The notes under the pieces are model-generated. The model was not told the DNA's origin and searched no databases. It worked only from the letters and a program-made list of their open reading frames with translations. Source: Rhodothermales bacterium (lineage in GTDB: Bacteria; Bacteroidota; Rhodothermia; Rhodothermales; UBA10348). From it: DNA of 64,000 bases. Both the position numbers and the translations under genes were made by a program. Location of the stretch: NCBI GenBank assembly GCA_028284865.1, contig JANQQV010000020.1:124001-188000 (forward strand), read 5' to 3'. Within the stretch, counting starts at the first letter, position 1. Each line of letters begins with the position of its first letter. Positions 1 through 64,000 of the stretch are shown here, in pieces.

Positions 1-1
1 C

Positions 2-949
2 GCCGGGAATCTGGCCAACCTGCGTGCCATCGAAGAGGCAGACAACTACGCATTCGTGCACGGCGACATCAACGAAGGTGCATTGATCGATCGTCTCTTT
101 GAGGAGCATCAGTTCGATGCCGTCGTGCACTTCGCCGCTGAATCCCACGTGGATCGCAGCATCCTCGATCCTACAGCTTTCGTGACGACAAATGTGCACG
201 GAACGCTCGTCCTGCTACAAGCCGCTCGCAAGGCGTGGGAAGGCGCCAAACACGCCTGTCGCTTCCATCACGTCTCTACCGATGAGGTATTCGGTACGCT
301 GGGAATGGAAGGCCACTTCACGGCCGATACGCCCTACGCACCACGGTCGCCCTACGCAGCGTCCAAAGCTGCGGCGGATCACCTGGTTCGTGCCTTCGGA
401 ACGACCTACGATTTCCCGTACGTCATCACCAACACGTCGAATAACTACGGTCCTTACCAATTCCCGGAGAAGCTCATTCCCCTGGTCATCCGCAATGCCG
501 TCGTCGGGGACCCCATCCCCGTGTATGGCAAGGGAGAAAATGTCCGTGACTGGCTTTTCGTGGAGGATCACTGCGAGGCGCTGGACAGCGTGTTGCACCA
601 AGCCGGCGATCAGACCACATGGCTTATCGGTGGCGATCAGGAAATCACCAATCTGGAATTGGTAGAGCGGCTTCTCGACGAAGTGGATCGAGCAACAGGC
701 AAGCCCGTCGGGACGAGAAGGTCCCTGATCCAGTTCGTGACCGATAGACCCGGACACGATTTCCGGTACGCACTGGACAGTTCGCCCGTCAAAGAAGCGC
801 TGAAATGGACCCCAAAACACGACTTGTCATCAGGGATTGCGCGAACCGTGGCCTGGTACCTTGGCAACATGGACTGGCTCAATGACGTTCTCGACGGCGG
901 TTATCGGGAGTACTACGCGGCACAGTATGGTTCACGAGGAATGAACTGA
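2..949 (+). CDS. rfbB: dTDP-glucose 4,6-dehydratase, 5'-truncated by window edge
   Basis: Extended short-chain dehydrogenase that converts dTDP-glucose to dTDP-4-keto-6-deoxyglucose in deoxysugar/rhamnose synthesis. The frame is open from base 2, so the N-terminal NAD-binding Rossmann segment lies outside the window; about 34 residues should be missing. Numbering from the first in-frame ATG (base 56), the catalytic STDEVFG motif is at about 74-80 and the YAASK (YxxxK) motif at 100-104, followed by the NNYGPYQFPEK substrate loop. Length and motif spacing fit RfbB/RmlB rather than UDP-hexose epimerases. The next genes are a nucleotidyltransferase and an RmlC-like cupin, which supports a dTDP-sugar role. 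Confidence 0.93.
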   Translation, partial: AGNLANLRAIEEADNYAFVHGDINEGALIDRLFEEHQFDAVVHFAAESHVDRSILDPTAFVTTNVHGTLVLLQAARKAWEGAKHACRFHHVSTDEVFGTLGMEGHFTADTPYAPRSPYAASKAAADHLVRAFGTTYDFPYVITNTSNNYGPYQFPEKLIPLVIRNAVVGDPIPVYGKGENVRDWLFVEDHCEALDSVLHQAGDQTTWLIGGDQEITNLELVERLLDEVDRATGKPVGTRRSLIQFVTDRPGHDFRYALDSSPVKEALKWTPKHDLSSGIARTVAWYLGNMDWLNDVLDGGYREYYAAQYGSRGMN

Positions 950-1030
950 GCCCCGCAGACCGGCGTCGTAAGTTGCGATCGTGCGCCGAATCGATTGACC
1001 ACGGCCCCGCTTCCATTATCATTCTCTTTC

Positions 1031-1087
1031 TTCGTTCATTCGCTCATTCGCTCAAGGCATTCGTTCAACACGTTCGTTCAAAACGCT
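1031..1087 (+). repeat. short TTCGTTCA / TTCGCTCA tandem-like repeats
   Basis: The leader before the nucleotidyltransferase holds at least five near-copies of an 8-base word (ttcgttca, ttcgctca) between 1031 and 1087. An upstream TTG extension of the rmlA frame reads through it, but it looks like low-complexity leader rather than coding sequence. Function unknown. Confidence 0.5.
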
Positions 1088-1099
1088 GATTTTACACGC

Positions 1100-1849
1100 A
1101 TGAAAGGAGTTGTATTGGCCGGAGGAACCGGTAGTCGCTTGTATCCCCTCACAAGGGTCACGAACAAGCACCTGCTACCCGTTGGGCGCTACCCCATGAT
1201 CTATCACCCTCTACTGCGGCTTCGCCGGGCAGGAGTGACCGACATTGTTCTGGTCACCAGTCCCGAGCACATGGGTGATGTGGTCAACTTGCTTGGATCA
1301 GGATCCCGACTGGGCATTGATCTGACGTATCGCGTTCAGGACGAACCGGGCGGCATTGCCCAGGCGCTCGGACTCTGTGAGTCATTCGTCGGCGACGAGC
1401 CGTTTGTGGTCGTGCTCGGGGACAACATTCTCGGCGAAGACATTGGAAGCGATGTCGAGGCGTTCCGGAAGCAGGCTGCTGCAGGCGGTGGCGCTCGCGT
1501 CCTTCTGAAGGAAGTACACGACCCGGAGCGGTACGGTGTACCTGAGTTCGACGGCGATCGGATCGTCCACGTGATCGAAAAACCGAGTGATCCTCCCTCC
1601 TCCTATTCGGTCATCGGTATCTATTTCTACGATGCTTCGGTATTCAACTTCATTCGTACGCTGTCCCCGTCAGAGCGCGGCGAACTGGAGATTTCTGACG
1701 TGAGCAACCGCTACGCGCAGGCGGGCAACCTGTCCCACGGTATTCTGTCTAGCTGGTGGGGTGACGCAGGTACGTTCGAGGGCCTCGAAGAAGCCAACAA
1801 GCTGGCGCGTGATCTCGTCTATGAAGAGCTTCCCGGAGTGATTGATTGA
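1100..1849 (+). CDS. rmlA: Glucose-1-phosphate thymidylyltransferase, short form
   Basis: Sugar-nucleotide pyrophosphorylase, expected to make dTDP-glucose from glucose-1-phosphate and dTTP. The signature GGTGSRLYPLT (about residues 8-18) and the following KHLLPVG are intact, as are the VVLGDN and ISDVSNRY segments. The ATG at 1100 is chosen because the signature begins only seven residues later; the longer TTG start at 995 would add a low-complexity leader. At 249 aa it is shorter than the roughly 290-aa housekeeping RmlA and matches the compact class found in exopolysaccharide and antibiotic sugar clusters. It lacks the allosteric C-terminal extension. The stop overlaps the next start (TGATG), so translation is probably coupled. 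Confidence 0.88.
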   Translation: MKGVVLAGGTGSRLYPLTRVTNKHLLPVGRYPMIYHPLLRLRRAGVTDIVLVTSPEHMGDVVNLLGSGSRLGIDLTYRVQDEPGGIAQALGLCESFVGDEPFVVVLGDNILGEDIGSDVEAFRKQAAAGGGARVLLKEVHDPERYGVPEFDGDRIVHVIEKPSDPPSSYSVIGIYFYDASVFNFIRTLSPSERGELEISDVSNRYAQAGNLSHGILSSWWGDAGTFEGLEEANKLARDLVYEELPGVID

Positions 1850-2340
1850 TGAGCGAGCGACGATTTCCTGATACCTGGCGGGATGCCGACATTGACGGCG
1901 TGGAGATTACACCGTTTGCGGTCTATTCCGACGAACGAGGCTGGCTGAGTGAGCTGTTCCGACGGGACGAATTGGCCGCGGACGACTATCCGGAGATGGG
2001 CTACCTCTCCTCCACGCGCCCCGGAGTAGCCCGCGGGCCGCACGAGCACGAGGCGCAGACGGATCGCTTTGCGTTCTTCCACGGCACGTATCGCGTAGTC
2101 ATGTGGGATGCGCGTCCAGATTCTGCCACGTTTGGCTGCAGAATAGAGATGGAAGTTGGCGGTACTACCTCGGTTGTCGTCGTCATCCCTCCTGGCGTCG
2201 TGCATGCTTATCGCAATGTGGGCAGCGAAGATGCCTATGTGCTCAATTTCCCGGATGCCTTGTATGCCGGTGAAGGCAAGAAAGGACCGGTGGATGAGAT
2301 TCGTCACGAGGATGACCCCGATTCACCCTTCCAAATCTGA
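1849..2340 (+). CDS. RmlC-like dTDP-sugar 3,5-epimerase family cupin
   Basis: Single-domain cupin of 163 aa resembling dTDP-4-dehydrorhamnose 3,5-epimerase. Visible cupin signs are the SDERGWLSELF strand, the GPHEHEAQ segment carrying the first conserved histidines, and the IPPGVVHAY strand. It sits between a nucleotidyltransferase and a HAD phosphatase in a TGATG-overlapping string, so it probably acts on the dTDP-4-keto sugar made by the preceding enzymes. No rmlD reductase is seen in the window, so the final sugar cannot be named. The ATG at 1849 is preferred over the TTG at 1846. A related isomerase of the FdtA kind is an alternative. Confidence 0.75.
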   Translation: MSERRFPDTWRDADIDGVEITPFAVYSDERGWLSELFRRDELAADDYPEMGYLSSTRPGVARGPHEHEAQTDRFAFFHGTYRVVMWDARPDSATFGCRIEMEVGGTTSVVVVIPPGVVHAYRNVGSEDAYVLNFPDALYAGEGKKGPVDEIRHEDDPDSPFQI

Positions 2341-3032
2341 TGCCTCTTCTCCTCTTCGACATTGACGGTACACTGCTCCTCTCCGACGGAGTGGGTCGTC
2401 GCACCATCCGCGAAGCGCTGACAGAAATTGTCGGGCGTCCGGTCACCTCGGACACCGTGGCCTTTTCCGGACGAACGGACCCTGCCATCATGCGGGACGT
2501 CTTGATGGAATCCGGGTGTTCGCTCGAGGAAGCCAATGAGCTGCTTCCGCAATGCCTGGAGGCTTTCGCAGCCATCTTCTGCGAGCGTGTTGAAGAGCGC
2601 CACATGACGGTCCTACCAGGTGTGCACGAGCTGTTGGACACCGTGGCATCCCGATATGGGCTCCCTTTGGGGCTCGTGACAGGCAATCTCGACGTCACGG
2701 CCGAAGCAAAGCTTCGCGCGGCGGGATTGGAAGGGTATTTCTCTTTCGGTGCCTATGGCAGTGACCATGAGAATCGCAATCTACTTCCCGGCGTCGCCAT
2801 GCAGCGATCCGAGGCCCATGGACACACCCCCGCTGCCGAACGTACCGTAGTCATTGGTGACACGGAGCACGACATCAGCTGCTCCCGATACGCCGGGGTA
2901 TCCGTAGTCGCTGTCGCAACGGGCAAGATCCCGTACGATGTTCTCGAAGCCCATCAGCCCGACCTGCTGCTCGAGGACCTGGCCGATCACTCGGGCCTGC
3001 TGGCCTTCCTGGACGACGTTTCCGGACGATAG
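2340..3032 (+). CDS. HAD-superfamily hydrolase (phosphoglycolate-phosphatase-like)
   Basis: A 230-aa haloacid-dehalogenase phosphatase with all class motifs. Motif I is FDIDGTLL at residues 5-12 (nucleophile and acid Asp), motif II is the VTGN region, and the distal VIGDTEHDI supplies the metal-binding acidic pair. A helical cap of about 70 residues lies after motif I, as in phosphoglycolate phosphatase/Gph-type enzymes. The start overlaps the previous stop as TGATG, so it is probably co-transcribed with the dTDP-sugar genes. It could be a housekeeping phosphatase or could dephosphorylate a sugar intermediate; substrate is not readable from sequence. Confidence 0.85.
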   Translation: MPLLLFDIDGTLLLSDGVGRRTIREALTEIVGRPVTSDTVAFSGRTDPAIMRDVLMESGCSLEEANELLPQCLEAFAAIFCERVEERHMTVLPGVHELLDTVASRYGLPLGLVTGNLDVTAEAKLRAAGLEGYFSFGAYGSDHENRNLLPGVAMQRSEAHGHTPAAERTVVIGDTEHDISCSRYAGVSVVAVATGKIPYDVLEAHQPDLLLEDLADHSGLLAFLDDVSGR

Positions 3033-3077
3033 AGGCTTGTTGGACCCTGGTCAGCCTTGGCTATGTCAGCCGTCCAG

Positions 3078-3560
3078 CTAGTACCGTCGACGCAGGTCGT
3101 CCAGCAAGGCATCGGCTGTTCGGTCAACGATGTCGAACACATGTTCAAAGCCCTCAGGACCTCCGTAATACGGATCCGGCACCTCCTGATCACCCGGTTC
3201 GGGGTCCCATTCACGGAACAAGGACACCCGTTCGTTGAATCCATCGCTAGTATCCAGGGACTGGATATTCCGCAGATTGGAGCGGTCCATGGCCAGGATG
3301 ACGTCGAAGTCCTCCAGATCATCAGCCACAAACTGGCGTGCGCGCTGCTGCGACAGATCGACACCACGACGCTTGGCTGTAGCCGTCATACGACGATCTG
3401 GTGGATTGCCGACATGCCAGGCGCCTGTACCTGCCGAATCGATATGGATACGGCGCTCCAATCCAGCCTCCCGGACTTTCGCCCGGAAAACGCCTTCTGC
3501 AACAGGACTGCGACAGATGTTGCCCAGACAGACGAACAACACCTTCACGGGTTGACTCAT
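3078..3560 (-). CDS. Low-molecular-weight protein-tyrosine phosphatase
   Basis: Cysteine-based phosphatase of 160 aa. The P-loop C-x5-R-S motif (CLGNICRS) starts at Cys11, and the general-acid DPYYGG loop is near the C terminus. In bacteria such enzymes often dephosphorylate tyrosine kinases that control capsule or exopolysaccharide export, or act on arginine-phosphate. The ATG at 3560 is chosen because the P-loop then begins ten residues in, as usual; the longer ORF is an overlap with the upstream gene. The start overlaps the stop of the sodium symporter gene by 4 bases, implying one transcript. Confidence 0.9.
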   Translation of the reverse strand: MSQPVKVLFVCLGNICRSPVAEGVFRAKVREAGLERRIHIDSAGTGAWHVGNPPDRRMTATAKRRGVDLSQQRARQFVADDLEDFDVILAMDRSNLRNIQSLDTSDGFNERVSLFREWDPEPGDQEVPDPYYGGPEGFEHVFDIVDRTADALLDDLRRRY

Positions 3561-5056
3561 CCGAAGGCCTCTTCGCCCAGCGTTCGCTTGACCATCCACT
3601 TGTTGCCGAAGTAGAACAAGGCCAGCACGACGGCCCACTGTAGCGTGACGGTGGCCACCGAATACGGATCCATCGGATTGAACCACGTATCAGGCGCGTA
3701 TTCGGTGATCGACAGCCAGAACCACCAGACCAGCAGGATGATGGCCTGAGCCGGGACGAGCCAGCGCATGATGAAGTCCCACTTGGCGCCGGCTTTCCAG
3801 TCGCCCTCGATGTCATCGATGGCTTCCTTGCGGAAAACACTCGTTCCGTACTTGTTCACGGCGTAGGCCATGAAGGCGCCCGAGATCATAAGTGCGACAC
3901 CCCAGACGAAGTCCTGGTTGCCGAAGAAGGTCAGGTTCACGGCCGATGGGACGCCCATCAGGAAGGAAATGCCGCAGATGTAAATGACCGCCTTACGACG
4001 CGTGATGCCCATATCGACAAGAATGCGCGTGCTGAGCTCGATCATCGAGATGAGCGAAGAGAAGGCAGCAAACGCAAGACCCAGGAAGAAGATGATGGCC
4101 AGTGGGTTGCCGAATGCCATCTTGGCGAAGAGCTGCGGCATCCAGATGAAGGTCAGTCCCGTGGCGGCAGGACCACTCGTGCGCATGATCTCCAGCACCT
4201 CTGGCCGCGACATTTCGGCGCCGAGGACGGCGAACACGGTCCCGAAGATGGTGATGGCTGCCAAGAGCGAGACCAGGTTATTCCCGAAACCAGTGATCAT
4301 CGAGTTCTTGACGACACCATGCTTGGCGTGCATGTAGGCTCCGTACGTCAGGATCATGCCCCAGCCGGCCCCCGTGTCCCAGGCATTCTGGGTCAGGGCT
4401 TCCAGCCATACGCGTGGATTGCTCAACGTGGCCCAGTCTGGCGTGAACAGGAAGGAAATCCCCTCTCCCGAACCATCCAGCGTCACAGCCCGCACCAGCG
4501 AGATGAAAACGATGGCCAGCAAGGATGGGATCAGGATCTTGTTGGCCCGCTCGATGGACTTGATCCCGTTGATCACGATGATGGCACCCACACCCATGGC
4601 CAACGCGTGGAATACAATCGGAAGCGATGATCCCTGGAATCCCTCCCAGATAGCCGTCGATGAGGCGAGATCGATGGGAAGCGGGTTGGCAACCATCTGT
4701 GAGAAGTAGTACACACACCAACCTGCTACCACCGAGTAGTAGAACATGATGGCTGTGGCCACGAACGCGATGAATGCGCCCATCCACCCCTTATTAGGTC
4801 CTGCAATTTTGGCAATCGTTCCAACGACGCCCATGCGGCCTTTTCGACCCAGGGCATACTCGGCGATGATGAGAGGGACAGACCAAGCGAGCAGGAAAAT
4901 GAACCACGCCAGGAGGAAGGCCCCTGCACCGGCATCGCCAGAGTTTGTCGCGGCGATACGGGGGAAGCGCCAGATGTTTCCAGTGCCGACTGCGATGCCG
5001 AGTACGCTCAGAAGCAGGCCGAGCCTACTGGAAAATCGTTGGTCCTGTTCAGCCAT
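3557..5056 (-). CDS. Neurotransmitter:sodium symporter (NSS/SNF) family transporter
   Basis: A 499-aa polytopic inner-membrane protein of the LeuT-fold NSS family, normally Na+-coupled amino-acid uptake. The N-terminal SRLGLLLSVLGIAVGTGNIWRF segment, the hallmark of TM1, is clear (read as two parts around GxGNxWRFP), followed by about eleven further hydrophobic segments. Length fits bacterial members. It lies downstream of a penicillin-acylase-family hydrolase (56-base gap) and overlaps the phosphatase gene, so amide hydrolysis and amino-acid import may be linked. The substrate is not assignable. Confidence 0.9.
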   Translation of the reverse strand: MAEQDQRFSSRLGLLLSVLGIAVGTGNIWRFPRIAATNSGDAGAGAFLLAWFIFLLAWSVPLIIAEYALGRKGRMGVVGTIAKIAGPNKGWMGAFIAFVATAIMFYYSVVAGWCVYYFSQMVANPLPIDLASSTAIWEGFQGSSLPIVFHALAMGVGAIIVINGIKSIERANKILIPSLLAIVFISLVRAVTLDGSGEGISFLFTPDWATLSNPRVWLEALTQNAWDTGAGWGMILTYGAYMHAKHGVVKNSMITGFGNNLVSLLAAITIFGTVFAVLGAEMSRPEVLEIMRTSGPAATGLTFIWMPQLFAKMAFGNPLAIIFFLGLAFAAFSSLISMIELSTRILVDMGITRRKAVIYICGISFLMGVPSAVNLTFFGNQDFVWGVALMISGAFMAYAVNKYGTSVFRKEAIDDIEGDWKAGAKWDFIMRWLVPAQAIILLVWWFWLSITEYAPDTWFNPMDPYSVATVTLQWAVVLALFYFGNKWMVKRTLGEEAFG

Positions 5057-5112
5057 GGGATGATTCGAATGGATTCTGGGTGATGGGGCGGGTGAATCGA
5101 CGACGAGGAGCC

Positions 5113-7554
5113 TCAGAGGCCTGTCGTCAAATCGATCGCATAGTAGTCAAAATCGAGGAATTTCTGGATATGCGCGTCATACAGTGTTGAGAACGGGTTT
5201 CCGCTTTGCCCACCGGGGTAAATTCCGCGCGCCTGGGGTGGTGACGTGGCAAAGTCCACGACCACCCGCCAGGAGGCGCTGAACCGGACAGGATTGGTCC
5301 GCGATGGTGACAGCGTCTCCCGATAGCCACCGAATGGCATATTCTCTCGCCACAGCGCCCGGAGCGGCTCCGCCCCGGTGATATGCTGCATCTGCAAAGT
5401 CTGGACTTCTCCCCACGGAACGTCAGCGTAGTCATCATCGGCCCACTGCTCAGCGGCATTCTCCAAAGCACCGCGGAATACATCCGCTGCCGTTTCGCGC
5501 TCGGGCGTATCCACCCGATCGAACCACACGTGTTCGGGGTCGGATTGGGCTAGTTCGAGGATACGGACGTCCTTTGGCGCCACCCCAGACCAGAAGACAT
5601 CCTCATCCCACATCTCACGCCACAGCGCATTGTAGTACCAGTCGAACAACCGAGCGTCGGTGGATTCCACAGACATCACGCCGTCGAAAGCTTGCAGGCG
5701 CCTTCGCATCCGCTCGGCGCCCTCCGAAAGGTCCTCCAGGCTATCCAGTGGTGCCACGAAATGCGTCACCTGAACAGCCTTCTGATCAGACTGGTACAGG
5801 GCCAGATCGTCAGCCGAATGTCGCTGCTTGGACGACAGAAGTTCGTCGATGCGAACGGAGCGGAATACCGCGCGCCAGTCCTGGCCCAGATAATGGGGAT
5901 AGCCTTCTGGTGCAGGTCGCTGATTGGTACTGGCCAAATAGCCTTTGGCGGGCTCCACAACATGAGGGAGTTCATTGAATGGTACCCTTCCGATCCACTC
6001 GGTATCCGAAGTCGTTCCGTCGAGGACGCCGTGCGCGTTTCCGTGGCCCCTGATGGGAAGCAACCCCGTACTGCGAATCGCGATAACCGAGTCCCGACCC
6101 GCGTACAGAATGTTCTGCATCGGATAGTCCCACTGCCGGGTGGCCAGTTCGAACTCTTCGTAGTTGGTAGCCCGATTCATATCCCAGATGGCCGCGAACG
6201 TGGTTCCAAACTCATGCCCCACCCACCGGATGACGAAATCACCTTCGTCCAGCTGCTGGACGGGGCCGAAATGCGTGTAGGGAATGGTAATGGGGACCGG
6301 ATCAGCATCCTTCACGCGGATCGTGTCCGTCTTGATCTCCAGGTCCCGCCAGGTCCCGTCAAAGAAATACTGAGTACGCTCCGCATTGAGCTGGATTCGA
6401 TAGGTGTCCAACTGATCCGAACCCGTGTTCGTGAACGCCCACGCGATCGTAGGCGTGATTCCCTCCACGATTCCAGGGACAGCCGGAAACGTGACCCCGT
6501 ACACATTCGTCGTTGGGGTGATCATGTGCGCCTCATACCAGATGGCTGGCAAACTGAGCGTGAGGTGCATGTCTCCTGCCAGAATCGGCATTCCTGTGAC
6601 GGATCGGCTACCGGATACCGCCCAGTTGTTGGATCCTTTGCCCTCGATGAACCCTTCGGCCATTGGAATGGAGAGTGCTTCGGTTGAATATGTGCTTTGG
6701 CCTGCCTCGGGATTCGTGCGTGCATGATCTACACGTGGCGAGTCAGTGACGCTCATCGACGATGCGCTGACTGCTGCACTCGTTGGAGCGGATTCACGAT
6801 CGGCTGCGGTAAATCCACCGGGTCCCCAATTGCCCTCTTCCTCACGAATGATTGGGATTTCCCACGTCGAGAACTCGGGAAAGAGCTGCTGATAGACCTC
6901 ATTGCCCAATGCTGCCTGCGTCTGGCTGTGCCGACGATCCGAATTCCGGAAGCTTAAATCGTAGGCCATGTAGGCATACAAAGCCATCGTGTGCTCGGGC
7001 GTCAACTCTTGAGGAGGCTCTGCTCCCAGCAACCGATACTCCAGCGGGTAAGCGGAAGGATCCAGCGTGGCCAACCAGGTATTGGCTCCCTGCATGTAAG
7101 CGAGTACGGCTTCATACTCTCGCGGCATGCGATTCGGTAGCAATTCGGTGTTGCGGCGCACCGCGTCGACTATCCCGGTCTCGTGGAAGTGTCGATCAAT
7201 CCTCAGCGCCGCTGATCCCAGAAGATCTGATAGCCGGCCCGTGCTCACGCGATGGATGAAGTCTACCTCGAATAACCTATCGCGTACAACCGTGTAGCCC
7301 AACGCTGCCATGGCGTCCAGATCGGAAGAGGCATTGATGTGAGGGACTCCCCGTTCGTCCATCTCAACGCGAACCGAGTCCTGCATCCCATCCAGCTTGA
7401 TTGTCTCGCTCTGCCACGGCTTTGCCAATCGTGCTGTTTTCCAAAGGCCGTCCACCGGCTCCAACATGGGTCCTGCCTGGAATGAACCCGAAACCGGAAT
7501 GTGCAGGCCATAGATCAATGCCGCCAGCAAAACGGCAGGAAAGAGTACGCGCAT
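5113..7554 (-). CDS. Penicillin acylase family (Ntn-hydrolase) protein
   Basis: An 813-aa secreted or periplasmic amidohydrolase of the penicillin G/acyl-homoserine-lactone acylase family. It has an N-terminal hydrophobic segment (residues 4-20) and an alpha chain of about 300 residues. The autoproteolytic GSNNWAV motif follows, with Ser308 as the predicted nucleophile exposed at the new beta-chain N terminus. The residue before it is Gly, as in true acylases. It starts 3 bases after the parA stop and precedes an NSS transporter on the same strand. Substrates could be beta-lactams, N-acyl amino acids or acyl-homoserine lactones. The stretch at about residues 255-295 is low-complexity and lies in the spacer that is normally excised. 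Confidence 0.9.
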   Translation of the reverse strand: MRVLFPAVLLAALIYGLHIPVSGSFQAGPMLEPVDGLWKTARLAKPWQSETIKLDGMQDSVRVEMDERGVPHINASSDLDAMAALGYTVVRDRLFEVDFIHRVSTGRLSDLLGSAALRIDRHFHETGIVDAVRRNTELLPNRMPREYEAVLAYMQGANTWLATLDPSAYPLEYRLLGAEPPQELTPEHTMALYAYMAYDLSFRNSDRRHSQTQAALGNEVYQQLFPEFSTWEIPIIREEEGNWGPGGFTAADRESAPTSAAVSASSMSVTDSPRVDHARTNPEAGQSTYSTEALSIPMAEGFIEGKGSNNWAVSGSRSVTGMPILAGDMHLTLSLPAIWYEAHMITPTTNVYGVTFPAVPGIVEGITPTIAWAFTNTGSDQLDTYRIQLNAERTQYFFDGTWRDLEIKTDTIRVKDADPVPITIPYTHFGPVQQLDEGDFVIRWVGHEFGTTFAAIWDMNRATNYEEFELATRQWDYPMQNILYAGRDSVIAIRSTGLLPIRGHGNAHGVLDGTTSDTEWIGRVPFNELPHVVEPAKGYLASTNQRPAPEGYPHYLGQDWRAVFRSVRIDELLSSKQRHSADDLALYQSDQKAVQVTHFVAPLDSLEDLSEGAERMRRRLQAFDGVMSVESTDARLFDWYYNALWREMWDEDVFWSGVAPKDVRILELAQSDPEHVWFDRVDTPERETAADVFRGALENAAEQWADDDYADVPWGEVQTLQMQHITGAEPLRALWRENMPFGGYRETLSPSRTNPVRFSASWRVVVDFATSPPQARGIYPGGQSGNPFSTLYDAHIQKFLDFDYYAIDLTTGL

Positions 7555-7557
7555 GAA

Positions 7558-8532
7558 TCAGGAAGTGTGGAAAGGCCCCCTTGGGCGAAAGAATGACTCT
7601 CGAACGGGCTCCTTTTCTGGGAGCGAAGCCGATTCCGTGTTCGGACCAGGAGATGTCTTCAGTTCAGGAGAAGCGCTGGACTCTGAAGATGCCTCGGCCT
7701 GGATAGTCTCTGGAGGAACAGCCATCTCTTCGCCTCCAGCCGGTTGGTGCGCACTGTCCGGTGCTAGATCAGTCTGATCCAGACCGACCAGCCGAATGAG
7801 CTCGTCGGCTACGTTTGCATAGTCGATGGCTCCGCGTGCCATGGGGTCGGCATCGAATACCGTCGTTCCGTTTCGAGCAGACACGGAAAGCGTCGTACAC
7901 GTGCGCACGATGGACGACATGACCGTCGCGTCGTACTTGCCACGCATGTACTCCCGATATAAACGATGATTCTTCTTGCGTCCGTCAACCATGGTGAACA
8001 GGAACCGCTGCGCTTTCAGGCCCGGATTTAGACGCTTTCGAACCATCGTAACGGTCTGGAAGGTCTGCTCAGCGCCCACCACGGGTTGATATTCCGGCGC
8101 AACAGGAATCAGAACCGCATCTGAAGCAACAAGCGCATTGAGGCTGTACACGGTTACGGCTGCCGCTGTATCAATCAGGACCACATCGTAGCCCGTAATT
8201 GCCTTCTGGATATACTCCTTGGCCCAGAGCACGTCCGTAGGCTTCGTCAGCTTGCGCATCATGGCCGAAAGAGCTGGCGATGACGGAATCAGATCGAAGG
8301 CAGGCAGTTCTTGGATCGCCGGACGGGCGTCGGTATCCTGCTTGAACAGGACCAGGGATGATGCTTCCGGGGCAGGCTCGGTCAAACCCATCATCCGGGT
8401 AAGGAATCCTTGCGGATCCAGATCGATCACCAGGACGCGTTTCCCACTGAGCGCCAAGGCAGCGGACAGGTTGATGGACGTTGTCGTCTTTCCGGTCCCG
8501 CCTTTGTGATTACAGACCGTGAGGATGAGCAT
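7558..8532 (-). CDS. ParA-family ATPase, orphan, with acidic C-terminal tail
   Basis: Deviant Walker ATPase related to ParA/Soj, which forms DNA- or membrane-associated gradients to position cargo. The KGGTGKTTT Walker A is at about residues 10-18, with the VLIDTAAAV Walker A' region and a DLDPQG motif. The ATG at 8532 is chosen because the P-loop then falls at the usual N-terminal place. The last 60 residues are Ser/Glu/Pro-rich and lie outside the ParA fold. No ParB is adjacent. The gene instead ends 3 bases before a penicillin-acylase gene, so it more likely positions a protein or envelope complex than the chromosome. Confidence 0.88.
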   Translation of the reverse strand: MLILTVCNHKGGTGKTTTSINLSAALALSGKRVLVIDLDPQGFLTRMMGLTEPAPEASSLVLFKQDTDARPAIQELPAFDLIPSSPALSAMMRKLTKPTDVLWAKEYIQKAITGYDVVLIDTAAAVTVYSLNALVASDAVLIPVAPEYQPVVGAEQTFQTVTMVRKRLNPGLKAQRFLFTMVDGRKKNHRLYREYMRGKYDATVMSSIVRTCTTLSVSARNGTTVFDADPMARGAIDYANVADELIRLVGLDQTDLAPDSAHQPAGGEEMAVPPETIQAEASSESSASPELKTSPGPNTESASLPEKEPVRESFFRPRGPFHTS

Positions 8533-8567
8533 GGGCGATGAGTTCCGTGATGGGGTGAGCAAAGTTA

Positions 8568-10151
8568 ATGAGGAAGCTCGTAAAACAAAGCTGGGCGCCA
8601 TTTTGCGCCGGCGTCGCTTACGGCCTCAGCTGGGAGCCGTACGGGATATGGCCATTCGCCTTGATTGGATGGGCTGTGTGGCTCGGCCTGGGCATTAGCG
8701 GTGATCGTCAGGCCGTGTTCCTCAAAACACTCGCATTCATTGTGCCTGCTTGGAGCCTCGCGTTCTTCTGGATTGCCAATCACCCGATAGCTGTTACGGC
8801 CGCAACATCCGTTCTTGCCCTTCTCTCCTACGCCTTGGTTCTAGCGGTACTAGCGTCTTCTTTGGTGTCAGCCATCCCGCCTGAGCGTATCGAGCAGCGG
8901 CGATTGGCTGCTCTTGTGGCAGTCATCCTGTTCGAGATCCTCATTTCTTGGGGACCTTTCGCAATGCCGTGGCTATCGATCGGTTTGTCTGTCGCCCCCT
9001 CTTCGTGGGCCCTCGTTCTTTCGGGCTGGGTCGGATTCAAGGGAGTTAGCGCTGTCATCTTGATCACGGCCTGGCTGCTTGCATCGTCGGTTTTTGCTGC
9101 GTCATCGAAATTCGTCTCTCGAGGAGCCTTATTCCCAGCGATTGGCGCCGCCTTACTGTTTCTCGCTCCTTTCGCGGGAGTGAGAGTGCAGGATGACTCT
9201 GGCGCATTGGCCGCTTCAGATCCACTTCGCGTCGATATCCTTCAGCCCAACTGGTCTCCTGAAGACTGGTCGGAGGTTGGTGATGGCAGTCGGGTTGGGG
9301 CGTTTGCATCGGTCCTGGAGATGGTTTCGGGTACCACAGATATCACGGTGTTGCCCGAAACAGCGCTTCCTCTAGCTTCGGTCGATTCGCTTCGGGCTAT
9401 GGTAGCGCGTCTTTCGCATATCACGGGGTCGGCGGTCCTTGCTGGGGGCATTGAAGATGCTCTGGAGGGCGAGGCTCGCAATATCGCGCTCTCTTCCGTC
9501 GATGAGGACCGCATTCACGCCAAAAATCGGCTCGTTCCATTCGCGGAGTCAGTCCCGTTTTCGGAGTGGATTCCCTGGTTCGAGCGGTTTACGGTTTCAT
9601 CAGGAGGGGTTTCCTCGTACGAACCCGGCACTCGCAGTGAACCTCTCCAGATCCAAGCAGACTCTCTGCAAGCGGTGGTCATGATCTGCTTTGAGAGCCT
9701 GTTTGCCCGAGATGCACGATCTGGCCTGCGGGATGGAGCTGACGTGCTCGTTGTCCTGACCCAAGATGGATGGTGGCAATCCAATGCAGCTCGCCGCCAG
9801 CATCTGGCGTTCAGCCAGATGCTGGCGGCAGCAACCGGTCATCCAGCCGTTCACGCTACCGTCGACGGCGTGTCCGGTTTGATTGATCACCGCGGACAGC
9901 TGGTCCCGCTTAGAGATGTCGTCTTGCCAGACCCAGAATCTCTTTCCGGTCAGGCTACTGATGCCCTCTCGACCTCTCCACGTGACGATCGCATCTACGC
10001 GTCAGTTGTCATGCGAGGTGACCTTCCCATGGAGAATCGCTCCACCCTCTTCCTCCGATCGGGAAACCGTCTGTTTTTTTCTATTTTCGGCGCCCTGCTA
10101 TTCGCCTTGTTGGGTAGCACGATCAATCGCCTCAGAACTGGAAACGAGTGA
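8568..10151 (+). CDS. lnt: Apolipoprotein N-acyltransferase
   Basis: Inner-membrane enzyme that adds the third acyl chain to the N-terminal cysteine of lipoproteins. The first 200 residues form several membrane helices; the rest is a nitrilase-fold domain. The Glu-Lys-Cys triad is readable as Glu264 (LPETALPL), Lys319 (AKNRLVPF) and Cys374 (VMICFESLF). A final hydrophobic helix precedes the C terminus. Length of 527 aa is typical. It is divergent from parA with only 35 bases between starts. Several lipoproteins in the window would be its substrates. Confidence 0.92.
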   Translation: MRKLVKQSWAPFCAGVAYGLSWEPYGIWPFALIGWAVWLGLGISGDRQAVFLKTLAFIVPAWSLAFFWIANHPIAVTAATSVLALLSYALVLAVLASSLVSAIPPERIEQRRLAALVAVILFEILISWGPFAMPWLSIGLSVAPSSWALVLSGWVGFKGVSAVILITAWLLASSVFAASSKFVSRGALFPAIGAALLFLAPFAGVRVQDDSGALAASDPLRVDILQPNWSPEDWSEVGDGSRVGAFASVLEMVSGTTDITVLPETALPLASVDSLRAMVARLSHITGSAVLAGGIEDALEGEARNIALSSVDEDRIHAKNRLVPFAESVPFSEWIPWFERFTVSSGGVSSYEPGTRSEPLQIQADSLQAVVMICFESLFARDARSGLRDGADVLVVLTQDGWWQSNAARRQHLAFSQMLAAATGHPAVHATVDGVSGLIDHRGQLVPLRDVVLPDPESLSGQATDALSTSPRDDRIYASVVMRGDLPMENRSTLFLRSGNRLFFSIFGALLFALLGSTINRLRTGNE

Positions 10152-10184
10152 TTTGAGGCTGCAGCTGGTTTCTCGATAGTCTAT

Positions 10185-10778
10185 ATGGTCCTCAACGTTC
10201 AGCTGGTTCTTGCATCTGCGTCTCCGCGAAGACGAAGTCTCCTGAACGCCATGGGCCTCTCTCCCATGGTTCAGCCAGCCGATGTAGATGAGTCTGTGAT
10301 TCCAGGAGAGTCTCCCAAAGACATGGTCGAACGCTTGGCGCTGGCCAAAGCCGGAGCTGTTGCCGAGGATCATCCTGATGCACTGGTGCTGGGCTCAGAC
10401 ACGACCGTCGTACTCGATAACGAGGTGCTCGGTAAGCCTGAATCCACAAACGAGGCGGTTTCGATGCTTCAAGCACTCAGCGGCCGAACACACCAAGTCA
10501 TCACTTCCCTCGGTCTGATCCATCGTGCATCCGGTCGAGAGGTGGTCGATTCCGAGGTAACAGAAGTAATGTTCGACAAACTGACGAATGCCCGGATCAA
10601 GCGGTATGTTGCGGGCGGATCGCCCATGGACAAAGCAGGCGCCTACGGTATCCAGGATGATCAGGGTGCTTTTTTCGTGAGACGCATCTCAGGCGACTAT
10701 TACACCGTGATGGGACTTCCTCTCAACCTTTTCTACCGAACGACAGCCCGGGCATTCCCCGATCTGATTGCTGAATGA
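10185..10778 (+). CDS. maf: Maf-family nucleotide pyrophosphatase
   Basis: A 197-aa septum-formation-inhibitor/house-cleaning pyrophosphatase that hydrolyses non-canonical or pyrimidine NTPs. The N-terminal LASASPRRRSLL motif, the central LGSDTTVVL and LGKPES segments and the C-terminal AGAYGIQ segment are diagnostic. The ATG at 10185 places the ASxSPRR motif at residues 10-16. It follows lnt by 33 bases and precedes an amidotransferase by 11 bases, so the three are likely one transcript. Confidence 0.94.
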   Translation: MVLNVQLVLASASPRRRSLLNAMGLSPMVQPADVDESVIPGESPKDMVERLALAKAGAVAEDHPDALVLGSDTTVVLDNEVLGKPESTNEAVSMLQALSGRTHQVITSLGLIHRASGREVVDSEVTEVMFDKLTNARIKRYVAGGSPMDKAGAYGIQDDQGAFFVRRISGDYYTVMGLPLNLFYRTTARAFPDLIAE

Positions 10779-10789
10779 ACGTGTGACCC

Positions 10790-11536
10790 ATGGCTGACTC
10801 TCTTCCCTCATTGGACATCCTTCTCCTTCAGGCGCGCAACACGGAGGACATGGAGCATCAGGAGCAGGAATGCTTTCTGGAGCGCTGTCGGCTCGAGCCG
10901 ATGCAGCTTGCATCTCTGAATCTCCCGCGCATGAGCGAAATGCCGGATGTCAGCCTGCTTCAGCACTACGACGCATTCTTTATCGGTGGCGCCGGCGAAT
11001 ATTCTGTCACGAAGGACTACGAATGGATGCCCTTCGCCCTGGATCTGATTCGTCACGCTCACGACATCAATCTGCCTACATTCGGGTCCTGCTGGGGACA
11101 TCAATTGATTGCCCGGGCGCTCGGTGGAAAGGTGATTCACGACCCGGAACTGGCTGAGCTCGGTTGCCACAACATCAACCTCACGGAAGCGGGAAAGCAC
11201 GACGAGCTTTTCTCGACATTCCCGGACTCATTCCTGGCCAACATGGGTCATCACGATCGTGTGTCTGTCCTACCCGTTGACGGCATTGAGCTGGCGGACA
11301 ATCACTCCCAGCCCAATGAAGCCTTCCGCATTCGAAACAAGCCGATGTACGGCACCCAGTTCCATTCTGAGCTGGATCGTAGACGCGAAGGCGAGCGACT
11401 CATCAAGTATCGCTCCTACTATCTGGACCAGCTGCCTTCAGAAGAGGTTTTCCAGGACGTTCTCAACTCGTTGCAAGACACCACGGAAGTAGATCACCTG
11501 ATGTACGACTTCCTAGTCAAATTTGCAGTGGAGTAG
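10790..11536 (+). CDS. Class I glutamine amidotransferase-like protein
   Basis: A 248-aa stand-alone GATase1 domain like those annotated as GMP-synthase glutamine-hydrolysing-like proteins. The nucleophile elbow GSCWGHQLIA (about residues 98-107) carries the catalytic Cys. The terminal HSELD segment probably supplies the His-x-Glu pair (QFHSE). There is no ATP-pyrophosphatase synthetase domain, so the acceptor enzyme is unknown. It may act on gamma-glutamyl compounds, as PuuD-like relatives do. Confidence 0.82.
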   Translation: MADSLPSLDILLLQARNTEDMEHQEQECFLERCRLEPMQLASLNLPRMSEMPDVSLLQHYDAFFIGGAGEYSVTKDYEWMPFALDLIRHAHDINLPTFGSCWGHQLIARALGGKVIHDPELAELGCHNINLTEAGKHDELFSTFPDSFLANMGHHDRVSVLPVDGIELADNHSQPNEAFRIRNKPMYGTQFHSELDRRREGERLIKYRSYYLDQLPSEEVFQDVLNSLQDTTEVDHLMYDFLVKFAVE

Positions 11537-11599
11537 CGCGCGCTTCCCCCTGGATGGTGAAAGATGGCAATGCCATCAAGACTCCCTTTGGCAATCTCG

Positions 11600-12706
11600 T
11601 CAGTGACGGAAGCCGGGATGAAGCATGACATCCACGGATGAACGTCTCGGCGTGATCAGCTTCCTTTGCGGTCGCCCGAATCTCAATAGCAGGATCGGAT
11701 CCCCTTCACACTGGGTCAGTGGTTTGATGATCTCACGAACCTGCTTGGAGGTCGCAGGAAGGTTCATGATGGCAGCATTGACGCCAAAAGAGGCCGCTTT
11801 GATCAACACCTGCATCAGGTGATCACCCGTCTCCAACCAGGCTCGTGGCGTATCCGATGGCTCCGTCAACACCATCAACAGCGTTGAGTGATCGGAAAGT
11901 CCCTCAGAACTCCAGCAGGAGGATATCGTGGTCGGCTCCTCGGGATTCATCGGGATCCCGTCGCGACTGCGCTGTCTCATGGGGTGCATCCATGAATCCG
12001 ATTCTCTGCGATAGCGGATGTCCGATTGGTAGGTCCGCTCTGTGTCCTGAACCTGCTTCAGGATCAGCGTTTCCGCTTCGCGGTCCTTCACGACACACAG
12101 GAATTCAGGAAGGGCGTCCTCATCTCCGACGAAGTGGGCGGTGAATGCTGTTGGAAGCGGGAGGCTCTGAAAACCACGACGGATGGTATTCCTGGACGTG
12201 ATCGCCTTGAGTTGATCTTCGTCAATCGTGACATCGTCAGGTCTGCTAGACACGGTGATGCGCGCCATCAGGTCCGGATCACTCATGTCCGGAAAAACGG
12301 AACACGAAAAGGGAAAACCGAACGCATCCAGCACCGACCCGAAGAGGCTCACACAAGAGCCACAGCTGATCACCAGAGAACGATCCTCAGGGTCCACAAC
12401 CGGCAGCGCACGACTACGGTCCGCATAGATCTCGACGGTGTGATCGAGTACCCTGAACAGCCAAGGCTGAGTGTTGTGAACCGAAGGCGCAAGTACGGCA
12501 AAATTGACGAGGAACTTCAATTGCTCCTCGACAGATGCATTTGCCGGGAAATCACGCGATTTGGCTTCGCGTGGATTCTGGGCTAGGCGGCCTCGAGAGA
12601 TACTTGCGGGCACGTAAAAAAGGCGTCTAACGCCTGTTTTGAATGGTTTCCACGAAAAAACGCAATCCAGAACGGGAGCAATGACAGCATCCGGTACCCC
12701 GCGCAT
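11600..12706 (-). CDS. Acg-like nitroreductase-family FMN protein
   Basis: A 368-aa protein with two half-size nitroreductase-like modules, as in the mycobacterial Acg family. The PSVHNTQPWLF segment at about residues 93-103, the DRSRALPVVDPEDRSL motif and the ISCG tetrapeptide are characteristic, and the second half holds NLPATS and a Glu-rich linker. The function is unproven, since Acg proteins bind flavin but often lack nitroreductase activity. The start is doubtful: the first 31 codons contain a terminator-like palindrome at 12621-12635. The GTG at 12613, just inside it, would give a more usual N terminus. Confidence 0.72.
   Translation of the reverse strand: MRGVPDAVIAPVLDCVFSWKPFKTGVRRLFYVPASISRGRLAQNPREAKSRDFPANASVEEQLKFLVNFAVLAPSVHNTQPWLFRVLDHTVEIYADRSRALPVVDPEDRSLVISCGSCVSLFGSVLDAFGFPFSCSVFPDMSDPDLMARITVSSRPDDVTIDEDQLKAITSRNTIRRGFQSLPLPTAFTAHFVGDEDALPEFLCVVKDREAETLILKQVQDTERTYQSDIRYRRESDSWMHPMRQRSRDGIPMNPEEPTTISSCWSSEGLSDHSTLLMVLTEPSDTPRAWLETGDHLMQVLIKAASFGVNAAIMNLPATSKQVREIIKPLTQCEGDPILLLRFGRPQRKLITPRRSSVDVMLHPGFRH
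12621..12635. terminator. Short palindrome flanked by A and T runs
   Basis: AGGCGT-CTA-ACGCCT is a perfect 6-bp stem, preceded by six A and followed by TTTT, so it could terminate on either strand. It lies inside the longest frame of the nitroreductase-like gene and argues for a later start there. Confidence 0.45.
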
Positions 12707-13016
12707 GTAGGGGATTCCCTAAGGGCTGTAATGGTCTCGAGGATTTTGCTCGAGAATCGACTAGATGCGGACCAGGATTCCGTCCCTTTTTGGCGAGTTA
12801 TGGAACCGTCCGCCAGCCCGCAATCGGACCTTTATGGGAGGATACCCGGACACAAAATGCGCGGGGCCCCTCTCGGGGCCCCGCGCTGTATTGATCCGTC
12901 CGCACCGCGATCCAGCTTCATGCGGCAGCATCCATCGGGCGGGTCAACAAGTCAATGTCTGAGTTGGAATGAGCTGTTCTCGGGCAGGGATGCTTCCTCC
13001 GAAGCTAGCTGCATTC
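12707..13016. other. Intergenic region between tonB and the nitroreductase-like gene
   Basis: 310 bases without a convincing gene. It holds the strong GC hairpin at 12859-12886. Short plus-strand frames here have no recognisable content. Confidence 0.6.
12859..12886 (-). terminator. GC-rich hairpin, probable tonB terminator
   Basis: A perfect 12-bp stem (GCGCGGGGCCCC) with a 4-base TCTC loop. On the minus strand it is followed by ATTTTG, consistent with a rho-independent terminator 130 bases downstream of the tonB stop. Confidence 0.6.
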
Positions 13017-13793
13017 CTATTTGGCTGCGTCTTTGAGGCGGAAGCGGATTGGGACGGCCAGGCGAACTGAGACGGCTTTTCCGCGCTGTTTTCCAGGCTC
13101 GAACGTCAGCTTCATGACGGCTTGCATGGCTGCGTTATCCAGCACGTCACCGGCGCTGCGTGCGATCACTGGATCGGTGGGTTTGCCGTCGGGTCGGATG
13201 ACGATCTGGACGACGACCATGCCTTCCATTCCGGCCTGGCGAGCGATTTCAGGATACTCGAGGATCTCGTAGATGCGCTCGGTGCCACCGATGATCGTCG
13301 GCATCTGCTCGACTACAACGAAGATCTCAGGCTCTTCTTCCTCTTCGGCTTCTACGACTGGCGTTGGAGGCGGTGGAGGGATGTCAAGAATTTCGGCGTC
13401 GAGGTCCAACGTGACGTCCAGGTCGAGTTCGACATCGTCGAAAATGACGTCATTCGGGACTTCAACGGGGACTGGCGGACGTGGAGGAGGCGGCGCCTTC
13501 ATCTCCTGAGTCGTCTGCTCGATCTCTTCCATCTGCACCACTTCCTGTTCCTGGAGCTGGAATTCACGCTCCTGCTCGGAAGACTGCAGATCGGCCCGCA
13601 TGAGCATCGTCATGGAAGACAGACTCAGAATGAGCCCGACCATGAGGGTCATGCGGTAGCCTTGTTTGTGATCCTTTCCTTCAGCCTTGTGAGGCCGGCG
13701 AGGATTCCACAAAAGTGTTGAAAGGAGGTTGCTGCTGGATGTACGGGTGGCGTTCGCGCCATCCCTGGCGTTATTGTTGTTCGTTGTTTTCAT
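13017..13793 (-). CDS. tonB: TonB-family energy transducer
   Basis: A 258-aa periplasm-spanning protein that couples the ExbB/ExbD proton channel to outer-membrane receptors. It has a cytoplasmic head, one membrane helix at about residues 46-62, a Pro/Glu-rich spacer (PPPPRPPVPVEVP, then PPPPPTPVVEAEEEEEPE), and a C-terminal TonB domain containing YPEIARQAGMEGMVVV and ending at RFRLKDAAK. The ATG at 13793 gives a normal start; the longer frame adds an improbable tail. The exbB/exbD pair at 27917-29102 is not adjacent. Expression is minus-strand and monocistronic. Confidence 0.92.
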   Translation of the reverse strand: MKTTNNNNARDGANATRTSSSNLLSTLLWNPRRPHKAEGKDHKQGYRMTLMVGLILSLSSMTMLMRADLQSSEQEREFQLQEQEVVQMEEIEQTTQEMKAPPPPRPPVPVEVPNDVIFDDVELDLDVTLDLDAEILDIPPPPPTPVVEAEEEEEPEIFVVVEQMPTIIGGTERIYEILEYPEIARQAGMEGMVVVQIVIRPDGKPTDPVIARSAGDVLDNAAMQAVMKLTFEPGKQRGKAVSVRLAVPIRFRLKDAAK

Positions 13794-14000
13794 GATGACC
13801 TCGCAGGATGCGTGCGTGGTATGTGCTGGATTCAACAGCAGTCTACCAAGCTCTCTTTCCCAGGTCATCAGGGAAGCCTCGATGCCGATGTAGGCCCAGA
13901 TCTGTGCCCGATGTAATACCGTAATCCGGTACATCTGACGGGGCTAACCCTACACGCTGACTCCGCGCTGAAACAGTCCGCTAATCGCCCAGAACGGGCC

Positions 14001-14651
14001 TCAATCGGACTTTTCGCCTTCCACCCACTGAACCGCATGCTGCATGAGTTCTGCAGCATTCGAGAGGTTCAATTTCGTCTTGATGCGAGCACGATAAGAC
14101 TCGACCGTTTTGACAGACAAGTGAAGCCTCTCGGCGATGTCACGCGTCCCGAATCCTTTTCCTGTCAACTCGAATACTTCCAACTCGCGATCGCTCAACA
14201 CATCGAGCGGCGATTGGGACAACATTTCGTGACCGGAGGCGATTCCCATGAGCAAGCGCTCATTGATCTTGTCCGACACGTAGATCCCGCCGTTCATCAC
14301 GCGTCGCACGGCTTTGATCATGACATCTGGCGCTTCCAGCTTCATGACGTAGCCCTTAGCACCCGCGCGGATGGCTCTTTCTGCGTACAGAGCCTCGTCG
14401 TGCCGACTCGCAACCAACGTTTTCATGTTCGGGCGAATCGCATGAATCTGCTTGATCAGCTCCAACCCGCTCATTCCTGGCAAGGAGATGTCTACTACTA
14501 CCAGATCCGGATTCTCGGTTTCGATCAATCCGATGGCATCCTCTGCGTTTGAGGCTTGCGCCACAACATGCAGATCAGATTCGGCTTCGAGGGACATGAC
14601 GAGTCCCTTTCGCATCAGCGGATGATCGTCGACGACAACGATTCTGGTCAT
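14001..14651 (-). CDS. NarL/LuxR-type response regulator
   Basis: A 216-aa two-component regulator. The receiver domain (about 1-120) shows VVDDHPL acidic residues, the phospho-acceptor Asp in VVVDISLPGMSG and a conserved Lys in AKGYVMK. The C-terminal LuxR helix-turn-helix (about 150-210) reads LSDRELEVFELTGKG followed by SVKTVESYRARIK. The ATG at 14651 starts three residues before the receiver strand. It lies 22 bases downstream of the PAS histidine kinase gene, its evident partner. Confidence 0.93.
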   Translation of the reverse strand: MTRIVVVDDHPLMRKGLVMSLEAESDLHVVAQASNAEDAIGLIETENPDLVVVDISLPGMSGLELIKQIHAIRPNMKTLVASRHDEALYAERAIRAGAKGYVMKLEAPDVMIKAVRRVMNGGIYVSDKINERLLMGIASGHEMLSQSPLDVLSDRELEVFELTGKGFGTRDIAERLHLSVKTVESYRARIKTKLNLSNAAELMQHAVQWVEGEKSD

Positions 14652-14673
14652 GGCTGGGTGAGGCAGATTGGAA

Positions 14674-16023
14674 TCAGAGATCAGGGGAAGATAGGACACA
14701 AGTGATGATTGTGCCGCCTTCCTCCCTGCGGTTAATCGACAGTCTAGCGTTGATCACACGAGCCCGATAACCCATGATGTCCACGCCCATGCCTCGATCT
14801 TCGCTCAGGGTTTCCGGGAATCCTACCCCGTTGTCTTTCACCTCAAGAACGAGACTGTCATCGATGTTCTTGATACTGACGTCTATCTGGGTTGCCCTCC
14901 CATGCTTCACTGCATTGCTGATGCACTCCTGAGCGATGCGATAGAGGTTGGAAGCCGCACTTGAGTCCTTTACGCGAGGCTGCCCTTCTTCAACAAAGGT
15001 GCAATCGACGGAGAAAAACTTGCGTGCATTCACACAGAGGCCTTCAATGGCGGCTGCGAGTCCTTCGCCATCCAGTTCGACGGGGACGAGGCCTCTGGCA
15101 ATGTTGCGACTCATCCGGTCTGCATCTCGCACCATTTCCGTGACTTCCGACAAGTCGTCGGCAAGTCCGTGTTCCTCCATCGTCAAACGACGCGCGAGGT
15201 TGCCGGCAATCAGGCTGATCCCGGTCAGCATCTGTCCCAATCCATCATGTAGGTCCTGTCCCACCCGACGACGCTCATGCTCTGACGTCCGGAGGATTTC
15301 ATGCTCCAGACGTCGACGCTCGGTGATATCGCGCACAAACCCGGCGAAGTACCGGCAGTCTTCCGACTCGAACTCGCTGAGCGCCAATTCCATGGGGAAA
15401 GCTTCTCCATTCTTCCGTTTTCCCGTCACTTCCCGGCCGATGCCCATGACTTTAGCGTGGCCCGTTCGCAAGTAATTGCTGATATACCGGTCGTGATTCC
15501 TGGCATATCCCTGCGGCATGAGCATGGACACGTTCTGGCCGGCCACCTCACTCATCTCGTAACCGAACACGCGAACAGCGGCTCGATTCATCCGCATGAT
15601 GGAGCCTTTGGTGTCGATGATGATGATGGCATCAACCGCATGCTCAAATACGGCTTCAAACTGCTGCCTTCGATCGTCACGAACCAGAATTCGCTTGATG
15701 ATGAACGGTAACCTCTCCAGCAGTTCAGCGCGTGAATCGTAGAGATCATCCACCAGGTGCCTGATTTGCGACCAGCCGGCTTGTTCGTCGGCGACTTTGC
15801 GCGAAGCCAAAATGAGCGCTTCCGGACGCTCATGATCGAAACGGATCAGCCATTCCGGATCGATTACAGCCTCACCATCCAGCAGGACGATGTCATAATC
15901 CATGGCCTCCTGTGCCTCTGCGGACACACTCCATGACCCGGCAGCGGCCAAAGACTCCACCAGATCAGCCAGATCCGATGGATTACCAAGGATCAACAAT
16001 CGCATGTCAGATGGAGACGCCAT
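14674..16023 (-). CDS. PAS-domain sensor histidine kinase (HisKA_3 type)
   Basis: A 449-aa cytoplasmic kinase. It has an N-terminal receiver-like alpha/beta region (about 1-115) and a PAS domain (about 120-235) containing the AVDAIIIIDTKG strand and a YFAGFVRDITERR exit. The HisKA_3 dimerisation helix follows, with the phospho-His in VGQDLHDGLGQM, then an HATPase_c domain (ECISNAVKHGRA, then KDNGVGFP). No membrane helix is visible. This NarX/DegS-like class pairs with LuxR-type regulators, and one follows immediately. The first 110 residues may be a degenerate receiver; the signal is unknown. Confidence 0.9.
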   Translation of the reverse strand: MASPSDMRLLILGNPSDLADLVESLAAAGSWSVSAEAQEAMDYDIVLLDGEAVIDPEWLIRFDHERPEALILASRKVADEQAGWSQIRHLVDDLYDSRAELLERLPFIIKRILVRDDRRQQFEAVFEHAVDAIIIIDTKGSIMRMNRAAVRVFGYEMSEVAGQNVSMLMPQGYARNHDRYISNYLRTGHAKVMGIGREVTGKRKNGEAFPMELALSEFESEDCRYFAGFVRDITERRRLEHEILRTSEHERRRVGQDLHDGLGQMLTGISLIAGNLARRLTMEEHGLADDLSEVTEMVRDADRMSRNIARGLVPVELDGEGLAAAIEGLCVNARKFFSVDCTFVEEGQPRVKDSSAASNLYRIAQECISNAVKHGRATQIDVSIKNIDDSLVLEVKDNGVGFPETLSEDRGMGVDIMGYRARVINARLSINRREEGGTIITCVLSSPDL

Positions 16024-16030
16024 CGCTTTC

Positions 16031-16522
16031 CTAGTCGAGTCTTCGGGGCAACACGTGCATCAACAAGCGGCCATGATCATTCATGACATCTGACCATCGC
16101 TCCGCATCAAACTCCATCCCGATCACACACGCTGTCGGGACTTCCAGGTGGCGGCCATCCAAAAAACGACTAGCGACCTGTCCCGTGAACGGCTGGTGCC
16201 CGATCACTACCAAGGTGCGCACTTCGCTCGGCTGTGAGGCTATCAGCGTCATGACGTAGTCCGGATCGGCCAGGTAGAGGGATTCATCAATGATGACCTC
16301 TGATCGCCAGCCTGCCTCCTCTTTCATGAGTTCGAGGGTTTGCCTGGTGCGCACTGCAGAAGAACACAAAATGCGATCCGGATTGACGGATGCTCTTTTC
16401 AGGTAGGTCCCAATCTTGCCGGCGTCGCGCGTGCCTCGTCGATTCAAGGGGCGATCGTAGTCTTTGCCATAGTCAGCATCCCAGTCGGACTTGCCGTGCC
16501 GTATGAGGTACAGATTAATCAC
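16031..16522 (-). CDS. sixA: Phosphohistidine phosphatase SixA-like
   Basis: A 163-aa histidine phosphatase with the N-terminal LIRHGKSDW catalytic motif (RHG at about 8-10), a mid-domain arginine in SSAVRTRQT and the second catalytic His in VIGHQPFT. The compact size matches SixA, which removes phosphate from HPt domains. It starts inside the folB stop (4-base overlap) and ends just before the PAS kinase gene, so it may modulate that phosphorelay. Confidence 0.88.
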   Translation of the reverse strand: MINLYLIRHGKSDWDADYGKDYDRPLNRRGTRDAGKIGTYLKRASVNPDRILCSSAVRTRQTLELMKEEAGWRSEVIIDESLYLADPDYVMTLIASQPSEVRTLVVIGHQPFTGQVASRFLDGRHLEVPTACVIGMEFDAERWSDVMNDHGRLLMHVLPRRLD

Positions 16523-16887
16523 GTCCGCTCGGCTGTGTAGATGGCTTCGGCACAGTCGCAGGGACCTCCAACGGGCGGGTTCGCCTTGCGAACCGTCACC
16601 TCAACATTGATGGCCATGGATTCCTTCTCCAGGATCCGGTGAGCAATCAGAAAAGCCAGACGTTCAATCAAGAAGAACTTGTTTCCCGTGATAATGTCCT
16701 TGACCTCGGCATAGACACGCTCGTAGTCCACGGTCTTGGCCAGGTCATCTTCCAATGCAGCATCCTTGAAATTGACATCCATGGCGATGTCGACTTCATA
16801 TCGGCCTCCGATACGATGCTCTTCCTGCATGACGCCGTGGTGCGCATAAAACACGGCGTTGTTTAGACGGACTGTTCCTGTAGACAT
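16519..16887 (-). CDS. folB: Dihydroneopterin aldolase
   Basis: A 122-aa folate-pathway enzyme that cleaves 7,8-dihydroneopterin to 6-hydroxymethyl-dihydropterin and glycolaldehyde. Visible motifs are FYAHHGVMQEEHRIGGRYEVD (given in two parts around HHGV and EEH), VDYERVY, and the C-terminal VRKANPPVGG. The length is standard. It is the first gene of a short minus-strand unit with sixA. Confidence 0.93.
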   Translation of the reverse strand: MSTGTVRLNNAVFYAHHGVMQEEHRIGGRYEVDIAMDVNFKDAALEDDLAKTVDYERVYAEVKDIITGNKFFLIERLAFLIAHRILEKESMAINVEVTVRKANPPVGGPCDCAEAIYTAERT

Positions 16888-16911
16888 GGTTGGCCTGGGT
16901 GTGGGCGGAAT

Positions 16912-17934
16912 CTACTGTGATCCGGGTGCAATTCCGAACTTTTCCAGATACGGAGAGGGCGATTCTGTGCCTGACGCTGCAGCGGCGGATGCCTCTGCGA
17001 GATAAAGGGTTGCGTAGAGCCCCAACACGGAATCGCTACGGCGGGCATGCTCTTGAAGAGCGCTCGTAATCCCAGCATTTCGCCAGTTGTCTGGCACGTA
17101 CAAAGCGCGCTCGCCCGAAGGGCCAGACCGAGCTACTCCAGGGAAGCTCCTTTCCGGCTCAAATAGTCGATCGCCAAAGTGACAACCGGTGCAGCGAGTG
17201 GGAACGAGCATGTCTCTGGGCTCCTTTCGGATGATGTCCGTCAGAGCTCCAGTAGCATCATAGGCCCAGTAGTCCCAGAAGCCGTCGGCTCGCTTTCGCA
17301 TGACCGTCGTTTCAACGATCACCTCCCCGTCCACATGTTCTCCGATCATGGTTGTCCCGGGTTCGTACAGAATGGGATCGTCCAGGCTATTCATTCGGTC
17401 CAGGGCGGCTTCGATATCCGTTCGCCTGATCAGCGTTTGACGCTTCAATGGCACCATGCTTCCCCTCAAGTCTATGCGGAACCACTCGGGACTGTCCCAA
17501 GAGCCCTCGGAGGTTTTGAGCTCTTCGAGGGTTTCCGGGAAGGGCCGGACATTGTAGTACGTCTCCTGAACAAAGTCCTTGAGGGCATCCTCAGAGATTG
17601 ATCCGCTTTCGTCGGCTTTCGCAAACAGCGAGGACAGCAGGGTGAATTCCCCTTCAACCGTGTCGGGATTTCGCAAAAACCAAGCTTTTTCCCGTTTTTC
17701 AAGGAGTCCTGCCTCGATGGGATCGCCTCCATGGGGTCCCATGTAGCTACCGAAATAGAAACGTAAAAGTCTCTCAGCCTCTTCGCCTTCCAGAGCAATG
17801 CGAACCAAATCGGTTTCAGCGGCATCTTTCGTTGACTGAGACGACTGCGAGTCGCCCGAGCTACAGGCAGCCAAAAACATGACCAAAGCCATAATCGGCC
17901 AACGAGACACCTTAAGATACATGCGCTTGCGCAT
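16912..17934 (-). CDS. Lipoprotein with a single heme-type CxxCH motif
   Basis: A 340-aa predicted lipoprotein. The ATG at 17934 gives a charged N terminus (MRKRMYLK), a hydrophobic segment and the lipobox FLAAC. Near the C terminus, Cys248-Thr-Gly-Cys-His252 is a c-type heme attachment motif; a downstream Met that could be an axial ligand is not obvious. The middle region is unlike any family I recognise. The longer frame up to 18063 overlaps the divergent gene at 18041 and was rejected. It could be a one-heme envelope electron carrier or a protein in which CxxCH binds metal. Confidence 0.7.
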   Translation of the reverse strand: MRKRMYLKVSRWPIMALVMFLAACSSGDSQSSQSTKDAAETDLVRIALEGEEAERLLRFYFGSYMGPHGGDPIEAGLLEKREKAWFLRNPDTVEGEFTLLSSLFAKADESGSISEDALKDFVQETYYNVRPFPETLEELKTSEGSWDSPEWFRIDLRGSMVPLKRQTLIRRTDIEAALDRMNSLDDPILYEPGTTMIGEHVDGEVIVETTVMRKRADGFWDYWAYDATGALTDIIRKEPRDMLVPTRCTGCHFGDRLFEPERSFPGVARSGPSGERALYVPDNWRNAGITSALQEHARRSDSVLGLYATLYLAEASAAAASGTESPSPYLEKFGIAPGSQ

Positions 17935-18040
17935 TTGATGTAACCACGAGAACTGAATCCAACTCCGGCCAAACCCAACGATGGTCGATTGATCGGGTTC
18001 TCGCCATGATCTTCCCCAACCTCCTCCTTCGCCATTCCTC

Positions 18041-20032
18041 ATGATCGAAACCTTGATAACCATAGCAGTCAGCGCAGCAGCGGGCGCCGCATGTGGGTAT
18101 CTGGTGGCTCGTCACACATGGCGAGATCGACTGAAGAGCATGAAGCGGAAGGAGCTGGACATCCGTAGACGTCGATTGGAACTACATCGTGAGCAATTCC
18201 AGGCGTCCACGTCACGCATTCACCGTCCTACCGAGTTTCCCGTCCCTGGCGATCCCGAGCACCTTGAAGACCTCGAGCAGCTCCGGCTTGAGATGCTGCT
18301 GATGAGAGAAGATCATCAGCTCGAAAAGCAGATGCTGGAGGAGGAGAACGCCCGTCTGAAGAAAGGACGCGCCGAGGAATTTGCGCCGGTCGAAGTTGCG
18401 CCAACGGCTGAGGCCGTAATTATCGACGACGAGGCGGTTAGCGAGGTGGAAGAAGACATCACCGTTGAAGACGGCGCTGCTTTGGACGACCAGACTTCAG
18501 ATGAGAAAACGACGGTTGAAGATGCCGATCTCGATGCCGTCTTCAGTTCGCCGCTCGTCGCTGTGCCGCTGGTTACGGCGAAGGACGAGCACCCTGGATC
18601 TGATGATCAGCCGACCGAAGTCGAGGAATCTGTCGAATCGATGGAGTCGGTAGAGACCGTTGAATCGGCTGCGACCGATGAGCCGGAAGAGACGGCAGAG
18701 ATCGTTGAATCTGCTGCGACCGATGAGCCGGAAGAGACGGTGGAGTCGACAGAAACTGTCGAGCCTGTAGAGCATGTCGATCCCGTGGAAGTCGTAGAGC
18801 CGGTTGCGACCGTCGAACCGGCTGCCACCCTCGAGACTACAGCTACTCCCGAGTCAGAATACGCGCCTCCGCCTCCCGTCGTCTCCGAAGAACAACACAT
18901 TGCTCAAGACACGCAACCGCGGGAGATCTCGGCTAAGCAGACGATTGACAATGAGCCGCCGACAGAAGAAGCTCTGACAGAAGACGAAACAGAACTCGCT
19001 CAGCCCGAGATGGGAGCAATCTCCGGAACCGTTTTTTCCGTTCCATCGGACATCGAGTCGCTCTTCGATCACCCTGGTGAGAGTAAAGAGACAGAATCAG
19101 TTCCTACTGCAGATGATGCGGTGGTCGAGTCCGCTCCCTCTTCTTCCCAATCGGAAGTCGACTCCGCCGATGACGCAGGGGATGCTGGGGATGCAAGGGA
19201 TGCCGATGACGCAGGGGATGCCGAACAACACGAGGCACACCAAGAGTCTCCCACGACCCAGCCTCCGAAGAAGCGGACGCGCACTTCGACGCGTTCCGAG
19301 GGTAAGGACGCATCTTTCTCATTCCATTGGCAGTCTGACCGTCCGGGCTTACATCCCGATCCGACACGAGCGCCTTCGTCTCCACAAAAAAATGAGGATG
19401 AATCGGAGCTAGACGCGCAAGCCATCGATGCAACGGATTCACAGGAGAACGCATCGCCTGCTGAGATTGCAGAAACGACCAAACCAACGGCCGATAAAGG
19501 AATCGAGCAGGCGGACCTGGGCGATACTGTCGAACAGCCTGTTGCAGAAGGCAGACACCCAGCAAAGGCCGAAGAACCAAGTGAAACAGGCCGCGAAGCT
19601 CCAATTCCGGTTTTCCGGTCGCTTCACGACATGCTCACGGCCTCAGGTGTTTCACTGCCAGCCACCGATCGACCTGAAACTGCTCCGGCGCAAGAAAGCA
19701 AAGGGGCTTCGACGGTCAACGAGGACCGCGACGGTGAGGTAGTCGAGTCGGATGCCCAGGCAACAGAAGACCAAGAAACGTCCCAGGACGGCGCACCTTC
19801 AAAAGCCAAAGGCGAAGAGTCGCTCGTGCGCTCCATTGTAGGCCTGGACCCCGATTCCTTTTCCTTGCTTCAGGAGCTTGGGTACGCAGATCTCACGCGT
19901 CTCTCAGGATTGTCCAGTTCGGAAATCCGACGCCTAGCCGAAGTATTCCGCATCAGACCTGAACGTATCGAACAGGACTGGAAGCCTACTGCACGTGCTC
20001 ACGTGAACCTTCTGGCAGCATCGCGCTCGTAG
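18041..20032 (+). CDS. Membrane-anchored acidic repeat protein with C-terminal HhH-like domain
   Basis: A 663-aa protein of unknown function with three parts. An N-terminal membrane helix (residues 4-24) is followed by a basic coiled coil (about 30-110: RDRLKSMKRKELDIRRRR). Next come about 480 residues of very acidic low-complexity sequence, rich in VE, DE and PEET units and including a near-exact 15-codon duplication at 18659-18745. The C-terminal 60 residues (GLDPDSFSLLQELGYADLT...) look like a helix-hairpin-helix fold of the kind found at the ends of DUF4332-like proteins. It may tether DNA or a partner at the membrane. Confidence 0.7.
   Translation: MIETLITIAVSAAAGAACGYLVARHTWRDRLKSMKRKELDIRRRRLELHREQFQASTSRIHRPTEFPVPGDPEHLEDLEQLRLEMLLMREDHQLEKQMLEEENARLKKGRAEEFAPVEVAPTAEAVIIDDEAVSEVEEDITVEDGAALDDQTSDEKTTVEDADLDAVFSSPLVAVPLVTAKDEHPGSDDQPTEVEESVESMESVETVESAATDEPEETAEIVESAATDEPEETVESTETVEPVEHVDPVEVVEPVATVEPAATLETTATPESEYAPPPPVVSEEQHIAQDTQPREISAKQTIDNEPPTEEALTEDETELAQPEMGAISGTVFSVPSDIESLFDHPGESKETESVPTADDAVVESAPSSSQSEVDSADDAGDAGDARDADDAGDAEQHEAHQESPTTQPPKKRTRTSTRSEGKDASFSFHWQSDRPGLHPDPTRAPSSPQKNEDESELDAQAIDATDSQENASPAEIAETTKPTADKGIEQADLGDTVEQPVAEGRHPAKAEEPSETGREAPIPVFRSLHDMLTASGVSLPATDRPETAPAQESKGASTVNEDRDGEVVESDAQATEDQETSQDGAPSKAKGEESLVRSIVGLDPDSFSLLQELGYADLTRLSGLSSSEIRRLAEVFRIRPERIEQDWKPTARAHVNLLAASRS
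18659..18745 (+). repeat. Tandem 45-base coding repeat
   Basis: Two nearly identical units starting at 18659 and 18704 encode VESAATDEPEET-(A/V)-E. The flanking VE/TVEP units look like older decayed copies. A recent in-frame duplication. Confidence 0.8.
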
Positions 20033-20077
20033 TCGCGACGATGCATTCGCGAATCCTGAACCCGAACCCGAGCCCGT

Positions 20078-21007
20078 TCAGACGTTCGGGATGGCGTCCA
20101 ATGGAATGGTAGTCAGATCCCTGAATGCGTCAATGCGCTGCATGATCTGTGGACGCGAAAGCTCATACAGCCCTTCGGGGCCGAACTTCTCGACGGTAAA
20201 GGACGCGACGACCGATCCGTACACCAGCGCGTGCTTCAGGGCGTCGAGGTTGATTTCGCTGCATCCAGACAGGTACCCCGCGAATCCTCCCATGAACGCA
20301 TCCCCCGCACCTGTGGGATCCTGGATGTCTTCCAGCGGATAGGCAGGAACGGAAAACACCGTCTCGCCAGCGAACATCAACGCGCCGTGCTCGCCCTTCT
20401 TGATGATTAGGATCTTCGGACCCATCGCGCGAATCTTGCGGGCTGCCACGATCAGATTGGGATCATCTGCCATCTCGCGCGCTTCTGAATCGTTGATGAC
20501 GAGGCAATCGATTCTACCGAGAAGGCTCCGAAGCGCATCCGGTGTGTTCTCGATCCAGAAGTTCATGGTATCACACAGAACCAGGTCCGGATTATCGGCC
20601 TGATCCATGACGCTGGCCTGAACGCTCGGATCAAGATTCCCGAGACACACAATACGGGAGTTCGTGTAATGTGCGGGAAGCGTCGGATTGAATTCCGAGA
20701 GCACATTCAGATCCGTGAAGAGCGTATCACGGTTATTCAGATCGTAGTGATAGCGTCCTCCCCAGGCGAACGTCTTCTGGTCCGAACGACGCTCCAGGCC
20801 ATCGAGGTTGATGTGACGACTTCTGAGGACCTCCACAAACTCCTCGGGAAAATCGTTACCGACGACAGCCACCAGATTGATGTCGTCTGCCATGAAGCGC
20901 GCAGCGAGGGTGAGGTATGTGGCGCTTCCGCCCAACGCACGATCCCGTTTGCCAAATGGCGTTTCGATCTGGTCGAAAGCGACGGTGCCGACAGCAAGAA
21001 GACTCAT
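20078..21007 (-). CDS. PfkB-family sugar/nucleoside kinase
   Basis: A 309-aa ribokinase-fold kinase. The N-terminal GGSATY segment and the C-terminal catalytic DPTGAGDAFMGGF motif (Asp as base) are intact. The middle has the MNFWIENT and INDSEAREM segments seen in a subgroup found widely in Bacteroidota and relatives. The substrate could be a sugar, adenosine or a related nucleoside, and cannot be fixed from sequence. It is convergent with the acidic repeat gene. Confidence 0.88.
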   Translation of the reverse strand: MSLLAVGTVAFDQIETPFGKRDRALGGSATYLTLAARFMADDINLVAVVGNDFPEEFVEVLRSRHINLDGLERRSDQKTFAWGGRYHYDLNNRDTLFTDLNVLSEFNPTLPAHYTNSRIVCLGNLDPSVQASVMDQADNPDLVLCDTMNFWIENTPDALRSLLGRIDCLVINDSEAREMADDPNLIVAARKIRAMGPKILIIKKGEHGALMFAGETVFSVPAYPLEDIQDPTGAGDAFMGGFAGYLSGCSEINLDALKHALVYGSVVASFTVEKFGPEGLYELSRPQIMQRIDAFRDLTTIPLDAIPNV

Positions 21008-21294
21008 GAAATGGATCTGAATGGGTGACTATCGATTCGGCCTTCGTGGCCAAAACCCGCGAAAGATAGTGTCACTGCTCAGGAGATGCCTTCATCTCGC
21101 CCTCATTCAAAGAACCTTCTACGCAGTGTCACCCCGATGTCCGAAGGAAACGTAGCAACTCCAAGTGTGTAAACGATTCTTTCCGGCGCGGGCCGCAGCC
21201 GGATGATTCATCAGCAGTAGATGAGGACACGCGAAATCTACCTTCGTTCTCGTTACCTGCTCAACTCCATACTTCCCGACTCAACCAGCGCACC

Positions 21295-24200
21295 ATGAGT
21301 TCTTTGCGCGGACTGCTGCACTCCGAATTTTCCTCGTCAGCGTCTTCCAGAACGGCCCTTTTCCTGCTGATTGGCTGGTTTGCGTTCACCACCGCATCCC
21401 ATGCCCAGCTGGCCGATCGAAATGCCTCCAGTGATTTCCAGGAAGGTCTTCATCAGTTCAACAACAACCTGTTTGCCAACGCAGCAAACACCTTCCAGTC
21501 TTTTCGGGAAACCTATCCGGATCACCCTCGCGCTCCCGACGCGATGTACCACGAAGCTGAGTCCTTCCTTGCACTGAACCGCGAAGACGACGCCATCCGC
21601 CTTTTGCGCGCTTTCGAAGAGCGGTATCCCCGTCACCCATATGCCTTCGGGACCAGGCTGGCGTTGGGCAAATATTTCTTCGAGGAGTCAGATTACGACC
21701 GTGCCATCCTGACGCTGGAGCAGGTATTGGACGGCTCGCCAACGCCTGAACAAGCTTCTGTTGCCTTGTATTGGATGGGTGAATCGGCGTATCAGCTCAA
21801 CAGGTCGGATGAGGCCATAGGGTATCTGGAACAGATTGTTCGAGACTACCCTCAATCGGAAGTGGCGCCGCGCGCGGCATATGCCATTGCCTTCAATCAG
21901 GTTGAACTGGGGCGCTTCGATCAGGCAGCCGCATCATTCGAGCGCCTGGATAGACAATTCGGGTCCTCGTCGTTTGCCAGCAATCTGGGACTGGCATTGG
22001 CTGAGGTCTACTACGAGATCGAGGATTTTGAGCGTGCCGCCGAAGAGATCGAACGACGACTGCCAAACCTCGGTGGCGACGCCCGGGATCGGGCCATTTT
22101 CCTGCTTGCGGAAAGTCAGAACCAGAACCGCAACAGTGAACAGGCCATCGTCAACTATCGGCATTTCACCGAAGGCGATCCGGACTCTCCCTATTACGAA
22201 CGTGCCCTTTATGGCCTGGCTTGGAATTATCACCATGAGGGAGCCTGGGAATGGGCCGCAGAAAACTTCCAGCGCGTAGCTGACTCTGGATACCGAGCGC
22301 TGGAAGCCGAATCCGCTTACTACGTGGGCGTCAACCTCAGGCAAGCCGAAGACCTCACCGGTGCCGTGTCTGCCTATCAGAGGTTTGTGGATGGCTATCC
22401 GCGACACCGCCTTGCTGACCGCGGCTGGCTCGAATTGGGAATTACGTTGTACGAGCTCAGGCGCTGGCGAGATGCTCGAGATGCATTCTCATCTCTCGTA
22501 TCCCAGCATCCGGATTCACCCGTAGCAGGTGAGGCATGGAAGCACCTCGGCAACACGGAGGTCGCCTTGGGCAACTTCGACGGCGCGCATACCGCGTTTG
22601 ACGCCGCCATTGACCGCGGCGCTGCAGATCCGGATCTCGCTTCGGAAATCATATTCCAGAAAGCTTGGCTCAACTATCGCAACCGGGTTTACGATGAAGC
22701 AGCCGAGCAATTCATGGCGCTGTTCATCGACGACCCATCGGCTCCCGGAGCCTCGGATGCCTTGTTCTGGGCGGCGGAAAGCCACTTCCAAACGGGTGAC
22801 TTTAGAACTGCCGAAACACTCTTCGTCCGGTACCTGCGCGACTACCAGGCTGGTCAGCACGCGGATGCCGCCCAGTATGCCCTTGGTTGGACGTACTTCC
22901 GACAGGCAGAGTATGGCGACGCCATTCCTCGTTTCGAGCGATTCCTGGATTCTTTCCGGGATGATGGCGGTTCAGTCCCGTATCGGACCGATGCTCGTCT
23001 CCGGCTTGCCGACAGCTACTTCGCCTTGAAGCGTTATCCGGAAGCCGTCCGTGTCTACGGGCAGCTGGCCGCCTCAGGAGACGACTACTCCCTGTATCAG
23101 ATCGGACAAGCCTATTCCAACTCGGGCGATGCGTTTGAAGCCATGTCGACGTTCAGGGATCTGCTCCAGCAATATCCAGCCTCGGAGTGGCGTGAAGAGG
23201 CTCGATATCAGTTGGGATATCTGTTCTTCCTGAATCAGGACTATGAGCAGGCGATCATCGAATACGACGAGCTGATTTCGTGGTACCCTCTCGATCCGCT
23301 TGCGGCGAAGGCTCAGTACGGAAAAGGCGATGCTCATTTCAATGCAGGAGACATTGAAGCCGCCATTCGCGAATACCAGACGGTTCTGACCGACTACACG
23401 GACAGCCCGTTTGTAGCGGACGCAGCAGCCGGCATCCAGTTTGCGTTGATGGCCGCTGGTCAGGATGACCGCGCTGACGTTCTGGTGGATTCACTGGCCA
23501 ATGCACTCGAAGGCAGCGCGGCGTCGGACCAACTTCGCTTCCGTCAGGCTGAAGCCAAGTACCAAGCTGGACTTGTCGACGAGGCCATCAGTGATTTTGT
23601 CGTCTTTCTGGATCGGGCATCTGACGAACTGCTGATGGCCGATGCATACTACTACCTCGGTCAGGCCTACGAATCGAAAAGCATCTCGGACCAGGCGATG
23701 ATGGCCTACCGCACGGTGGTCGAAGATCACCCATCCAGTCCGCGGGCAGCTCCTTCAGCTGGTGCTTTGGGACACTTGTTGCTTGACGTGTCCAATGCCA
23801 GCGAGGCCGAAGAGATGTTCCGGTTCATGGAATCCGTGTCCGGCGGAGATACACGTTTGCGAGCGCAGGCATTGTACGGACTCTCGAGAGCGCTTGGCAT
23901 GCAGGGTCGATCAAATGAAGCTGAGGAGCTGCTGAGGGAGGCCGTGGCTGACACGGCGCCGAACGATGCGACGTACCCGGCCTGGCTGGGTCTCGCACGG
24001 ATCGCGGAAGCCAAGGGGAATACCTCTGAGGCGGAACGGCTGTACGATCTGGTGGCTTCGCAGGCCAGGGACGAATCAGGTGCTGAAGCACTGTTCCTCC
24101 TTGGTGACATGCAGGTCCGTCAGGGTCGCTTGAACGAGGGTATCGAAACGCTGTCGAGAATGCAGGCGCTATTTGCTGGCTACCCCCGATGGCTTTCCCG

Positions 24201-24342
24201 AAGCCTATTTGTTCAAGCGGGTGCGTTCGAACGACAAGACAACATCGGCCAAGCCGCTCGGCTGTATGAGACCATCGTAGCCATGTACCCGGAAGGTGAC
24301 GAAGCTGAGGCCGCGAGAAAGCGCCTGGAGGAGATCAACTGA
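21295..24342 (+). CDS. Large TPR-repeat periplasmic protein
   Basis: A 1015-aa protein with an N-terminal signal peptide (cleavage expected after SHAQ) and then about 25 tetratricopeptide repeats in tandem over its whole length. The recurrent units contain YPxSxxAxxAxYxLG-like consensus, as in YbgF/BamD-type proteins. Such TPR proteins scaffold outer-membrane or Tol-Pal/gliding complexes. It overlaps the next gene as TGATG and heads a run ending with exbB and exbD, suggesting a shared envelope-energised function. Confidence 0.85.
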   Translation: MSSLRGLLHSEFSSSASSRTALFLLIGWFAFTTASHAQLADRNASSDFQEGLHQFNNNLFANAANTFQSFRETYPDHPRAPDAMYHEAESFLALNREDDAIRLLRAFEERYPRHPYAFGTRLALGKYFFEESDYDRAILTLEQVLDGSPTPEQASVALYWMGESAYQLNRSDEAIGYLEQIVRDYPQSEVAPRAAYAIAFNQVELGRFDQAAASFERLDRQFGSSSFASNLGLALAEVYYEIEDFERAAEEIERRLPNLGGDARDRAIFLLAESQNQNRNSEQAIVNYRHFTEGDPDSPYYERALYGLAWNYHHEGAWEWAAENFQRVADSGYRALEAESAYYVGVNLRQAEDLTGAVSAYQRFVDGYPRHRLADRGWLELGITLYELRRWRDARDAFSSLVSQHPDSPVAGEAWKHLGNTEVALGNFDGAHTAFDAAIDRGAADPDLASEIIFQKAWLNYRNRVYDEAAEQFMALFIDDPSAPGASDALFWAAESHFQTGDFRTAETLFVRYLRDYQAGQHADAAQYALGWTYFRQAEYGDAIPRFERFLDSFRDDGGSVPYRTDARLRLADSYFALKRYPEAVRVYGQLAASGDDYSLYQIGQAYSNSGDAFEAMSTFRDLLQQYPASEWREEARYQLGYLFFLNQDYEQAIIEYDELISWYPLDPLAAKAQYGKGDAHFNAGDIEAAIREYQTVLTDYTDSPFVADAAAGIQFALMAAGQDDRADVLVDSLANALEGSAASDQLRFRQAEAKYQAGLVDEAISDFVVFLDRASDELLMADAYYYLGQAYESKSISDQAMMAYRTVVEDHPSSPRAAPSAGALGHLLLDVSNASEAEEMFRFMESVSGGDTRLRAQALYGLSRALGMQGRSNEAEELLREAVADTAPNDATYPAWLGLARIAEAKGNTSEAERLYDLVASQARDESGAEALFLLGDMQVRQGRLNEGIETLSRMQALFAGYPRWLSRSLFVQAGAFERQDNIGQAARLYETIVAMYPEGDEAEAARKRLEEIN

Positions 24343-26126
24343 TGAACAATCGTCTGAATACCATGCGTTCGGGGATCAATGGATTGAAGACCATGCGCCA
24401 CCTCCTCGCCCTTGTTTTGACTGTGTTGTTTGTCTTGCCAGCGGAGGCCCGGCAGGATGCGGCGTTACCAGACCTCGCACCTCGTGAAGTCGAGATCACT
24501 GGGGACTTGACGATTGCTTTCCCTGCCCTCCGCAGGCAACCTATTGTGGGATTCAATCCGCCGCCTCGCGTGCCGGACATTCCATCGGGCAGGACGCCGT
24601 TTACCGAAGCCTATGCGCAGCGGAGTGCTGATCTGCCTCCGTCTCCTCTTCAGCCACCCGAGCCGCCTCAGGTTTCGGCCATCGAGCGACGAGTGGCAGC
24701 TGAAGGACTGATTGATGTACGTCTAGGGGCGTTCCTGGACAGAAGCGTCACGGCCGATGTAACACTCCTCGAGTCGGAAAAAACGACCGCATTGTTCGAT
24801 CTGGACTATTTTGGAACGGACGGTCACGATGTCGTCATGGGAGGTTCAGGCCTGAAGACAGGAAGAGACGTCTTCAAAACGTCCGTTGGACTGGAGCAAC
24901 GACTCGGACCAGTCGTGTGGGGCATTGGGGGCTCCGGCCATCGATCCTCTTATGGACTTTTCGGAGCCGTCCCGGCTCCAGGCAGCCCTGCTCTCCCGAA
25001 TCCAACGCGCGTAGTGAGCGGATTTGATGGAGACCTGACACTTGCCAGTCGCTCCGGGGCTCGGAATCGATTCAAAATCCAGACCAAAGCAGGCCTGTCG
25101 CAAATAGACTCCGACCTGTTTGATCCGGCCGTTCGCCTCGATCCAGCCACCGATCGTGAAGCAGGCTTCTTGGAAGTGGATCTCATGTCCGCCTTCCCGA
25201 TCAGAGACGGAGAGATCCGACTTCAGGCGTCTGGAAACAGCATGGGACTCGATGCTTCGGGATTCCCGGGCAGCACGGTTCGCTCTGGCTTTTCATCGGC
25301 TGAGATCTCATGGGATTATTCGTCGCGGCTGTCCATTCTGGCCGGGGCAGCCCTACTTGGATTCGATAGCGAAACGCAAACAGGTGTCGACCCGACGCGG
25401 ACCCTGTCCTATGTCGCACCTATTGCGGGTCTCGAGTACCTGGTGTCCGAATCGGTCAGTCTGACGGTCGTCGCTCGACCAGAAATGACCTCCGGGCTTC
25501 TGGGCTCCGTCATGGAAGAGTCTCCCGTGGTGATGGATGAACCCATCGTCCTCCCTTCGATTGCAACCATGGACGCCAATGTTGCCGTCCAGGTTCAATC
25601 AGAAATGCTTACGGCTTCGATTGGCGGCGGCTGGCGCGATCAGCCATTCAGACGCATCGCCTACGATCCCGTGGCCGGTGCTCGGGGGTACGCCACAGGC
25701 TATCCCCAGCTGGACTATCGTTCGACCGACGTCCTGTACAGCAATCTTGACGTATCGGTCATTCCGTTCCGAGGTCTTCAAATAGGCGTGGACGTCCTCT
25801 GGCAAAAAGCGACGATTGCAGCAACCAGCGAACAGGCCCCTTACACCTCTCCCTTGGTTATTGGCGGGTTTGCCTCCATCGGCCTCCTTGACGGAGATCT
25901 GGAATCGCGTGTTGAGGTTCTGCATGAATCGAGCCGCAGTTCGGATCTCCTGAATACGCTCGACGTGCCGGCGTTCACGACGGCAAACGTGATGGTGTCC
26001 TGGTTCTTCCACCAGAATTACGGCATCACCACGGGCGTCAGGGACCTCGGTTCGAATCCCCAGTTCTGGCGAGGCTACACGTTTGAATCCAGCGCGTTTT
26101 TTGTTGGCTTCAGATATCGTTGGTAA
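24342..26126 (+). CDS. Predicted outer-membrane beta-barrel protein
   Basis: A 594-aa exported protein with a signal peptide (hydrophobic stretch ending ...FVLPAEARQ), a Pro-rich N-terminal segment and then many alternating amphipathic strands. It ends in an aromatic residue (GFRYRW), a typical outer-membrane signature. The start overlaps the TPR gene. It resembles the TonB-receptor-like or gliding-associated barrels that accompany TPR proteins, but no plug domain is obvious. Confidence 0.72.
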   Translation: MNNRLNTMRSGINGLKTMRHLLALVLTVLFVLPAEARQDAALPDLAPREVEITGDLTIAFPALRRQPIVGFNPPPRVPDIPSGRTPFTEAYAQRSADLPPSPLQPPEPPQVSAIERRVAAEGLIDVRLGAFLDRSVTADVTLLESEKTTALFDLDYFGTDGHDVVMGGSGLKTGRDVFKTSVGLEQRLGPVVWGIGGSGHRSSYGLFGAVPAPGSPALPNPTRVVSGFDGDLTLASRSGARNRFKIQTKAGLSQIDSDLFDPAVRLDPATDREAGFLEVDLMSAFPIRDGEIRLQASGNSMGLDASGFPGSTVRSGFSSAEISWDYSSRLSILAGAALLGFDSETQTGVDPTRTLSYVAPIAGLEYLVSESVSLTVVARPEMTSGLLGSVMEESPVVMDEPIVLPSIATMDANVAVQVQSEMLTASIGGGWRDQPFRRIAYDPVAGARGYATGYPQLDYRSTDVLYSNLDVSVIPFRGLQIGVDVLWQKATIAATSEQAPYTSPLVIGGFASIGLLDGDLESRVEVLHESSRSSDLLNTLDVPAFTTANVMVSWFFHQNYGITTGVRDLGSNPQFWRGYTFESSAFFVGFRYRW

Positions 26127-26189
26127 CCCTCGCGGCGACGCCCTTATCTTTGGCGAACGAGCCGTCCATTCCCACGATCGAAGCAAATA

Positions 26190-26420
26190 GTGAAGCAACG
26201 CATGGCCATAGGGCGATTGATCGCGAAAGCGCTGTTGGAAGGACGCGTTGTTCACGTCGAGGGCTTTGGGCGTTTCGAGAGCAGTGCGCCCCCTGCTGTC
26301 CTGCATGAACATGATGATCACCGCATCTGGACGTCGCCTCGACCGGAAGTGGCATTTGCGCTCGATCAGACGCCTCCGCCTCCCGTCGCGCCGGACCAAA
26401 AACCAGAGGCCGGAGCATGA
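26190..26420 (+). CDS. Small HU/IHF-like domain protein
   Basis: A 76-aa protein with an HU-like beta-arm motif, VVHVEGFGRFESS, preceded by an alpha helix (IGRLIAKALLEG). A Pro-rich tail follows. The start is GTG at 26190 or ATG at 26202. It overlaps the following HU-like/SPOR gene (ATGA), and the two look like separate halves of the HU-CCDC81 pair that is usually fused in related bacteria. Confidence 0.65.
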   Translation: MKQRMAIGRLIAKALLEGRVVHVEGFGRFESSAPPAVLHEHDDHRIWTSPRPEVAFALDQTPPPPVAPDQKPEAGA

Positions 26421-27847
26421 GGGATTCGGAGATTACCCTTCTCAAGCTGATCCAGCTGGAATCCGGCCTCAGTACCTCTGATGCTGCTCGACTTTCTGAC
26501 GCTTGGGTATCTGATGTTCAGCAAGAACTGGTGACCTCTGGAATCAGCGTTATCCGTGGATTGGGGACGTTCACGCTGACCGATGGCCAGCTGAGATTTC
26601 AGCAGGACGAAGATTTCCCATCCCTTCAGGACTTTCCTGCTGTCGAGGGTCATTCGGAAGTACTGGCAGCTCAACAGGTTGCCGTTCAACCACCTGCTGA
26701 CGCGCCGGATACCGAACATGAGGATGGAGCTCCACAAGTTGAAGACTCTCCGATTTCATCTGAGAAGGAAGAAAGCGGCCCTTCGGACAACGTAGATCCT
26801 TCGGGCGACGATTGGGCTGCCGGCATGGAATCGGCACTCTTGCATGCGGACAAGCAGGTGTCAGGTGATACCGAGGAAGACTCGGCGCTTGACTCGCAGC
26901 AGGACGCGGGACAAGCCGATGACGTTGACGCAGCGTCGCCGGAAGCGCAAGAAGAGGCACTGGATGAATTTGAGACCTCCTCGGATGAAGCGGGCGCTGC
27001 GGATGTCGCGGATGAAGTCGTCACCGATGAGGTTCACGATCAATTTGACGAGACGATGGCCTCCGGACACAGCGAGCCGTCCGAGCAGATGGTGCCACCT
27101 GAGTCGTCTGAGTCGGACGAACAATCTGTTACACCCGAACTGCCAGATACGCATACTGAATCGGAGCCTCAGGACACGTCTGACGACGACATTACCAAAT
27201 CCGAAGCTCCCGCTCCAGCTGCCGCGTCACGTCGTTCCCGCACTCCAAGGCGATACGAACGTCAGGAATCGTCCGGTTCGAAAACCGCATGGTGGGCCTT
27301 GGGCATACTCGCAGTGGTCGTGTTGATTGCTGTTGTAGTGCGCTTTGGCCCCGGCTTGACAGGGGGGTCTGAAGATTCGAACGGCCCTGCAATGGCTCAA
27401 CTGGATCCGGAGGCTGATCTGGCCTCAAGCGACGACTCGCTGAATGCGCCTGCCGCGACGGCTTCGGACTCCACGATCACCGATTCTGGAGTGGATGGCG
27501 ACCAAAGTGAGCTTCCCGCTGCGAATGATGCTGATCAATCGCCTGCTTCGACATTCCCCGCTACGACTACACCCGACTCGGATAGACCATCGGACGGGAT
27601 TGTACGCGGGATGGGCGGCTACACACTCGTGGTGGCTTCAACCCAGACCGAATCAACCGCACGTCAGTCATTGCCGCGCTACGACAACCTCGGGCTTCCA
27701 TCCGGTGTCTTAGCGTACGAAACCAACGGTCAAACTCGTTATCGCATCGCGGTCGGCAATTTCCCGACGGCTGCGGAAGCCGACAGTCTGAGAAAACAAC
27801 GCGCTTCTGAGCTCCCGGATGGAACCTGGGTACTCCGAATTCGCTAA
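26417..27847 (+). CDS. HU-CCDC81-like membrane protein with C-terminal SPOR domain
   Basis: A 476-aa protein. An N-terminal HU-like module (about 1-57, with ISVIRGLGTFTLTD) is followed by an acidic linker (about 60-280), one membrane helix (about 290-310) and a second linker. The C-terminal 75 residues form a SPOR domain (GGYTLVVAS, then YRIAVGNFPTAAEAD). SPOR domains bind denuded septal peptidoglycan, so the protein probably localises to division sites with the HU-like part in the cytoplasm. It is co-transcribed with the preceding small HU-like gene and precedes exbB. Confidence 0.8.
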   Translation: MRDSEITLLKLIQLESGLSTSDAARLSDAWVSDVQQELVTSGISVIRGLGTFTLTDGQLRFQQDEDFPSLQDFPAVEGHSEVLAAQQVAVQPPADAPDTEHEDGAPQVEDSPISSEKEESGPSDNVDPSGDDWAAGMESALLHADKQVSGDTEEDSALDSQQDAGQADDVDAASPEAQEEALDEFETSSDEAGAADVADEVVTDEVHDQFDETMASGHSEPSEQMVPPESSESDEQSVTPELPDTHTESEPQDTSDDDITKSEAPAPAAASRRSRTPRRYERQESSGSKTAWWALGILAVVVLIAVVVRFGPGLTGGSEDSNGPAMAQLDPEADLASSDDSLNAPAATASDSTITDSGVDGDQSELPAANDADQSPASTFPATTTPDSDRPSDGIVRGMGGYTLVVASTQTESTARQSLPRYDNLGLPSGVLAYETNGQTRYRIAVGNFPTAAEADSLRKQRASELPDGTWVLRIR

Positions 27848-27916
27848 AGGCGTCTGATGTTGCCCTCGGCAACCCCAGGTCTTCGTTCACGACAACTTTC
27901 AATACCACACCGCTTC

Positions 27917-28648
27917 ATGAGGCAACAGACGCTTCAGGATATCGACGCTGCGGGAGCAGATTCCCTTCAGGCCATTTCTGATCCGAACACGGTGAGTCAA
28001 TTGGATATCATTTTCCAGGCCGGCTGGATCATGATTCCCATTTTCCTGCTCTCCCTGCTGACCATTTATCTCCTCGTTGAACGGCTGATGACGATCCGCA
28101 AGTCTGCCACGGACAAGTCGGAGATCATGGGACGCATCCGGGAATACGTCGCTGCCGGAAATATTGATGGTGCTCAGGCGTTTTGCGAGGTCCAGAACAA
28201 GCCCCTTACGCGCATCTTGAAGCATGGGCTTGAGAGGCTGGGTCGTCCGATTTCCGAGATTCAGGATGCCGTCAATGCAGCTGGAAAGCATGAAGCGTTC
28301 GAACTCGAGAAGCGCATGGATGTGTTGGCCAGCATCGCAGGAATCGCCCCCATGCTTGGATTCCTTGGAACCGTGACCGGAATGATCGATGCCTTTCAGG
28401 AGATCCAGAACCTGCAGGGAAATGTCAATCCAAGCGTTCTGGCTGGTGGTATCTGGGAGGCGCTCATTTCCACAGCAGCGGGCCTTGTCGTAGGCATCCT
28501 CGCTTACTTCTTCTACAACTACCTGCTCGGCCTCATCAACCGACTGGTCAATGACATGGAGCAATCGGCGACAGAGTTCATCGACCTGCTTCAGGCGCCC
28601 GCCCCGAATCGTTCTGGTGGCTCGTCTGACTATCCCAGCAGCTTCTGA
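27917..28648 (+). CDS. exbB: MotA/TolQ/ExbB proton channel protein
   Basis: A 243-aa inner-membrane protein with an N-terminal helix (IMIPIFLLSLLTIYLLVERL) and, after a cytoplasmic loop, the signature PMLGFLGTVTGMIDAF. A helix of small residues (LISTAAGLVVGILAYFFYN) follows. The ATG at 27917 is chosen; the earlier TTG adds a tail overlapping the previous stop region. It pairs with the adjacent exbD and probably powers TonB or Tol-like systems. Confidence 0.93.
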   Translation: MRQQTLQDIDAAGADSLQAISDPNTVSQLDIIFQAGWIMIPIFLLSLLTIYLLVERLMTIRKSATDKSEIMGRIREYVAAGNIDGAQAFCEVQNKPLTRILKHGLERLGRPISEIQDAVNAAGKHEAFELEKRMDVLASIAGIAPMLGFLGTVTGMIDAFQEIQNLQGNVNPSVLAGGIWEALISTAAGLVVGILAYFFYNYLLGLINRLVNDMEQSATEFIDLLQAPAPNRSGGSSDYPSSF

Positions 28649-28688
28649 ACCCTCGCCGGCCGAAACTTTCCGTACCTGAGTTTTCTCC

Positions 28689-29102
28689 ATGTCCCTGAAC
28701 TTCTCTACAGAGCGCAAACCGTTGATGAGCTTCAGCCAAGCTGGGCTGGCCGACATTGTGCTGCTGTTGCTCATCTTCTTCTTGCTGACGAGCAATTTCA
28801 TTCCGCAGTTCGGGATTCAGGTCAATCTTCCTCGGACGCAAGCAGCCACGCCGACGGTAGCTCAGTATGTCTCGGTGGCCGTCACTTCCGACGGCACATT
28901 CTTCATTGAGCAACAGCAGGTATCGGGTGATGCGCTGGTCCCGGCCATCCAGAACGTACTTGACGGACGTTCAGCGCTGGTCCTCCGCGCCGATGAGGAT
29001 GCCCTGGTCAAACACTTCGCAGAAGTAGCCAGCGCGGCACGTGCCCTCAATCTGAGGCTACTGATGGCAACGGATCAGGATACTGGATCTCGAAGACCCT
29101 GA
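28689..29102 (+). CDS. exbD: ExbD/TolR-family protein
   Basis: A 137-aa protein with one N-terminal membrane helix preceded by the channel Asp (FSQAGLADIVLLLLIFFLL) and a small periplasmic domain. It follows exbB by 40 bases, and together they form the proton-motive motor. Its last 28 bases overlap the 3' end of yifB on the opposite strand. Confidence 0.92.
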   Translation: MSLNFSTERKPLMSFSQAGLADIVLLLLIFFLLTSNFIPQFGIQVNLPRTQAATPTVAQYVSVAVTSDGTFFIEQQQVSGDALVPAIQNVLDGRSALVLRADEDALVKHFAEVASAARALNLRLLMATDQDTGSRRP

Positions 29103-30547
29103 TTCCCCAGTCGAATTGCCTCGGAAAGGTGATGCCGGCTGACGTGTCCTTCTCCTTCGAAGGCAGCGATGGTTTGGGAAATCCGTTCGATACTTCTGCC
29201 GGTGCGAAGCGACAATCGCTGCGCCGATAGTGTCCGCATCAATACCGATCGAATCTCCTCGCAAAATGCGGGACGCTCGTTTGTCAATCGATGTCGTGCT
29301 GACCGAATACGTCTTCTCAGTTCAGCTGAAGTCACGTCATTGTTGCCCTGATCCTTCAGGGGATCGACCATCTCCACAGATAGATGCATATCGATGCGAT
29401 CCAGCAACGGACCGCTGATTCGTGAACGATAGGATTGGATCCGTCGTGCTGAACAGCGACAGGAACCGTCCCGGTCTTGAGCGAATCCGCAGGGACACGG
29501 GTTCATGGCCGCGACAAGCTGAAAGCTGGATGGGTACCGCTCGAATCCACCTGCCCTGGAGAGGGTGACCACTCCCTCCTGAACAGGCTCCCGGAGTCCA
29601 TCCAGAACTCGCGGCTGAAATTGAGTCAATTCATCCAGGAAGAGAATGCCTCCATGTGCCAGAGACACTTCTCCGGGAAGCGGCGGTGTCCCTCCGCCCA
29701 ACAACCCCGCGGCGGATACAGAATGATGCGGAGAGCGGAACGGTCGGCGAGGCAGCAACGCAGTGCCTGGACGCCGTAGGGAATGCAAACACGTTGACTT
29801 CAAGGCCTCCTCACGACTCCAGGTAGGCTGGATGCCATCCATACACCGGGCCATCATGGTTTTTCCGCATCCCGGCGGCCCCGACATCAAGACATTGTGC
29901 CGACCGGCAACCGCAATGGCCAAGGCTCGAATCGTCTGTCTGTGGCCCACTACGTCCTTGAAGTCCGGACCTGTCCAGCGGTCGGTGACCGAAGTTCCGC
30001 CCATTGCTGGACGGGGCACGCGTTTGCCTTCGAATGACCGAATTGCTTTCTCCAACGTGTTCGCTGGCGAGAGCATCAACTCTTCGAACGCCTCCGCCTC
30101 GGGGACATTGCCTTCCGGGATCAGGGCATGATCCACGTTGCGCGACATTCCGTTCATTAGTGCCGCCATGACGCCCTGAACGGGGCGTATTCCTCCGTCA
30201 AGCATGAGCTCGCCCATTACCAACCATCGTTGTCCATCAAAAGCGTCCGTGTTCAACTGACCATCCGCGGCAAGAATTCCAATGGCGATGGGCAGATCGA
30301 ATGCTGACCCATTCTTTCGTGTGTCGGCAGGTGCCAGATTGATCGTGATCGCTCCGCGTGGAAACCGATAACCGGCTACCCCGACGGCAGCACGGATGCG
30401 ATCAAGCGCTTCCCGGACGGCACCCTGCGGCAGCCCCACAACCGTATGTCTGGGTATGCCCGGAGATATCACGACTTCAACGGTCACGATGGGCGAACGC
30501 AGATTCGTGGGGCTTGCACTGAGGATTCTGAAGTACCGGGTTTTCAT
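29075..30547 (-). CDS. comM: YifB/ComM-family Mg-chelatase-like AAA ATPase
   Basis: A 490-aa protein related to ComM, a helicase acting in branch migration during natural transformation. An N-terminal Lon-like ChlI segment (GLPQGAVREALDRI) precedes the AAA core with Walker A GPPGCGKT, Walker B GGILFLDE and an arginine in the RSPHHSVSA region. A zinc-like CPCGFAQDRDGSCRC cluster lies in the C-terminal half. The ATG at 30547 is preferred. It is divergent from nadK and convergent with exbD. Confidence 0.9.
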   Translation of the reverse strand: MKTRYFRILSASPTNLRSPIVTVEVVISPGIPRHTVVGLPQGAVREALDRIRAAVGVAGYRFPRGAITINLAPADTRKNGSAFDLPIAIGILAADGQLNTDAFDGQRWLVMGELMLDGGIRPVQGVMAALMNGMSRNVDHALIPEGNVPEAEAFEELMLSPANTLEKAIRSFEGKRVPRPAMGGTSVTDRWTGPDFKDVVGHRQTIRALAIAVAGRHNVLMSGPPGCGKTMMARCMDGIQPTWSREEALKSTCLHSLRRPGTALLPRRPFRSPHHSVSAAGLLGGGTPPLPGEVSLAHGGILFLDELTQFQPRVLDGLREPVQEGVVTLSRAGGFERYPSSFQLVAAMNPCPCGFAQDRDGSCRCSARRIQSYRSRISGPLLDRIDMHLSVEMVDPLKDQGNNDVTSAELRRRIRSARHRLTNERPAFCEEIRSVLMRTLSAQRLSLRTGRSIERISQTIAAFEGEGHVSRHHLSEAIRLGNQGLRDPVS

Positions 30548-30695
30548 GGATTGCAATCGGCTGTTCACCGAATGACCCGATCGACCCGGTTGTGTAACGT
30601 CTCCCAGGCATGAGGGCCCGTCCCATCCATTCGACAGGTATGGAACACCGCAGGTTCAGCCCGTACTTTGTGGACTGGACAACTCGAACAGCGAC

Positions 30696-31577
30696 ATGCG
30701 CTTCGGCATTACTGGAAATCCTGGCAAGGACACCCTCTGGCGTCCCCTATCCGACCTCATCCATACGTTCAGGGAGTCGGGCTATACATATGTGATCCAT
30801 CCTGATATGGCCATCGGACTGGAGCGCAATGGCCTGTTGACCAAACCTGATAATGTGGCGTCCGATGATCAGGCATTCATTGATGCGGCGGATATCCTGC
30901 TTTCATTTGGAGGCGATGGCACGCTGCTGAATACCGTCGCCGCGTTCGGCGAGCATGCCAAGCCTGTCCTGGGAGTCAATCACGGTCGACTCGGATTCCT
31001 TGCCAATGTGGAAGGTGGCGAACTCATAGATCGCCTGAACCAGCTGGATGAAGGCGATTTCGTTGTGGAGGAGCGGCTGGTTCTTGAGGCAGAACGACTG
31101 GATGGTCCGTCGTTGCCGGTACCTCGCGCGGTGAATGAATTCACGGTGCAGCGCTCTGGAGCCGCGGGCCTGCTCTCCATTCGGGTTCGCGTGGATGGCG
31201 TCGTGATGAATACGTATTGGTCGGATGGACTGATCATTTCCACACCGACTGGTTCAACAGCGTATTCCCTTTCCCTGGGTGGACCCATCATGGCGCCAGG
31301 GTGTGGCTCCATTCTGATCTCGCCCATCGCTCCGCATTCACTGACCGTTCGTCCGGTCGTTTTGCCGGACTCGGCTGTCATCGAACTGGAAGTCCTCGAT
31401 GCCGAGCGTCCTCACATCATCACGTCGGATGGGATCAGCGTCGAAGGAACCAAACACCCCGGACCCATCCGAATCAAGCGTGCCGATCACCACGTCAAAT
31501 TGATCCGCTTCAAGGATCAGGACTATTTCTCAACGTTGCGCTCGAAACTGATGTGGGGTGTAAGCAAGACGCAGTAA
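30696..31577 (+). CDS. nadK: NAD kinase
   Basis: A 293-aa enzyme that phosphorylates NAD to NADP. The GGDGTLL motif (about residues 70-76), LGVNHGRLGFLA and the C-terminal STPTGSTAYSLS segment are all intact. The ATG at 30696 follows a leader containing several alternative short frames. It is the last core gene before the tRNA pair. Confidence 0.94.
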   Translation: MRFGITGNPGKDTLWRPLSDLIHTFRESGYTYVIHPDMAIGLERNGLLTKPDNVASDDQAFIDAADILLSFGGDGTLLNTVAAFGEHAKPVLGVNHGRLGFLANVEGGELIDRLNQLDEGDFVVEERLVLEAERLDGPSLPVPRAVNEFTVQRSGAAGLLSIRVRVDGVVMNTYWSDGLIISTPTGSTAYSLSLGGPIMAPGCGSILISPIAPHSLTVRPVVLPDSAVIELEVLDAERPHIITSDGISVEGTKHPGPIRIKRADHHVKLIRFKDQDYFSTLRSKLMWGVSKTQ

Positions 31578-31750
31578 CAGCTTGCTGACTCCTGTTCTGG
31601 ATGGTTTTTGGACTACCCGGGTTGCTCACGAGGGCCGTTCAGTCGCCTCCCGTATCAGAGTCGGATTGTAAACGTCCGATGAAACCGCAGTCGACGAATC
31701 CTTTCTGTTGCATCCGCTTCGGACACAACCGTATATTCGTCGGCTCGCTC

Positions 31751-31823
31751 GCTCAGGTAGCTCAGTTGGTAGAGCAATGGACTGAAAATCCATGTGTCGG
31801 CGGTTCAATTCCGTCCCTGAGCA
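31751..31823 (+). tRNA. tRNA-Phe (GAA)
   Basis: Seven-base acceptor GCTCAGG pairs with CCTGAGC, discriminator A. The anticodon arm ATGGA-CTGAAAA-TCCAT reads GAA. D and T arms fold normally. No CCA is encoded. Confidence 0.95.
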
Positions 31824-31963
31824 CAATCGGTGAGAGAACAGTCTGACTGTTCTTGATTCGATCCCTCCACGGATTCCTCAAAATCCCGGAGTTGCTTGCC
31901 GTTCGAATGCGACCGTATCTTTTCGGCCGCTTCAATCGGAAGCTGCTTTCTTTGAAAGCATCG

Positions 31964-32038
31964 GGTCCGGTAGTTCAGTTTGGTTAGAACGCCTGCCTGT
32001 CACGCAGGAGGTCGCGAGTTCGAGTCTCGTCCGGACCG
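31964..32038 (+). tRNA. tRNA-Asp (GTC), island integration site
   Basis: Acceptor GGTCCGG pairs with CCGGACC, discriminator G, then encoded CCA at 32039-32041. The anticodon arm CCTGC-CTGTCAC-GCAGG reads GTC. Its 3' end (32027-32040) is the left copy of the attachment core repeated at 53045-53058, so the gene was kept intact on integration. Confidence 0.96.
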
Positions 32039-32040
32039 CC
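32027..32040 (+). repeat. attL core (tRNA-Asp 3' end)
   Basis: The 14-base core TCGTCCGGACCGCC is identical to 53045-53058. It spans the T-arm end and acceptor stem, the usual crossover for tyrosine integrases. Confidence 0.9.
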
Positions 32041-32041
32041 A

Positions 32042-32398
32042 AACAAAACCCCAACTTATTGCCTTGCAATGAGTTGGGGTTTTTTATTGGATCGCTGTTT
32101 CTATAGTGTAGATGGAAAGTACGCGTTTTGAGCCTGCTTGGTAATCACAGGAGCGACCAGATGTATGAAACAGTAAAGATGTCAGACGAGTGTAGACTTT
32201 GGTGTGTGTCCAATAATTCACATGGGGCCATGCCAGCCAATTCCCCCGCCATCATGCAGAGTATTGGGGGGCCCATGGTGAAGAGACGAACTCAGAACAT
32301 CTACGCATCTTCATGCCAATTCACTCTCCTGCGTTGACCTAACGCGTTCGAAAGTCGATTTTCAACTTGCAGAATCATTCAAAAATGCTGCAGGCGTC
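32042..32398. other. Island left-end intergenic region
   Basis: 357 bases holding the terminator and a doubtful 69-codon frame (32128-32337) with no recognisable content or ribosome-binding site. Confidence 0.55.
32046..32085 (+). terminator. tRNA-proximal rho-independent terminator
   Basis: An AACCCCAACTTATTG stem with its complement after a short CCTTG loop, followed by a T6 tract. It lies just inside the island and replaces the original terminator, now at 53065-53093. Confidence 0.88.
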
Positions 32399-35317
32399 GT
32401 GTCTCGCTTCCTCCTCTTTTTCGCCTTCTTTGTTTGGGCAGGGCAAGAATCCACTGCCCAGACGATTGCTTGGAGTGGTGCAGGACTCCCGAACTTCACG
32501 CACGCCGGGACCAGCCAGCTCGATGTGCAGCGTCTTGCAACCGTCAACATTTCTGGTCGCCCATTGGGAAGCATCATCCGAAGGGAAGACGGCACCGTTC
32601 GGTGGTGGAAGGGTGACATTACGAATCCAGGCCCCAAGCTTGGAAAATCGAACGAAGCATACTCCTCTTCAGTCGCCGCTTCGCTAGATAGCATTGAACC
32701 ATTCCTTCTTATCTCTCGACCCAGCGAGAATCTTGATGCGGTTAAGGTCAACATCGACGAAAGGGGTAACCACCACTTCAGATTTCAGCAGTACCACCTT
32801 GGTCTTCCGGTTTGGAAGTCCTTCGCTATTGCGCACGTTTCTGAGGAAGGCGCACTCTATGCGCTGAACGGAGATTATGTCTCCAGTAGTCGACTTCCCA
32901 GGGAGTACCAGCAACCTATCCGCCCAGATGAAGCGATACAATCGCTGCCACCGGCCTTTGAGTTACTTATAGTGCAGGGAGCTGATCCAGCACCCATACT
33001 TTCTTTCGTCCCGCTCAAATCAGGCGAAGTCATTTTGGCTTACGTAATTCGTCGATCAACAAGCCTCAGGGAGACCTGGGATTTTGTTGTAGACGCGTAC
33101 ACTGGAGAAGTGGCAGAAAAGCATCCCTTACATGCTGCCCACACACATTCTAGAGGCAGTTTCCAGTCAAGTGCGTCGCCTGATCTAACTGGCCAAGTCA
33201 AAGGGTTTCGTTCATACATAGAAAGTGATGGCAGGCAGGCGCTGATCTGGGACACCCCGAACATCGATCCAGTTTTTTCCCTGGATGATGGCCCTTCAGT
33301 TGGCGGAATCCTCACTATAGAGACTGATGGTCAGAATTTTACGCATGTAGCACCTTCCAGTGGAGTGTGGAACCCAAGTGCTGTAAGCGCTCATATCAAT
33401 GCGAAGATTGCATATGACTACTTTTCTAGTCAATTCGGGCGCAAGGCCATTGACGATCTTGATGGCACCATTTATAGCATTGTTGGAATCCAAGAGGATG
33501 GTGCGTTTTGGAACAATGGAGTCATGCTATATGGGGTTGGTGGGCAGATTTTTGAGCCGCTTGCCGAAGCTCTTGATGTCGCAGCCCACGAGATGACTCA
33601 CGGGGTCATAGAGCACAGTGCTGGCTTGGAGTATCGCGGTCAATCTGGAGCGCTTAGCGAGTCCTTCGCTGACATTTTCGGTGTACTAGTCGAAAACGAA
33701 GACTACTTGATCGGAGAAGATGTAATCAGAAACGGAGTTGCATTGCGGGATCTTTCTAACCCCTCGAATGCGAATTTGCTAAGTCCCCAACCGTGGCATA
33801 TGTCAAATTTCGAGGTCCTTCCAGAGACGAAGGAAGGAGACTATGGCGGAGTCCATAAAAATAGTGGGATACCCAACTATGCAGCTTTCCTGGTGATCAA
33901 TGCACTGGGAACTGCAGACGCCGCCAGTATCTATTATCGCGCCTTAACAAACTATCTGACTCCTCGCAGCCAATTCTTCGATGCACGAATGGCGCTGGAA
34001 GCTGCTGCTATTGATCTCTTTGGTGATGAATCTGGGCAGCTCCAAGTAGTTAGGAGCGCCTTTGACGTAGTTGGGATAACAACTGACGGACTCCCTTCAG
34101 ATTCCGGAGACAACGATGTTCCGGCAGTATTAGGAATCAGTTCCATAGCTATGGTTGCGGATAACGGATCTGTGATGATTCTAAATACACTTCTAAATGA
34201 GGTCGTCACTTACCTCTCTGCACCCCTTGTTAACGATGGATCACAGTTGTCAATACCAAGAAATGGTCATCACCTCTACTACGCCGACACCCGCGGAAAG
34301 GTAATCAGACTGGATATGCGTTCGGGGGAATACGCGGTGTCTGAAGCAGTTTATGCAACTACTCCTGGAGACGTTCGAAATGCGGTTGTTTCACCAGATG
34401 GTTCGCTTCTGGCATATTCGTCTAGCGAATTAACTGATTCGGCACTTTACTTCGCTGATAGTGAGATTTCTGGGGTGCGTCTTCCTCTGACCGCACAAAC
34501 GACCCAGCCTGGAATTTTGGACAGGAGTATTGTTTATCCAGATGTCATCTCTTGGTCACCCAACATGGATGATCCGCGGATTGCATTTGACGCACTTCGC
34601 AGTGTCCACACGGGACCGAATCCAGTTGCCTTTTGGTCCACTTATGTGATTGACTTCCTCTCGGGCCGTATTTCGAACTTGGTCCCTACGCAGCTTCAGT
34701 CGACTGACCTTGGCAACTTTACATTCTCAGCAACAGATCCTGATTTAGTCGCTTTCAATGAGATTGATAGAACCTCCGACACAACCTATCTCCATGTATG
34801 TGACTTGAATGCGGCGTTTACATGCTTGGAGCTCGGTGTATCTCTTGGTTTGCCAGATGCAGAGCGACCAACATTTAGCCCCAGAAGTGATTCGGTCGCC
34901 TTCACTAGTGCCGAGAACAATCAACTAATCCTCTCCCCTTTCGATGCGACCACTGCTATAGCGTATACCTTCGCACAGCCAGTCCGCAATCCACTTTGGT
35001 TCGCCTGGGATGCGGAGTCATCAGTTGATTCCGAAAGACCGTGGAGCAACTTGCATGGTGACCTGGTGGTTGATCTATATCCGAACCCCTCATCAACCAA
35101 AGTAACCATTGATCTGAATGACGCTAGGCGTATTCAGTCTTCCTTTAGAGTCTTCGACCTTCTTGGGCGTGAGGTTTCAAGCTCAGGAGAACACGTCTTT
35201 GCCACGGGAAGTGCATCGTACGAACTAGACGTTAGCTCCTGGAGACCTGGCGCATATCTCCTTAGAATCTCTTCGGGCACCCTTGAGTCCACCTCCATCC
35301 TCGTCGTCGCGAGATAG
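32399..35317 (+). CDS. M4 (thermolysin-type) metalloprotease with T9SS sorting domain
   Basis: A 972-aa secreted protease. A GTG start gives a signal peptide (hydrophobic residues 3-15), then a FTP/PepSY-type propeptide. The M4 catalytic domain has HEMTH at about residues 397-401 (zinc histidines and catalytic Glu), and the third zinc ligand Glu in ALSESFADIFG about 20 residues later. A beta-rich region, possibly a beta-propeller, fills about 580-870. The C-terminal 80 residues form a Por/type IX sorting domain (YPNPSS, VFDLLGREV, GAYLLRIS). It is the first gene of the island and the only obviously secreted protease in it. Confidence 0.9.
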   Translation: MSRFLLFFAFFVWAGQESTAQTIAWSGAGLPNFTHAGTSQLDVQRLATVNISGRPLGSIIRREDGTVRWWKGDITNPGPKLGKSNEAYSSSVAASLDSIEPFLLISRPSENLDAVKVNIDERGNHHFRFQQYHLGLPVWKSFAIAHVSEEGALYALNGDYVSSSRLPREYQQPIRPDEAIQSLPPAFELLIVQGADPAPILSFVPLKSGEVILAYVIRRSTSLRETWDFVVDAYTGEVAEKHPLHAAHTHSRGSFQSSASPDLTGQVKGFRSYIESDGRQALIWDTPNIDPVFSLDDGPSVGGILTIETDGQNFTHVAPSSGVWNPSAVSAHINAKIAYDYFSSQFGRKAIDDLDGTIYSIVGIQEDGAFWNNGVMLYGVGGQIFEPLAEALDVAAHEMTHGVIEHSAGLEYRGQSGALSESFADIFGVLVENEDYLIGEDVIRNGVALRDLSNPSNANLLSPQPWHMSNFEVLPETKEGDYGGVHKNSGIPNYAAFLVINALGTADAASIYYRALTNYLTPRSQFFDARMALEAAAIDLFGDESGQLQVVRSAFDVVGITTDGLPSDSGDNDVPAVLGISSIAMVADNGSVMILNTLLNEVVTYLSAPLVNDGSQLSIPRNGHHLYYADTRGKVIRLDMRSGEYAVSEAVYATTPGDVRNAVVSPDGSLLAYSSSELTDSALYFADSEISGVRLPLTAQTTQPGILDRSIVYPDVISWSPNMDDPRIAFDALRSVHTGPNPVAFWSTYVIDFLSGRISNLVPTQLQSTDLGNFTFSATDPDLVAFNEIDRTSDTTYLHVCDLNAAFTCLELGVSLGLPDAERPTFSPRSDSVAFTSAENNQLILSPFDATTAIAYTFAQPVRNPLWFAWDAESSVDSERPWSNLHGDLVVDLYPNPSSTKVTIDLNDARRIQSSFRVFDLLGREVSSSGEHVFATGSASYELDVSSWRPGAYLLRISSGTLESTSILVVAR

Positions 35318-35888
35318 ACCAGTCAAGATTGAAATAGAAAGGGAAATTGCCGCTACTAGACCTTTGTTAGCTCGGTGAGTGCTTTCGTCTCGTACCGGTT
35401 CTTTGAATCAAAACCGTTGTTTCCGACATGAGCAGATTATCGATAAAGGTGACTCCGACCGACCGGAGTCACTTGGTCTTCGAAATACGGGGAAGCTAAC
35501 ACTGAGACAAACAAATGTGCATTCGCGACAGTAGGTGCATCCTGTACGTAGAGTGAACTACACAGCGCTCGAGGAAGGATGCCATGCGAGGAAGGGCCCA
35601 CATAGCGTGAGCCATCGATAGGTTCGCTTCGGACTCTATGTGATCGCCGCCCGGACCCAATCGTCTGCAACGTGTATTCAAGTACCATTCTCTTTAGGGG
35701 GAGTATGGCCTTCTGGGGCAAAGGATGGGATAACGCTTCCGGCTGATTCTCCGGCGCAAAGGAGTAATCATCTCTGTGGCTAGGACCTGAAACCAACCTT
35801 CGATACCTGGATCAATAGACAAGCTCAAGTCCGGGGAGCTAGCCTTACGGCTAGCCCCCCGGTTGATGTTCGATGCCAGGCAGAGTCG
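35318..35888. other. 571-base intergenic region
   Basis: No convincing gene. A 119-codon minus-strand frame (35437-35796) has unusual composition and no recognisable domain. The hairpin at 35831-35862 is the only clear element. Confidence 0.55.
35831..35862. terminator. Bidirectional hairpin
   Basis: CCGGGGAGCTAGCC-TTAC-GGCTAGCCCCCCGG, a 14-bp stem with one mismatch. It lies 27 bases past the stop of the two-helix membrane protein gene on the minus strand. There is no strong T-run. Confidence 0.6.
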
Positions 35889-36131
35889 TTAGGACTTGGA
35901 CTTAGCAGCGGTCCTTTCCAATAAAAACACTCCTAGTGCTGCGACCAACACCAGCAGGAAGGTCCTTGTTGGAAATGTGTACCCCTCAGTAGTAGTCATG
36001 TAGGCGTCTATACCGAAGGCCAGAACCATTAGAATTGCCGCAAAGATATACAATGGCTTTTTAAAGGGCCGCAATACCCGCAGTCCTCTTTGCAGAGTCG
36101 CCCAGGATGCTTTTTCACTTTCCATAACCAT
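35889..36131 (-). CDS. Small two-helix membrane protein (possible immunity protein)
   Basis: An 80-aa basic protein with a charged N terminus, a helix at about 29-46 (YIFAAILMVLAFGIDAYM), a short polar loop, a second helix at about 57-73 and a lysine-rich C terminus. No named family is recognised. It begins 6 bases after the stop of a lipoprotein carrying a halocin-like domain and is probably co-transcribed with it. Size and position resemble bacteriocin immunity proteins, but that is inference. Confidence 0.7.
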   Translation of the reverse strand: MVMESEKASWATLQRGLRVLRPFKKPLYIFAAILMVLAFGIDAYMTTTEGYTFPTRTFLLVLVAALGVFLLERTAAKSKS

Positions 36132-36137
36132 ACCTGT

Positions 36138-36917
36138 TTATACCAATAACGCTTCTTGTAGAGGGTTTCTCAAGGGATGCGATTCAAGCTGTGGTTTTGC
36201 CTGAATCGCAAACTGTTCATGACACTCCGCTAGGCACTGGTCCAGATCAATGGCATGGGCTGCGAGAAGCGCAAGCTCAGCGGTGACCAATAGTCCAGCG
36301 CAAATAAAGGCTGCAGGACCGCATGCGGCGATTCCAACTGCCGTAGCCGTGTGCGTAGCAACAACCTTTAGGGTATAGCTAATCGTGCAGTGTTGGCAGT
36401 CCTCCTTCCCTGCGAACCCGTACAATGCAAAATTCGCATCCAAAGACCTAGACCCGAATTCCGGATCGATCTGCAAAATTCTAGCTGCAGCTGCTCGATA
36501 TAGGGTGTCTTCGTTGAACGTAACCAGGCTAGCCTTGATTGTCTCGACTGTTTTGGCAAGTCTCTCCAGTTTCTGTTGGTCGGCTCTATCCCCTTTCTTC
36601 AGCTCTTTCTTCAGCTTAGCAACAGCCCGCTTCAAATCGCTCTTCTTCTCGTTTCCTGCTCCCTTTATGCGAGTCTCGATGGAAGGACTAACTTGAAGTG
36701 CAACGTTTAGGAGGATGTCTCTTACGCTATTGTACGATGCAATAGCAGTCTTCGCTGCTGACAATTCCTCATCGCTCAGACCATTGCCCTCCGGCAGCAC
36801 ATAGTCTTCGTATGTTTCTTGATTTCCCTCACTCACCATCGTGGATGAGTCACAAGCGCTTAGTAAGCTCGCGAATACCAAGAACGCTGCGAGTGCAGCA
36901 AGTGTGTTCTTTTTCAT
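36138..36917 (-). CDS. Lipoprotein with halocin C8-like six-cysteine C-terminal domain (paralogue A)
   Basis: A 259-aa lipoprotein. The ATG at 36917 gives MKK, a hydrophobic stretch and the lipobox LLSAC (Cys22). The middle (about 50-170) is helical and highly charged, a likely coiled coil. The C-terminal 75 residues are hydrophobic and Gly/Ala-rich with six cysteines in the order CxxC, C, C, then CxxxC, including EDCQHC and FICAGLL. This spacing recalls halocin C8, whose precursor is cut into an N-terminal immunity part and a C-terminal toxin. The downstream paralogue shares the GKEDCQHCxISYxLKxVA stretch. Function is unproven. Confidence 0.75.
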   Translation of the reverse strand: MKKNTLAALAAFLVFASLLSACDSSTMVSEGNQETYEDYVLPEGNGLSDEELSAAKTAIASYNSVRDILLNVALQVSPSIETRIKGAGNEKKSDLKRAVAKLKKELKKGDRADQQKLERLAKTVETIKASLVTFNEDTLYRAAAARILQIDPEFGSRSLDANFALYGFAGKEDCQHCTISYTLKVVATHTATAVGIAACGPAAFICAGLLVTAELALLAAHAIDLDQCLAECHEQFAIQAKPQLESHPLRNPLQEALLV

Positions 36918-37017
36918 TGTCCATGCGGATTTTCCCTGCCTCGTGCAACAACTACTTGTTTCGACAAACGCGAACCCGTTATTAAGCAAGAGACCTGGGT
37001 GATGATAGTTTTCCTAT

Positions 37018-37713
37018 TCAGGCTCCTTCTTCCCTGCACTCCTTCTTGCAGACAGTCAGGTCATAAGTCACCGAGGTAATGGCAGTTGCTTTCACCGCCG
37101 TAACCCCAGCTGCACAGAGGGGGAATCCAAAGGTTGAGCCTGCACACGCAATCAATCCTGCTCCCCAGGCCGTTTCAATCGCAACCATTTTTAGGGCGTA
37201 GGAAATATCGCAATGCTGACAATCCTCTTTGCCCACACCCAGGTATTTCGCTTGAACCTCGTAAGGACTGAGGTCACCGAATCCAGGGTCAATCTCCAGT
37301 ATTCTATTCACGATGATTGCCGAGAGCTGTTGCTCATTGAGACTGATCACCTTCTCAAGGTCTCTATGCAGCTTTGCTGTCAGTCTCTCTACTTTTCTAA
37401 GATTCGCCGACTCTCCTTTAGCCAATTCCGCCGACAACCTTTCGCGGCTTGCAAGCATCTTGTCGATTGCCGAATGACCCCTCCTTTGTGACCGTAGTGC
37501 CACCGGACCAGCAACCCGCTCGCTAAATTGATGGAGAAGGGCTCCAATGTCTGATGTGCTGTTCGCTGCAGTTTTTGCAGCCTGAAGTCCCTCAGTAGTG
37601 AGGAATTCTTCACCTTCGAGGGATCGAGCCTCTTCTCTCTCGATCGATGAGTGGTCGCAAGCACCAACTAGTAGCGCAACGAACACTACCGCAAGAATGT
37701 GTCTGTAGTTCAT
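37018..37713 (-). CDS. Lipoprotein with halocin C8-like six-cysteine C-terminal domain (paralogue B)
   Basis: A 231-aa lipoprotein, first gene of the minus-strand unit. The ATG at 37713 gives a signal segment and the lipobox LVGAC. A charged helical middle region is followed by a Gly/Ala-rich C-terminal domain with six cysteines in the same order as paralogue A (EDCQHC, IACAG, PLCAAG, VCKKEC). Outside this domain identity is low, so the two are old duplicates held together by the Cys domain. The longer frame to 37839 has no export signal. The 100-base gap to paralogue A suggests one transcript. Confidence 0.75.
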   Translation of the reverse strand: MNYRHILAVVFVALLVGACDHSSIEREEARSLEGEEFLTTEGLQAAKTAANSTSDIGALLHQFSERVAGPVALRSQRRGHSAIDKMLASRERLSAELAKGESANLRKVERLTAKLHRDLEKVISLNEQQLSAIIVNRILEIDPGFGDLSPYEVQAKYLGVGKEDCQHCDISYALKMVAIETAWGAGLIACAGSTFGFPLCAAGVTAVKATAITSVTYDLTVCKKECREEGA

Positions 37714-38199
37714 TTGCCTTCTGTTTGCGTGGAAATAAAGCCAGCGACTATCCCGGTAAACGCTGCTTGGTAAACAGATGACACTCCCTCTCATAATTCG
37801 TAACGCAACATCGTCGCGAAAAACGACAGAAACAGCCAATACTTGAGCAGAACGATTGGACCTGGGACTGGAAATGCACTGAGAGTGCTTCTTGCGTAAT
37901 CCTTAGGCGTGGTGATGTGGACCTACCTGGCAAAGGTCTTTGGTGTCTTTTCACCCTAGGCGTACTGTGACCGACTTACCTGTCAGCCTGGCAGGAGATG
38001 ATCTCCGATCACAGTCAATTATCGGAAGTAGTCCAATCCGGAGAATTCAAACAACGCAGGGGTAAAGTTGAATCTACCCATAGCGCCTACTCATTACTTT
38101 CCGAATAGCGGTCGGTCCTGCTAGAAGTCATTGGAGATTGGGTACTTCTGCCCGTTGACAATCTGCATGCTTCATCCGTAATTCTCCATAATCCAGACA
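37714..38199. other. 486-base divergent regulatory region
   Basis: Sits between the lipoprotein unit (minus) and the kinase unit (plus) and must hold both promoters. It has no gene of its own. It contains nested inverted repeats at 37964-38015. Confidence 0.6.
37964..38015. promoter_or_regulatory. Nested inverted repeats (possible operator)
   Basis: ACTGTGA (37964-37970) and TCACAGT (38009-38015) are perfect inverted repeats enclosing a 17-base near-palindrome, CCTGTCAGCCTGGCAGG (37979-37995, one mismatched pair). The arrangement suits a dimeric regulator or a structured leader. Confidence 0.5.
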
Positions 38200-39708
38200 A
38201 TGACATATGCCGTGACCTTACTCGGACTTGAGCTTTCAGACTTTGCAATCGTCATGCAATTCCCGCTGGTTCTATCACTAGCCGCGGTGAGTTATTCTTT
38301 TGCAAGTGGCTTTAAGGATAAAACCTTCGAGCTTTTGACGGTAGCATGGCTTCTCAACCTCGCATACTTGATAACGCGATATTTCCCAGAGTACACTGTA
38401 TTTGAGGACTCGTGGAGAGGGGATCTTGTAAACACAGGGACAATTCTCCACTACGGATTGGCTATAGCTGGTTCATACTGTTTTTGGGCCGCTGGCAGGG
38501 AGCTAGAACCGAAACGATCAATAAGTTTCGTTAGACTTGCATCAAAAAGAGTAATTAAGGGATTCGCCCTGATAAGCCTGGCGTGTATGTTTATCGTCCC
38601 TCTTTTTGCTGGGGAGGATAATCTCAAATTATGGGGCGCGTTTTCCATGGTTCCAGCAACGGCATTTTCATTGATCGCTCTCCTTTCGACCGCGGGAGCA
38701 ATCAAAGACTTGACCCAACATCCCAACACGCTCGATGGTAAAGACATAGCGGTTGTATTAACTGGCTTTCTAATTTATACGGCCATCCAACCACTATTTA
38801 TACTCTCAGGTCCTTATTCGGCTGTTACCGGGCCAACGATGCTCGGAGGTCTCAGTGTGGACGCGGTTGGTTTTGGAACAAGTTTCATATCTAAGGTGGT
38901 CATATTCTTTGGGTCACTTCTGATGTTGAAAGTTTTTGCAAGTAGATCACTTTCGCTTGACACTCTGAAGCGAATGAAAGCTCGAGTGTTGCATGAGCTG
39001 GGGACCCCGGTACCTCAAATGGAGGCAGAGATTTACTTGCTCATGCAACGTGGTGGTAAAGTATCTTTAAGGTCCCTCAAGGAGTTGCACAACATAGCGC
39101 TACGAGCTCTGGCACTACTCCGAGCATCCCAAGAAATACCTCCACATGACTTTTTCCATGCCGGAGAATTGATAATGGAGGATGTGGATGAGTCCGAATT
39201 GTTTAAAGATGAAAGTGTCCATTCGATCAACACTATTGTAGAGGCTGCCCGGGTGGCTATAAAGAGAACAAGAGAAGAAAATCCAGTTTTCTCGCTGAGC
39301 TATTCTCGTAATTGCTGCTACTCCGGTAGTCCTATTTTAATGGTGCAAGTGGTTATCAACATCTTGCGCAATAGCTGTGACGCCATGCCGAACGGTGTAG
39401 GAACCATCAGAATACACACTTCTACACACAGAGAAGGAGAACGAGATTTTGTAATACTCAATATTTGTGACGACGGCGAAGGTATTCCCAAAAAGATTCT
39501 AGAGAGAAATGAACAATATCTCGACGGTTATTCCACTCGTGGCACAATGACCATGGGAAGAGGTTACGGTCTTGGGATTACCAAGCAGATCGTCGAACAC
39601 CTAGGTGGCACTATTGAAATGGCGAGTCCCGGTGCACTTATGATCGATGATTTCCGAAAAGGCACCGACGTCACGATTCGTCTCCCCAAGTCTTCATGCG
39701 ATTCTTAA
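38200..39708 (+). CDS. Membrane sensor histidine kinase
   Basis: A 502-aa kinase with seven or so membrane helices in residues 15-245 and no extracytoplasmic domain. The dimerisation helix has the H-box VLHELGTPVPQMEAE with phospho-acceptor His265. An HATPase_c domain shows the N-box INILRNSCDAMPNG, the G1 box DDGEGIP and the G2 box GRGYGLGITKQIVEHLGG. The seven-helix sensor resembles 7TM or MASE-type modules. It starts a three-gene plus-strand unit, facing away from the halocin-like lipoprotein unit, with a response regulator 25 bases downstream. Confidence 0.85.
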   Translation: MTYAVTLLGLELSDFAIVMQFPLVLSLAAVSYSFASGFKDKTFELLTVAWLLNLAYLITRYFPEYTVFEDSWRGDLVNTGTILHYGLAIAGSYCFWAAGRELEPKRSISFVRLASKRVIKGFALISLACMFIVPLFAGEDNLKLWGAFSMVPATAFSLIALLSTAGAIKDLTQHPNTLDGKDIAVVLTGFLIYTAIQPLFILSGPYSAVTGPTMLGGLSVDAVGFGTSFISKVVIFFGSLLMLKVFASRSLSLDTLKRMKARVLHELGTPVPQMEAEIYLLMQRGGKVSLRSLKELHNIALRALALLRASQEIPPHDFFHAGELIMEDVDESELFKDESVHSINTIVEAARVAIKRTREENPVFSLSYSRNCCYSGSPILMVQVVINILRNSCDAMPNGVGTIRIHTSTHREGERDFVILNICDDGEGIPKKILERNEQYLDGYSTRGTMTMGRGYGLGITKQIVEHLGGTIEMASPGALMIDDFRKGTDVTIRLPKSSCDS

Positions 39709-39733
39709 TACCCATCCAATCGATCCACAAATA

Positions 39734-40402
39734 ATGGAAGCAGCGAAGTTCGAAGAACATATTCTATCAAAACCAGCCTTTATCGATGATGACCCGTCAA
39801 TCGTAAGGCTTTATTCTCGATTTCAGAATCACTATGGCTCGCCTTCGATGTCGACGTCAGATCCCGCCGAGCTTTATGGCTGGGTCGAGCGTGGGGAGGC
39901 TGATTGCGTTATTAGTGATTTACGAATGGGTGGGATTTCCGGCGTTGATGTATTGACGAGAGTTCACGAGATCGACCCCGGAATGCCTCTCATCCTTCTT
40001 ACGGGTTTCATGCCGCTGCCAGAAGAGAAAAGCAGATTGGATATCATCGGCGCGATCGTAAAACGCAAAAGCCAGGACCTCATTGATACACTTGAATCGT
40101 TTTTGCGGCAAGACATCGACACCTATTCTGTTGACATGCTGGAGGCTCGCCAGCAGCTTGAAGCAGCAAAAGAACGAGAACGATCCCTTTCGCGTTCACT
40201 TCGACCTTATGCTACCATGCTACTTTCATCACTTGAATCGATAGAAAACAAAGATACGGTTATTACAAAAGGAGATGAAGTGTTTACGGTGGGTGAGTTG
40301 ATAAGCGAAGTCAGCCAAGATGAAATTGGACAACGCGGACTTTACTACATCCAGTTAATCGGAGAAACAATTAAGACGGCGAAAGACTTGATGAAACGAT
40401 GA
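39734..40402 (+). CDS. Receiver-domain response regulator without DNA-binding output
   Basis: A 222-aa protein. The receiver domain (about 10-125) has an FIDDDPS acidic pocket, the phospho-acceptor Asp in VISDLRMGG, Thr in LILLTGF and Lys in IVKRK. The C-terminal half is a coiled coil (LEARQQLEAAKERERS) with no helix-turn-helix or enzyme motif. The ATG at 39734 is chosen because the receiver begins at once; the longer frame overlaps the kinase gene. Its output is probably protein-protein contact, perhaps with the next gene product, whose start overlaps this stop by 4 bases. Confidence 0.8.
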   Translation: MEAAKFEEHILSKPAFIDDDPSIVRLYSRFQNHYGSPSMSTSDPAELYGWVERGEADCVISDLRMGGISGVDVLTRVHEIDPGMPLILLTGFMPLPEEKSRLDIIGAIVKRKSQDLIDTLESFLRQDIDTYSVDMLEARQQLEAAKERERSLSRSLRPYATMLLSSLESIENKDTVITKGDEVFTVGELISEVSQDEIGQRGLYYIQLIGETIKTAKDLMKR

Positions 40403-41085
40403 TATCTTTTCCATTTTCGAGAAAAAGAAAGCGCAAACCAGTTGGTCTCGCCATTTTCATTCCATGGGATGAAAAGGAGTTAGACGCCGTTGAGATAGCA
40501 TATGCAGACTGCAAATCCGATCTAGAAGCCGATCGATGCCATGTCCAGAAGATCAAATCCTGGTCCCCTTTCGCAGATCAGGCCCTTTCGGAACACTTAT
40601 CAAGGGATAATCGATATATAATGGTCTTTGCGCATTTCGGTCCAGCAAGTGTTGGCCTAGCCGTATCCCCAGGTCGTAATTTTGCAATTCGAGCGCCTTG
40701 GTGGAACGTCGAGACGAAAGCGCTCTGCAAGATAGCATACTTTAGAGTTTGTGCAGGCTCGGCACTTCTCGCTCAAGTTGATTGGAGAGTGTTATTTCCT
40801 TCGTGGATTTCTTATACCAATAGACCCACCTACATAAACTCTGCGAGGTCGCGGAATCACTGGCATGCCCAGACGATGAGGGTCAAAGAGATTTTGAGTC
40901 AGTCGCTTGATTCGAAATCAGCTGCGAGAGAAATCAGAATTGATTATCAGCGCAGAATCACAAGACTAGTCAATGACGAATCCAATCCTGAAGATCTTTT
41001 CACCGCCGCATGTATGCAGGAGGCAATGAAAGGTCTTACTTCAAGTGGCCCCGGAAATAGCTCTGGGGGTACTAAGAACTTCTGA
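40399..41085 (+). CDS. Unknown protein with caspase/CHAT-like His...Cys arrangement
   Basis: A 228-aa protein of no named family. It has a predicted alpha/beta core in which IMVFAHFG (His79) is followed 39 residues later by AYFRVCAGSALL (Cys118) and then a FPSWISYT strand. This order matches clan CD peptidases (caspases, CHAT): a hydrophobic strand ending in His-(F/G)-G, then a strand ending in a catalytic Cys near small residues. A basic tail follows. It is tightly coupled to the response regulator by an ATGA overlap. The protease idea is inference and needs structure prediction. Confidence 0.55.
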   Translation: MISFPFSRKRKRKPVGLAIFIPWDEKELDAVEIAYADCKSDLEADRCHVQKIKSWSPFADQALSEHLSRDNRYIMVFAHFGPASVGLAVSPGRNFAIRAPWWNVETKALCKIAYFRVCAGSALLAQVDWRVLFPSWISYTNRPTYINSARSRNHWHAQTMRVKEILSQSLDSKSAAREIRIDYQRRITRLVNDESNPEDLFTAACMQEAMKGLTSSGPGNSSGGTKNF

Positions 41086-41120
41086 TCCATTCCTATGACG
41101 GCAATAAGTGATTCAGGTGT

Positions 41121-41564
41121 TCACAATTTGACCATAGGTACAAAGAAGGTAAATGCTGGCATAACCAAGCCAGCTATCCACGGTTCGTACCATCTCAGCC
41201 CAGTAAAGGGCCCACCGATTGCAAACACCCAAACAACAAAGCAAAGAACGGATAGCGTTAGCTGCTTCTGATTTGACACGTTGTTGATTCTCTGAAGATA
41301 GAAGTACGTACCAACGCAGCAGACTCCAAATACTACCCATTCTAACCCCGTCCCATTTTTTTCTGCCGCCGTTAGATTGGAGTTCATCAAAACCCACAGC
41401 GCAATGACCTCTGCCGGAATGTATTTGAGTAGCTTGTCCTGGTATCGATCTAGCCTTGGACGAAGCTGGGCTGCTGGCTGAGGCTCATCACCTACTCCAA
41501 AATCTGCGGTCTGCAAGGCATCGATTGCCTCCAAGTCTTTTTCCGTAATTATTTGACGTCCCAT
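41121..41564 (-). CDS. Small polytopic membrane protein, unknown
   Basis: A 147-aa protein. An N-terminal cytoplasmic part (about 1-45) precedes three or four membrane helices: YIPAEVIALWVLM (about 48-60), VVFGVCCVGTYFYL, LSVLCFVVWVFAIGG, and a C-terminal helix IAGLVMPAFTFFVP. The segment around KLLKYIPAEVIALW looks like a conserved feature, but I cannot name the family. It is convergent with the kinase/regulator/protease-like unit. Confidence 0.65.
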   Translation of the reverse strand: MGRQIITEKDLEAIDALQTADFGVGDEPQPAAQLRPRLDRYQDKLLKYIPAEVIALWVLMNSNLTAAEKNGTGLEWVVFGVCCVGTYFYLQRINNVSNQKQLTLSVLCFVVWVFAIGGPFTGLRWYEPWIAGLVMPAFTFFVPMVKL

Positions 41565-41692
41565 TTACTTCTCTCTTGGATGCGGAGCGCTGCCAACTAG
41601 GACATTAACTCAAGTTATTGCCACAAGTCAACGACTAGCAGCTATTCCATTACACAATAACACTATCACCTACTATTTTCAAGGAATCGTAC

Positions 41693-41711
41693 AGTGTTGC
41701 ACTGCAACACT
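41693..41711. promoter_or_regulatory. 19-base perfect dyad
   Basis: AGTGTTGCA-C-TGCAACACT is a perfect inverted repeat around one central base, typical of a homodimeric repressor operator. It lies upstream of the minus-strand membrane protein gene and the small plus-strand frame at 41751. Confidence 0.55.
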
Positions 41712-41750
41712 ATGCACTCCGTTTCTGCCTGACTGAGGATCTTGGTGGAG

Positions 41751-42002
41751 ATGAAAACCAAACCGACCCTACTGACGCCCCCAGTGCAGAATGAGCTGTT
41801 GGAATTGTTGATAGAGCTCCTGACATACCCGGGGACGACGAAACTGCTAATCCTATGGTCAGTGATGGAGCGATGCAGGTCGTTTAACACAGAGAAATTC
41901 CAAATCAGCCGCCAGCAAGAGGCATCGATAATGTTTCATGACGCTATAAACTGTTTGGAGAGGCCCTTACGTGTGGCACGGAATCGATATCCCAGGACCT
42001 GA
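41751..42002 (+). CDS. Possible small protein, unknown
   Basis: An 83-codon frame starting MKTKPTLL with a helical, leucine-rich N-terminal half (NELLELLIELLTYPGTTKLLIL). A GGTGGAG precedes the ATG too closely for a good ribosome site. The nearby palindrome at 41693 would suit autoregulation. It may be a spurious frame. Confidence 0.35.
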   Translation: MKTKPTLLTPPVQNELLELLIELLTYPGTTKLLILWSVMERCRSFNTEKFQISRQQEASIMFHDAINCLERPLRVARNRYPRT

Positions 42003-42081
42003 TTTGCCCAATGAATCAGGTGTGGGCCACCGCGTTCTCCGGTCCAGGCAACCTAGTTCGATCACTGTAGTCTTGCGACAT

Positions 42082-42648
42082 TCACAACGGCACTCGATCA
42101 ACGCTCCATTGAAGATCAGAGTGATGGAGTTGCGTCGTTCCTCCTTGAACCATTGCAGCGCAAGGTATGGCCAATGGCGTACCCTGGGGAGTCACAGTTG
42201 TTATGATGAGGTCAAGTGTCATTGCAAAGATGCCCGACCTCATCTTCTCTGCAATCAGTGCATACAGGCTTTGTTGTTTGAATGCATTGAGCTCACCGAA
42301 GCGAGAAACCATGGTGCCGTGCTGCACCTTGTACACACAACCCAGAACGGGTTTTCCTTGAATGATGTCTTCGATCGATTGCGCCCACGGCCATTGGCCT
42401 GCTGAACGGTGCAAGACAGAACGCTCACTGTCATTGGGGTTCTCCTTCGAAGGCTTAGGAGCATCCTTCACCCCGACGTGTAGGTCCTCCAATAAAATCC
42501 CTTTCAACACGCCTTCTGGAGATTGGACGGCCGCGGCGCGGTAGTCTATACCTTCACACTCTCGTCCCTCTCGAATCGATTGTAGGATTGCTGTGTGCGA
42601 GACGTTCATTTTCCTGGAAATGGCTCTAATCGAGCAGACGGTTTTCAT
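42082..42648 (-). CDS. Helix-turn-helix-like protein, unknown
   Basis: A 188-aa protein. The N terminus has a helix-turn-helix-like stretch, IRAISRKMNVSHTAILQSIREG (read in two parts around RKMNVSH). The rest has no recognised domain. The start overlaps the previous stop by 4 bases; it is the last gene of a tight excisionase/replication-like operon in the island, so a regulatory or replication role is likely. Confidence 0.65.
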   Translation of the reverse strand: MKTVCSIRAISRKMNVSHTAILQSIREGRECEGIDYRAAAVQSPEGVLKGILLEDLHVGVKDAPKPSKENPNDSERSVLHRSAGQWPWAQSIEDIIQGKPVLGCVYKVQHGTMVSRFGELNAFKQQSLYALIAEKMRSGIFAMTLDLIITTVTPQGTPLAIPCAAMVQGGTTQLHHSDLQWSVDRVPL

Positions 42649-42980
42649 CTTTCTTCTGAATTTGGAGTGTGCTCAGCAATGACTTCTTCTTTGATCCAGT
42701 AGCGAGGAACTCTCACTTCAGAATAACCGGGAAATCGTCGCCTTTCATCCTTCGTCAGCTGATCAGTTTCGGCTTGGCCGTGCAACATGTCCTCCTCCGT
42801 AATTCCGTAACACTTTCGAAGCCTAGGAAGGTCACCACGAGCATAGAGGCGTCCGATGCGAACACGTCCATCTTCAATTGCCTGTACAAATGCTTCGCGT
42901 TGGCGACGCTCTGTCTCAATCAGGCGTGAATCCTGTGGGACAAACTCCTCGAATGAATTGACCGGGCTTTTCGATTTCAT
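42645..42980 (-). CDS. Small hypothetical protein in xis/rep operon
   Basis: A 111-aa highly charged protein with no named family. It overlaps its neighbours by 4 bases on both sides (ATGA), so is co-translated with the replication-like gene upstream and the HTH gene downstream. The C-terminal part (EVRVPRYWIKEEVIAEH) may be a small DNA- or protein-binding fold. Confidence 0.65.
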   Translation of the reverse strand: MKSKSPVNSFEEFVPQDSRLIETERRQREAFVQAIEDGRVRIGRLYARGDLPRLRKCYGITEEDMLHGQAETDQLTKDERRRFPGYSEVRVPRYWIKEEVIAEHTPNSEER

Positions 42981-43825
42981 ATCGGTTCCTCCGTCATATG
43001 ATCTAGCGGATTGGTTGACGGCCGATATGGTCGCGTCACAATCTCAGTGTGCTGTACGCTTGCTGCATAGTCTTCTTGAATCGCCTTCACCAACAAACCT
43101 GGGGTTTTGGGAGATGACTTGGCCTCGTAGAATGAGAGATTCCTAACAATGCAATCCTCATCAAACTGCAACAACAATTTCGATGCCATTGAGTCGCGAA
43201 TGCCCACTTTGATAAGCTTCTTCTTCAGGCCCTCGTCGACCTGTTGAGTGTTGTGTATTTCTGGATTTTGATTTCCTGTGTTGTTAGTTGTGCGTTCGAG
43301 CTGCGTCTTTTGCTCGTCTCGAATGCGCTTCTTTTGGTTCTCGTTAACCGACGGCTTTGGGCTCAATTCCTGTTCTAGTGGCACATGCGAGCCGTTTTGG
43401 GCAGTGTGAACACTCGTTCTTGACGGAGTAGAGCCTGTCACTCCATTGCGTTTGCAGTGCAATTCCCACTGAGCGAATGCGTACGGCCATTCCTTTTTTG
43501 CCTTTCGGGCCAGCTCATAGGTCCACTGACTACCATAGCCTGTTGTCCACATGATCACGAGGGCAATTGCCTCAGCCCATCGATTGCGAATGGCTGTGGG
43601 GCTAGGTCCCCATATTCGAGCATATTCGCGCTGCGACTTTACTTGTGAACCATTGAGGTCCAGCATCATCATGACGGCAAGAGAACGTGGCGTAAGCTCA
43701 CTACTACGCAAGTCCAGAAACGTCTGTGCGTCACAATTGAACAGAAACGGTTTACGACCTAATGAGCCGAAGTCAAAGTTAAAGCGATCGACTCCTTCAC
43801 CTGTGCGACTAGACATCCTCTGCAC
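42977..43825 (-). CDS. Replication-initiator-like protein
   Basis: A 282-aa protein. The N-terminal 110 residues look like a winged-helix region, with MMMLDLNGSQVKSQREYARIWG as a possible recognition segment (in two parts). A polar linker follows, and the C-terminal 80 residues (LIKVGIRDSMASKLL, then GLLVKAIQEDYAA) resemble the DnaD/RepA-type C-terminal module of plasmid and phage initiators. The start overlaps the excisionase gene by 17 bases. It suggests the island can replicate or once did. The assignment rests on pattern similarity only. Confidence 0.55.
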   Translation of the reverse strand: MQRMSSRTGEGVDRFNFDFGSLGRKPFLFNCDAQTFLDLRSSELTPRSLAVMMMLDLNGSQVKSQREYARIWGPSPTAIRNRWAEAIALVIMWTTGYGSQWTYELARKAKKEWPYAFAQWELHCKRNGVTGSTPSRTSVHTAQNGSHVPLEQELSPKPSVNENQKKRIRDEQKTQLERTTNNTGNQNPEIHNTQQVDEGLKKKLIKVGIRDSMASKLLLQFDEDCIVRNLSFYEAKSSPKTPGLLVKAIQEDYAASVQHTEIVTRPYRPSTNPLDHMTEEPI

Positions 43826-43997
43826 CTATTGTGTGATGAGAGATAAATTGCTCAACTTCTTCCGGAGAGAAACGGATTGCAGATCCTAAATAGACCGCCT
43901 TCAAAAGGCCTTTTCTGCGCAGTTTCCAGAGCGTGGTCCTTCCAACGCTCAGCCGATCACAAACTTCGGCTTGCGTCATTAACTTTCGATTTTTCAT
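43809..43997 (-). CDS. Excisionase-family helix-turn-helix protein
   Basis: A 62-aa MerR-like DNA-binding protein of the excisionase/AlpA kind. It reads MTQAEVCDRLSVGRTTLWKLRRKG, the winged HTH, followed by the wing GSAIRFSPEEVEQFI. The ATG at 43997 places the HTH at the N terminus. It heads the rep-like operon. Together with the integrase it would promote excision of the island. Confidence 0.82.
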   Translation of the reverse strand: MKNRKLMTQAEVCDRLSVGRTTLWKLRRKGLLKAVYLGSAIRFSPEEVEQFISHHTIGAEDV

Positions 43998-44098
43998 GGT
44001 CTCGTTTTCGAATATGAACGGTGACGTACTATCGAAACCTACCACGACTTGCCTATTCAATGCTGTTCAGGTTTTTGGGGCCAAATCCTCAACAGGAT

Positions 44099-45244
44099 TC
44101 ATGATTTCTGACTCCCGTACTTGATTGCGACATCCTCATAGACCTCGTAATTCGGCAACAAGGCTTCAGTCTTCATGATTCCCCAAATCACTTCTGCCTC
44201 TTGCTCGAGTCCTTCGCCGTCCGGCCACGTACCAGTATCTCTCATGCTGTCATTGTAGCCCGACCTTGCCTTTCCAACTTGTTGTGCGATCGAAGCTTTG
44301 TTTACCGTTGCTGGCGGGTGAAATCCTGCAGCAAACAATCGTCTCAGATACTTCCAAGATGGAGCCTCATTCATAAGACCTCCACCTGTATTTAATTTGT
44401 CAAACAACAAGAGGATCATGATTCCATAGTCGCTCAGACTGCCTCGAAAAATGACTTCCTTGCTCTTGCCTCGAATGCGTAGCTGAGAGTCTTCGGTCAG
44501 CGATACGATGGACTCGACATCAAAACCATCGTAAACCGGAATGACAGAAAGCGTTGCTAGACTCTCTTCAAGGTTCTTCGCTGCGAAAAGTGAACTCATG
44601 TATTCGACAACATTGTCTACATATTGACGCCTCCTTGACTGAACAAATGATTCCAAACGCAAGATGGACTTGTGGAACAAAGGCGAGAACCTGGCTCTTG
44701 TATCGTTCCAATCCGTTAGGTCACGACTCCCATCAAGCGCGAAAGCTTCGAATGGTATCGTCAATTTCTCCCAGGGTACGTTATAGTTGAAGTGAGCAAC
44801 AGCAAGCCCTCTTTTGTACAGTTTGACATCTGAAAGAAAACCTTTCCTGGCACGTTTGATTTGTCGCCGCGCGGCTTTTCTTATGATTTTGATGGCTGCT
44901 TGTGCTCCAAGGAAATCCGGTTTGGGCACCGTAAAACGCTCGAGGAGGTGCTGGTCGTGGGCGTCGTAGCGTCTAGATCCAACTTGCATGAAGTCTTGGC
45001 CGAGAATGGTGGAGCTCTCTTTGTCGATGACCTCAACAAAATTGATTTCACCAAAGGGGTCCTCCAGGCAATCCGTGATCACTTCTGCCCACTTTCTGGA
45101 ATCGATAATGACTTCGTCGCGGCTCGTGATATGAGTCATGGGCAACTCGAGCACCACAGCGTTCAAGTACCCGCTCGCCTCTTCATCCCACGTTTCGCGT
45201 GAAATAAATTGGTTTTGAGAATCAAATTGGTCTGTTAACGCCAT
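44099..45244 (-). CDS. Large unknown protein of the island
   Basis: A 381-aa cytoplasmic-looking protein with no recognised domain. It is mixed alpha/beta with a basic helical region (AAIKIIRKAARRQIKRARKG) about residues 125-150 and no membrane segments. The ATG at 45244 is preferred over the TTG at 45286. It lies on the same strand just upstream of the excisionase operon, with about 100 bases between. Confidence 0.65.
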   Translation of the reverse strand: MALTDQFDSQNQFISRETWDEEASGYLNAVVLELPMTHITSRDEVIIDSRKWAEVITDCLEDPFGEINFVEVIDKESSTILGQDFMQVGSRRYDAHDQHLLERFTVPKPDFLGAQAAIKIIRKAARRQIKRARKGFLSDVKLYKRGLAVAHFNYNVPWEKLTIPFEAFALDGSRDLTDWNDTRARFSPLFHKSILRLESFVQSRRRQYVDNVVEYMSSLFAAKNLEESLATLSVIPVYDGFDVESIVSLTEDSQLRIRGKSKEVIFRGSLSDYGIMILLLFDKLNTGGGLMNEAPSWKYLRRLFAAGFHPPATVNKASIAQQVGKARSGYNDSMRDTGTWPDGEGLEQEAEVIWGIMKTEALLPNYEVYEDVAIKYGSQKS

Positions 45245-45370
45245 AGTTGGAATCGATTGTGACAGGTTTGAGGCAGCGCTTTCCAACGAAGCATCGTGTT
45301 TGGAAGGAGCTCACGATCTTGACCAAACTAACGGGTGATTCGGGGACACCTCGACAGGCTAAGCACTAAT

Positions 45371-45679
45371 TCAAGTAGCCCCAGCCTTACCCACCAATGA
45401 CTGGAATGCCGTTCTTGCCTGATTTGCTTGGTAATCCGCATCTGATCTGATGTATTTGCGGGCTGTCTTTAGGTCATCATGCGTAGTGGAAAGCACGGAT
45501 GTCAAGTCTCCTGTTTCTTGAAGCATGAGCGTTACGAAGGTTTTCCTAGCAATGTGGAACGTTATCACATCATGAGGCGGCCCAACACGCAGGTTGGTAA
45601 GCGCGCCACTTCGTGAGAGCTGACTGACATTGCGTTGCAAACCAGCCGCCTGAGCGATCTCTTTGATATTATTGACCAG
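45371..45679 (-). pseudogene. C-terminal stump of a second tyrosine integrase
   Basis: About 100 codons that align with the C terminus of the intact integrase at 51707-52903: NxxEIAQAAGLQRNVS, HIARKTFVTLML, ETGDLTSVLSTTHDDL and ARKYIRSD. The HxxR and catalytic Tyr segments are present, but the arm-binding and core N-terminal domains are gone. The upstream break at 45680 joins it in frame, through one TAG, to an IS3 transposase remnant. Confidence 0.85.
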
Positions 45680-45680
45680 C

Positions 45681-46470
45681 TATAGCCTGGCCAACCAACC
45701 CACGACGCGACGCGAGAAGAGTTCAATGACAACGGCCAGGAAGAGCCACCCCTCGGCCGTTGGCAAGTAGGTGATATCCTGCCCCTCCCCGCGCCTGAGC
45801 GTTCGGGGCAAACTGACGAAAAAGTACGTTGTATTTTAATGCTTCGAGCGGGGCGGCTGATGTCTGGTGGCGCCGTTTATGTCGCCGAGGGCGTTGATGC
45901 ACTCCTGCTTCTTCAGACTAGCCACGCGAGGACGACCAACTTCAACGCCAGCATTGACGCGAGATGCTCCGAAGATGCCATGGCTAGCCCTGCGGATCAC
46001 TGTTAAATGCTGGACGAGCCGCTGGTTTTACTGCCTGCGGTTGCTGATGTCTCAATTGCACATTGGTGTACTCACTTAGCTAGAGATGCATCATTACGCA
46101 AGCTCTTGCCACTGGGATAGCCCCTTGAATCGCTTCCAAGACCCGGTATTCCAACGAAAAGCTCTGCTGACGATACCGGCGGCCTTGTTTCGAACGAGGC
46201 TCCCCCTCCCCAACGTGCTTGTTTTCACGACGCTGATAGGCACACTCTTCATCGCGTGGATCGCGATGACCGAGAATCGCTTGTCTGCCACCCTCCTTTG
46301 TCTGATACTGTCAGCGGCGCAGCAAACAAGTGTTGACACCCAGCTTTCAAGCTGTCTGACTGACGTTGCCCCTGATCTCGGCAAGTCTGACCGCCTCCTC
46401 CTAAAACTCCCTTGTACACGTCTTCCTTGCGCTCATCGCGTACCTCATGATTGATGCTTACGTGCGCTTA
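45681..46470 (-). mobile_element. Decayed IS3-family insertion sequence (orfA and orfB remnants)
   Basis: Both transposase frames are readable on the minus strand but are broken. The OrfA part (about 46150-46420) gives AVRLAEIRGNVSQTA, stop, KLGVN, RQAILGHRDPRDEE and RRENK. The OrfB part (about 45681-46080) gives IRRASHGIFGASRVN, RPRVASLKK, then in another frame [17 protein letters not shown] and FSRRVVGW, the DDE-domain signature. At least two stops and two frameshifts are present. No inverted-repeat ends were identified. Confidence 0.8.
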
Positions 46471-46690
46471 ATCAGCAATCCGTTTTTTAGGAGCACGGTC
46501 ACATTGATTTATCAGCTAATGTCTTGGTGGTGTGGAAGACGCCTGATAAGCTATTCTTTGACAGTCTGACAGAGGTCCACTATTAGTATTCGTTACACTT
46601 GACGTCAGGTGTTAATGTGTCGTATATCAAATCAGCTGGAAATCACGCAGCCCATCCATTCCGAAGACCCCAACCTTGCTCCCGTCAGCC

Positions 46691-47890
46691 ATGAATAGCC
46701 ACTGGATAATTACAAATAGGGCAGTCGTTAAAAGAAAGGTTGGCGGTAAGATGGTAGAGGTCGTCGATGAGGGCAATGCCACAGTGCTCCCGACCTTTAG
46801 AGTAGCGCGCTTCGTCCCGCCTTCTACGTTTGAGGTAGCAAATGAGGATCTTTTGAAAGCAAATGTCGGCTTTGTCAAAGACGACTATTTCAACAGCTAT
46901 GGAAAGATCAATGCTCAGACCAATGAGAGGCGACTCAAAGGCACAAAACAGCTCTTTCTCGATCTATACAAGACCATGGCAAATGCAGGTCCTGATAAGG
47001 GAGATGTCTTGTTCTTCATCCATGGCTTCAATTCAGGATGGACCGATTCGCTCGCCCTTCTTCAGAAATTGCACAAGTTGTACGTAGAACCACGGGAATC
47101 CCGAATAAACCAGATTGTCCTCTACTCATGGCCGTCACATGGGAAGCTAATTAGATTTCCTTCACTGAAGCCTCGCGCATACTTAGACGATCAAGAAATC
47201 GCCCGCCAGTCGGGTGAATTGCTCGGACGCATATTCGGAAAAGTCCTTCGTTTCTATGCCGACATTTTTGATGAGGGGCGTGACGATAGGTTTGAGCATT
47301 GTGGCAATCGGATTCATCTTGCTGCTCACTCGATGGGTAATCAAGTATTAGAGGAGTTTATTGCCAGCATTTCTCGGCATTTCCAGTACACGCTGTTCAG
47401 TGAAGCAGTTCTCCTGAATGCCGACATCCCATGGACTGCCTTAGAAAAGGACCAGCCACTATACCGCTTGGGCGACTATTGCGAACGAATTCACATCTAC
47501 AATCATAAGAGCGATGACGCCCTCCTTGTTTCTGAGCGTAACAAGAACGGCAATCTTTTGAGAGGCAATAAAAGGTTAGGCAAATACGGTCCTCATGACT
47601 TATCAGCCATTCCCAACCGGGCAATCGTGGTTGATACAACGAAGACGAAGTTCGATGGAGTGATCGACGAAATTAGCGATCCCTACTACCTTGCAGCCTT
47701 GGAGTCGATAAAACAGTTCAAGATCCCCGGAGAGCAGAAGGAGCGGATTGCCGATCACTGGGGCTTTTTGTATCGACCTGCGGTGATTGGGGACCTAATG
47801 AGCGTGCTGGGCGGTCGTTCCACCACCGCCAACGAATACGAGTCGACCCGATCCAAAATGGGTCCGAATCTATTTAGACTCACTGGTTAA
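46691..47890 (+). CDS. DUF900-type alpha/beta hydrolase
   Basis: A 399-aa protein with an alpha/beta-hydrolase domain in the second quarter. The oxyanion HGFNSGW segment (about residues 111-117), the strand IVLYSWPSHGK and the nucleophile elbow HLAAHSMGNQ (Ser214) are as in DUF900 proteins, which are esterase- or lipase-like. No signal peptide is apparent. The ATG at 46691 is preferred over the TTG at 46676. It begins a three-gene plus-strand operon with the next two genes (27- and 36-base gaps). Confidence 0.8.
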   Translation: MNSHWIITNRAVVKRKVGGKMVEVVDEGNATVLPTFRVARFVPPSTFEVANEDLLKANVGFVKDDYFNSYGKINAQTNERRLKGTKQLFLDLYKTMANAGPDKGDVLFFIHGFNSGWTDSLALLQKLHKLYVEPRESRINQIVLYSWPSHGKLIRFPSLKPRAYLDDQEIARQSGELLGRIFGKVLRFYADIFDEGRDDRFEHCGNRIHLAAHSMGNQVLEEFIASISRHFQYTLFSEAVLLNADIPWTALEKDQPLYRLGDYCERIHIYNHKSDDALLVSERNKNGNLLRGNKRLGKYGPHDLSAIPNRAIVVDTTKTKFDGVIDEISDPYYLAALESIKQFKIPGEQKERIADHWGFLYRPAVIGDLMSVLGGRSTTANEYESTRSKMGPNLFRLTG

Positions 47891-47917
47891 CCCTCCTTAA
47901 AGGTCCGCGTTACCCTG

Positions 47918-48514
47918 ATGCACCACCTGACTCCTGATGAAATTGCTGATGTCATGAGTTCAAAGAGCTATACCGTTTTTACGGATAGCCGCGGACATGA
48001 CCTCAATCTGGTCGGTATTCGGACGAGCGATGATTCCGCTAATCGATTCAACGATTACTTCGCTGTTTTCTATCGCTATGACCAAGCTTGGACCCACTTC
48101 CTCTTCCCAATTACAACCGACCCTGGTACATATTGGCGCGAAAACCCAGAGCTCGTTAAGGGTACAGCAATAGTAAAGCCTGGGCAATATCGGAGTGCGT
48201 ACAAGATTGGTCGACATAGACGATACAAAGCGCTTCAGCAGGTAGGCACGATTACCGTCTTCAGGGACGCGAACAAGGACCGTCTCTTAGACACTACGGG
48301 AGTTGATGAGGACAGTGGACTTCATGCGATCAATATCCACCGTGCAAGCGCTACCAGGGCCAGCACACAGGTAGACAAATGGAGCGCCGGTTGCCAGGTG
48401 TTTCAAGACCCGGATCACTTCCTTTTCCTGCTAGCACTGTGCGAAAAAGCCAAAACAAAGTTCGGTAACTCTTTCTCGTACACACTGCTCGAGGACAGTG
48501 ACTTTGACGTCTGA
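47918..48514 (+). CDS. YkuD-like L,D-transpeptidase-type protein
   Basis: A 198-aa protein. His141 (INIHR) is followed 14 residues later by Ser156-Ala-Gly-Cys159 (WSAGCQVF). This reproduces the His-x14-17-[ST]-x-G-C spacing of YkuD L,D-transpeptidases, with Ala in place of the usual His before Gly. Those enzymes form or cut 3-3 peptidoglycan links. No signal peptide is seen. It is the middle gene of the hydrolase/nuclease operon. Confidence 0.65.
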   Translation: MHHLTPDEIADVMSSKSYTVFTDSRGHDLNLVGIRTSDDSANRFNDYFAVFYRYDQAWTHFLFPITTDPGTYWRENPELVKGTAIVKPGQYRSAYKIGRHRRYKALQQVGTITVFRDANKDRLLDTTGVDEDSGLHAINIHRASATRASTQVDKWSAGCQVFQDPDHFLFLLALCEKAKTKFGNSFSYTLLEDSDFDV

Positions 48515-48550
48515 ACCACTTCAATGCCATAAACACCGAATGGACTTGCC

Positions 48551-49411
48551 ATGAGAATGATTGTATTACTCCTTGCGCTACTTCTTCAGAACGGTGCTAG
48601 CCTCGCACAGGATTTTACGGCCGATCAACAAGATCTGATTGATGAGCATGTCTTTGGTGGCCTTCCGAGTTCAGACAATATTTTGGTTCGCAACGCTTAC
48701 GTAATGTCGTACAACAACGAACGACGGGTTGCCAATTGGGTCGCGTATCGAGTAGTGCCAGATTACCGAAAGACTCCTGACCGCTCAGGGCCTTTTGATG
48801 ACTTCGTAGAAGACCCAGATGTGGACGACGCAGTCAGCAGTAGTGACTACACGGGCTACTTCAGGAGCAGAGGGTATGCACGAGGCCACATGGTACCTTA
48901 TGCCGTTCTTGGAGGCGATCGTGATGGCGATGGGAAGTTTGCAACCGACGATGACCCTGAAGACGAGCTAACAGTGTTTCAGGGAAACTACATGAGCAAT
49001 GTCGCGCCACAGCACCATTATGGTTTCAACGGCTCCGGAGGGATCTGGTATAAGGCAGAAAGATGGCTCCAGGATGATCTGATCGATGACCAGCAAAGAA
49101 CAATTTGGGAGATAGCAGGAACCATTTTTGGTCCACAGAAGCTTGAGGAAATCGGTCCTGACAACAGTATTGAAGTACCGCCCCTTTTCTTCAAGATTAT
49201 GGTTTCAACGGAGGATGGGTCAGGAATACCGGAAGTGTTGGCCTTCCTGTTTCCGCATCACCGAAAAGCGCACGGTGAACTCGAGGACTATCTCGTCTCA
49301 GTAGATATCATCGAGTCTCTCACTGGTTTGGACTTTTTCAAAGAGCTGGACGACGACATTGAATCTGGAATCGAAGACAGAGACACCTTTGAAAATTGGT
49401 CTTCCTTTTGA
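48551..49411 (+). CDS. Secreted DNA/RNA non-specific endonuclease (NucA family)
   Basis: A 286-aa nuclease with a cleavable signal peptide (about residues 1-20, ending GASLAQ). The catalytic DRGH-type motif is YARGHMVP with His113, and the metal-binding region is NVAPQHHYGFN. An EF-hand-like insertion (DRDGDGKF, then DDDPED) lies directly after the catalytic motif and may bind Ca2+. It is the last gene of the hydrolase operon. Homologues degrade extracellular DNA or act as toxins. Confidence 0.87.
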   Translation: MRMIVLLLALLLQNGASLAQDFTADQQDLIDEHVFGGLPSSDNILVRNAYVMSYNNERRVANWVAYRVVPDYRKTPDRSGPFDDFVEDPDVDDAVSSSDYTGYFRSRGYARGHMVPYAVLGGDRDGDGKFATDDDPEDELTVFQGNYMSNVAPQHHYGFNGSGGIWYKAERWLQDDLIDDQQRTIWEIAGTIFGPQKLEEIGPDNSIEVPPLFFKIMVSTEDGSGIPEVLAFLFPHHRKAHGELEDYLVSVDIIESLTGLDFFKELDDDIESGIEDRDTFENWSSF

Positions 49412-49536
49412 AATGGCGATTATGCGTCAGCCGTGCGAATGACACTGTAATTTGATCCGAGGGAAGATGGATTCAACTCCCTTTAATGCGGTCACTGGGC
49501 CGACTCTCTTGTCGGAGATCGTGGCTAGCTAAGCGC

Positions 49537-50106
49537 CTAGCCTACGCCGAGATTCTTGGAAATCGTGCGCTCGGCGAGGAGTTGTGCATCATACTCTCCT
49601 ACCCAGCCAAAGATTTTGACAAGTCCGCCCATGATGTCAGTATCGCTTTTCATTATTTGCCAGTGATCAACAGATGATGGATCCTCGGGATGCGTGACAA
49701 ACCCGGGCAAGCTCTTAGCTCGCGCTATTGTAACCACCTGCTGCATCATCTCCTCTGCAAGCCGTATCCGATTTCTGTCTGGAGCTATTGCCTCGAGAAC
49801 GATTCCAGTAACGCTTTCAACTACTTCAACACACGCAGATTCAAGATTCTTTCGACGCGACGTCTTCCTTGCTTGGTCCGCATAGGCCTCAACAATACCC
49901 CGTTCGATAGCAATTAGACGCGCCCTTTGAGCGGCAACAATCCCGACCTCAGGTCGAGCATTGCTTTCCAGCGCTTCTTCTAATCCAACGAGCCAATCCA
50001 ATACGTCGGCGGTGTACGAAAATCCTCGTTCGCCGAACGTGTTCGTCAGCGACGGCACCTCTAGGAGGACTCGCTGGATTTCCTCTAGCTGAAGACAAGT
50101 AAACAT
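49537..50106 (-). CDS. Unknown helical protein, third gene of the DUF2589 operon
   Basis: A 189-aa, mostly helical protein with no named family. The C terminus (KSDTDIMGGLVKIFGWVG) may form a short hydrophobic helix. It begins 6 bases after the stop of the preceding gene, so is co-transcribed with the DUF2589-like pair. Confidence 0.65.
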   Translation of the reverse strand: MFTCLQLEEIQRVLLEVPSLTNTFGERGFSYTADVLDWLVGLEEALESNARPEVGIVAAQRARLIAIERGIVEAYADQARKTSRRKNLESACVEVVESVTGIVLEAIAPDRNRIRLAEEMMQQVVTIARAKSLPGFVTHPEDPSSVDHWQIMKSDTDIMGGLVKIFGWVGEYDAQLLAERTISKNLGVG

Positions 50107-50112
50107 GGAGGC

Positions 50113-50790
50113 CTACTCTGGGACCAACATTCTCGGCCCGTCGTCGTCTCTCGCGGCCCACTCCATCCCCTCTTCTACCACAGTCAACTTTATCCTGACT
50201 ATGGTTCCTGGGTCGGCTTCTTTCAGCTCAGCGCTGGTGATGCCAACCATGACAGAATCCATCTTCGCAAACTTCTCTTTCTTTGCAGAGATGGACTTTG
50301 CAAGCAAATCAGCCTTTGCCTCCTCTGCTCTTTTCTGCGCTAATCCTTGTTTAACCAAGCTTTGCACTAAGTGTTGAGCATATTCTCTGGAGATATCCTC
50401 CTCGGAGCGCTGAATAAGGTACCTTCTGTTTTTTTCGCGGCTTTTTAGAGCGTCCCAATCCCTCAGGGCTACAGCTTTGCGCCGTTCTGAAAGACCCGAA
50501 GAAACGATTATTTCGCGCCCTGCGGACCTAAGTCTTTCGCTGAATCCAGCTTTATCAGTCTCAGCACTAGCATCATTGTCAGGGCTGATCTTTTCCGTCG
50601 ACTTGATAATCAGAGGAATGTCGAGCTGCGTCTCCTTAAGCCGTATTCGAGGAACAGGAAAGTGCTTCAGTAGCTCGTGCTTCTCGTAGAGTTCCGCCAG
50701 CTGCGTTGCTTCGATATCAGCCTGGGCTCTTGCTACTGAAAGATCAGCAACTAGTCTGCCCAGCAATTTGCCAAGGTTAACATCAGCCAT
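50113..50790 (-). CDS. DUF2589-associated protein
   Basis: A 225-aa protein. It begins NLGKLLGRLVADLSVARAQAD, followed by the motif LAELYEKHELLKHFPVPRIRL, which resembles the IPF/PVP-rich ends of DUF2589 proteins. The middle is highly charged and helical, and the C terminus has a short beta hairpin. It is 50 bases downstream of the DUF2589 gene on the same strand. I do not recognise a function. Confidence 0.6.
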   Translation of the reverse strand: MADVNLGKLLGRLVADLSVARAQADIEATQLAELYEKHELLKHFPVPRIRLKETQLDIPLIIKSTEKISPDNDASAETDKAGFSERLRSAGREIIVSSGLSERRKAVALRDWDALKSREKNRRYLIQRSEEDISREYAQHLVQSLVKQGLAQKRAEEAKADLLAKSISAKKEKFAKMDSVMVGITSAELKEADPGTIVRIKLTVVEEGMEWAARDDDGPRMLVPE

Positions 50791-50840
50791 AAAATTGCCA
50801 AATTGATCAATGTGGGGACACGAGCTATGTCAGGGGTGCC

Positions 50841-51545
50841 CTATGCTGCGTCAGTCTCCCAACCGTCCTTGACGGCATCTTTTGGCTGCGAGGAAATGGC
50901 GTTCTCAAGAATACCGAGAATACGTTCCATCCCGGCTGGCATCTCGGCTTGAACCGCACGAACATGAACGGCGAGCGAATACGTCCTATTCACTTCGCTC
51001 CCCCTTTCGGTGTTTTTCTTGTAACTGGACGTCACTTTGAGCTTGACTGATCCGCCAAACCACTTGTGTTTCACATCAAGCTCGCCGCCGATACTGAATG
51101 AAGAGTCGGTCTTTTGATGCTGAACAGAGTTAATCTTGGCATTGAAATCAATGGTCGTCTCTTCTATTCGAATAAACGGGATTGGCATAACAGCTAAAGC
51201 CGGTACGCGAATCACGTGCGTCTCATACCTCGCAGGTACTGCATTTTTTGCTTCAACTGCTGGCTCAATCACCACTCCGTCCTTTTCGACTGCTTCTTTT
51301 GCCTCAACAGCCGGCTGATAAGGGGCAACTTCCTTGGGGTACTCAAAAGTTATGTAAATCGGGCTACCCACACCTGAATCTTCTCCCGGTTCTACTTCTC
51401 CGCCACTCTGCTTGAATCCCACCGCCTTAATGAAATCGACTGTTGTCATCGCCGACTGTGCTTGCGCCTGTACTACTGCGGTTAGCGGTCCCCCGATCAT
51501 GGATTCAAAGTCAATGCTGGAAAGTTCTTGTCCTGGGGTAGGCAT
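50841..51545 (-). CDS. DUF2589-family protein
   Basis: A 234-aa protein. The N-terminal MIGGPLTAVVQAQAQSA and TTVDFIKAVGF segments are typical of DUF2589. A low-complexity, imperfectly repeated stretch follows (PAVEAKEAV, PAVEAKNAV), then a beta-rich region with MPIPFIRIEETTIDFNA. Function of the family is unknown. It is the first gene of the three-gene minus-strand operon that ends at 49537 and lies next to the integrase. Confidence 0.7.
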   Translation of the reverse strand: MPTPGQELSSIDFESMIGGPLTAVVQAQAQSAMTTVDFIKAVGFKQSGGEVEPGEDSGVGSPIYITFEYPKEVAPYQPAVEAKEAVEKDGVVIEPAVEAKNAVPARYETHVIRVPALAVMPIPFIRIEETTIDFNAKINSVQHQKTDSSFSIGGELDVKHKWFGGSVKLKVTSSYKKNTERGSEVNRTYSLAVHVRAVQAEMPAGMERILGILENAISSQPKDAVKDGWETDAA

Positions 51546-51706
51546 GGTCAGTCTCCAATTCAGGTGCTAGAAAGGCAATTACCGTCTCTAAAAACGGCCC
51601 ATTAATAACTGCTATTCATCCTCACAATGTCAATCACCGGAATACTTTATTGCAAAAACAGTGCATTAATGCCGGTTTCGATACGCAATTGCGTAGATCT
51701 ACGTAC

Positions 51707-52903
51707 TTAAATCTGAGCAAACACTTTGGTCGCAGCTAGCAACTGCATTTCCGAATCAGTCTTGATGTATTGACGCGCGGTTTTGAGGTCATCGTGCGTA
51801 ATGGAGAGCACGGAGGTGAGATCTCCCGTGGCCTGCAACATGAGTGTCACATAGGTTTTGCGAGACACATGGAATGAAATCACCTCGTAGAGTGGCGCAG
51901 TCACGCGCTCAACATTCCCTCCGCTTTGCTTGATCTTGCTCACGTTACGCGTAAAACCCGCAGCCTGGGCCAGGTCCTTGAGGTATACATTGGCCTTCTG
52001 ATTGGAAAGCGCTGGTAGGGGCCTAGCGCTTTCCAACCTGCTTTCCAGGTACGATCGGGCTTTGCCAATGATGGGCACTCGCCTGCTGCTCGCCGTCTTT
52101 TGGGTGGTAAGATTCCAGAGCCAGCGCTCCCGATCGATGTTTTGCCAGGCAATTGCCTGTAAATCAGAGAAACGCTGGCCAGTGAGCGCGCCAAACACAA
52201 ACAGGTCGCGTGCGTGCCTTACGCCAATGGGCGACGTGGAAAGTTCAAGGCTGGAAAGCCTTCCGAGCTCGTCCATGGTAAGCGCAACAACCTCTTGCCG
52301 AGCACTTTTCAGATGGGTGCGCTCCGGCACGTCATCGATTTCGCCGCACTTGCGAAGCCACGTGAGAAATCCCTTTAGCCGTTGCGTGTACTTGTTGATG
52401 TTCGAATTTTGATGCCCCTCCTCAAGAAGGTAGCTCGTCAAATCGTCGATGAAGACGGTAGAGATGTCCTGCGTTGTGGCATCCTCGCCGAAGGCTAGCT
52501 TCAGGTGCCTACTCAAGGCGCGATATGTGATCATGGTGGACTCCTTGACCCGAAGCGCCTTCTCCTGCAGGAAGTCTTCGAAGAGCTCTTCCAGCCTTGG
52601 CGCTTTCTGCTGCGGCTCGCGCCCAAGAATGCGCAGCACTTCGGGTTTCAGCTCCTCATCGCTCACATGCTCAAGCGAAGCGACCCAGGTGCGGGCCGCA
52701 ATCTCGTCGAGCTTCGCGTTGAGTTCGGTCGCGCCCGGCGCGCTGGGCTTCAGCCTTCCTTTGCGATCGGACCAATGCCTGGGCGCAATCCTCAGATGCG
52801 TGCCGAGCTTGAGCTGACGCGAGGCGCGGTTGACACAAATCTGAACGGTGAAGCGTCCGTCCGCGCTTTGCGTGCGCCGGTGCAGGACGTATCTGATGGC
52901 CAT
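51707..52903 (-). CDS. Tyrosine recombinase/integrase of the island
   Basis: A 398-aa site-specific recombinase. It has an N-terminal arm-binding region (about 1-85), a SAM-like core-binding region (about 95-190) and a catalytic domain. The first catalytic Arg is in GALTGQRFSDL, HxxR is HVSRKTY and the nucleophile Tyr is in ARQYIKTD near the C terminus. The start faces the tRNA-derived repeat 142 bases away, the usual position for an integrase that inserted at tRNA-Asp. The C terminus closely matches the truncated copy at 45371-45679. Confidence 0.93.
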   Translation of the reverse strand: MAIRYVLHRRTQSADGRFTVQICVNRASRQLKLGTHLRIAPRHWSDRKGRLKPSAPGATELNAKLDEIAARTWVASLEHVSDEELKPEVLRILGREPQQKAPRLEELFEDFLQEKALRVKESTMITYRALSRHLKLAFGEDATTQDISTVFIDDLTSYLLEEGHQNSNINKYTQRLKGFLTWLRKCGEIDDVPERTHLKSARQEVVALTMDELGRLSSLELSTSPIGVRHARDLFVFGALTGQRFSDLQAIAWQNIDRERWLWNLTTQKTASSRRVPIIGKARSYLESRLESARPLPALSNQKANVYLKDLAQAAGFTRNVSKIKQSGGNVERVTAPLYEVISFHVSRKTYVTLMLQATGDLTSVLSITHDDLKTARQYIKTDSEMQLLAATKVFAQI

Positions 52904-53044
52904 GGTGTATCTGCGCTGTAGATAGAAACTGACGAATAATTACGCACTGCGATGAACACCTCCAAACCATTGATTTCTCGTAAGTTGTGAATACACTGTT
53001 CGTTAGCGTTCGCCCCTGTTGGTTCGAGTCCATAACGGTCGGTT

Positions 53045-53058
53045 TCGTCCGGACCGCC
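53045..53058 (+). repeat. attR core (copy of tRNA-Asp 3' end)
   Basis: TCGTCCGGACCGCC, identical to 32027-32040 in the tRNA-Asp gene. It is preceded by a GTTCGAGTC stretch (53022-53030) that resembles a T-loop but is separated by unrelated bases. Confidence 0.9.
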
Positions 53059-53064
53059 CGATCA

Positions 53065-53093
53065 AGCCCCATCCAGCTCAGCTGGATGGGGCT
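53065..53093 (+). terminator. Original tRNA-Asp terminator, displaced by the island
   Basis: AGCCCCATCCAGCTCAGCTGGATGGGGCT folds as a hairpin and is followed by TTTCTTTTTTT. It lies 7 bases past attR, as expected if the tRNA was once next to it. Confidence 0.9.
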
Positions 53094-53233
53094 TTCTTTT
53101 TTTGTGTGGTTTTGTGGCAATCTTAGCCTGTCGACAATGGCTATCGCGCAAAGCTCGCAATGGCATGTTGCCGTCAAACCTGTTGCAATCGAAATCGCGT
53201 TCCAGCATATTCGACCAATCAATTCGCGATCCG

Positions 53234-53665
53234 ATGGCCCCTTCCAAATCCGCCGACGTCAAAACGAAGAAGAACGAAGCCTCCGTACTCGACTTCCTGA
53301 ACGGAGTCGAACATGATCAGCGACGAGCGGACAGCTTGCGGATGCTCACGATCATGCAGGAAGTAACCGGAGAGCAGGCGTCCATGTGGGGGCCAAGTAT
53401 AGTTGGTTTCGGCACCTACCACTACGTGTATGAATCCGGGCGGGAAGGTGACTGGATGCTGACGGGGTTCTCGCCCCGGAAGCAGGCGCTGACATTGTAC
53501 ATCATGTCTGGCTTCGGTCGATTTGACGAGCTCCTGGCACAGCTGGGCACATTCAAGACCGGCAAGTCGTGCCTGTACGTAAAGAGTCTTGATGATATTG
53601 ATGAATCCGTCCTGCGCGAATTGATCACCTCCTCCATCGCCCACCTGAAAGAACGCTACGCATGA
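53234..53665 (+). CDS. DUF1801-family protein
   Basis: A 143-aa protein with the SPRKQALTLYIMSGF and GKSCLYVKSLDDID segments of DUF1801, a small fold related to YdhG. The N-terminal ATG at 53234 replaces an ORF that would start inside the tRNA terminator region. It overlaps the sulfatase start by 4 bases. Function is not established. Confidence 0.78.
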   Translation: MAPSKSADVKTKKNEASVLDFLNGVEHDQRRADSLRMLTIMQEVTGEQASMWGPSIVGFGTYHYVYESGREGDWMLTGFSPRKQALTLYIMSGFGRFDELLAQLGTFKTGKSCLYVKSLDDIDESVLRELITSSIAHLKERYA

Positions 53666-55173
53666 TGTCTTCCCGGCTGACCCTTCTGTTTGCAGCTTCC
53701 TTGTTGATGGTCCTGTCAGGCTGCCAATCCAGCCAGAATCAGCCGAACATCATTTACATCCTGGCGGATGATCTCGGATACAATGAGGTTGGTGCGTACG
53801 GGCAAACCATCATCAAAACGCCCACGCTGGACCAGCTGGCTCGGGATGGCATGCGCTTCACGCAGCATTACTCTGGTAGCCCGGTGTGCGCTCCTTCGCG
53901 CGGATCGCTGCTCACTGGCAAGCACACCGGTACGGCGTACGTCCGGGACAATTTCGAAGTCGGTGGTTGGGGCCCGGACGAACCGGAAGGTCAGCTCCCG
54001 TTGCTCGATTCGGAAGTGACGATTGCAGAGATGTTGAAGCCGGCAGGCTATGCAACAGGCTTCGTTGGAAAATGGGGCTTGGGCGGCCCTGAATCTGAAG
54101 GTCATCCAAACAACCAGGGATTCGACCGCTTTTACGGCTACTTGTGTCAGCGTGTAGCGCATAATTACTACCCAACACATCTCTGGAGCGATTCAGAGGC
54201 CGACTCCCTGGACAATGGCGAGTGGTTCGCAGCGCATCAGACCATCGACGAACCCCTCCCCACGGAGCAGGACTACTACGACCGATTCGGAGGCAATGAC
54301 TACGCCCCCGACCTGATGCTCGATGCCGCTGTCAATTTTATTGATGAGCATGCCGAAGAGCCGTTCTTCCTTGTATTTGCCACGCCCGTTCCCCATCTGG
54401 CTCTCCAGGTACCCGAAGAGAGCCTTGCAGAATATCCTGACAGCATGGACACCGAGCCGTTCCTCGGACGGCCGTATCTCCCTCACCCACGTCCGAAGGC
54501 TGCCTACGCAGCCATGATTACGCGCATGGACCGGGACTTCGGGACGCTGTTAGCCACCCTCGAGAAGCATGACATCGATGACAACACCATCGTCATGTTC
54601 TCGTCAGACAACGGTGCTACCTACGTGGCCGGCTCGTATGCCGATTACTTTCAATCTGTTGGCGATTTCCGCGGACTCAAGGGCAGCGTGTTCGAAGGCG
54701 GCATCCGGGTGCCCATGATCGTGAGGTGGCCCGGCCACATTGATGCTGGGACGACGACTGACCAGGTATCTGCGTTCTGGGATATCTTGCCTACGATTGC
54801 TGACATCACCGGCACTGAAGTCCCCGAAGGGGTCGACGGCCGGTCCTTCCTCCCTGCTCTTCGGGGCGAAGCTGCGAGCGAACACCAACCACTCTACTGG
54901 GAATACCACGCCTTTGGCGGCATGCAGGCTGTTCGCATGGGCCCATGGAAGGGTGTTCGCCTGGAAATCCGTCGGCAGGAGAATGCAGCGGTCCAGTTGT
55001 TCAACCTGGACGATGACCCTTCTGAATCCTCCGATGTCGCCGCCGAGCATCCGGACATTGTCCAGGAAATACAGGCCATCATGGATGCGCGCGAGCCATC
55101 TCACCTGGACAGATGGAATTTCATCCCTGACGAGCCCTCTGGAGACACGGTTCTTCCTGCATCCTCAGGCTGA
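53662..55173 (+). CDS. Sulfatase lipoprotein (arylsulfatase family)
   Basis: A 503-aa exported hydrolase of the alkaline-phosphatase superfamily. The lipobox is LMVLSGC (Cys21). The N-terminal metal motif is ADDLG, and the formylglycine site is Cys76 in the SPVCAPSRGSLLTGK signature (C-x-P-S-R). Metal-binding MFSSDNGA and the C-terminal QLFNLDDDPSE are typical of arylsulfatases acting on sulfated polysaccharides. It would need a formylglycine-generating enzyme elsewhere. Confidence 0.92.
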   Translation: MMSSRLTLLFAASLLMVLSGCQSSQNQPNIIYILADDLGYNEVGAYGQTIIKTPTLDQLARDGMRFTQHYSGSPVCAPSRGSLLTGKHTGTAYVRDNFEVGGWGPDEPEGQLPLLDSEVTIAEMLKPAGYATGFVGKWGLGGPESEGHPNNQGFDRFYGYLCQRVAHNYYPTHLWSDSEADSLDNGEWFAAHQTIDEPLPTEQDYYDRFGGNDYAPDLMLDAAVNFIDEHAEEPFFLVFATPVPHLALQVPEESLAEYPDSMDTEPFLGRPYLPHPRPKAAYAAMITRMDRDFGTLLATLEKHDIDDNTIVMFSSDNGATYVAGSYADYFQSVGDFRGLKGSVFEGGIRVPMIVRWPGHIDAGTTTDQVSAFWDILPTIADITGTEVPEGVDGRSFLPALRGEAASEHQPLYWEYHAFGGMQAVRMGPWKGVRLEIRRQENAAVQLFNLDDDPSESSDVAAEHPDIVQEIQAIMDAREPSHLDRWNFIPDEPSGDTVLPASSG

Positions 55174-55179
55174 TCAGCA

Positions 55180-56448
55180 TCACTGGCCTGACATTACGGC
55201 CTGACCTGCAATAACAGGCTGCGCCCAGGCCGTCTCCACCTCGCCCTCGACAACCAGGTTGATCATAACCCTGTCTGAAGTAACCCTGGCGCGAACGAAC
55301 AGGTAATCTTCCGTCACCTGAAAAGACGCCTGCGTTCCCGTAGTACGCTGTAAGAGACGTCCGACGTCATCACTGTAGCGATAGGTGATCAGCTCTCCCG
55401 ACTCCGGATCGGTAATCGCAACTGGAGCCGGATCATGGTCAGCGTTTGTCCCAAGGAATTCGATCGCGTACGTGACTCCCTCCTCGGCTTCCACGCCAAT
55501 TCGATACGTGTATCCATCAAATGTCACTTCAGACAGACTCACACCTGACGACGCATAAAACGCCCCGTTGTCCATGGCTTCCAGGATGGTTTCCGCCTCC
55601 AGGTCCCGGGACTGCACCATCACCCATCCGCGGCCGACGTTTGCTCGATTCGGCGCTTCCTCGTGATAGTGATGAGAGTCATCGGTACCCAGGCCGAACA
55701 TGAGGGGTCGTCCATCCCTAAGCCGGATGGTGTTTACCACATCCCACAATTTTTCGGTCCCGTAGCGCAAAGAGTCACCGTAGTTGAATACGGCTGGATG
55801 ACCGTTGTAGACCTCGAAAAAGCGCTCGCCATCGACTTGAGCCAGTTCATCCGCCCGGATGGCCCAAATGTAGTTAGGATGGTTGATGTGAGGCATGACA
55901 CGCCGCTGCAACCGTTCTCCTTGCGAGAGAATGGCATTCACATTGTTCTGCATCACTTCCACGACGCTTTCACCTCCCTGCGGCTCGATGTACTCCATCA
56001 GATTGGTGGCATTGACGTGGATCGGCTTGTTACCATACCGATCGGATACCTCCTCAGCGCGCATCATCACGAACTGACCTGGACGCTCGAATCGTCCTGA
56101 GTATTCCTCGTACGTCTTCAACCGGACACGGACCGAGTCGTCATACCCTTCCCATTCGACCCAACCCTCCGGGCTTTCGGTCAGGTATTTCTCGAATATG
56201 GGATAGCGCGCATTCCATTTCGGAATGGTCAACCATCGCTCCGAGTCGGCGATCGTGTTGTGATCAGATATCGCCAGGAAGTCGTAGCCGTTGTCGACAT
56301 ACCACTTCGTTACTTGCTCCGGAAAATCATCCCCGTCACTCCAGAATGTGTGCGTGTGTAGGTTGCCCCGGTACCACTGCGATTGTTCGGTTTGCTCACA
56401 GCCAACCATGAGAACAATCAAGGTCAGGACAAAGCTGAGGCGGGTCAT
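55180..56448 (-). CDS. PHP-domain metallo-phosphoesterase lipoprotein
   Basis: A 422-aa lipoprotein (MVGCEQT lipobox, Cys17). A PHP domain begins RGNLHTHTFWSDG (HxH metal site) with YDFLAISDHNT, and later conserved His and Glu residues are seen (LGTDDSHHYHE). A C-terminal beta-domain follows. It ends tail-to-tail with the sulfatase gene, 6 bases away. Substrate is unknown. Confidence 0.85.
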   Translation of the reverse strand: MTRLSFVLTLIVLMVGCEQTEQSQWYRGNLHTHTFWSDGDDFPEQVTKWYVDNGYDFLAISDHNTIADSERWLTIPKWNARYPIFEKYLTESPEGWVEWEGYDDSVRVRLKTYEEYSGRFERPGQFVMMRAEEVSDRYGNKPIHVNATNLMEYIEPQGGESVVEVMQNNVNAILSQGERLQRRVMPHINHPNYIWAIRADELAQVDGERFFEVYNGHPAVFNYGDSLRYGTEKLWDVVNTIRLRDGRPLMFGLGTDDSHHYHEEAPNRANVGRGWVMVQSRDLEAETILEAMDNGAFYASSGVSLSEVTFDGYTYRIGVEAEEGVTYAIEFLGTNADHDPAPVAITDPESGELITYRYSDDVGRLLQRTTGTQASFQVTEDYLFVRARVTSDRVMINLVVEGEVETAWAQPVIAGQAVMSGQ

Positions 56449-57020
56449 CGGGAGCGGGCGATTTCGTGGATGGCGGCGGGACCATGGTTGAACAATATAT
56501 CCAGACAGCTCATCTGCGGAATGAATCCGTCGTAATTCTGCCGGTACTCAGGATGAACGAACTCGGCATTGCCGTGCCCACCAATCTGTGGCGCGTCGGG
56601 ATTGCCCGATGTCGGGCTCGCCCACTCGACCTCGTGCTTCAACCAGGAAAGCACCAAGTCCAGTGCTCCCCGGTTGAGGGCGCCCAACGTTGTCGGCTTG
56701 TCATCCAGCAGAGCTTGGATGCCGTCTGCGAAGTGGATATGGAATGGCGTGGTCGAATAGTTGTACTGCAGCGCCTTGAGATGTCGCTTGCGCCACCCAT
56801 CGTGGTACGCGATTCGGGTTTGCTCGATGCTTTGTCCAAGCTGTCCGTGTTCAACCGGCACCGTGATCCACTGCCATCCATCGGCATTCCGCAATCGGGT
56901 CCTGTTTTGCCATGCACCACGAGAAAAGGGGCGATCGGATCGCCAAACAGCATGCTCGGACTGCAGCAGCGGTAGCAGCGTCTCGAGTCGCGGGAAGTAT
57001 TCGGGGGTGACGTGTATCAT
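56445..57020 (-). CDS. WbqC-like family protein
   Basis: A 191-aa protein of the WbqC family. The ATG at 57020 gives MIHVTPEYFPRLE, and diagnostic segments are QNRTRLRN, WITVPV and HLKALQYNYS. WbqC proteins occur in polysaccharide loci and have no settled role. Its stop overlaps the PHP gene start (4 bases); it is divergent from the LD-carboxypeptidase gene (33 bases). Confidence 0.85.
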   Translation of the reverse strand: MIHVTPEYFPRLETLLPLLQSEHAVWRSDRPFSRGAWQNRTRLRNADGWQWITVPVEHGQLGQSIEQTRIAYHDGWRKRHLKALQYNYSTTPFHIHFADGIQALLDDKPTTLGALNRGALDLVLSWLKHEVEWASPTSGNPDAPQIGGHGNAEFVHPEYRQNYDGFIPQMSCLDILFNHGPAAIHEIARSR

Positions 57021-57053
57021 GAATCCTATATTCCCGAAGCTACGAACCATTTC

Positions 57054-58004
57054 ATGCTGCCGGTGAGCGACTCTCGCATCTTTCCCCCCTCCCTGTCAAG
57101 AAGCTCCCGCGTCGGGGTCATTGCTCCCGCATCTGCCCCTCGCGATACTTCATCACTGCCGTCGGGGCTGGCCAGTCTTTCAAGCATGGGAATGGATGTC
57201 CAGTTGGGGCGCGAAACGATTGAACAAGTCGGGTATCTGGCAGGCAATGACCAGGATCGGTTGGCAGAACTGCATGAGATGGCCGCGCGCGAAGATCTGG
57301 ATGCCCTGTTCTGTGTCCGCGGCGGATATGGCGTTCTGAGAATCCTCGATCAAGTAGATTTTTCGGCGTTTGAGTCCGCCCCGAAGATGTTGGTCGGCTA
57401 CTCGGATATTACCGCGCTGCAGCTCGCGCTTTTCAAGCACACCGGGATGATCAGCGTGTCCGGCCCCATGGTGGCTGTTGAGTGGCCTGATCCGGAAGCT
57501 GCCAATTGCGAGCAATTCCTGGAATTGGTATCCGAATCGTACCAACCCGGCCGGCTGGATCCCGTGGGCCAGAACACGATGATTGCAGGCGAAGCAGAAG
57601 GACTTCTGCTGGGTGGCAATCTGTCTCTGATCACACGTCTTATCGGTTCACGGCACATGCCTTCGCTCAAAGGTGCCATCCTGTTTCTGGAGGAAGTCGG
57701 CGAGACGCCGTATCGGGTTGACGGACTCCTTGCTCAGCTGCAACTGTCCGGTGTGCTGGACGAGGTTGCCGGTATCGTTCTGGGTGGCTTCACCGGATCC
57801 GATGTCTCGCCGGGCAAGCCAACGCTGACCATGAATGAGGTTTTCGAGGACTATTTCAGTGATCTCGGCATTCCCGTCGCCACCGACTTGCGTTATGGGC
57901 ATTTCCCGGAGAAAGTCGCCGTCCCCATTGGCGTCCGTGCCCGATTGACTGCCGATTCAAGCGGCAAAGCGGAGTTGTCCCTACTGGAGCGCCCGACCAG
58001 CTGA
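57054..58004 (+). CDS. LD-carboxypeptidase (LdcA/MccF family)
   Basis: A 316-aa serine peptidase of the S66 family, which trims the terminal D-Ala from tetrapeptide or cleaves acyl-AMP antibiotics. An N-terminal VGVIAPASAPRD segment, the GGYG motif and the nucleophile in VGYSDITAL are present, as are the C-terminal Glu and His region LRYGHFPEK. The ATG at 57054 is chosen. Murein recycling is the likelier role, since dacB and mreC are nearby. Confidence 0.9.
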   Translation: MLPVSDSRIFPPSLSRSSRVGVIAPASAPRDTSSLPSGLASLSSMGMDVQLGRETIEQVGYLAGNDQDRLAELHEMAAREDLDALFCVRGGYGVLRILDQVDFSAFESAPKMLVGYSDITALQLALFKHTGMISVSGPMVAVEWPDPEAANCEQFLELVSESYQPGRLDPVGQNTMIAGEAEGLLLGGNLSLITRLIGSRHMPSLKGAILFLEEVGETPYRVDGLLAQLQLSGVLDEVAGIVLGGFTGSDVSPGKPTLTMNEVFEDYFSDLGIPVATDLRYGHFPEKVAVPIGVRARLTADSSGKAELSLLERPTS

Positions 58005-58150
58005 TCGGATCCCGCCAACGTCTGGGCTCAGTCGAATTGTGGAAACAAAAGCATCCACATTTCACGTGCATGGCGTGATCCCGGTGGACCCGGTTTGTAG
58101 GTTGCGAACGTTTTCCGTGCCCTCCCAATCGTCTCGCTTCAAGACGGCGC

Positions 58151-58765
58151 ATGAACATCGCGGTATTCGCTTCCGGAGGCGGCTCCAACTTCCAGGCCAT
58201 TGCTGATGCATGCGTCGATGGAACCATCCCCGGAGAGATTGTCTTGTGCGTAGCCAGCCGACCGGACGCTGGTGTCCTCAAACGTGCCGAAAAGCTGGGA
58301 ATACTGTCCATGGTCCTCGAGGGACCATCTGATGAATGGACTCCTCAGGTGATTCAGCGACTCAACGAAACGGGAGCCGACTTTGTGGCCCTCGCGGGTT
58401 TCATGAAGATGATTCCCTCCGCGTTGATCGCCACCTACCCGGGACGCATTGTAAACATCCATCCTGCTCTTCTGCCTGACTATGGCGGAAAGGGGATGTA
58501 TGGCATGCATGTCCACAGGGCCGTCATTGCAGCTGGCGAGTCGGAGTCCGGTGCTACCGTGCACATCGTCGACGAGGAGTACGATACGGGTCCCGTGGTT
58601 GCACAGGAACGTGTACCTGTGTTAGCGGGCGACTCTGCCGAAGATTTGGCTGCGCGGGTCCTCCGTGTCGAGCACTCGCTTTACCCGGCCGTGGTGAAAG
58701 CGTTTGCCGAAGGACGCGTCCACATCGACGGAAAACAGGTCACCATTCATTCGCCCAACTCATGA
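58151..58765 (+). CDS. purN: Phosphoribosylglycinamide formyltransferase
   Basis: A 204-aa enzyme of purine synthesis using 10-formyl-THF to convert GAR to FGAR. It has the N-terminal FASGGGSNF phosphate loop, the catalytic Asn-His in VNIHPALLPDYGGKG and the catalytic Asp in YDTGPVVAQ. It precedes purH by 36 bases, and they form a purine operon. Confidence 0.95.
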   Translation: MNIAVFASGGGSNFQAIADACVDGTIPGEIVLCVASRPDAGVLKRAEKLGILSMVLEGPSDEWTPQVIQRLNETGADFVALAGFMKMIPSALIATYPGRIVNIHPALLPDYGGKGMYGMHVHRAVIAAGESESGATVHIVDEEYDTGPVVAQERVPVLAGDSAEDLAARVLRVEHSLYPAVVKAFAEGRVHIDGKQVTIHSPNS

Positions 58766-58801
58766 TCCCGAGTGATCGGGAGATTCATTCAAACTGACCA
58801 G

Positions 58802-60379
58802 ATGATTCACGTCAAAGACCTGCCCGCACCCGCCGATCATTACCCCATTCGCCGAGCCCTCCTTTCCGTGTTCGACAAAACCGGAATCGTGGAACTGGGA
58901 CAGGCGCTGCATCGCCACGGCGTTGAGTTGATTTCCACCGGTGGCACCGCCCGTGCGCTTGCTGGAGCTGGTCTTCCCGTAACGAGTGTGGACAGTCTGA
59001 CCGGCTATCCCGAGATCCTCGGCGGGCGTGTCAAGACGTTGCACCCGGCCGTCCACGGCGGCTTGCTCTCTCGCAGGACCGACCCGGAAGATCAGCAGGA
59101 GTTGGAGACTCAGGGGATTCAGGAGATCGATCTGGTTGTGGTAAACCTCTACCCTTTCGAGGAAGCTACCGCCGGCGATGACGTGACCGATGCCATTGCC
59201 ATAGAGAACATCGATATCGGCGGCCCGACCATGCTGCGAGCAGCAGCCAAGAACTTCTTTTTCGTGGCCGTTGCCTGTTCGCCATCGTCCTACGACGGGA
59301 TCATCGCCGAAATGGACGCCCATGATGGCGCCCTCGGCATGACAACGCGCCGTGCACTCGCTGCGCAAGTATTTGATCACACGGCGATGTACGACACGGC
59401 TGTTTCAGCCTACTTCGCTGGCGCCAGCGCCTCAAATCTCTCCCTGAGCGCCCCGCTGCAGCAAACACTTCGTTACGGCGAAAACCCGCACCAGCAGGCT
59501 GGGCTCTACGGAGACTCCTCAGACCTCTTCGAAAAGCTCCACGGCAAGGATCTCTCGTTCAACAACCTGCTGGACTTGAGCGCTGCGCTGACGTTGATTG
59601 ATGAATTCAGGGATGCTCCTCCGACGGTGGCCATTCTGAAGCATACCAACCCGTGCGGCGTGGGAACCGCCGACAATCTGGAAACAGCGTACCACAAAGC
59701 CTTCTCAACCGATCAACAGTCTCCATTCGGCGGCATCGTGGTCGTGAACCGAACGCTGGACCTTGCAACGGCCGAAGCCATCAACGAGGTGTTCACCGAG
59801 ATCATCATCGCACCTGAATTTGGCGAAGGAGTGCTCGACTTCTTGATGCAGAAGAAGAATCGTCGTCTGATCCGCATGTTGAAGTGGGCATCTGAGGATG
59901 CTGGGCTGGACGTGCGCTCCGTCGTGGGTGGATTCCTGGTTCAGGATCGCGATGCCGTTCTGCCTTCTGCTGAAGCGTTGAAGGCTCGTTGCACCGTTCC
60001 GACCAAGCGCCAGCCCACCGAAGAGGAGTGGAAAAACCTCGATTTCGCCTGGCGCGTGGCCAAGAACGTGAAGAGCAACGCTATCGTCTACGCAAAAGGT
60101 GGTCAGACCATCGGAGTCGGTGCCGGACAGATGAGCCGAATCGACGCCTCTGAAATTGCTGTGTCAAAGGGCAAAAAATCAGAGTTGGACTTCTCTGAAT
60201 GCGTGGTCGCTTCGGATGCTTTCTTCCCATTCGCTGACGGCCTCCTCGAAGCCGCCAAGAACGGAGCGACGGCGGCCATCCAGCCCGGTGGTTCTGTCCG
60301 TGACGAAGAAGTGATTGCCGCCGCCGACGAGAACGGCATAGCGATGGTGTTTACCGGGAATCGCCATTTCCGCCACTGA
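58802..60379 (+). CDS. purH: AICAR transformylase/IMP cyclohydrolase
   Basis: A 525-aa bifunctional enzyme for the last two steps of IMP synthesis. The N-terminal IMP cyclohydrolase part contains GGTARAL and [15 protein letters not shown], and the transformylase part contains LRYGENPHQ and the Lys-His of LKHTNPCG. The ATG at 58802 is preferred over the GTG at 58772. It is followed by mreC. Confidence 0.96.
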
Positions 60380-60416
60380 TCCCTATTGACGATATTCCGT
60401 CAACCGGACAGAGGCC

Positions 60417-61244
60417 ATGAATCGCATTTGGGAACGTTCCCGGGACTGGGTCCTGCTCAGCATCCTGATCATTACGTCGCTGGTAGTCATGCTGACTGCC
60501 AACGAGGATATGCTGCGTGGTTTGCGTGCCCGTTCTTTGGAGGCGACGGCCTCCGTCGAATCCATGTTTGCCGGACTCGGTCGATACGTTCGGGCGCTTG
60601 ATGAAAACGAGGTCTTGCGCAATCAGAATATTGACCTGGCCAATCAAGTAGCGTTGATGCGCAGCGCACAGGCCGAAAACGAACGCATGGAAGCGCTCCT
60701 CGGACTGGCCGACTCTCTCGATTACGAAGTGCTGGCTGCCAAGGTCGTTTCGAAGGACATCACGTCCGAGCGCAATTTAATCACGATCGATGTGGGTAGT
60801 GATGACGGAATCGAACTGAACATGTCTGTCATCGACCCGTCTGGCGTCATCGGCAAGGTGATTCTTGTTGGCGATGACTATTCGCGTGTCATGACGTACC
60901 TGAACACGGATTCCTTCATCTCCGCCAGTGTGCTGCCCGCCATGACGGATGGTAATCTGCGTTGGGATGGTCGCCGATTCGACCGTCTCATTCTGGATTA
61001 TGTGTCTCGCTCGTCCACTGTTTCGGTCGGCGACCTTGTTGTGACCAACGGGTTCTCGACCATCCATCAACGTGGATATCCGATCGGCGTCGTGGACACG
61101 CTGTTTGCAGAACCTGGCACGAGTACCTGGACCATTCACGTGCGGCCAAGCGCCAGTCTGGATGATCTCAGTCATGTGTTCGTTGTCAAGACGCGCTCGC
61201 CAAACGCCATCGATCCTGAACTACTGCCCTCGTCAACGCCTTGA
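60417..61244 (+). CDS. mreC: Rod-shape-determining protein MreC
   Basis: A 275-aa protein with one N-terminal membrane helix (LLSILIITSLVVML), a coiled coil (about 55-85) and a periplasmic beta-barrel-like domain containing DVGSDDGI, IGKVI and VTNGF. MreC organises elongation-phase wall synthesis. No mreB is present in the window. It overlaps the extended dacB frame and precedes dacB by 56 bases. Confidence 0.9.
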   Translation: MNRIWERSRDWVLLSILIITSLVVMLTANEDMLRGLRARSLEATASVESMFAGLGRYVRALDENEVLRNQNIDLANQVALMRSAQAENERMEALLGLADSLDYEVLAAKVVSKDITSERNLITIDVGSDDGIELNMSVIDPSGVIGKVILVGDDYSRVMTYLNTDSFISASVLPAMTDGNLRWDGRRFDRLILDYVSRSSTVSVGDLVVTNGFSTIHQRGYPIGVVDTLFAEPGTSTWTIHVRPSASLDDLSHVFVVKTRSPNAIDPELLPSSTP

Positions 61245-61300
61245 CCTGGACCGACGCGGTATCCGGTCGCAGTCCTTATCCCAATACCATTTCTCTTCGC

Positions 61301-62800
61301 ATGCGTCGTATCGCCCTTGCCCTCTTCGTTTCCTTGGCATTCGGTTTCACTACTGCCGTCCATGCTCAAACGTCCAGTGCTACAGAGCTTCGGGCGGCCA
61401 TTGATCAAGCCGTCGCAGAAGGTGGTATTCCCAACGCTTGGTGGACCATCCTGGTGTGGGACGCTGAGACGGGAGCATCGCTCTACGAGAAGGACACCGG
61501 ACGCAGCTTCATCCCTGCCTCGAACACGAAGCTGTACTCCTCAGCAGCCGCCCTCGACATCTTGGGGCCCGACTTCCGATTCGAAACACAGTTCGCAACG
61601 GATGGTGAAATCACGGATGGCGTCCTGAATGGAAATCTGATCGTGATCGGATCCGGAGATCCGGTCATTGGCGGTCGATTCACCGACGGCGACATTACGG
61701 CCTACTTCCGCTCATGGGCTGATTCGCTAAAATCCATGGGGGTCAACTCGATCGAGGGTAATCTGATTGGCGATGATGACGCTTTCGACGAGCAATACCT
61801 GGGCTACGGCTGGCAATTTGACGATCTCCCCTGGTGGTATGCTGCAGAGCTGAGTGCACTGAGCTTCAACGACAACTGCATCGACTTCTATCTCGAAGGA
61901 GCAACCGAGGGCATGCCGGCGGTCCTGTCCTGGGAGCCCATGATGACCACGTATGCCACGGCCCGCAATGAGTCTATCACCGTGCCGGCGGACGGGCGCA
62001 TCGAGGAAGACTACTTTCGCGTGCAGGGCACGAATGATTTCGTGCTGCGCTCAAAGGTGCCTGAGGGCCGCACAGAGGTCGAATCCTTGGCCGTGTCCAA
62101 CCCGACCGCATTCTTCGTGCACGTGCTACGCGAAGTCCTGATCTCCGAGGGCATTGCGGTCAGGGGACGCGCGTTGGATATCGATGACCTGCCCGTCAAG
62201 CCTTCGTCCAGCGCCCGAAGCCATCTGTTCAGTCACTTCAGCCCGACACTGGCTGAAATCGTTGTTCCGCTCAACAAGCGCAGCCACAATCTCTACGCCG
62301 AACAGGTCTTCCGGGCCATTGCCGTGAACGCATTGCCAACGGTCTCAGAGCCTGAGGCCGGATCCGCCGCCCTCGCCATCGATCGGGCGCGGAAACTGAC
62401 GTACGGACCGGCGGGTGTGGATACGCTTCGCTTGCAGCTGGTGGACGGATCCGGCCTTGCGCGCCAGAACTTGGTTACGTCCACGATGACAGCGCGACTC
62501 CTCTCCCACATGTGGCATCATGATGATGCAGCCACCCGCGATGCTTTTCTGGAGTCCCTCCCAATTGCGGGAGTCGACGGCACGCTCTCAGGCCGGATGC
62601 GTGGATCAGCTGCCAAAGGCAATGCGCGGGCCAAGACGGGCACTCTTGGCAGTGTGGCAGCCTTGAGTGGATATGTGACGACGGCCAACGGCCGCACGCT
62701 CATCGTATCCATGATGGCTAATCACCACACTGAATCATCCCGCCGACCGCGGCTCGTACAGGATCGCGTCATGGACATCCTGGCGCAGCACACGTACTGA
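61301..62800 (+). CDS. dacB: D-alanyl-D-alanine carboxypeptidase/endopeptidase (PBP4-type)
   Basis: A 499-aa S13-family peptidase that trims murein stem peptides in the periplasm. It has a signal peptide (ending ...TAVHAQ) and the three penicillin-binding motifs: SxxK as ASNTK, SxN as RSHNLYAE and KTG as AKTGTLGSV. The extra domain inserted between the first two motifs is as in PBP4. The ATG at 61301 is preferred to the overlapping TTG at 61241. Confidence 0.93.
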   Translation: MRRIALALFVSLAFGFTTAVHAQTSSATELRAAIDQAVAEGGIPNAWWTILVWDAETGASLYEKDTGRSFIPASNTKLYSSAAALDILGPDFRFETQFATDGEITDGVLNGNLIVIGSGDPVIGGRFTDGDITAYFRSWADSLKSMGVNSIEGNLIGDDDAFDEQYLGYGWQFDDLPWWYAAELSALSFNDNCIDFYLEGATEGMPAVLSWEPMMTTYATARNESITVPADGRIEEDYFRVQGTNDFVLRSKVPEGRTEVESLAVSNPTAFFVHVLREVLISEGIAVRGRALDIDDLPVKPSSSARSHLFSHFSPTLAEIVVPLNKRSHNLYAEQVFRAIAVNALPTVSEPEAGSAALAIDRARKLTYGPAGVDTLRLQLVDGSGLARQNLVTSTMTARLLSHMWHHDDAATRDAFLESLPIAGVDGTLSGRMRGSAAKGNARAKTGTLGSVAALSGYVTTANGRTLIVSMMANHHTESSRRPRLVQDRVMDILAQHTY

Positions 62801-62885
62801 ATCGAGAGAAACAACGACCCCGGCGGCAGGTACAGTAGCGCATTGTTAGCTGTATTGTTTGATTTGTTTTCGTGGGTATTGCTGC

Positions 62886-63452
62886 ATGAGTGAGCACAAC
62901 ACCTCCCGCTCCTCCAATCGCATCCGCAGTACGACGGTAGTCGGTATCCGGCACAACGGCAAAGTGGTTCTGGGCTCTGATGGCCAGGCCACCATGGGTA
63001 ATACGGTCATGAAGAGCAGTGCGCAGAAAGTGCGTTCGCTCTACCATGGCCAGATCCTGGCTGGTTTTGCTGGTGCTACCGCGGACGCCTTCACCTTGTT
63101 CGAGCGATTCGAAGAGAAGCTCCAGCAGTACGGGGGCAATGTGACCCGTGCGGCCGTCGAATTGGCTAAGGACTGGCGAACGGATCGCTATCTGCGTCGC
63201 CTGGAGGCGCTACTGGCTGTGGCGGCCAAGGATCGCCTGCTGATCATCAGCGGAACAGGCGATGTCATCGAACCCGATGACGAAATCCTGGCCATCGGTT
63301 CCGGCGGCCCCTTTGCGCTCGCTGCCGCTCGCGCCATGACCCGCCACGCGTCCGATCTCGATGCCCGTACTGTCGTTGAGCAAGCACTCACGATCGCCTC
63401 AGAGATCTGCATTTATTCCAATGATACGCTGACGATCCTGGAGCTCGATTGA
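62886..63452 (+). CDS. hslV: HslV, ATP-dependent protease subunit, with N-terminal propeptide
   Basis: A 188-aa threonine protease of the HslVU complex. The catalytic Thr is in [20 protein letters not shown] (given in two parts around TTVVG), about residue 16. The propeptide (about 15 residues, serine-rich) must be removed. The downstream [13 protein letters not shown] segment is typical. The ATG at 62886 is chosen. hslU is not within the window. Confidence 0.93.
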
Positions 63453-63523
63453 TTCCGCGGGTGGAATGATCACCCCGTGCTCTCCAGGTCAATACTTGTT
63501 TGTTTACTTGACTTCTTGATTCC

Positions 63524-64000
63524 ATGGCTGCACGAAAGTCTTCTTATCGTTCGCGTCCACGTAATGCTGTCCTGCTGATTGATTACACCAATGTGTTCGG
63601 TGTCATTTCAGAGCGCATTGACAACGATCAGCCAGATGCGGTTGTCCTCGACCTGGTCGCGTCTCTCAAAAGACACGTTTCTGAGCATTTAAACCTGAAG
63701 CCCGTGCGCACGCTGGCGTTTGCCAACCTGCCCCCGGGCAACATGCGTGGACACCGGGCCACCGGAGCATGGTTGGCTCAAGGCATCGAGCCCCATTTCT
63801 GCTATGCACGATCCCGCGACGAGGCTGCGGCCATTGAGTTGGCCATGGAAGCCATGACCTTGTCGAGGGAGCTCGGCCCATCCACCGCATTCGTCATTCT
63901 GTCGGGTAATCAGTGGTTTACCCCCCTCGTACAGCGTCTACTTCGAGGTGGACACTTCACACTGCTATCGACACTGGAATCACCGTCTGAGCCGGACGAT
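63524..64000 (+). CDS. NYN-domain (PIN-like) nuclease-fold protein, 3'-truncated
   Basis: At least 159 aa, open to the window end. An N-terminal basic tail is followed by NAVLLIDYTNVFG (first acidic residue), a central EAAAIELAMEAM helix and FVILSGNQWFTPLVQRLLRGG, the NYN hallmark strand. In the usual SGD the Asp is replaced by Asn (SGNQW), so activity may be altered. NYN/LabA-like proteins bind or cut RNA. The start is the ATG at 63524. Confidence 0.75.
   Translation, partial: MAARKSSYRSRPRNAVLLIDYTNVFGVISERIDNDQPDAVVLDLVASLKRHVSEHLNLKPVRTLAFANLPPGNMRGHRATGAWLAQGIEPHFCYARSRDEAAAIELAMEAMTLSRELGPSTAFVILSGNQWFTPLVQRLLRGGHFTLLSTLESPSEPDD

Follow-up and report, generated by a model that had tools for sequence, protein, structure and literature searches.

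Receivers without a recognised output domain, combined with a kinase and expected to regulate by contact, are already known from the CpdR–ClpXP system and from single-domain receivers. CpdR acts on ClpXP by protein contact, an established mode of receiver action (PMC8973945), and a phosphoglycosyl transferase is reported as the target of a single-domain receiver (PMC12802240). The target of CpdR is, however, the housekeeping ClpXP (PMC8973945), while in the present locus the receiver gene shares an overlap with an orphan gene. Another close parallel is offered by caspase-bearing conflict systems, described in two reports (PMC7159879, PMC8195603) as small operons that combine signalling parts, receivers among them, with caspase-like effectors. 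Their receivers are described there without histidine kinases, whereas a kinase is present in our locus, and no MoxR, vWA, STAND or EAD part is seen in this operon. A limited literature search found no two-component system in which a dedicated protease serves as the direct output.

The operon lies in a 64,000-nucleotide stretch of a Rhodothermales contig (the window) and consists of three co-directional ORFs at 38200–41085, a histidine kinase gene followed by a receiver gene and then by ORF3, in agreement with the original prediction, which had placed a kinase, a regulator and a third gene in one operon:

38200..39708, + strand: sensor histidine kinase; membrane part residues 1–250, HATPase_c residues 378–497
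38992–38994: codon of kinase H265, in the H-box HELGTP
39647..40402, + strand: response regulator; receiver domain residues 46–142 (long form), tail of ~100 residues
39917–39919: codon of receiver D91
40399..41085, + strand: ORF3, orphan protein of 228 aa; ATGA overlap with the regulator
40633–40635: codon of ORF3 His79
40750–40752: codon of ORF3 Cys118

The listed receiver start at 39647 implies a 62-base overlap with the kinase gene. M30 at 39734 immediately follows the kinase stop and is more likely to be the true start, since in the long form the receiver domain sets in only at residue 46. The start of ORF3 falls inside the receiver stop (ATGA at 40399–40402), just where an overlap of regulator and third gene had been claimed. 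Four-base ATGA overlaps are a common sign of coupled expression, and this one suggests translational coupling of the two genes.

Both signalling proteins appear intact. A Pfam profile search detects HATPase_c in the kinase (E 2.3e-17), and alignment of its H-box with the HELRTP motif of 2c2a, a sensor histidine kinase, puts the phospho-histidine at H265. The kinase had been described as seven-helix; this is plausible, as its first 260 residues contain about seven hydrophobic stretches, but the count is inexact (eight hydrophobic peaks, five or six of them strong). No known sensor family from the profile libraries matched this membrane part. The receiver gives a Response_reg match (E 9.2e-13) and is canonical, with the acidic cluster D47–D49, D91, T119 and K139 all kept. 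Taken together, the kinase has the H-box histidine and the HATPase domain, and the receiver the aspartate, acidic cluster, threonine and lysine, that mark a two-component system, so that the phosphorelay half of the original prediction is supported as far as conserved residues and domains can tell. The regulator had also been called output-less, and indeed searches of Pfam, NCBIfam and PHROGs detected neither a helix-turn-helix nor any other output family in its tail. The PHROGs entry phrog_8810, whose match at E 0.007 fell on the tail, was not reproduced with the tail alone and was rejected. Homologue searches found no relatives of the kinase sensor part, the kinase core or the receiver tail.

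As no library recognises a DNA-binding or enzymatic domain in this receiver, protein contact is its most likely mode of action. The reading that we favour, at slightly better than even chances, is that of a three-gene signalling cassette on a tRNA-Asp island, whose receiver acts by protein contact on or through its orphan partner ORF3. The membrane kinase would sense a signal, autophosphorylate on H265 and transfer the phosphate to the receiver at D91; we infer this phosphotransfer from the adjacency of the two genes only. The receiver would then act through its tail, by protein contact, on ORF3, which is probably a cytosolic effector or connector. The link of ORF3 to the receiver is suggested by gene order alone. 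It should be noted that no homologous operon was found, that the gene order of one genome is weak evidence for interaction, and that the receiver could have a target other than ORF3.

The island on which the operon travels is delimited as follows:

32042..53058, no strand: integrative island of 21 kb, inserted at the 3' end of tRNA-Asp
32027..32040, no strand: att repeat, tRNA-Asp copy (TCGTCCGGACCGCC), at the end of tRNA-Asp
53045..53058, no strand: att repeat, distal copy, 14 bp recurring
51707..52903, − strand: tyrosine recombinase (integrase) of the island, beside the distal repeat

The tRNA-Phe and tRNA-Asp genes occupy 31751–32041, and G+C is lower over the 21 kb that come after them; at the distal end of this stretch the terminal 14 bases of the tRNA-Asp acceptor end are repeated. 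Downstream of the island lies a sulfatase-like gene; in six relatives, four of them of the same genus, the tRNA pair stands directly before the homologue of this gene, with no island sequence. The locus L078 presents a clean empty site, where the left flank runs as far as base 3148 of the locus and, from 3160, the right flank takes over on the same strand, the two overlapping by the repeat. The operon is thus cargo of a site-specific integrative island, and such a status fits its absence from relatives. A fragment at 45371–45640, with a weak Phage_integrase match, resembles by eye the C-terminus of the island integrase; it may be the remnant of a second integrase, and the island may be composite. 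Beside the tRNA end, at 32399–35317, lies the gene of an M4 (thermolysin-like) metallopeptidase with a Por_Secre_tail sorting domain. A cluster of three genes occupies 49537–51545; the first in the direction of transcription encodes a DUF2589 protein (E 3e-27), and the other two have no Pfam match.

The most serious alternative, in our estimate unlikely, is that ORF3 is independent cargo, co-transcribed with the receiver but unrelated to it, and that the receiver either has a target encoded in the chromosome or serves as a phosphate sink. The island does hold mixed cargo, which also includes the secreted M4 peptidase, lipoproteins, a DUF900 hydrolase and a nuclease, and conserved linkage was not found in the homologue searches; against this reading stands the four-base overlap of the receiver gene with ORF3.

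Whether ORF3 is a gene at all was open to doubt on account of its flat codon-position G+C (0.48/0.47/0.44). The codon score removed most of this doubt: under a model built from the other island genes the ORF3 frame scores +0.12 bit per codon and the other five frames are negative, the value being just under that of the lowest other island gene (0.133), where those genes are themselves the training set. ORF3 thus appears to be a real gene, perhaps foreign. Its N-terminus has a basic stretch and a signal peptide is not evident. The protein has no match in Pfam, NCBIfam, PADLOC, PHROGs or PDB. Searches found no relative in the overlapping sets of 148 relatives, 394 phylum-wide and 245 class-wide genomes; translated searches of plasmids and phages gave none either, nor did short-pattern scans of viral_contigs and two such scans of genome_contigs. 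The pattern scans, by which alone genomes of other phyla were covered, demand an exact match of 7–8 residues and reach close relatives only. Their queries A1–A3, the real protein and made-up variants of it rather than homologues, were meant to loosen the patterns and did so little, as two 7-residue patterns were used each time. The finding of no ORF3 relative is fairly firm within the class genomes and weak elsewhere. Three weak matches were rejected as noise: an efflux-pump gene hit in the wrong frame and a SecA-like protein, both named by eye from the translation, and a frame full of stops.

The original prediction saw in ORF3 a caspase/CHAT-like cysteine peptidase with His79 and Cys118 as its dyad and under the control of the phosphorylated receiver, a reading that we regard as rather improbable. 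Both residues are present, and as in clan CD peptidases (caspase C14, CHAT) each follows a hydrophobic stretch. Their spacing of 39 is near that in caspase-7 (42) and PmC11 (46), in a protein with five His, five Cys and six His–Cys pairs spaced 30–60. In a low-confidence model the elements follow as strand 15–21, a helix, strand 48–54, helix 59–68, strand 74–80, hairpin 83–101 and strand 109–116, an order that fits, crudely, the caspase/haemoglobinase core (PMC4357240); His79 ends strand 3 and Cys118 follows strand 4, as in that core. This order, compatible with a caspase core as it is, comes from the full-length pLDDT-38 model, and the two AlphaFold models obtained (pLDDT 38.4 and 38.8) are too poor to use. 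A pattern of hydrophobic strand and H(x)G followed by hydrophobic strand and C, defined after seeing ORF3, occurs in 0.2% of ORF3 shuffles and in one of the 48 ORFs of the window, namely ORF3 itself.

Other results count against a peptidase. No peptidase family in Pfam, NCBIfam, PADLOC or PDB matched ORF3 at any threshold. In a profile comparison of the single ORF3 sequence with 30 CHAT and 21 C14 domains, hhalign gave a probability of 0.1–0.2 against the CHAT and C14 profiles, and shuffles did equally well; the power of this test is low, since most single CHAT or C14 sequences themselves score <10% against the profile of the other family. Foldseek returned nothing significant, a result without weight given the unreliable models. 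ORF3 reads H79-F80-G81 and V117-C118 where His-Gly and Ala-Cys motifs would be looked for: PMC12445089 (Fig. 1 legend) gives His-Gly as conserved at the catalytic His, and the Ala-Cys motif is stated for clostripain and YabG rather than for the whole of clan CD. No homologue of ORF3 was found in which His79 and Cys118 could be compared. Of the proposed likeness to clan CD, then, the two residues stand, with a crude resemblance in the element order of a low-confidence model, and a catalytic pairing is confirmed neither by motifs nor, within the low power of that comparison, by profiles. A protease output may be hypothesised from modelled topology and two residues. A bona fide clan CD pair does exist elsewhere in the same genome, where a CHAT-domain protein has a caspase-family (C14) protein directly after it (contig C20:24282–25948), and the same CHAT-then-C14 pair occurs in another genus (G017, contig C29:4616–6260).

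The supposed substrates fare no better. The operon does diverge from a neighbouring lipoprotein unit, as had been noted: two divergent genes at 36138–37839 bear lipobox-like export signals (LVGAC, LLSAC). The label 'halocin-like' given to these lipoproteins found no backing in the profile libraries, where no such family matched. The two are mutual homologues, with single homologous proteins in three further genomes, where no kinase, receiver or ORF3 was seen beside the homologues among ORFs of at least 120 aa; the neighbourhoods covered were ~5 kb on each side in two genomes and, in the third, ~6 kb upstream and <1 kb downstream, where the contig ends. With these homologues occurring where no such operon was seen in the neighbourhoods covered, and with ORF3 having no evident signal peptide whereas the lipoproteins carry export signals, the proposal that ORF3 processes the lipoprotein precursors is not supported. 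In the window (35889–37839) and in the loci L046 (8368–9497) and L047 (8505–9480), one or more genes for Cys-rich lipoproteins precede a gene that encodes a small membrane protein. Lipoprotein and membrane protein form a possible recurring two-gene unit, an arrangement that, from gene content, would be toxin/immunity-like.

A diverged DNA- or RNA-binding domain in the receiver tail, which would make the protein an ordinary transcription regulator with ORF3 merely co-regulated, could be accommodated in ~100 residues without relatives, but we consider it improbable, as the output-family searches described above detected none. A stand-alone mobile kinase–regulator–protease module, in which the receiver directly switches a highly diverged caspase-fold protease encoded in its own operon, is likewise improbable.

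With ORF3 as the putative contact partner of the receiver, the cassette is, as judged from gene content and order, a real and mobile kinase–receiver–partner variant of the two-component system, whose receiver has no recognised output domain. Should ORF3 prove to be a protease after all, a two-component system would own a dedicated protease as its direct output. Even if it is not, the cassette joins a receiver without a recognised output to an orphan partner, both carried by a mobile island, and is a place in which to seek a new type of output.
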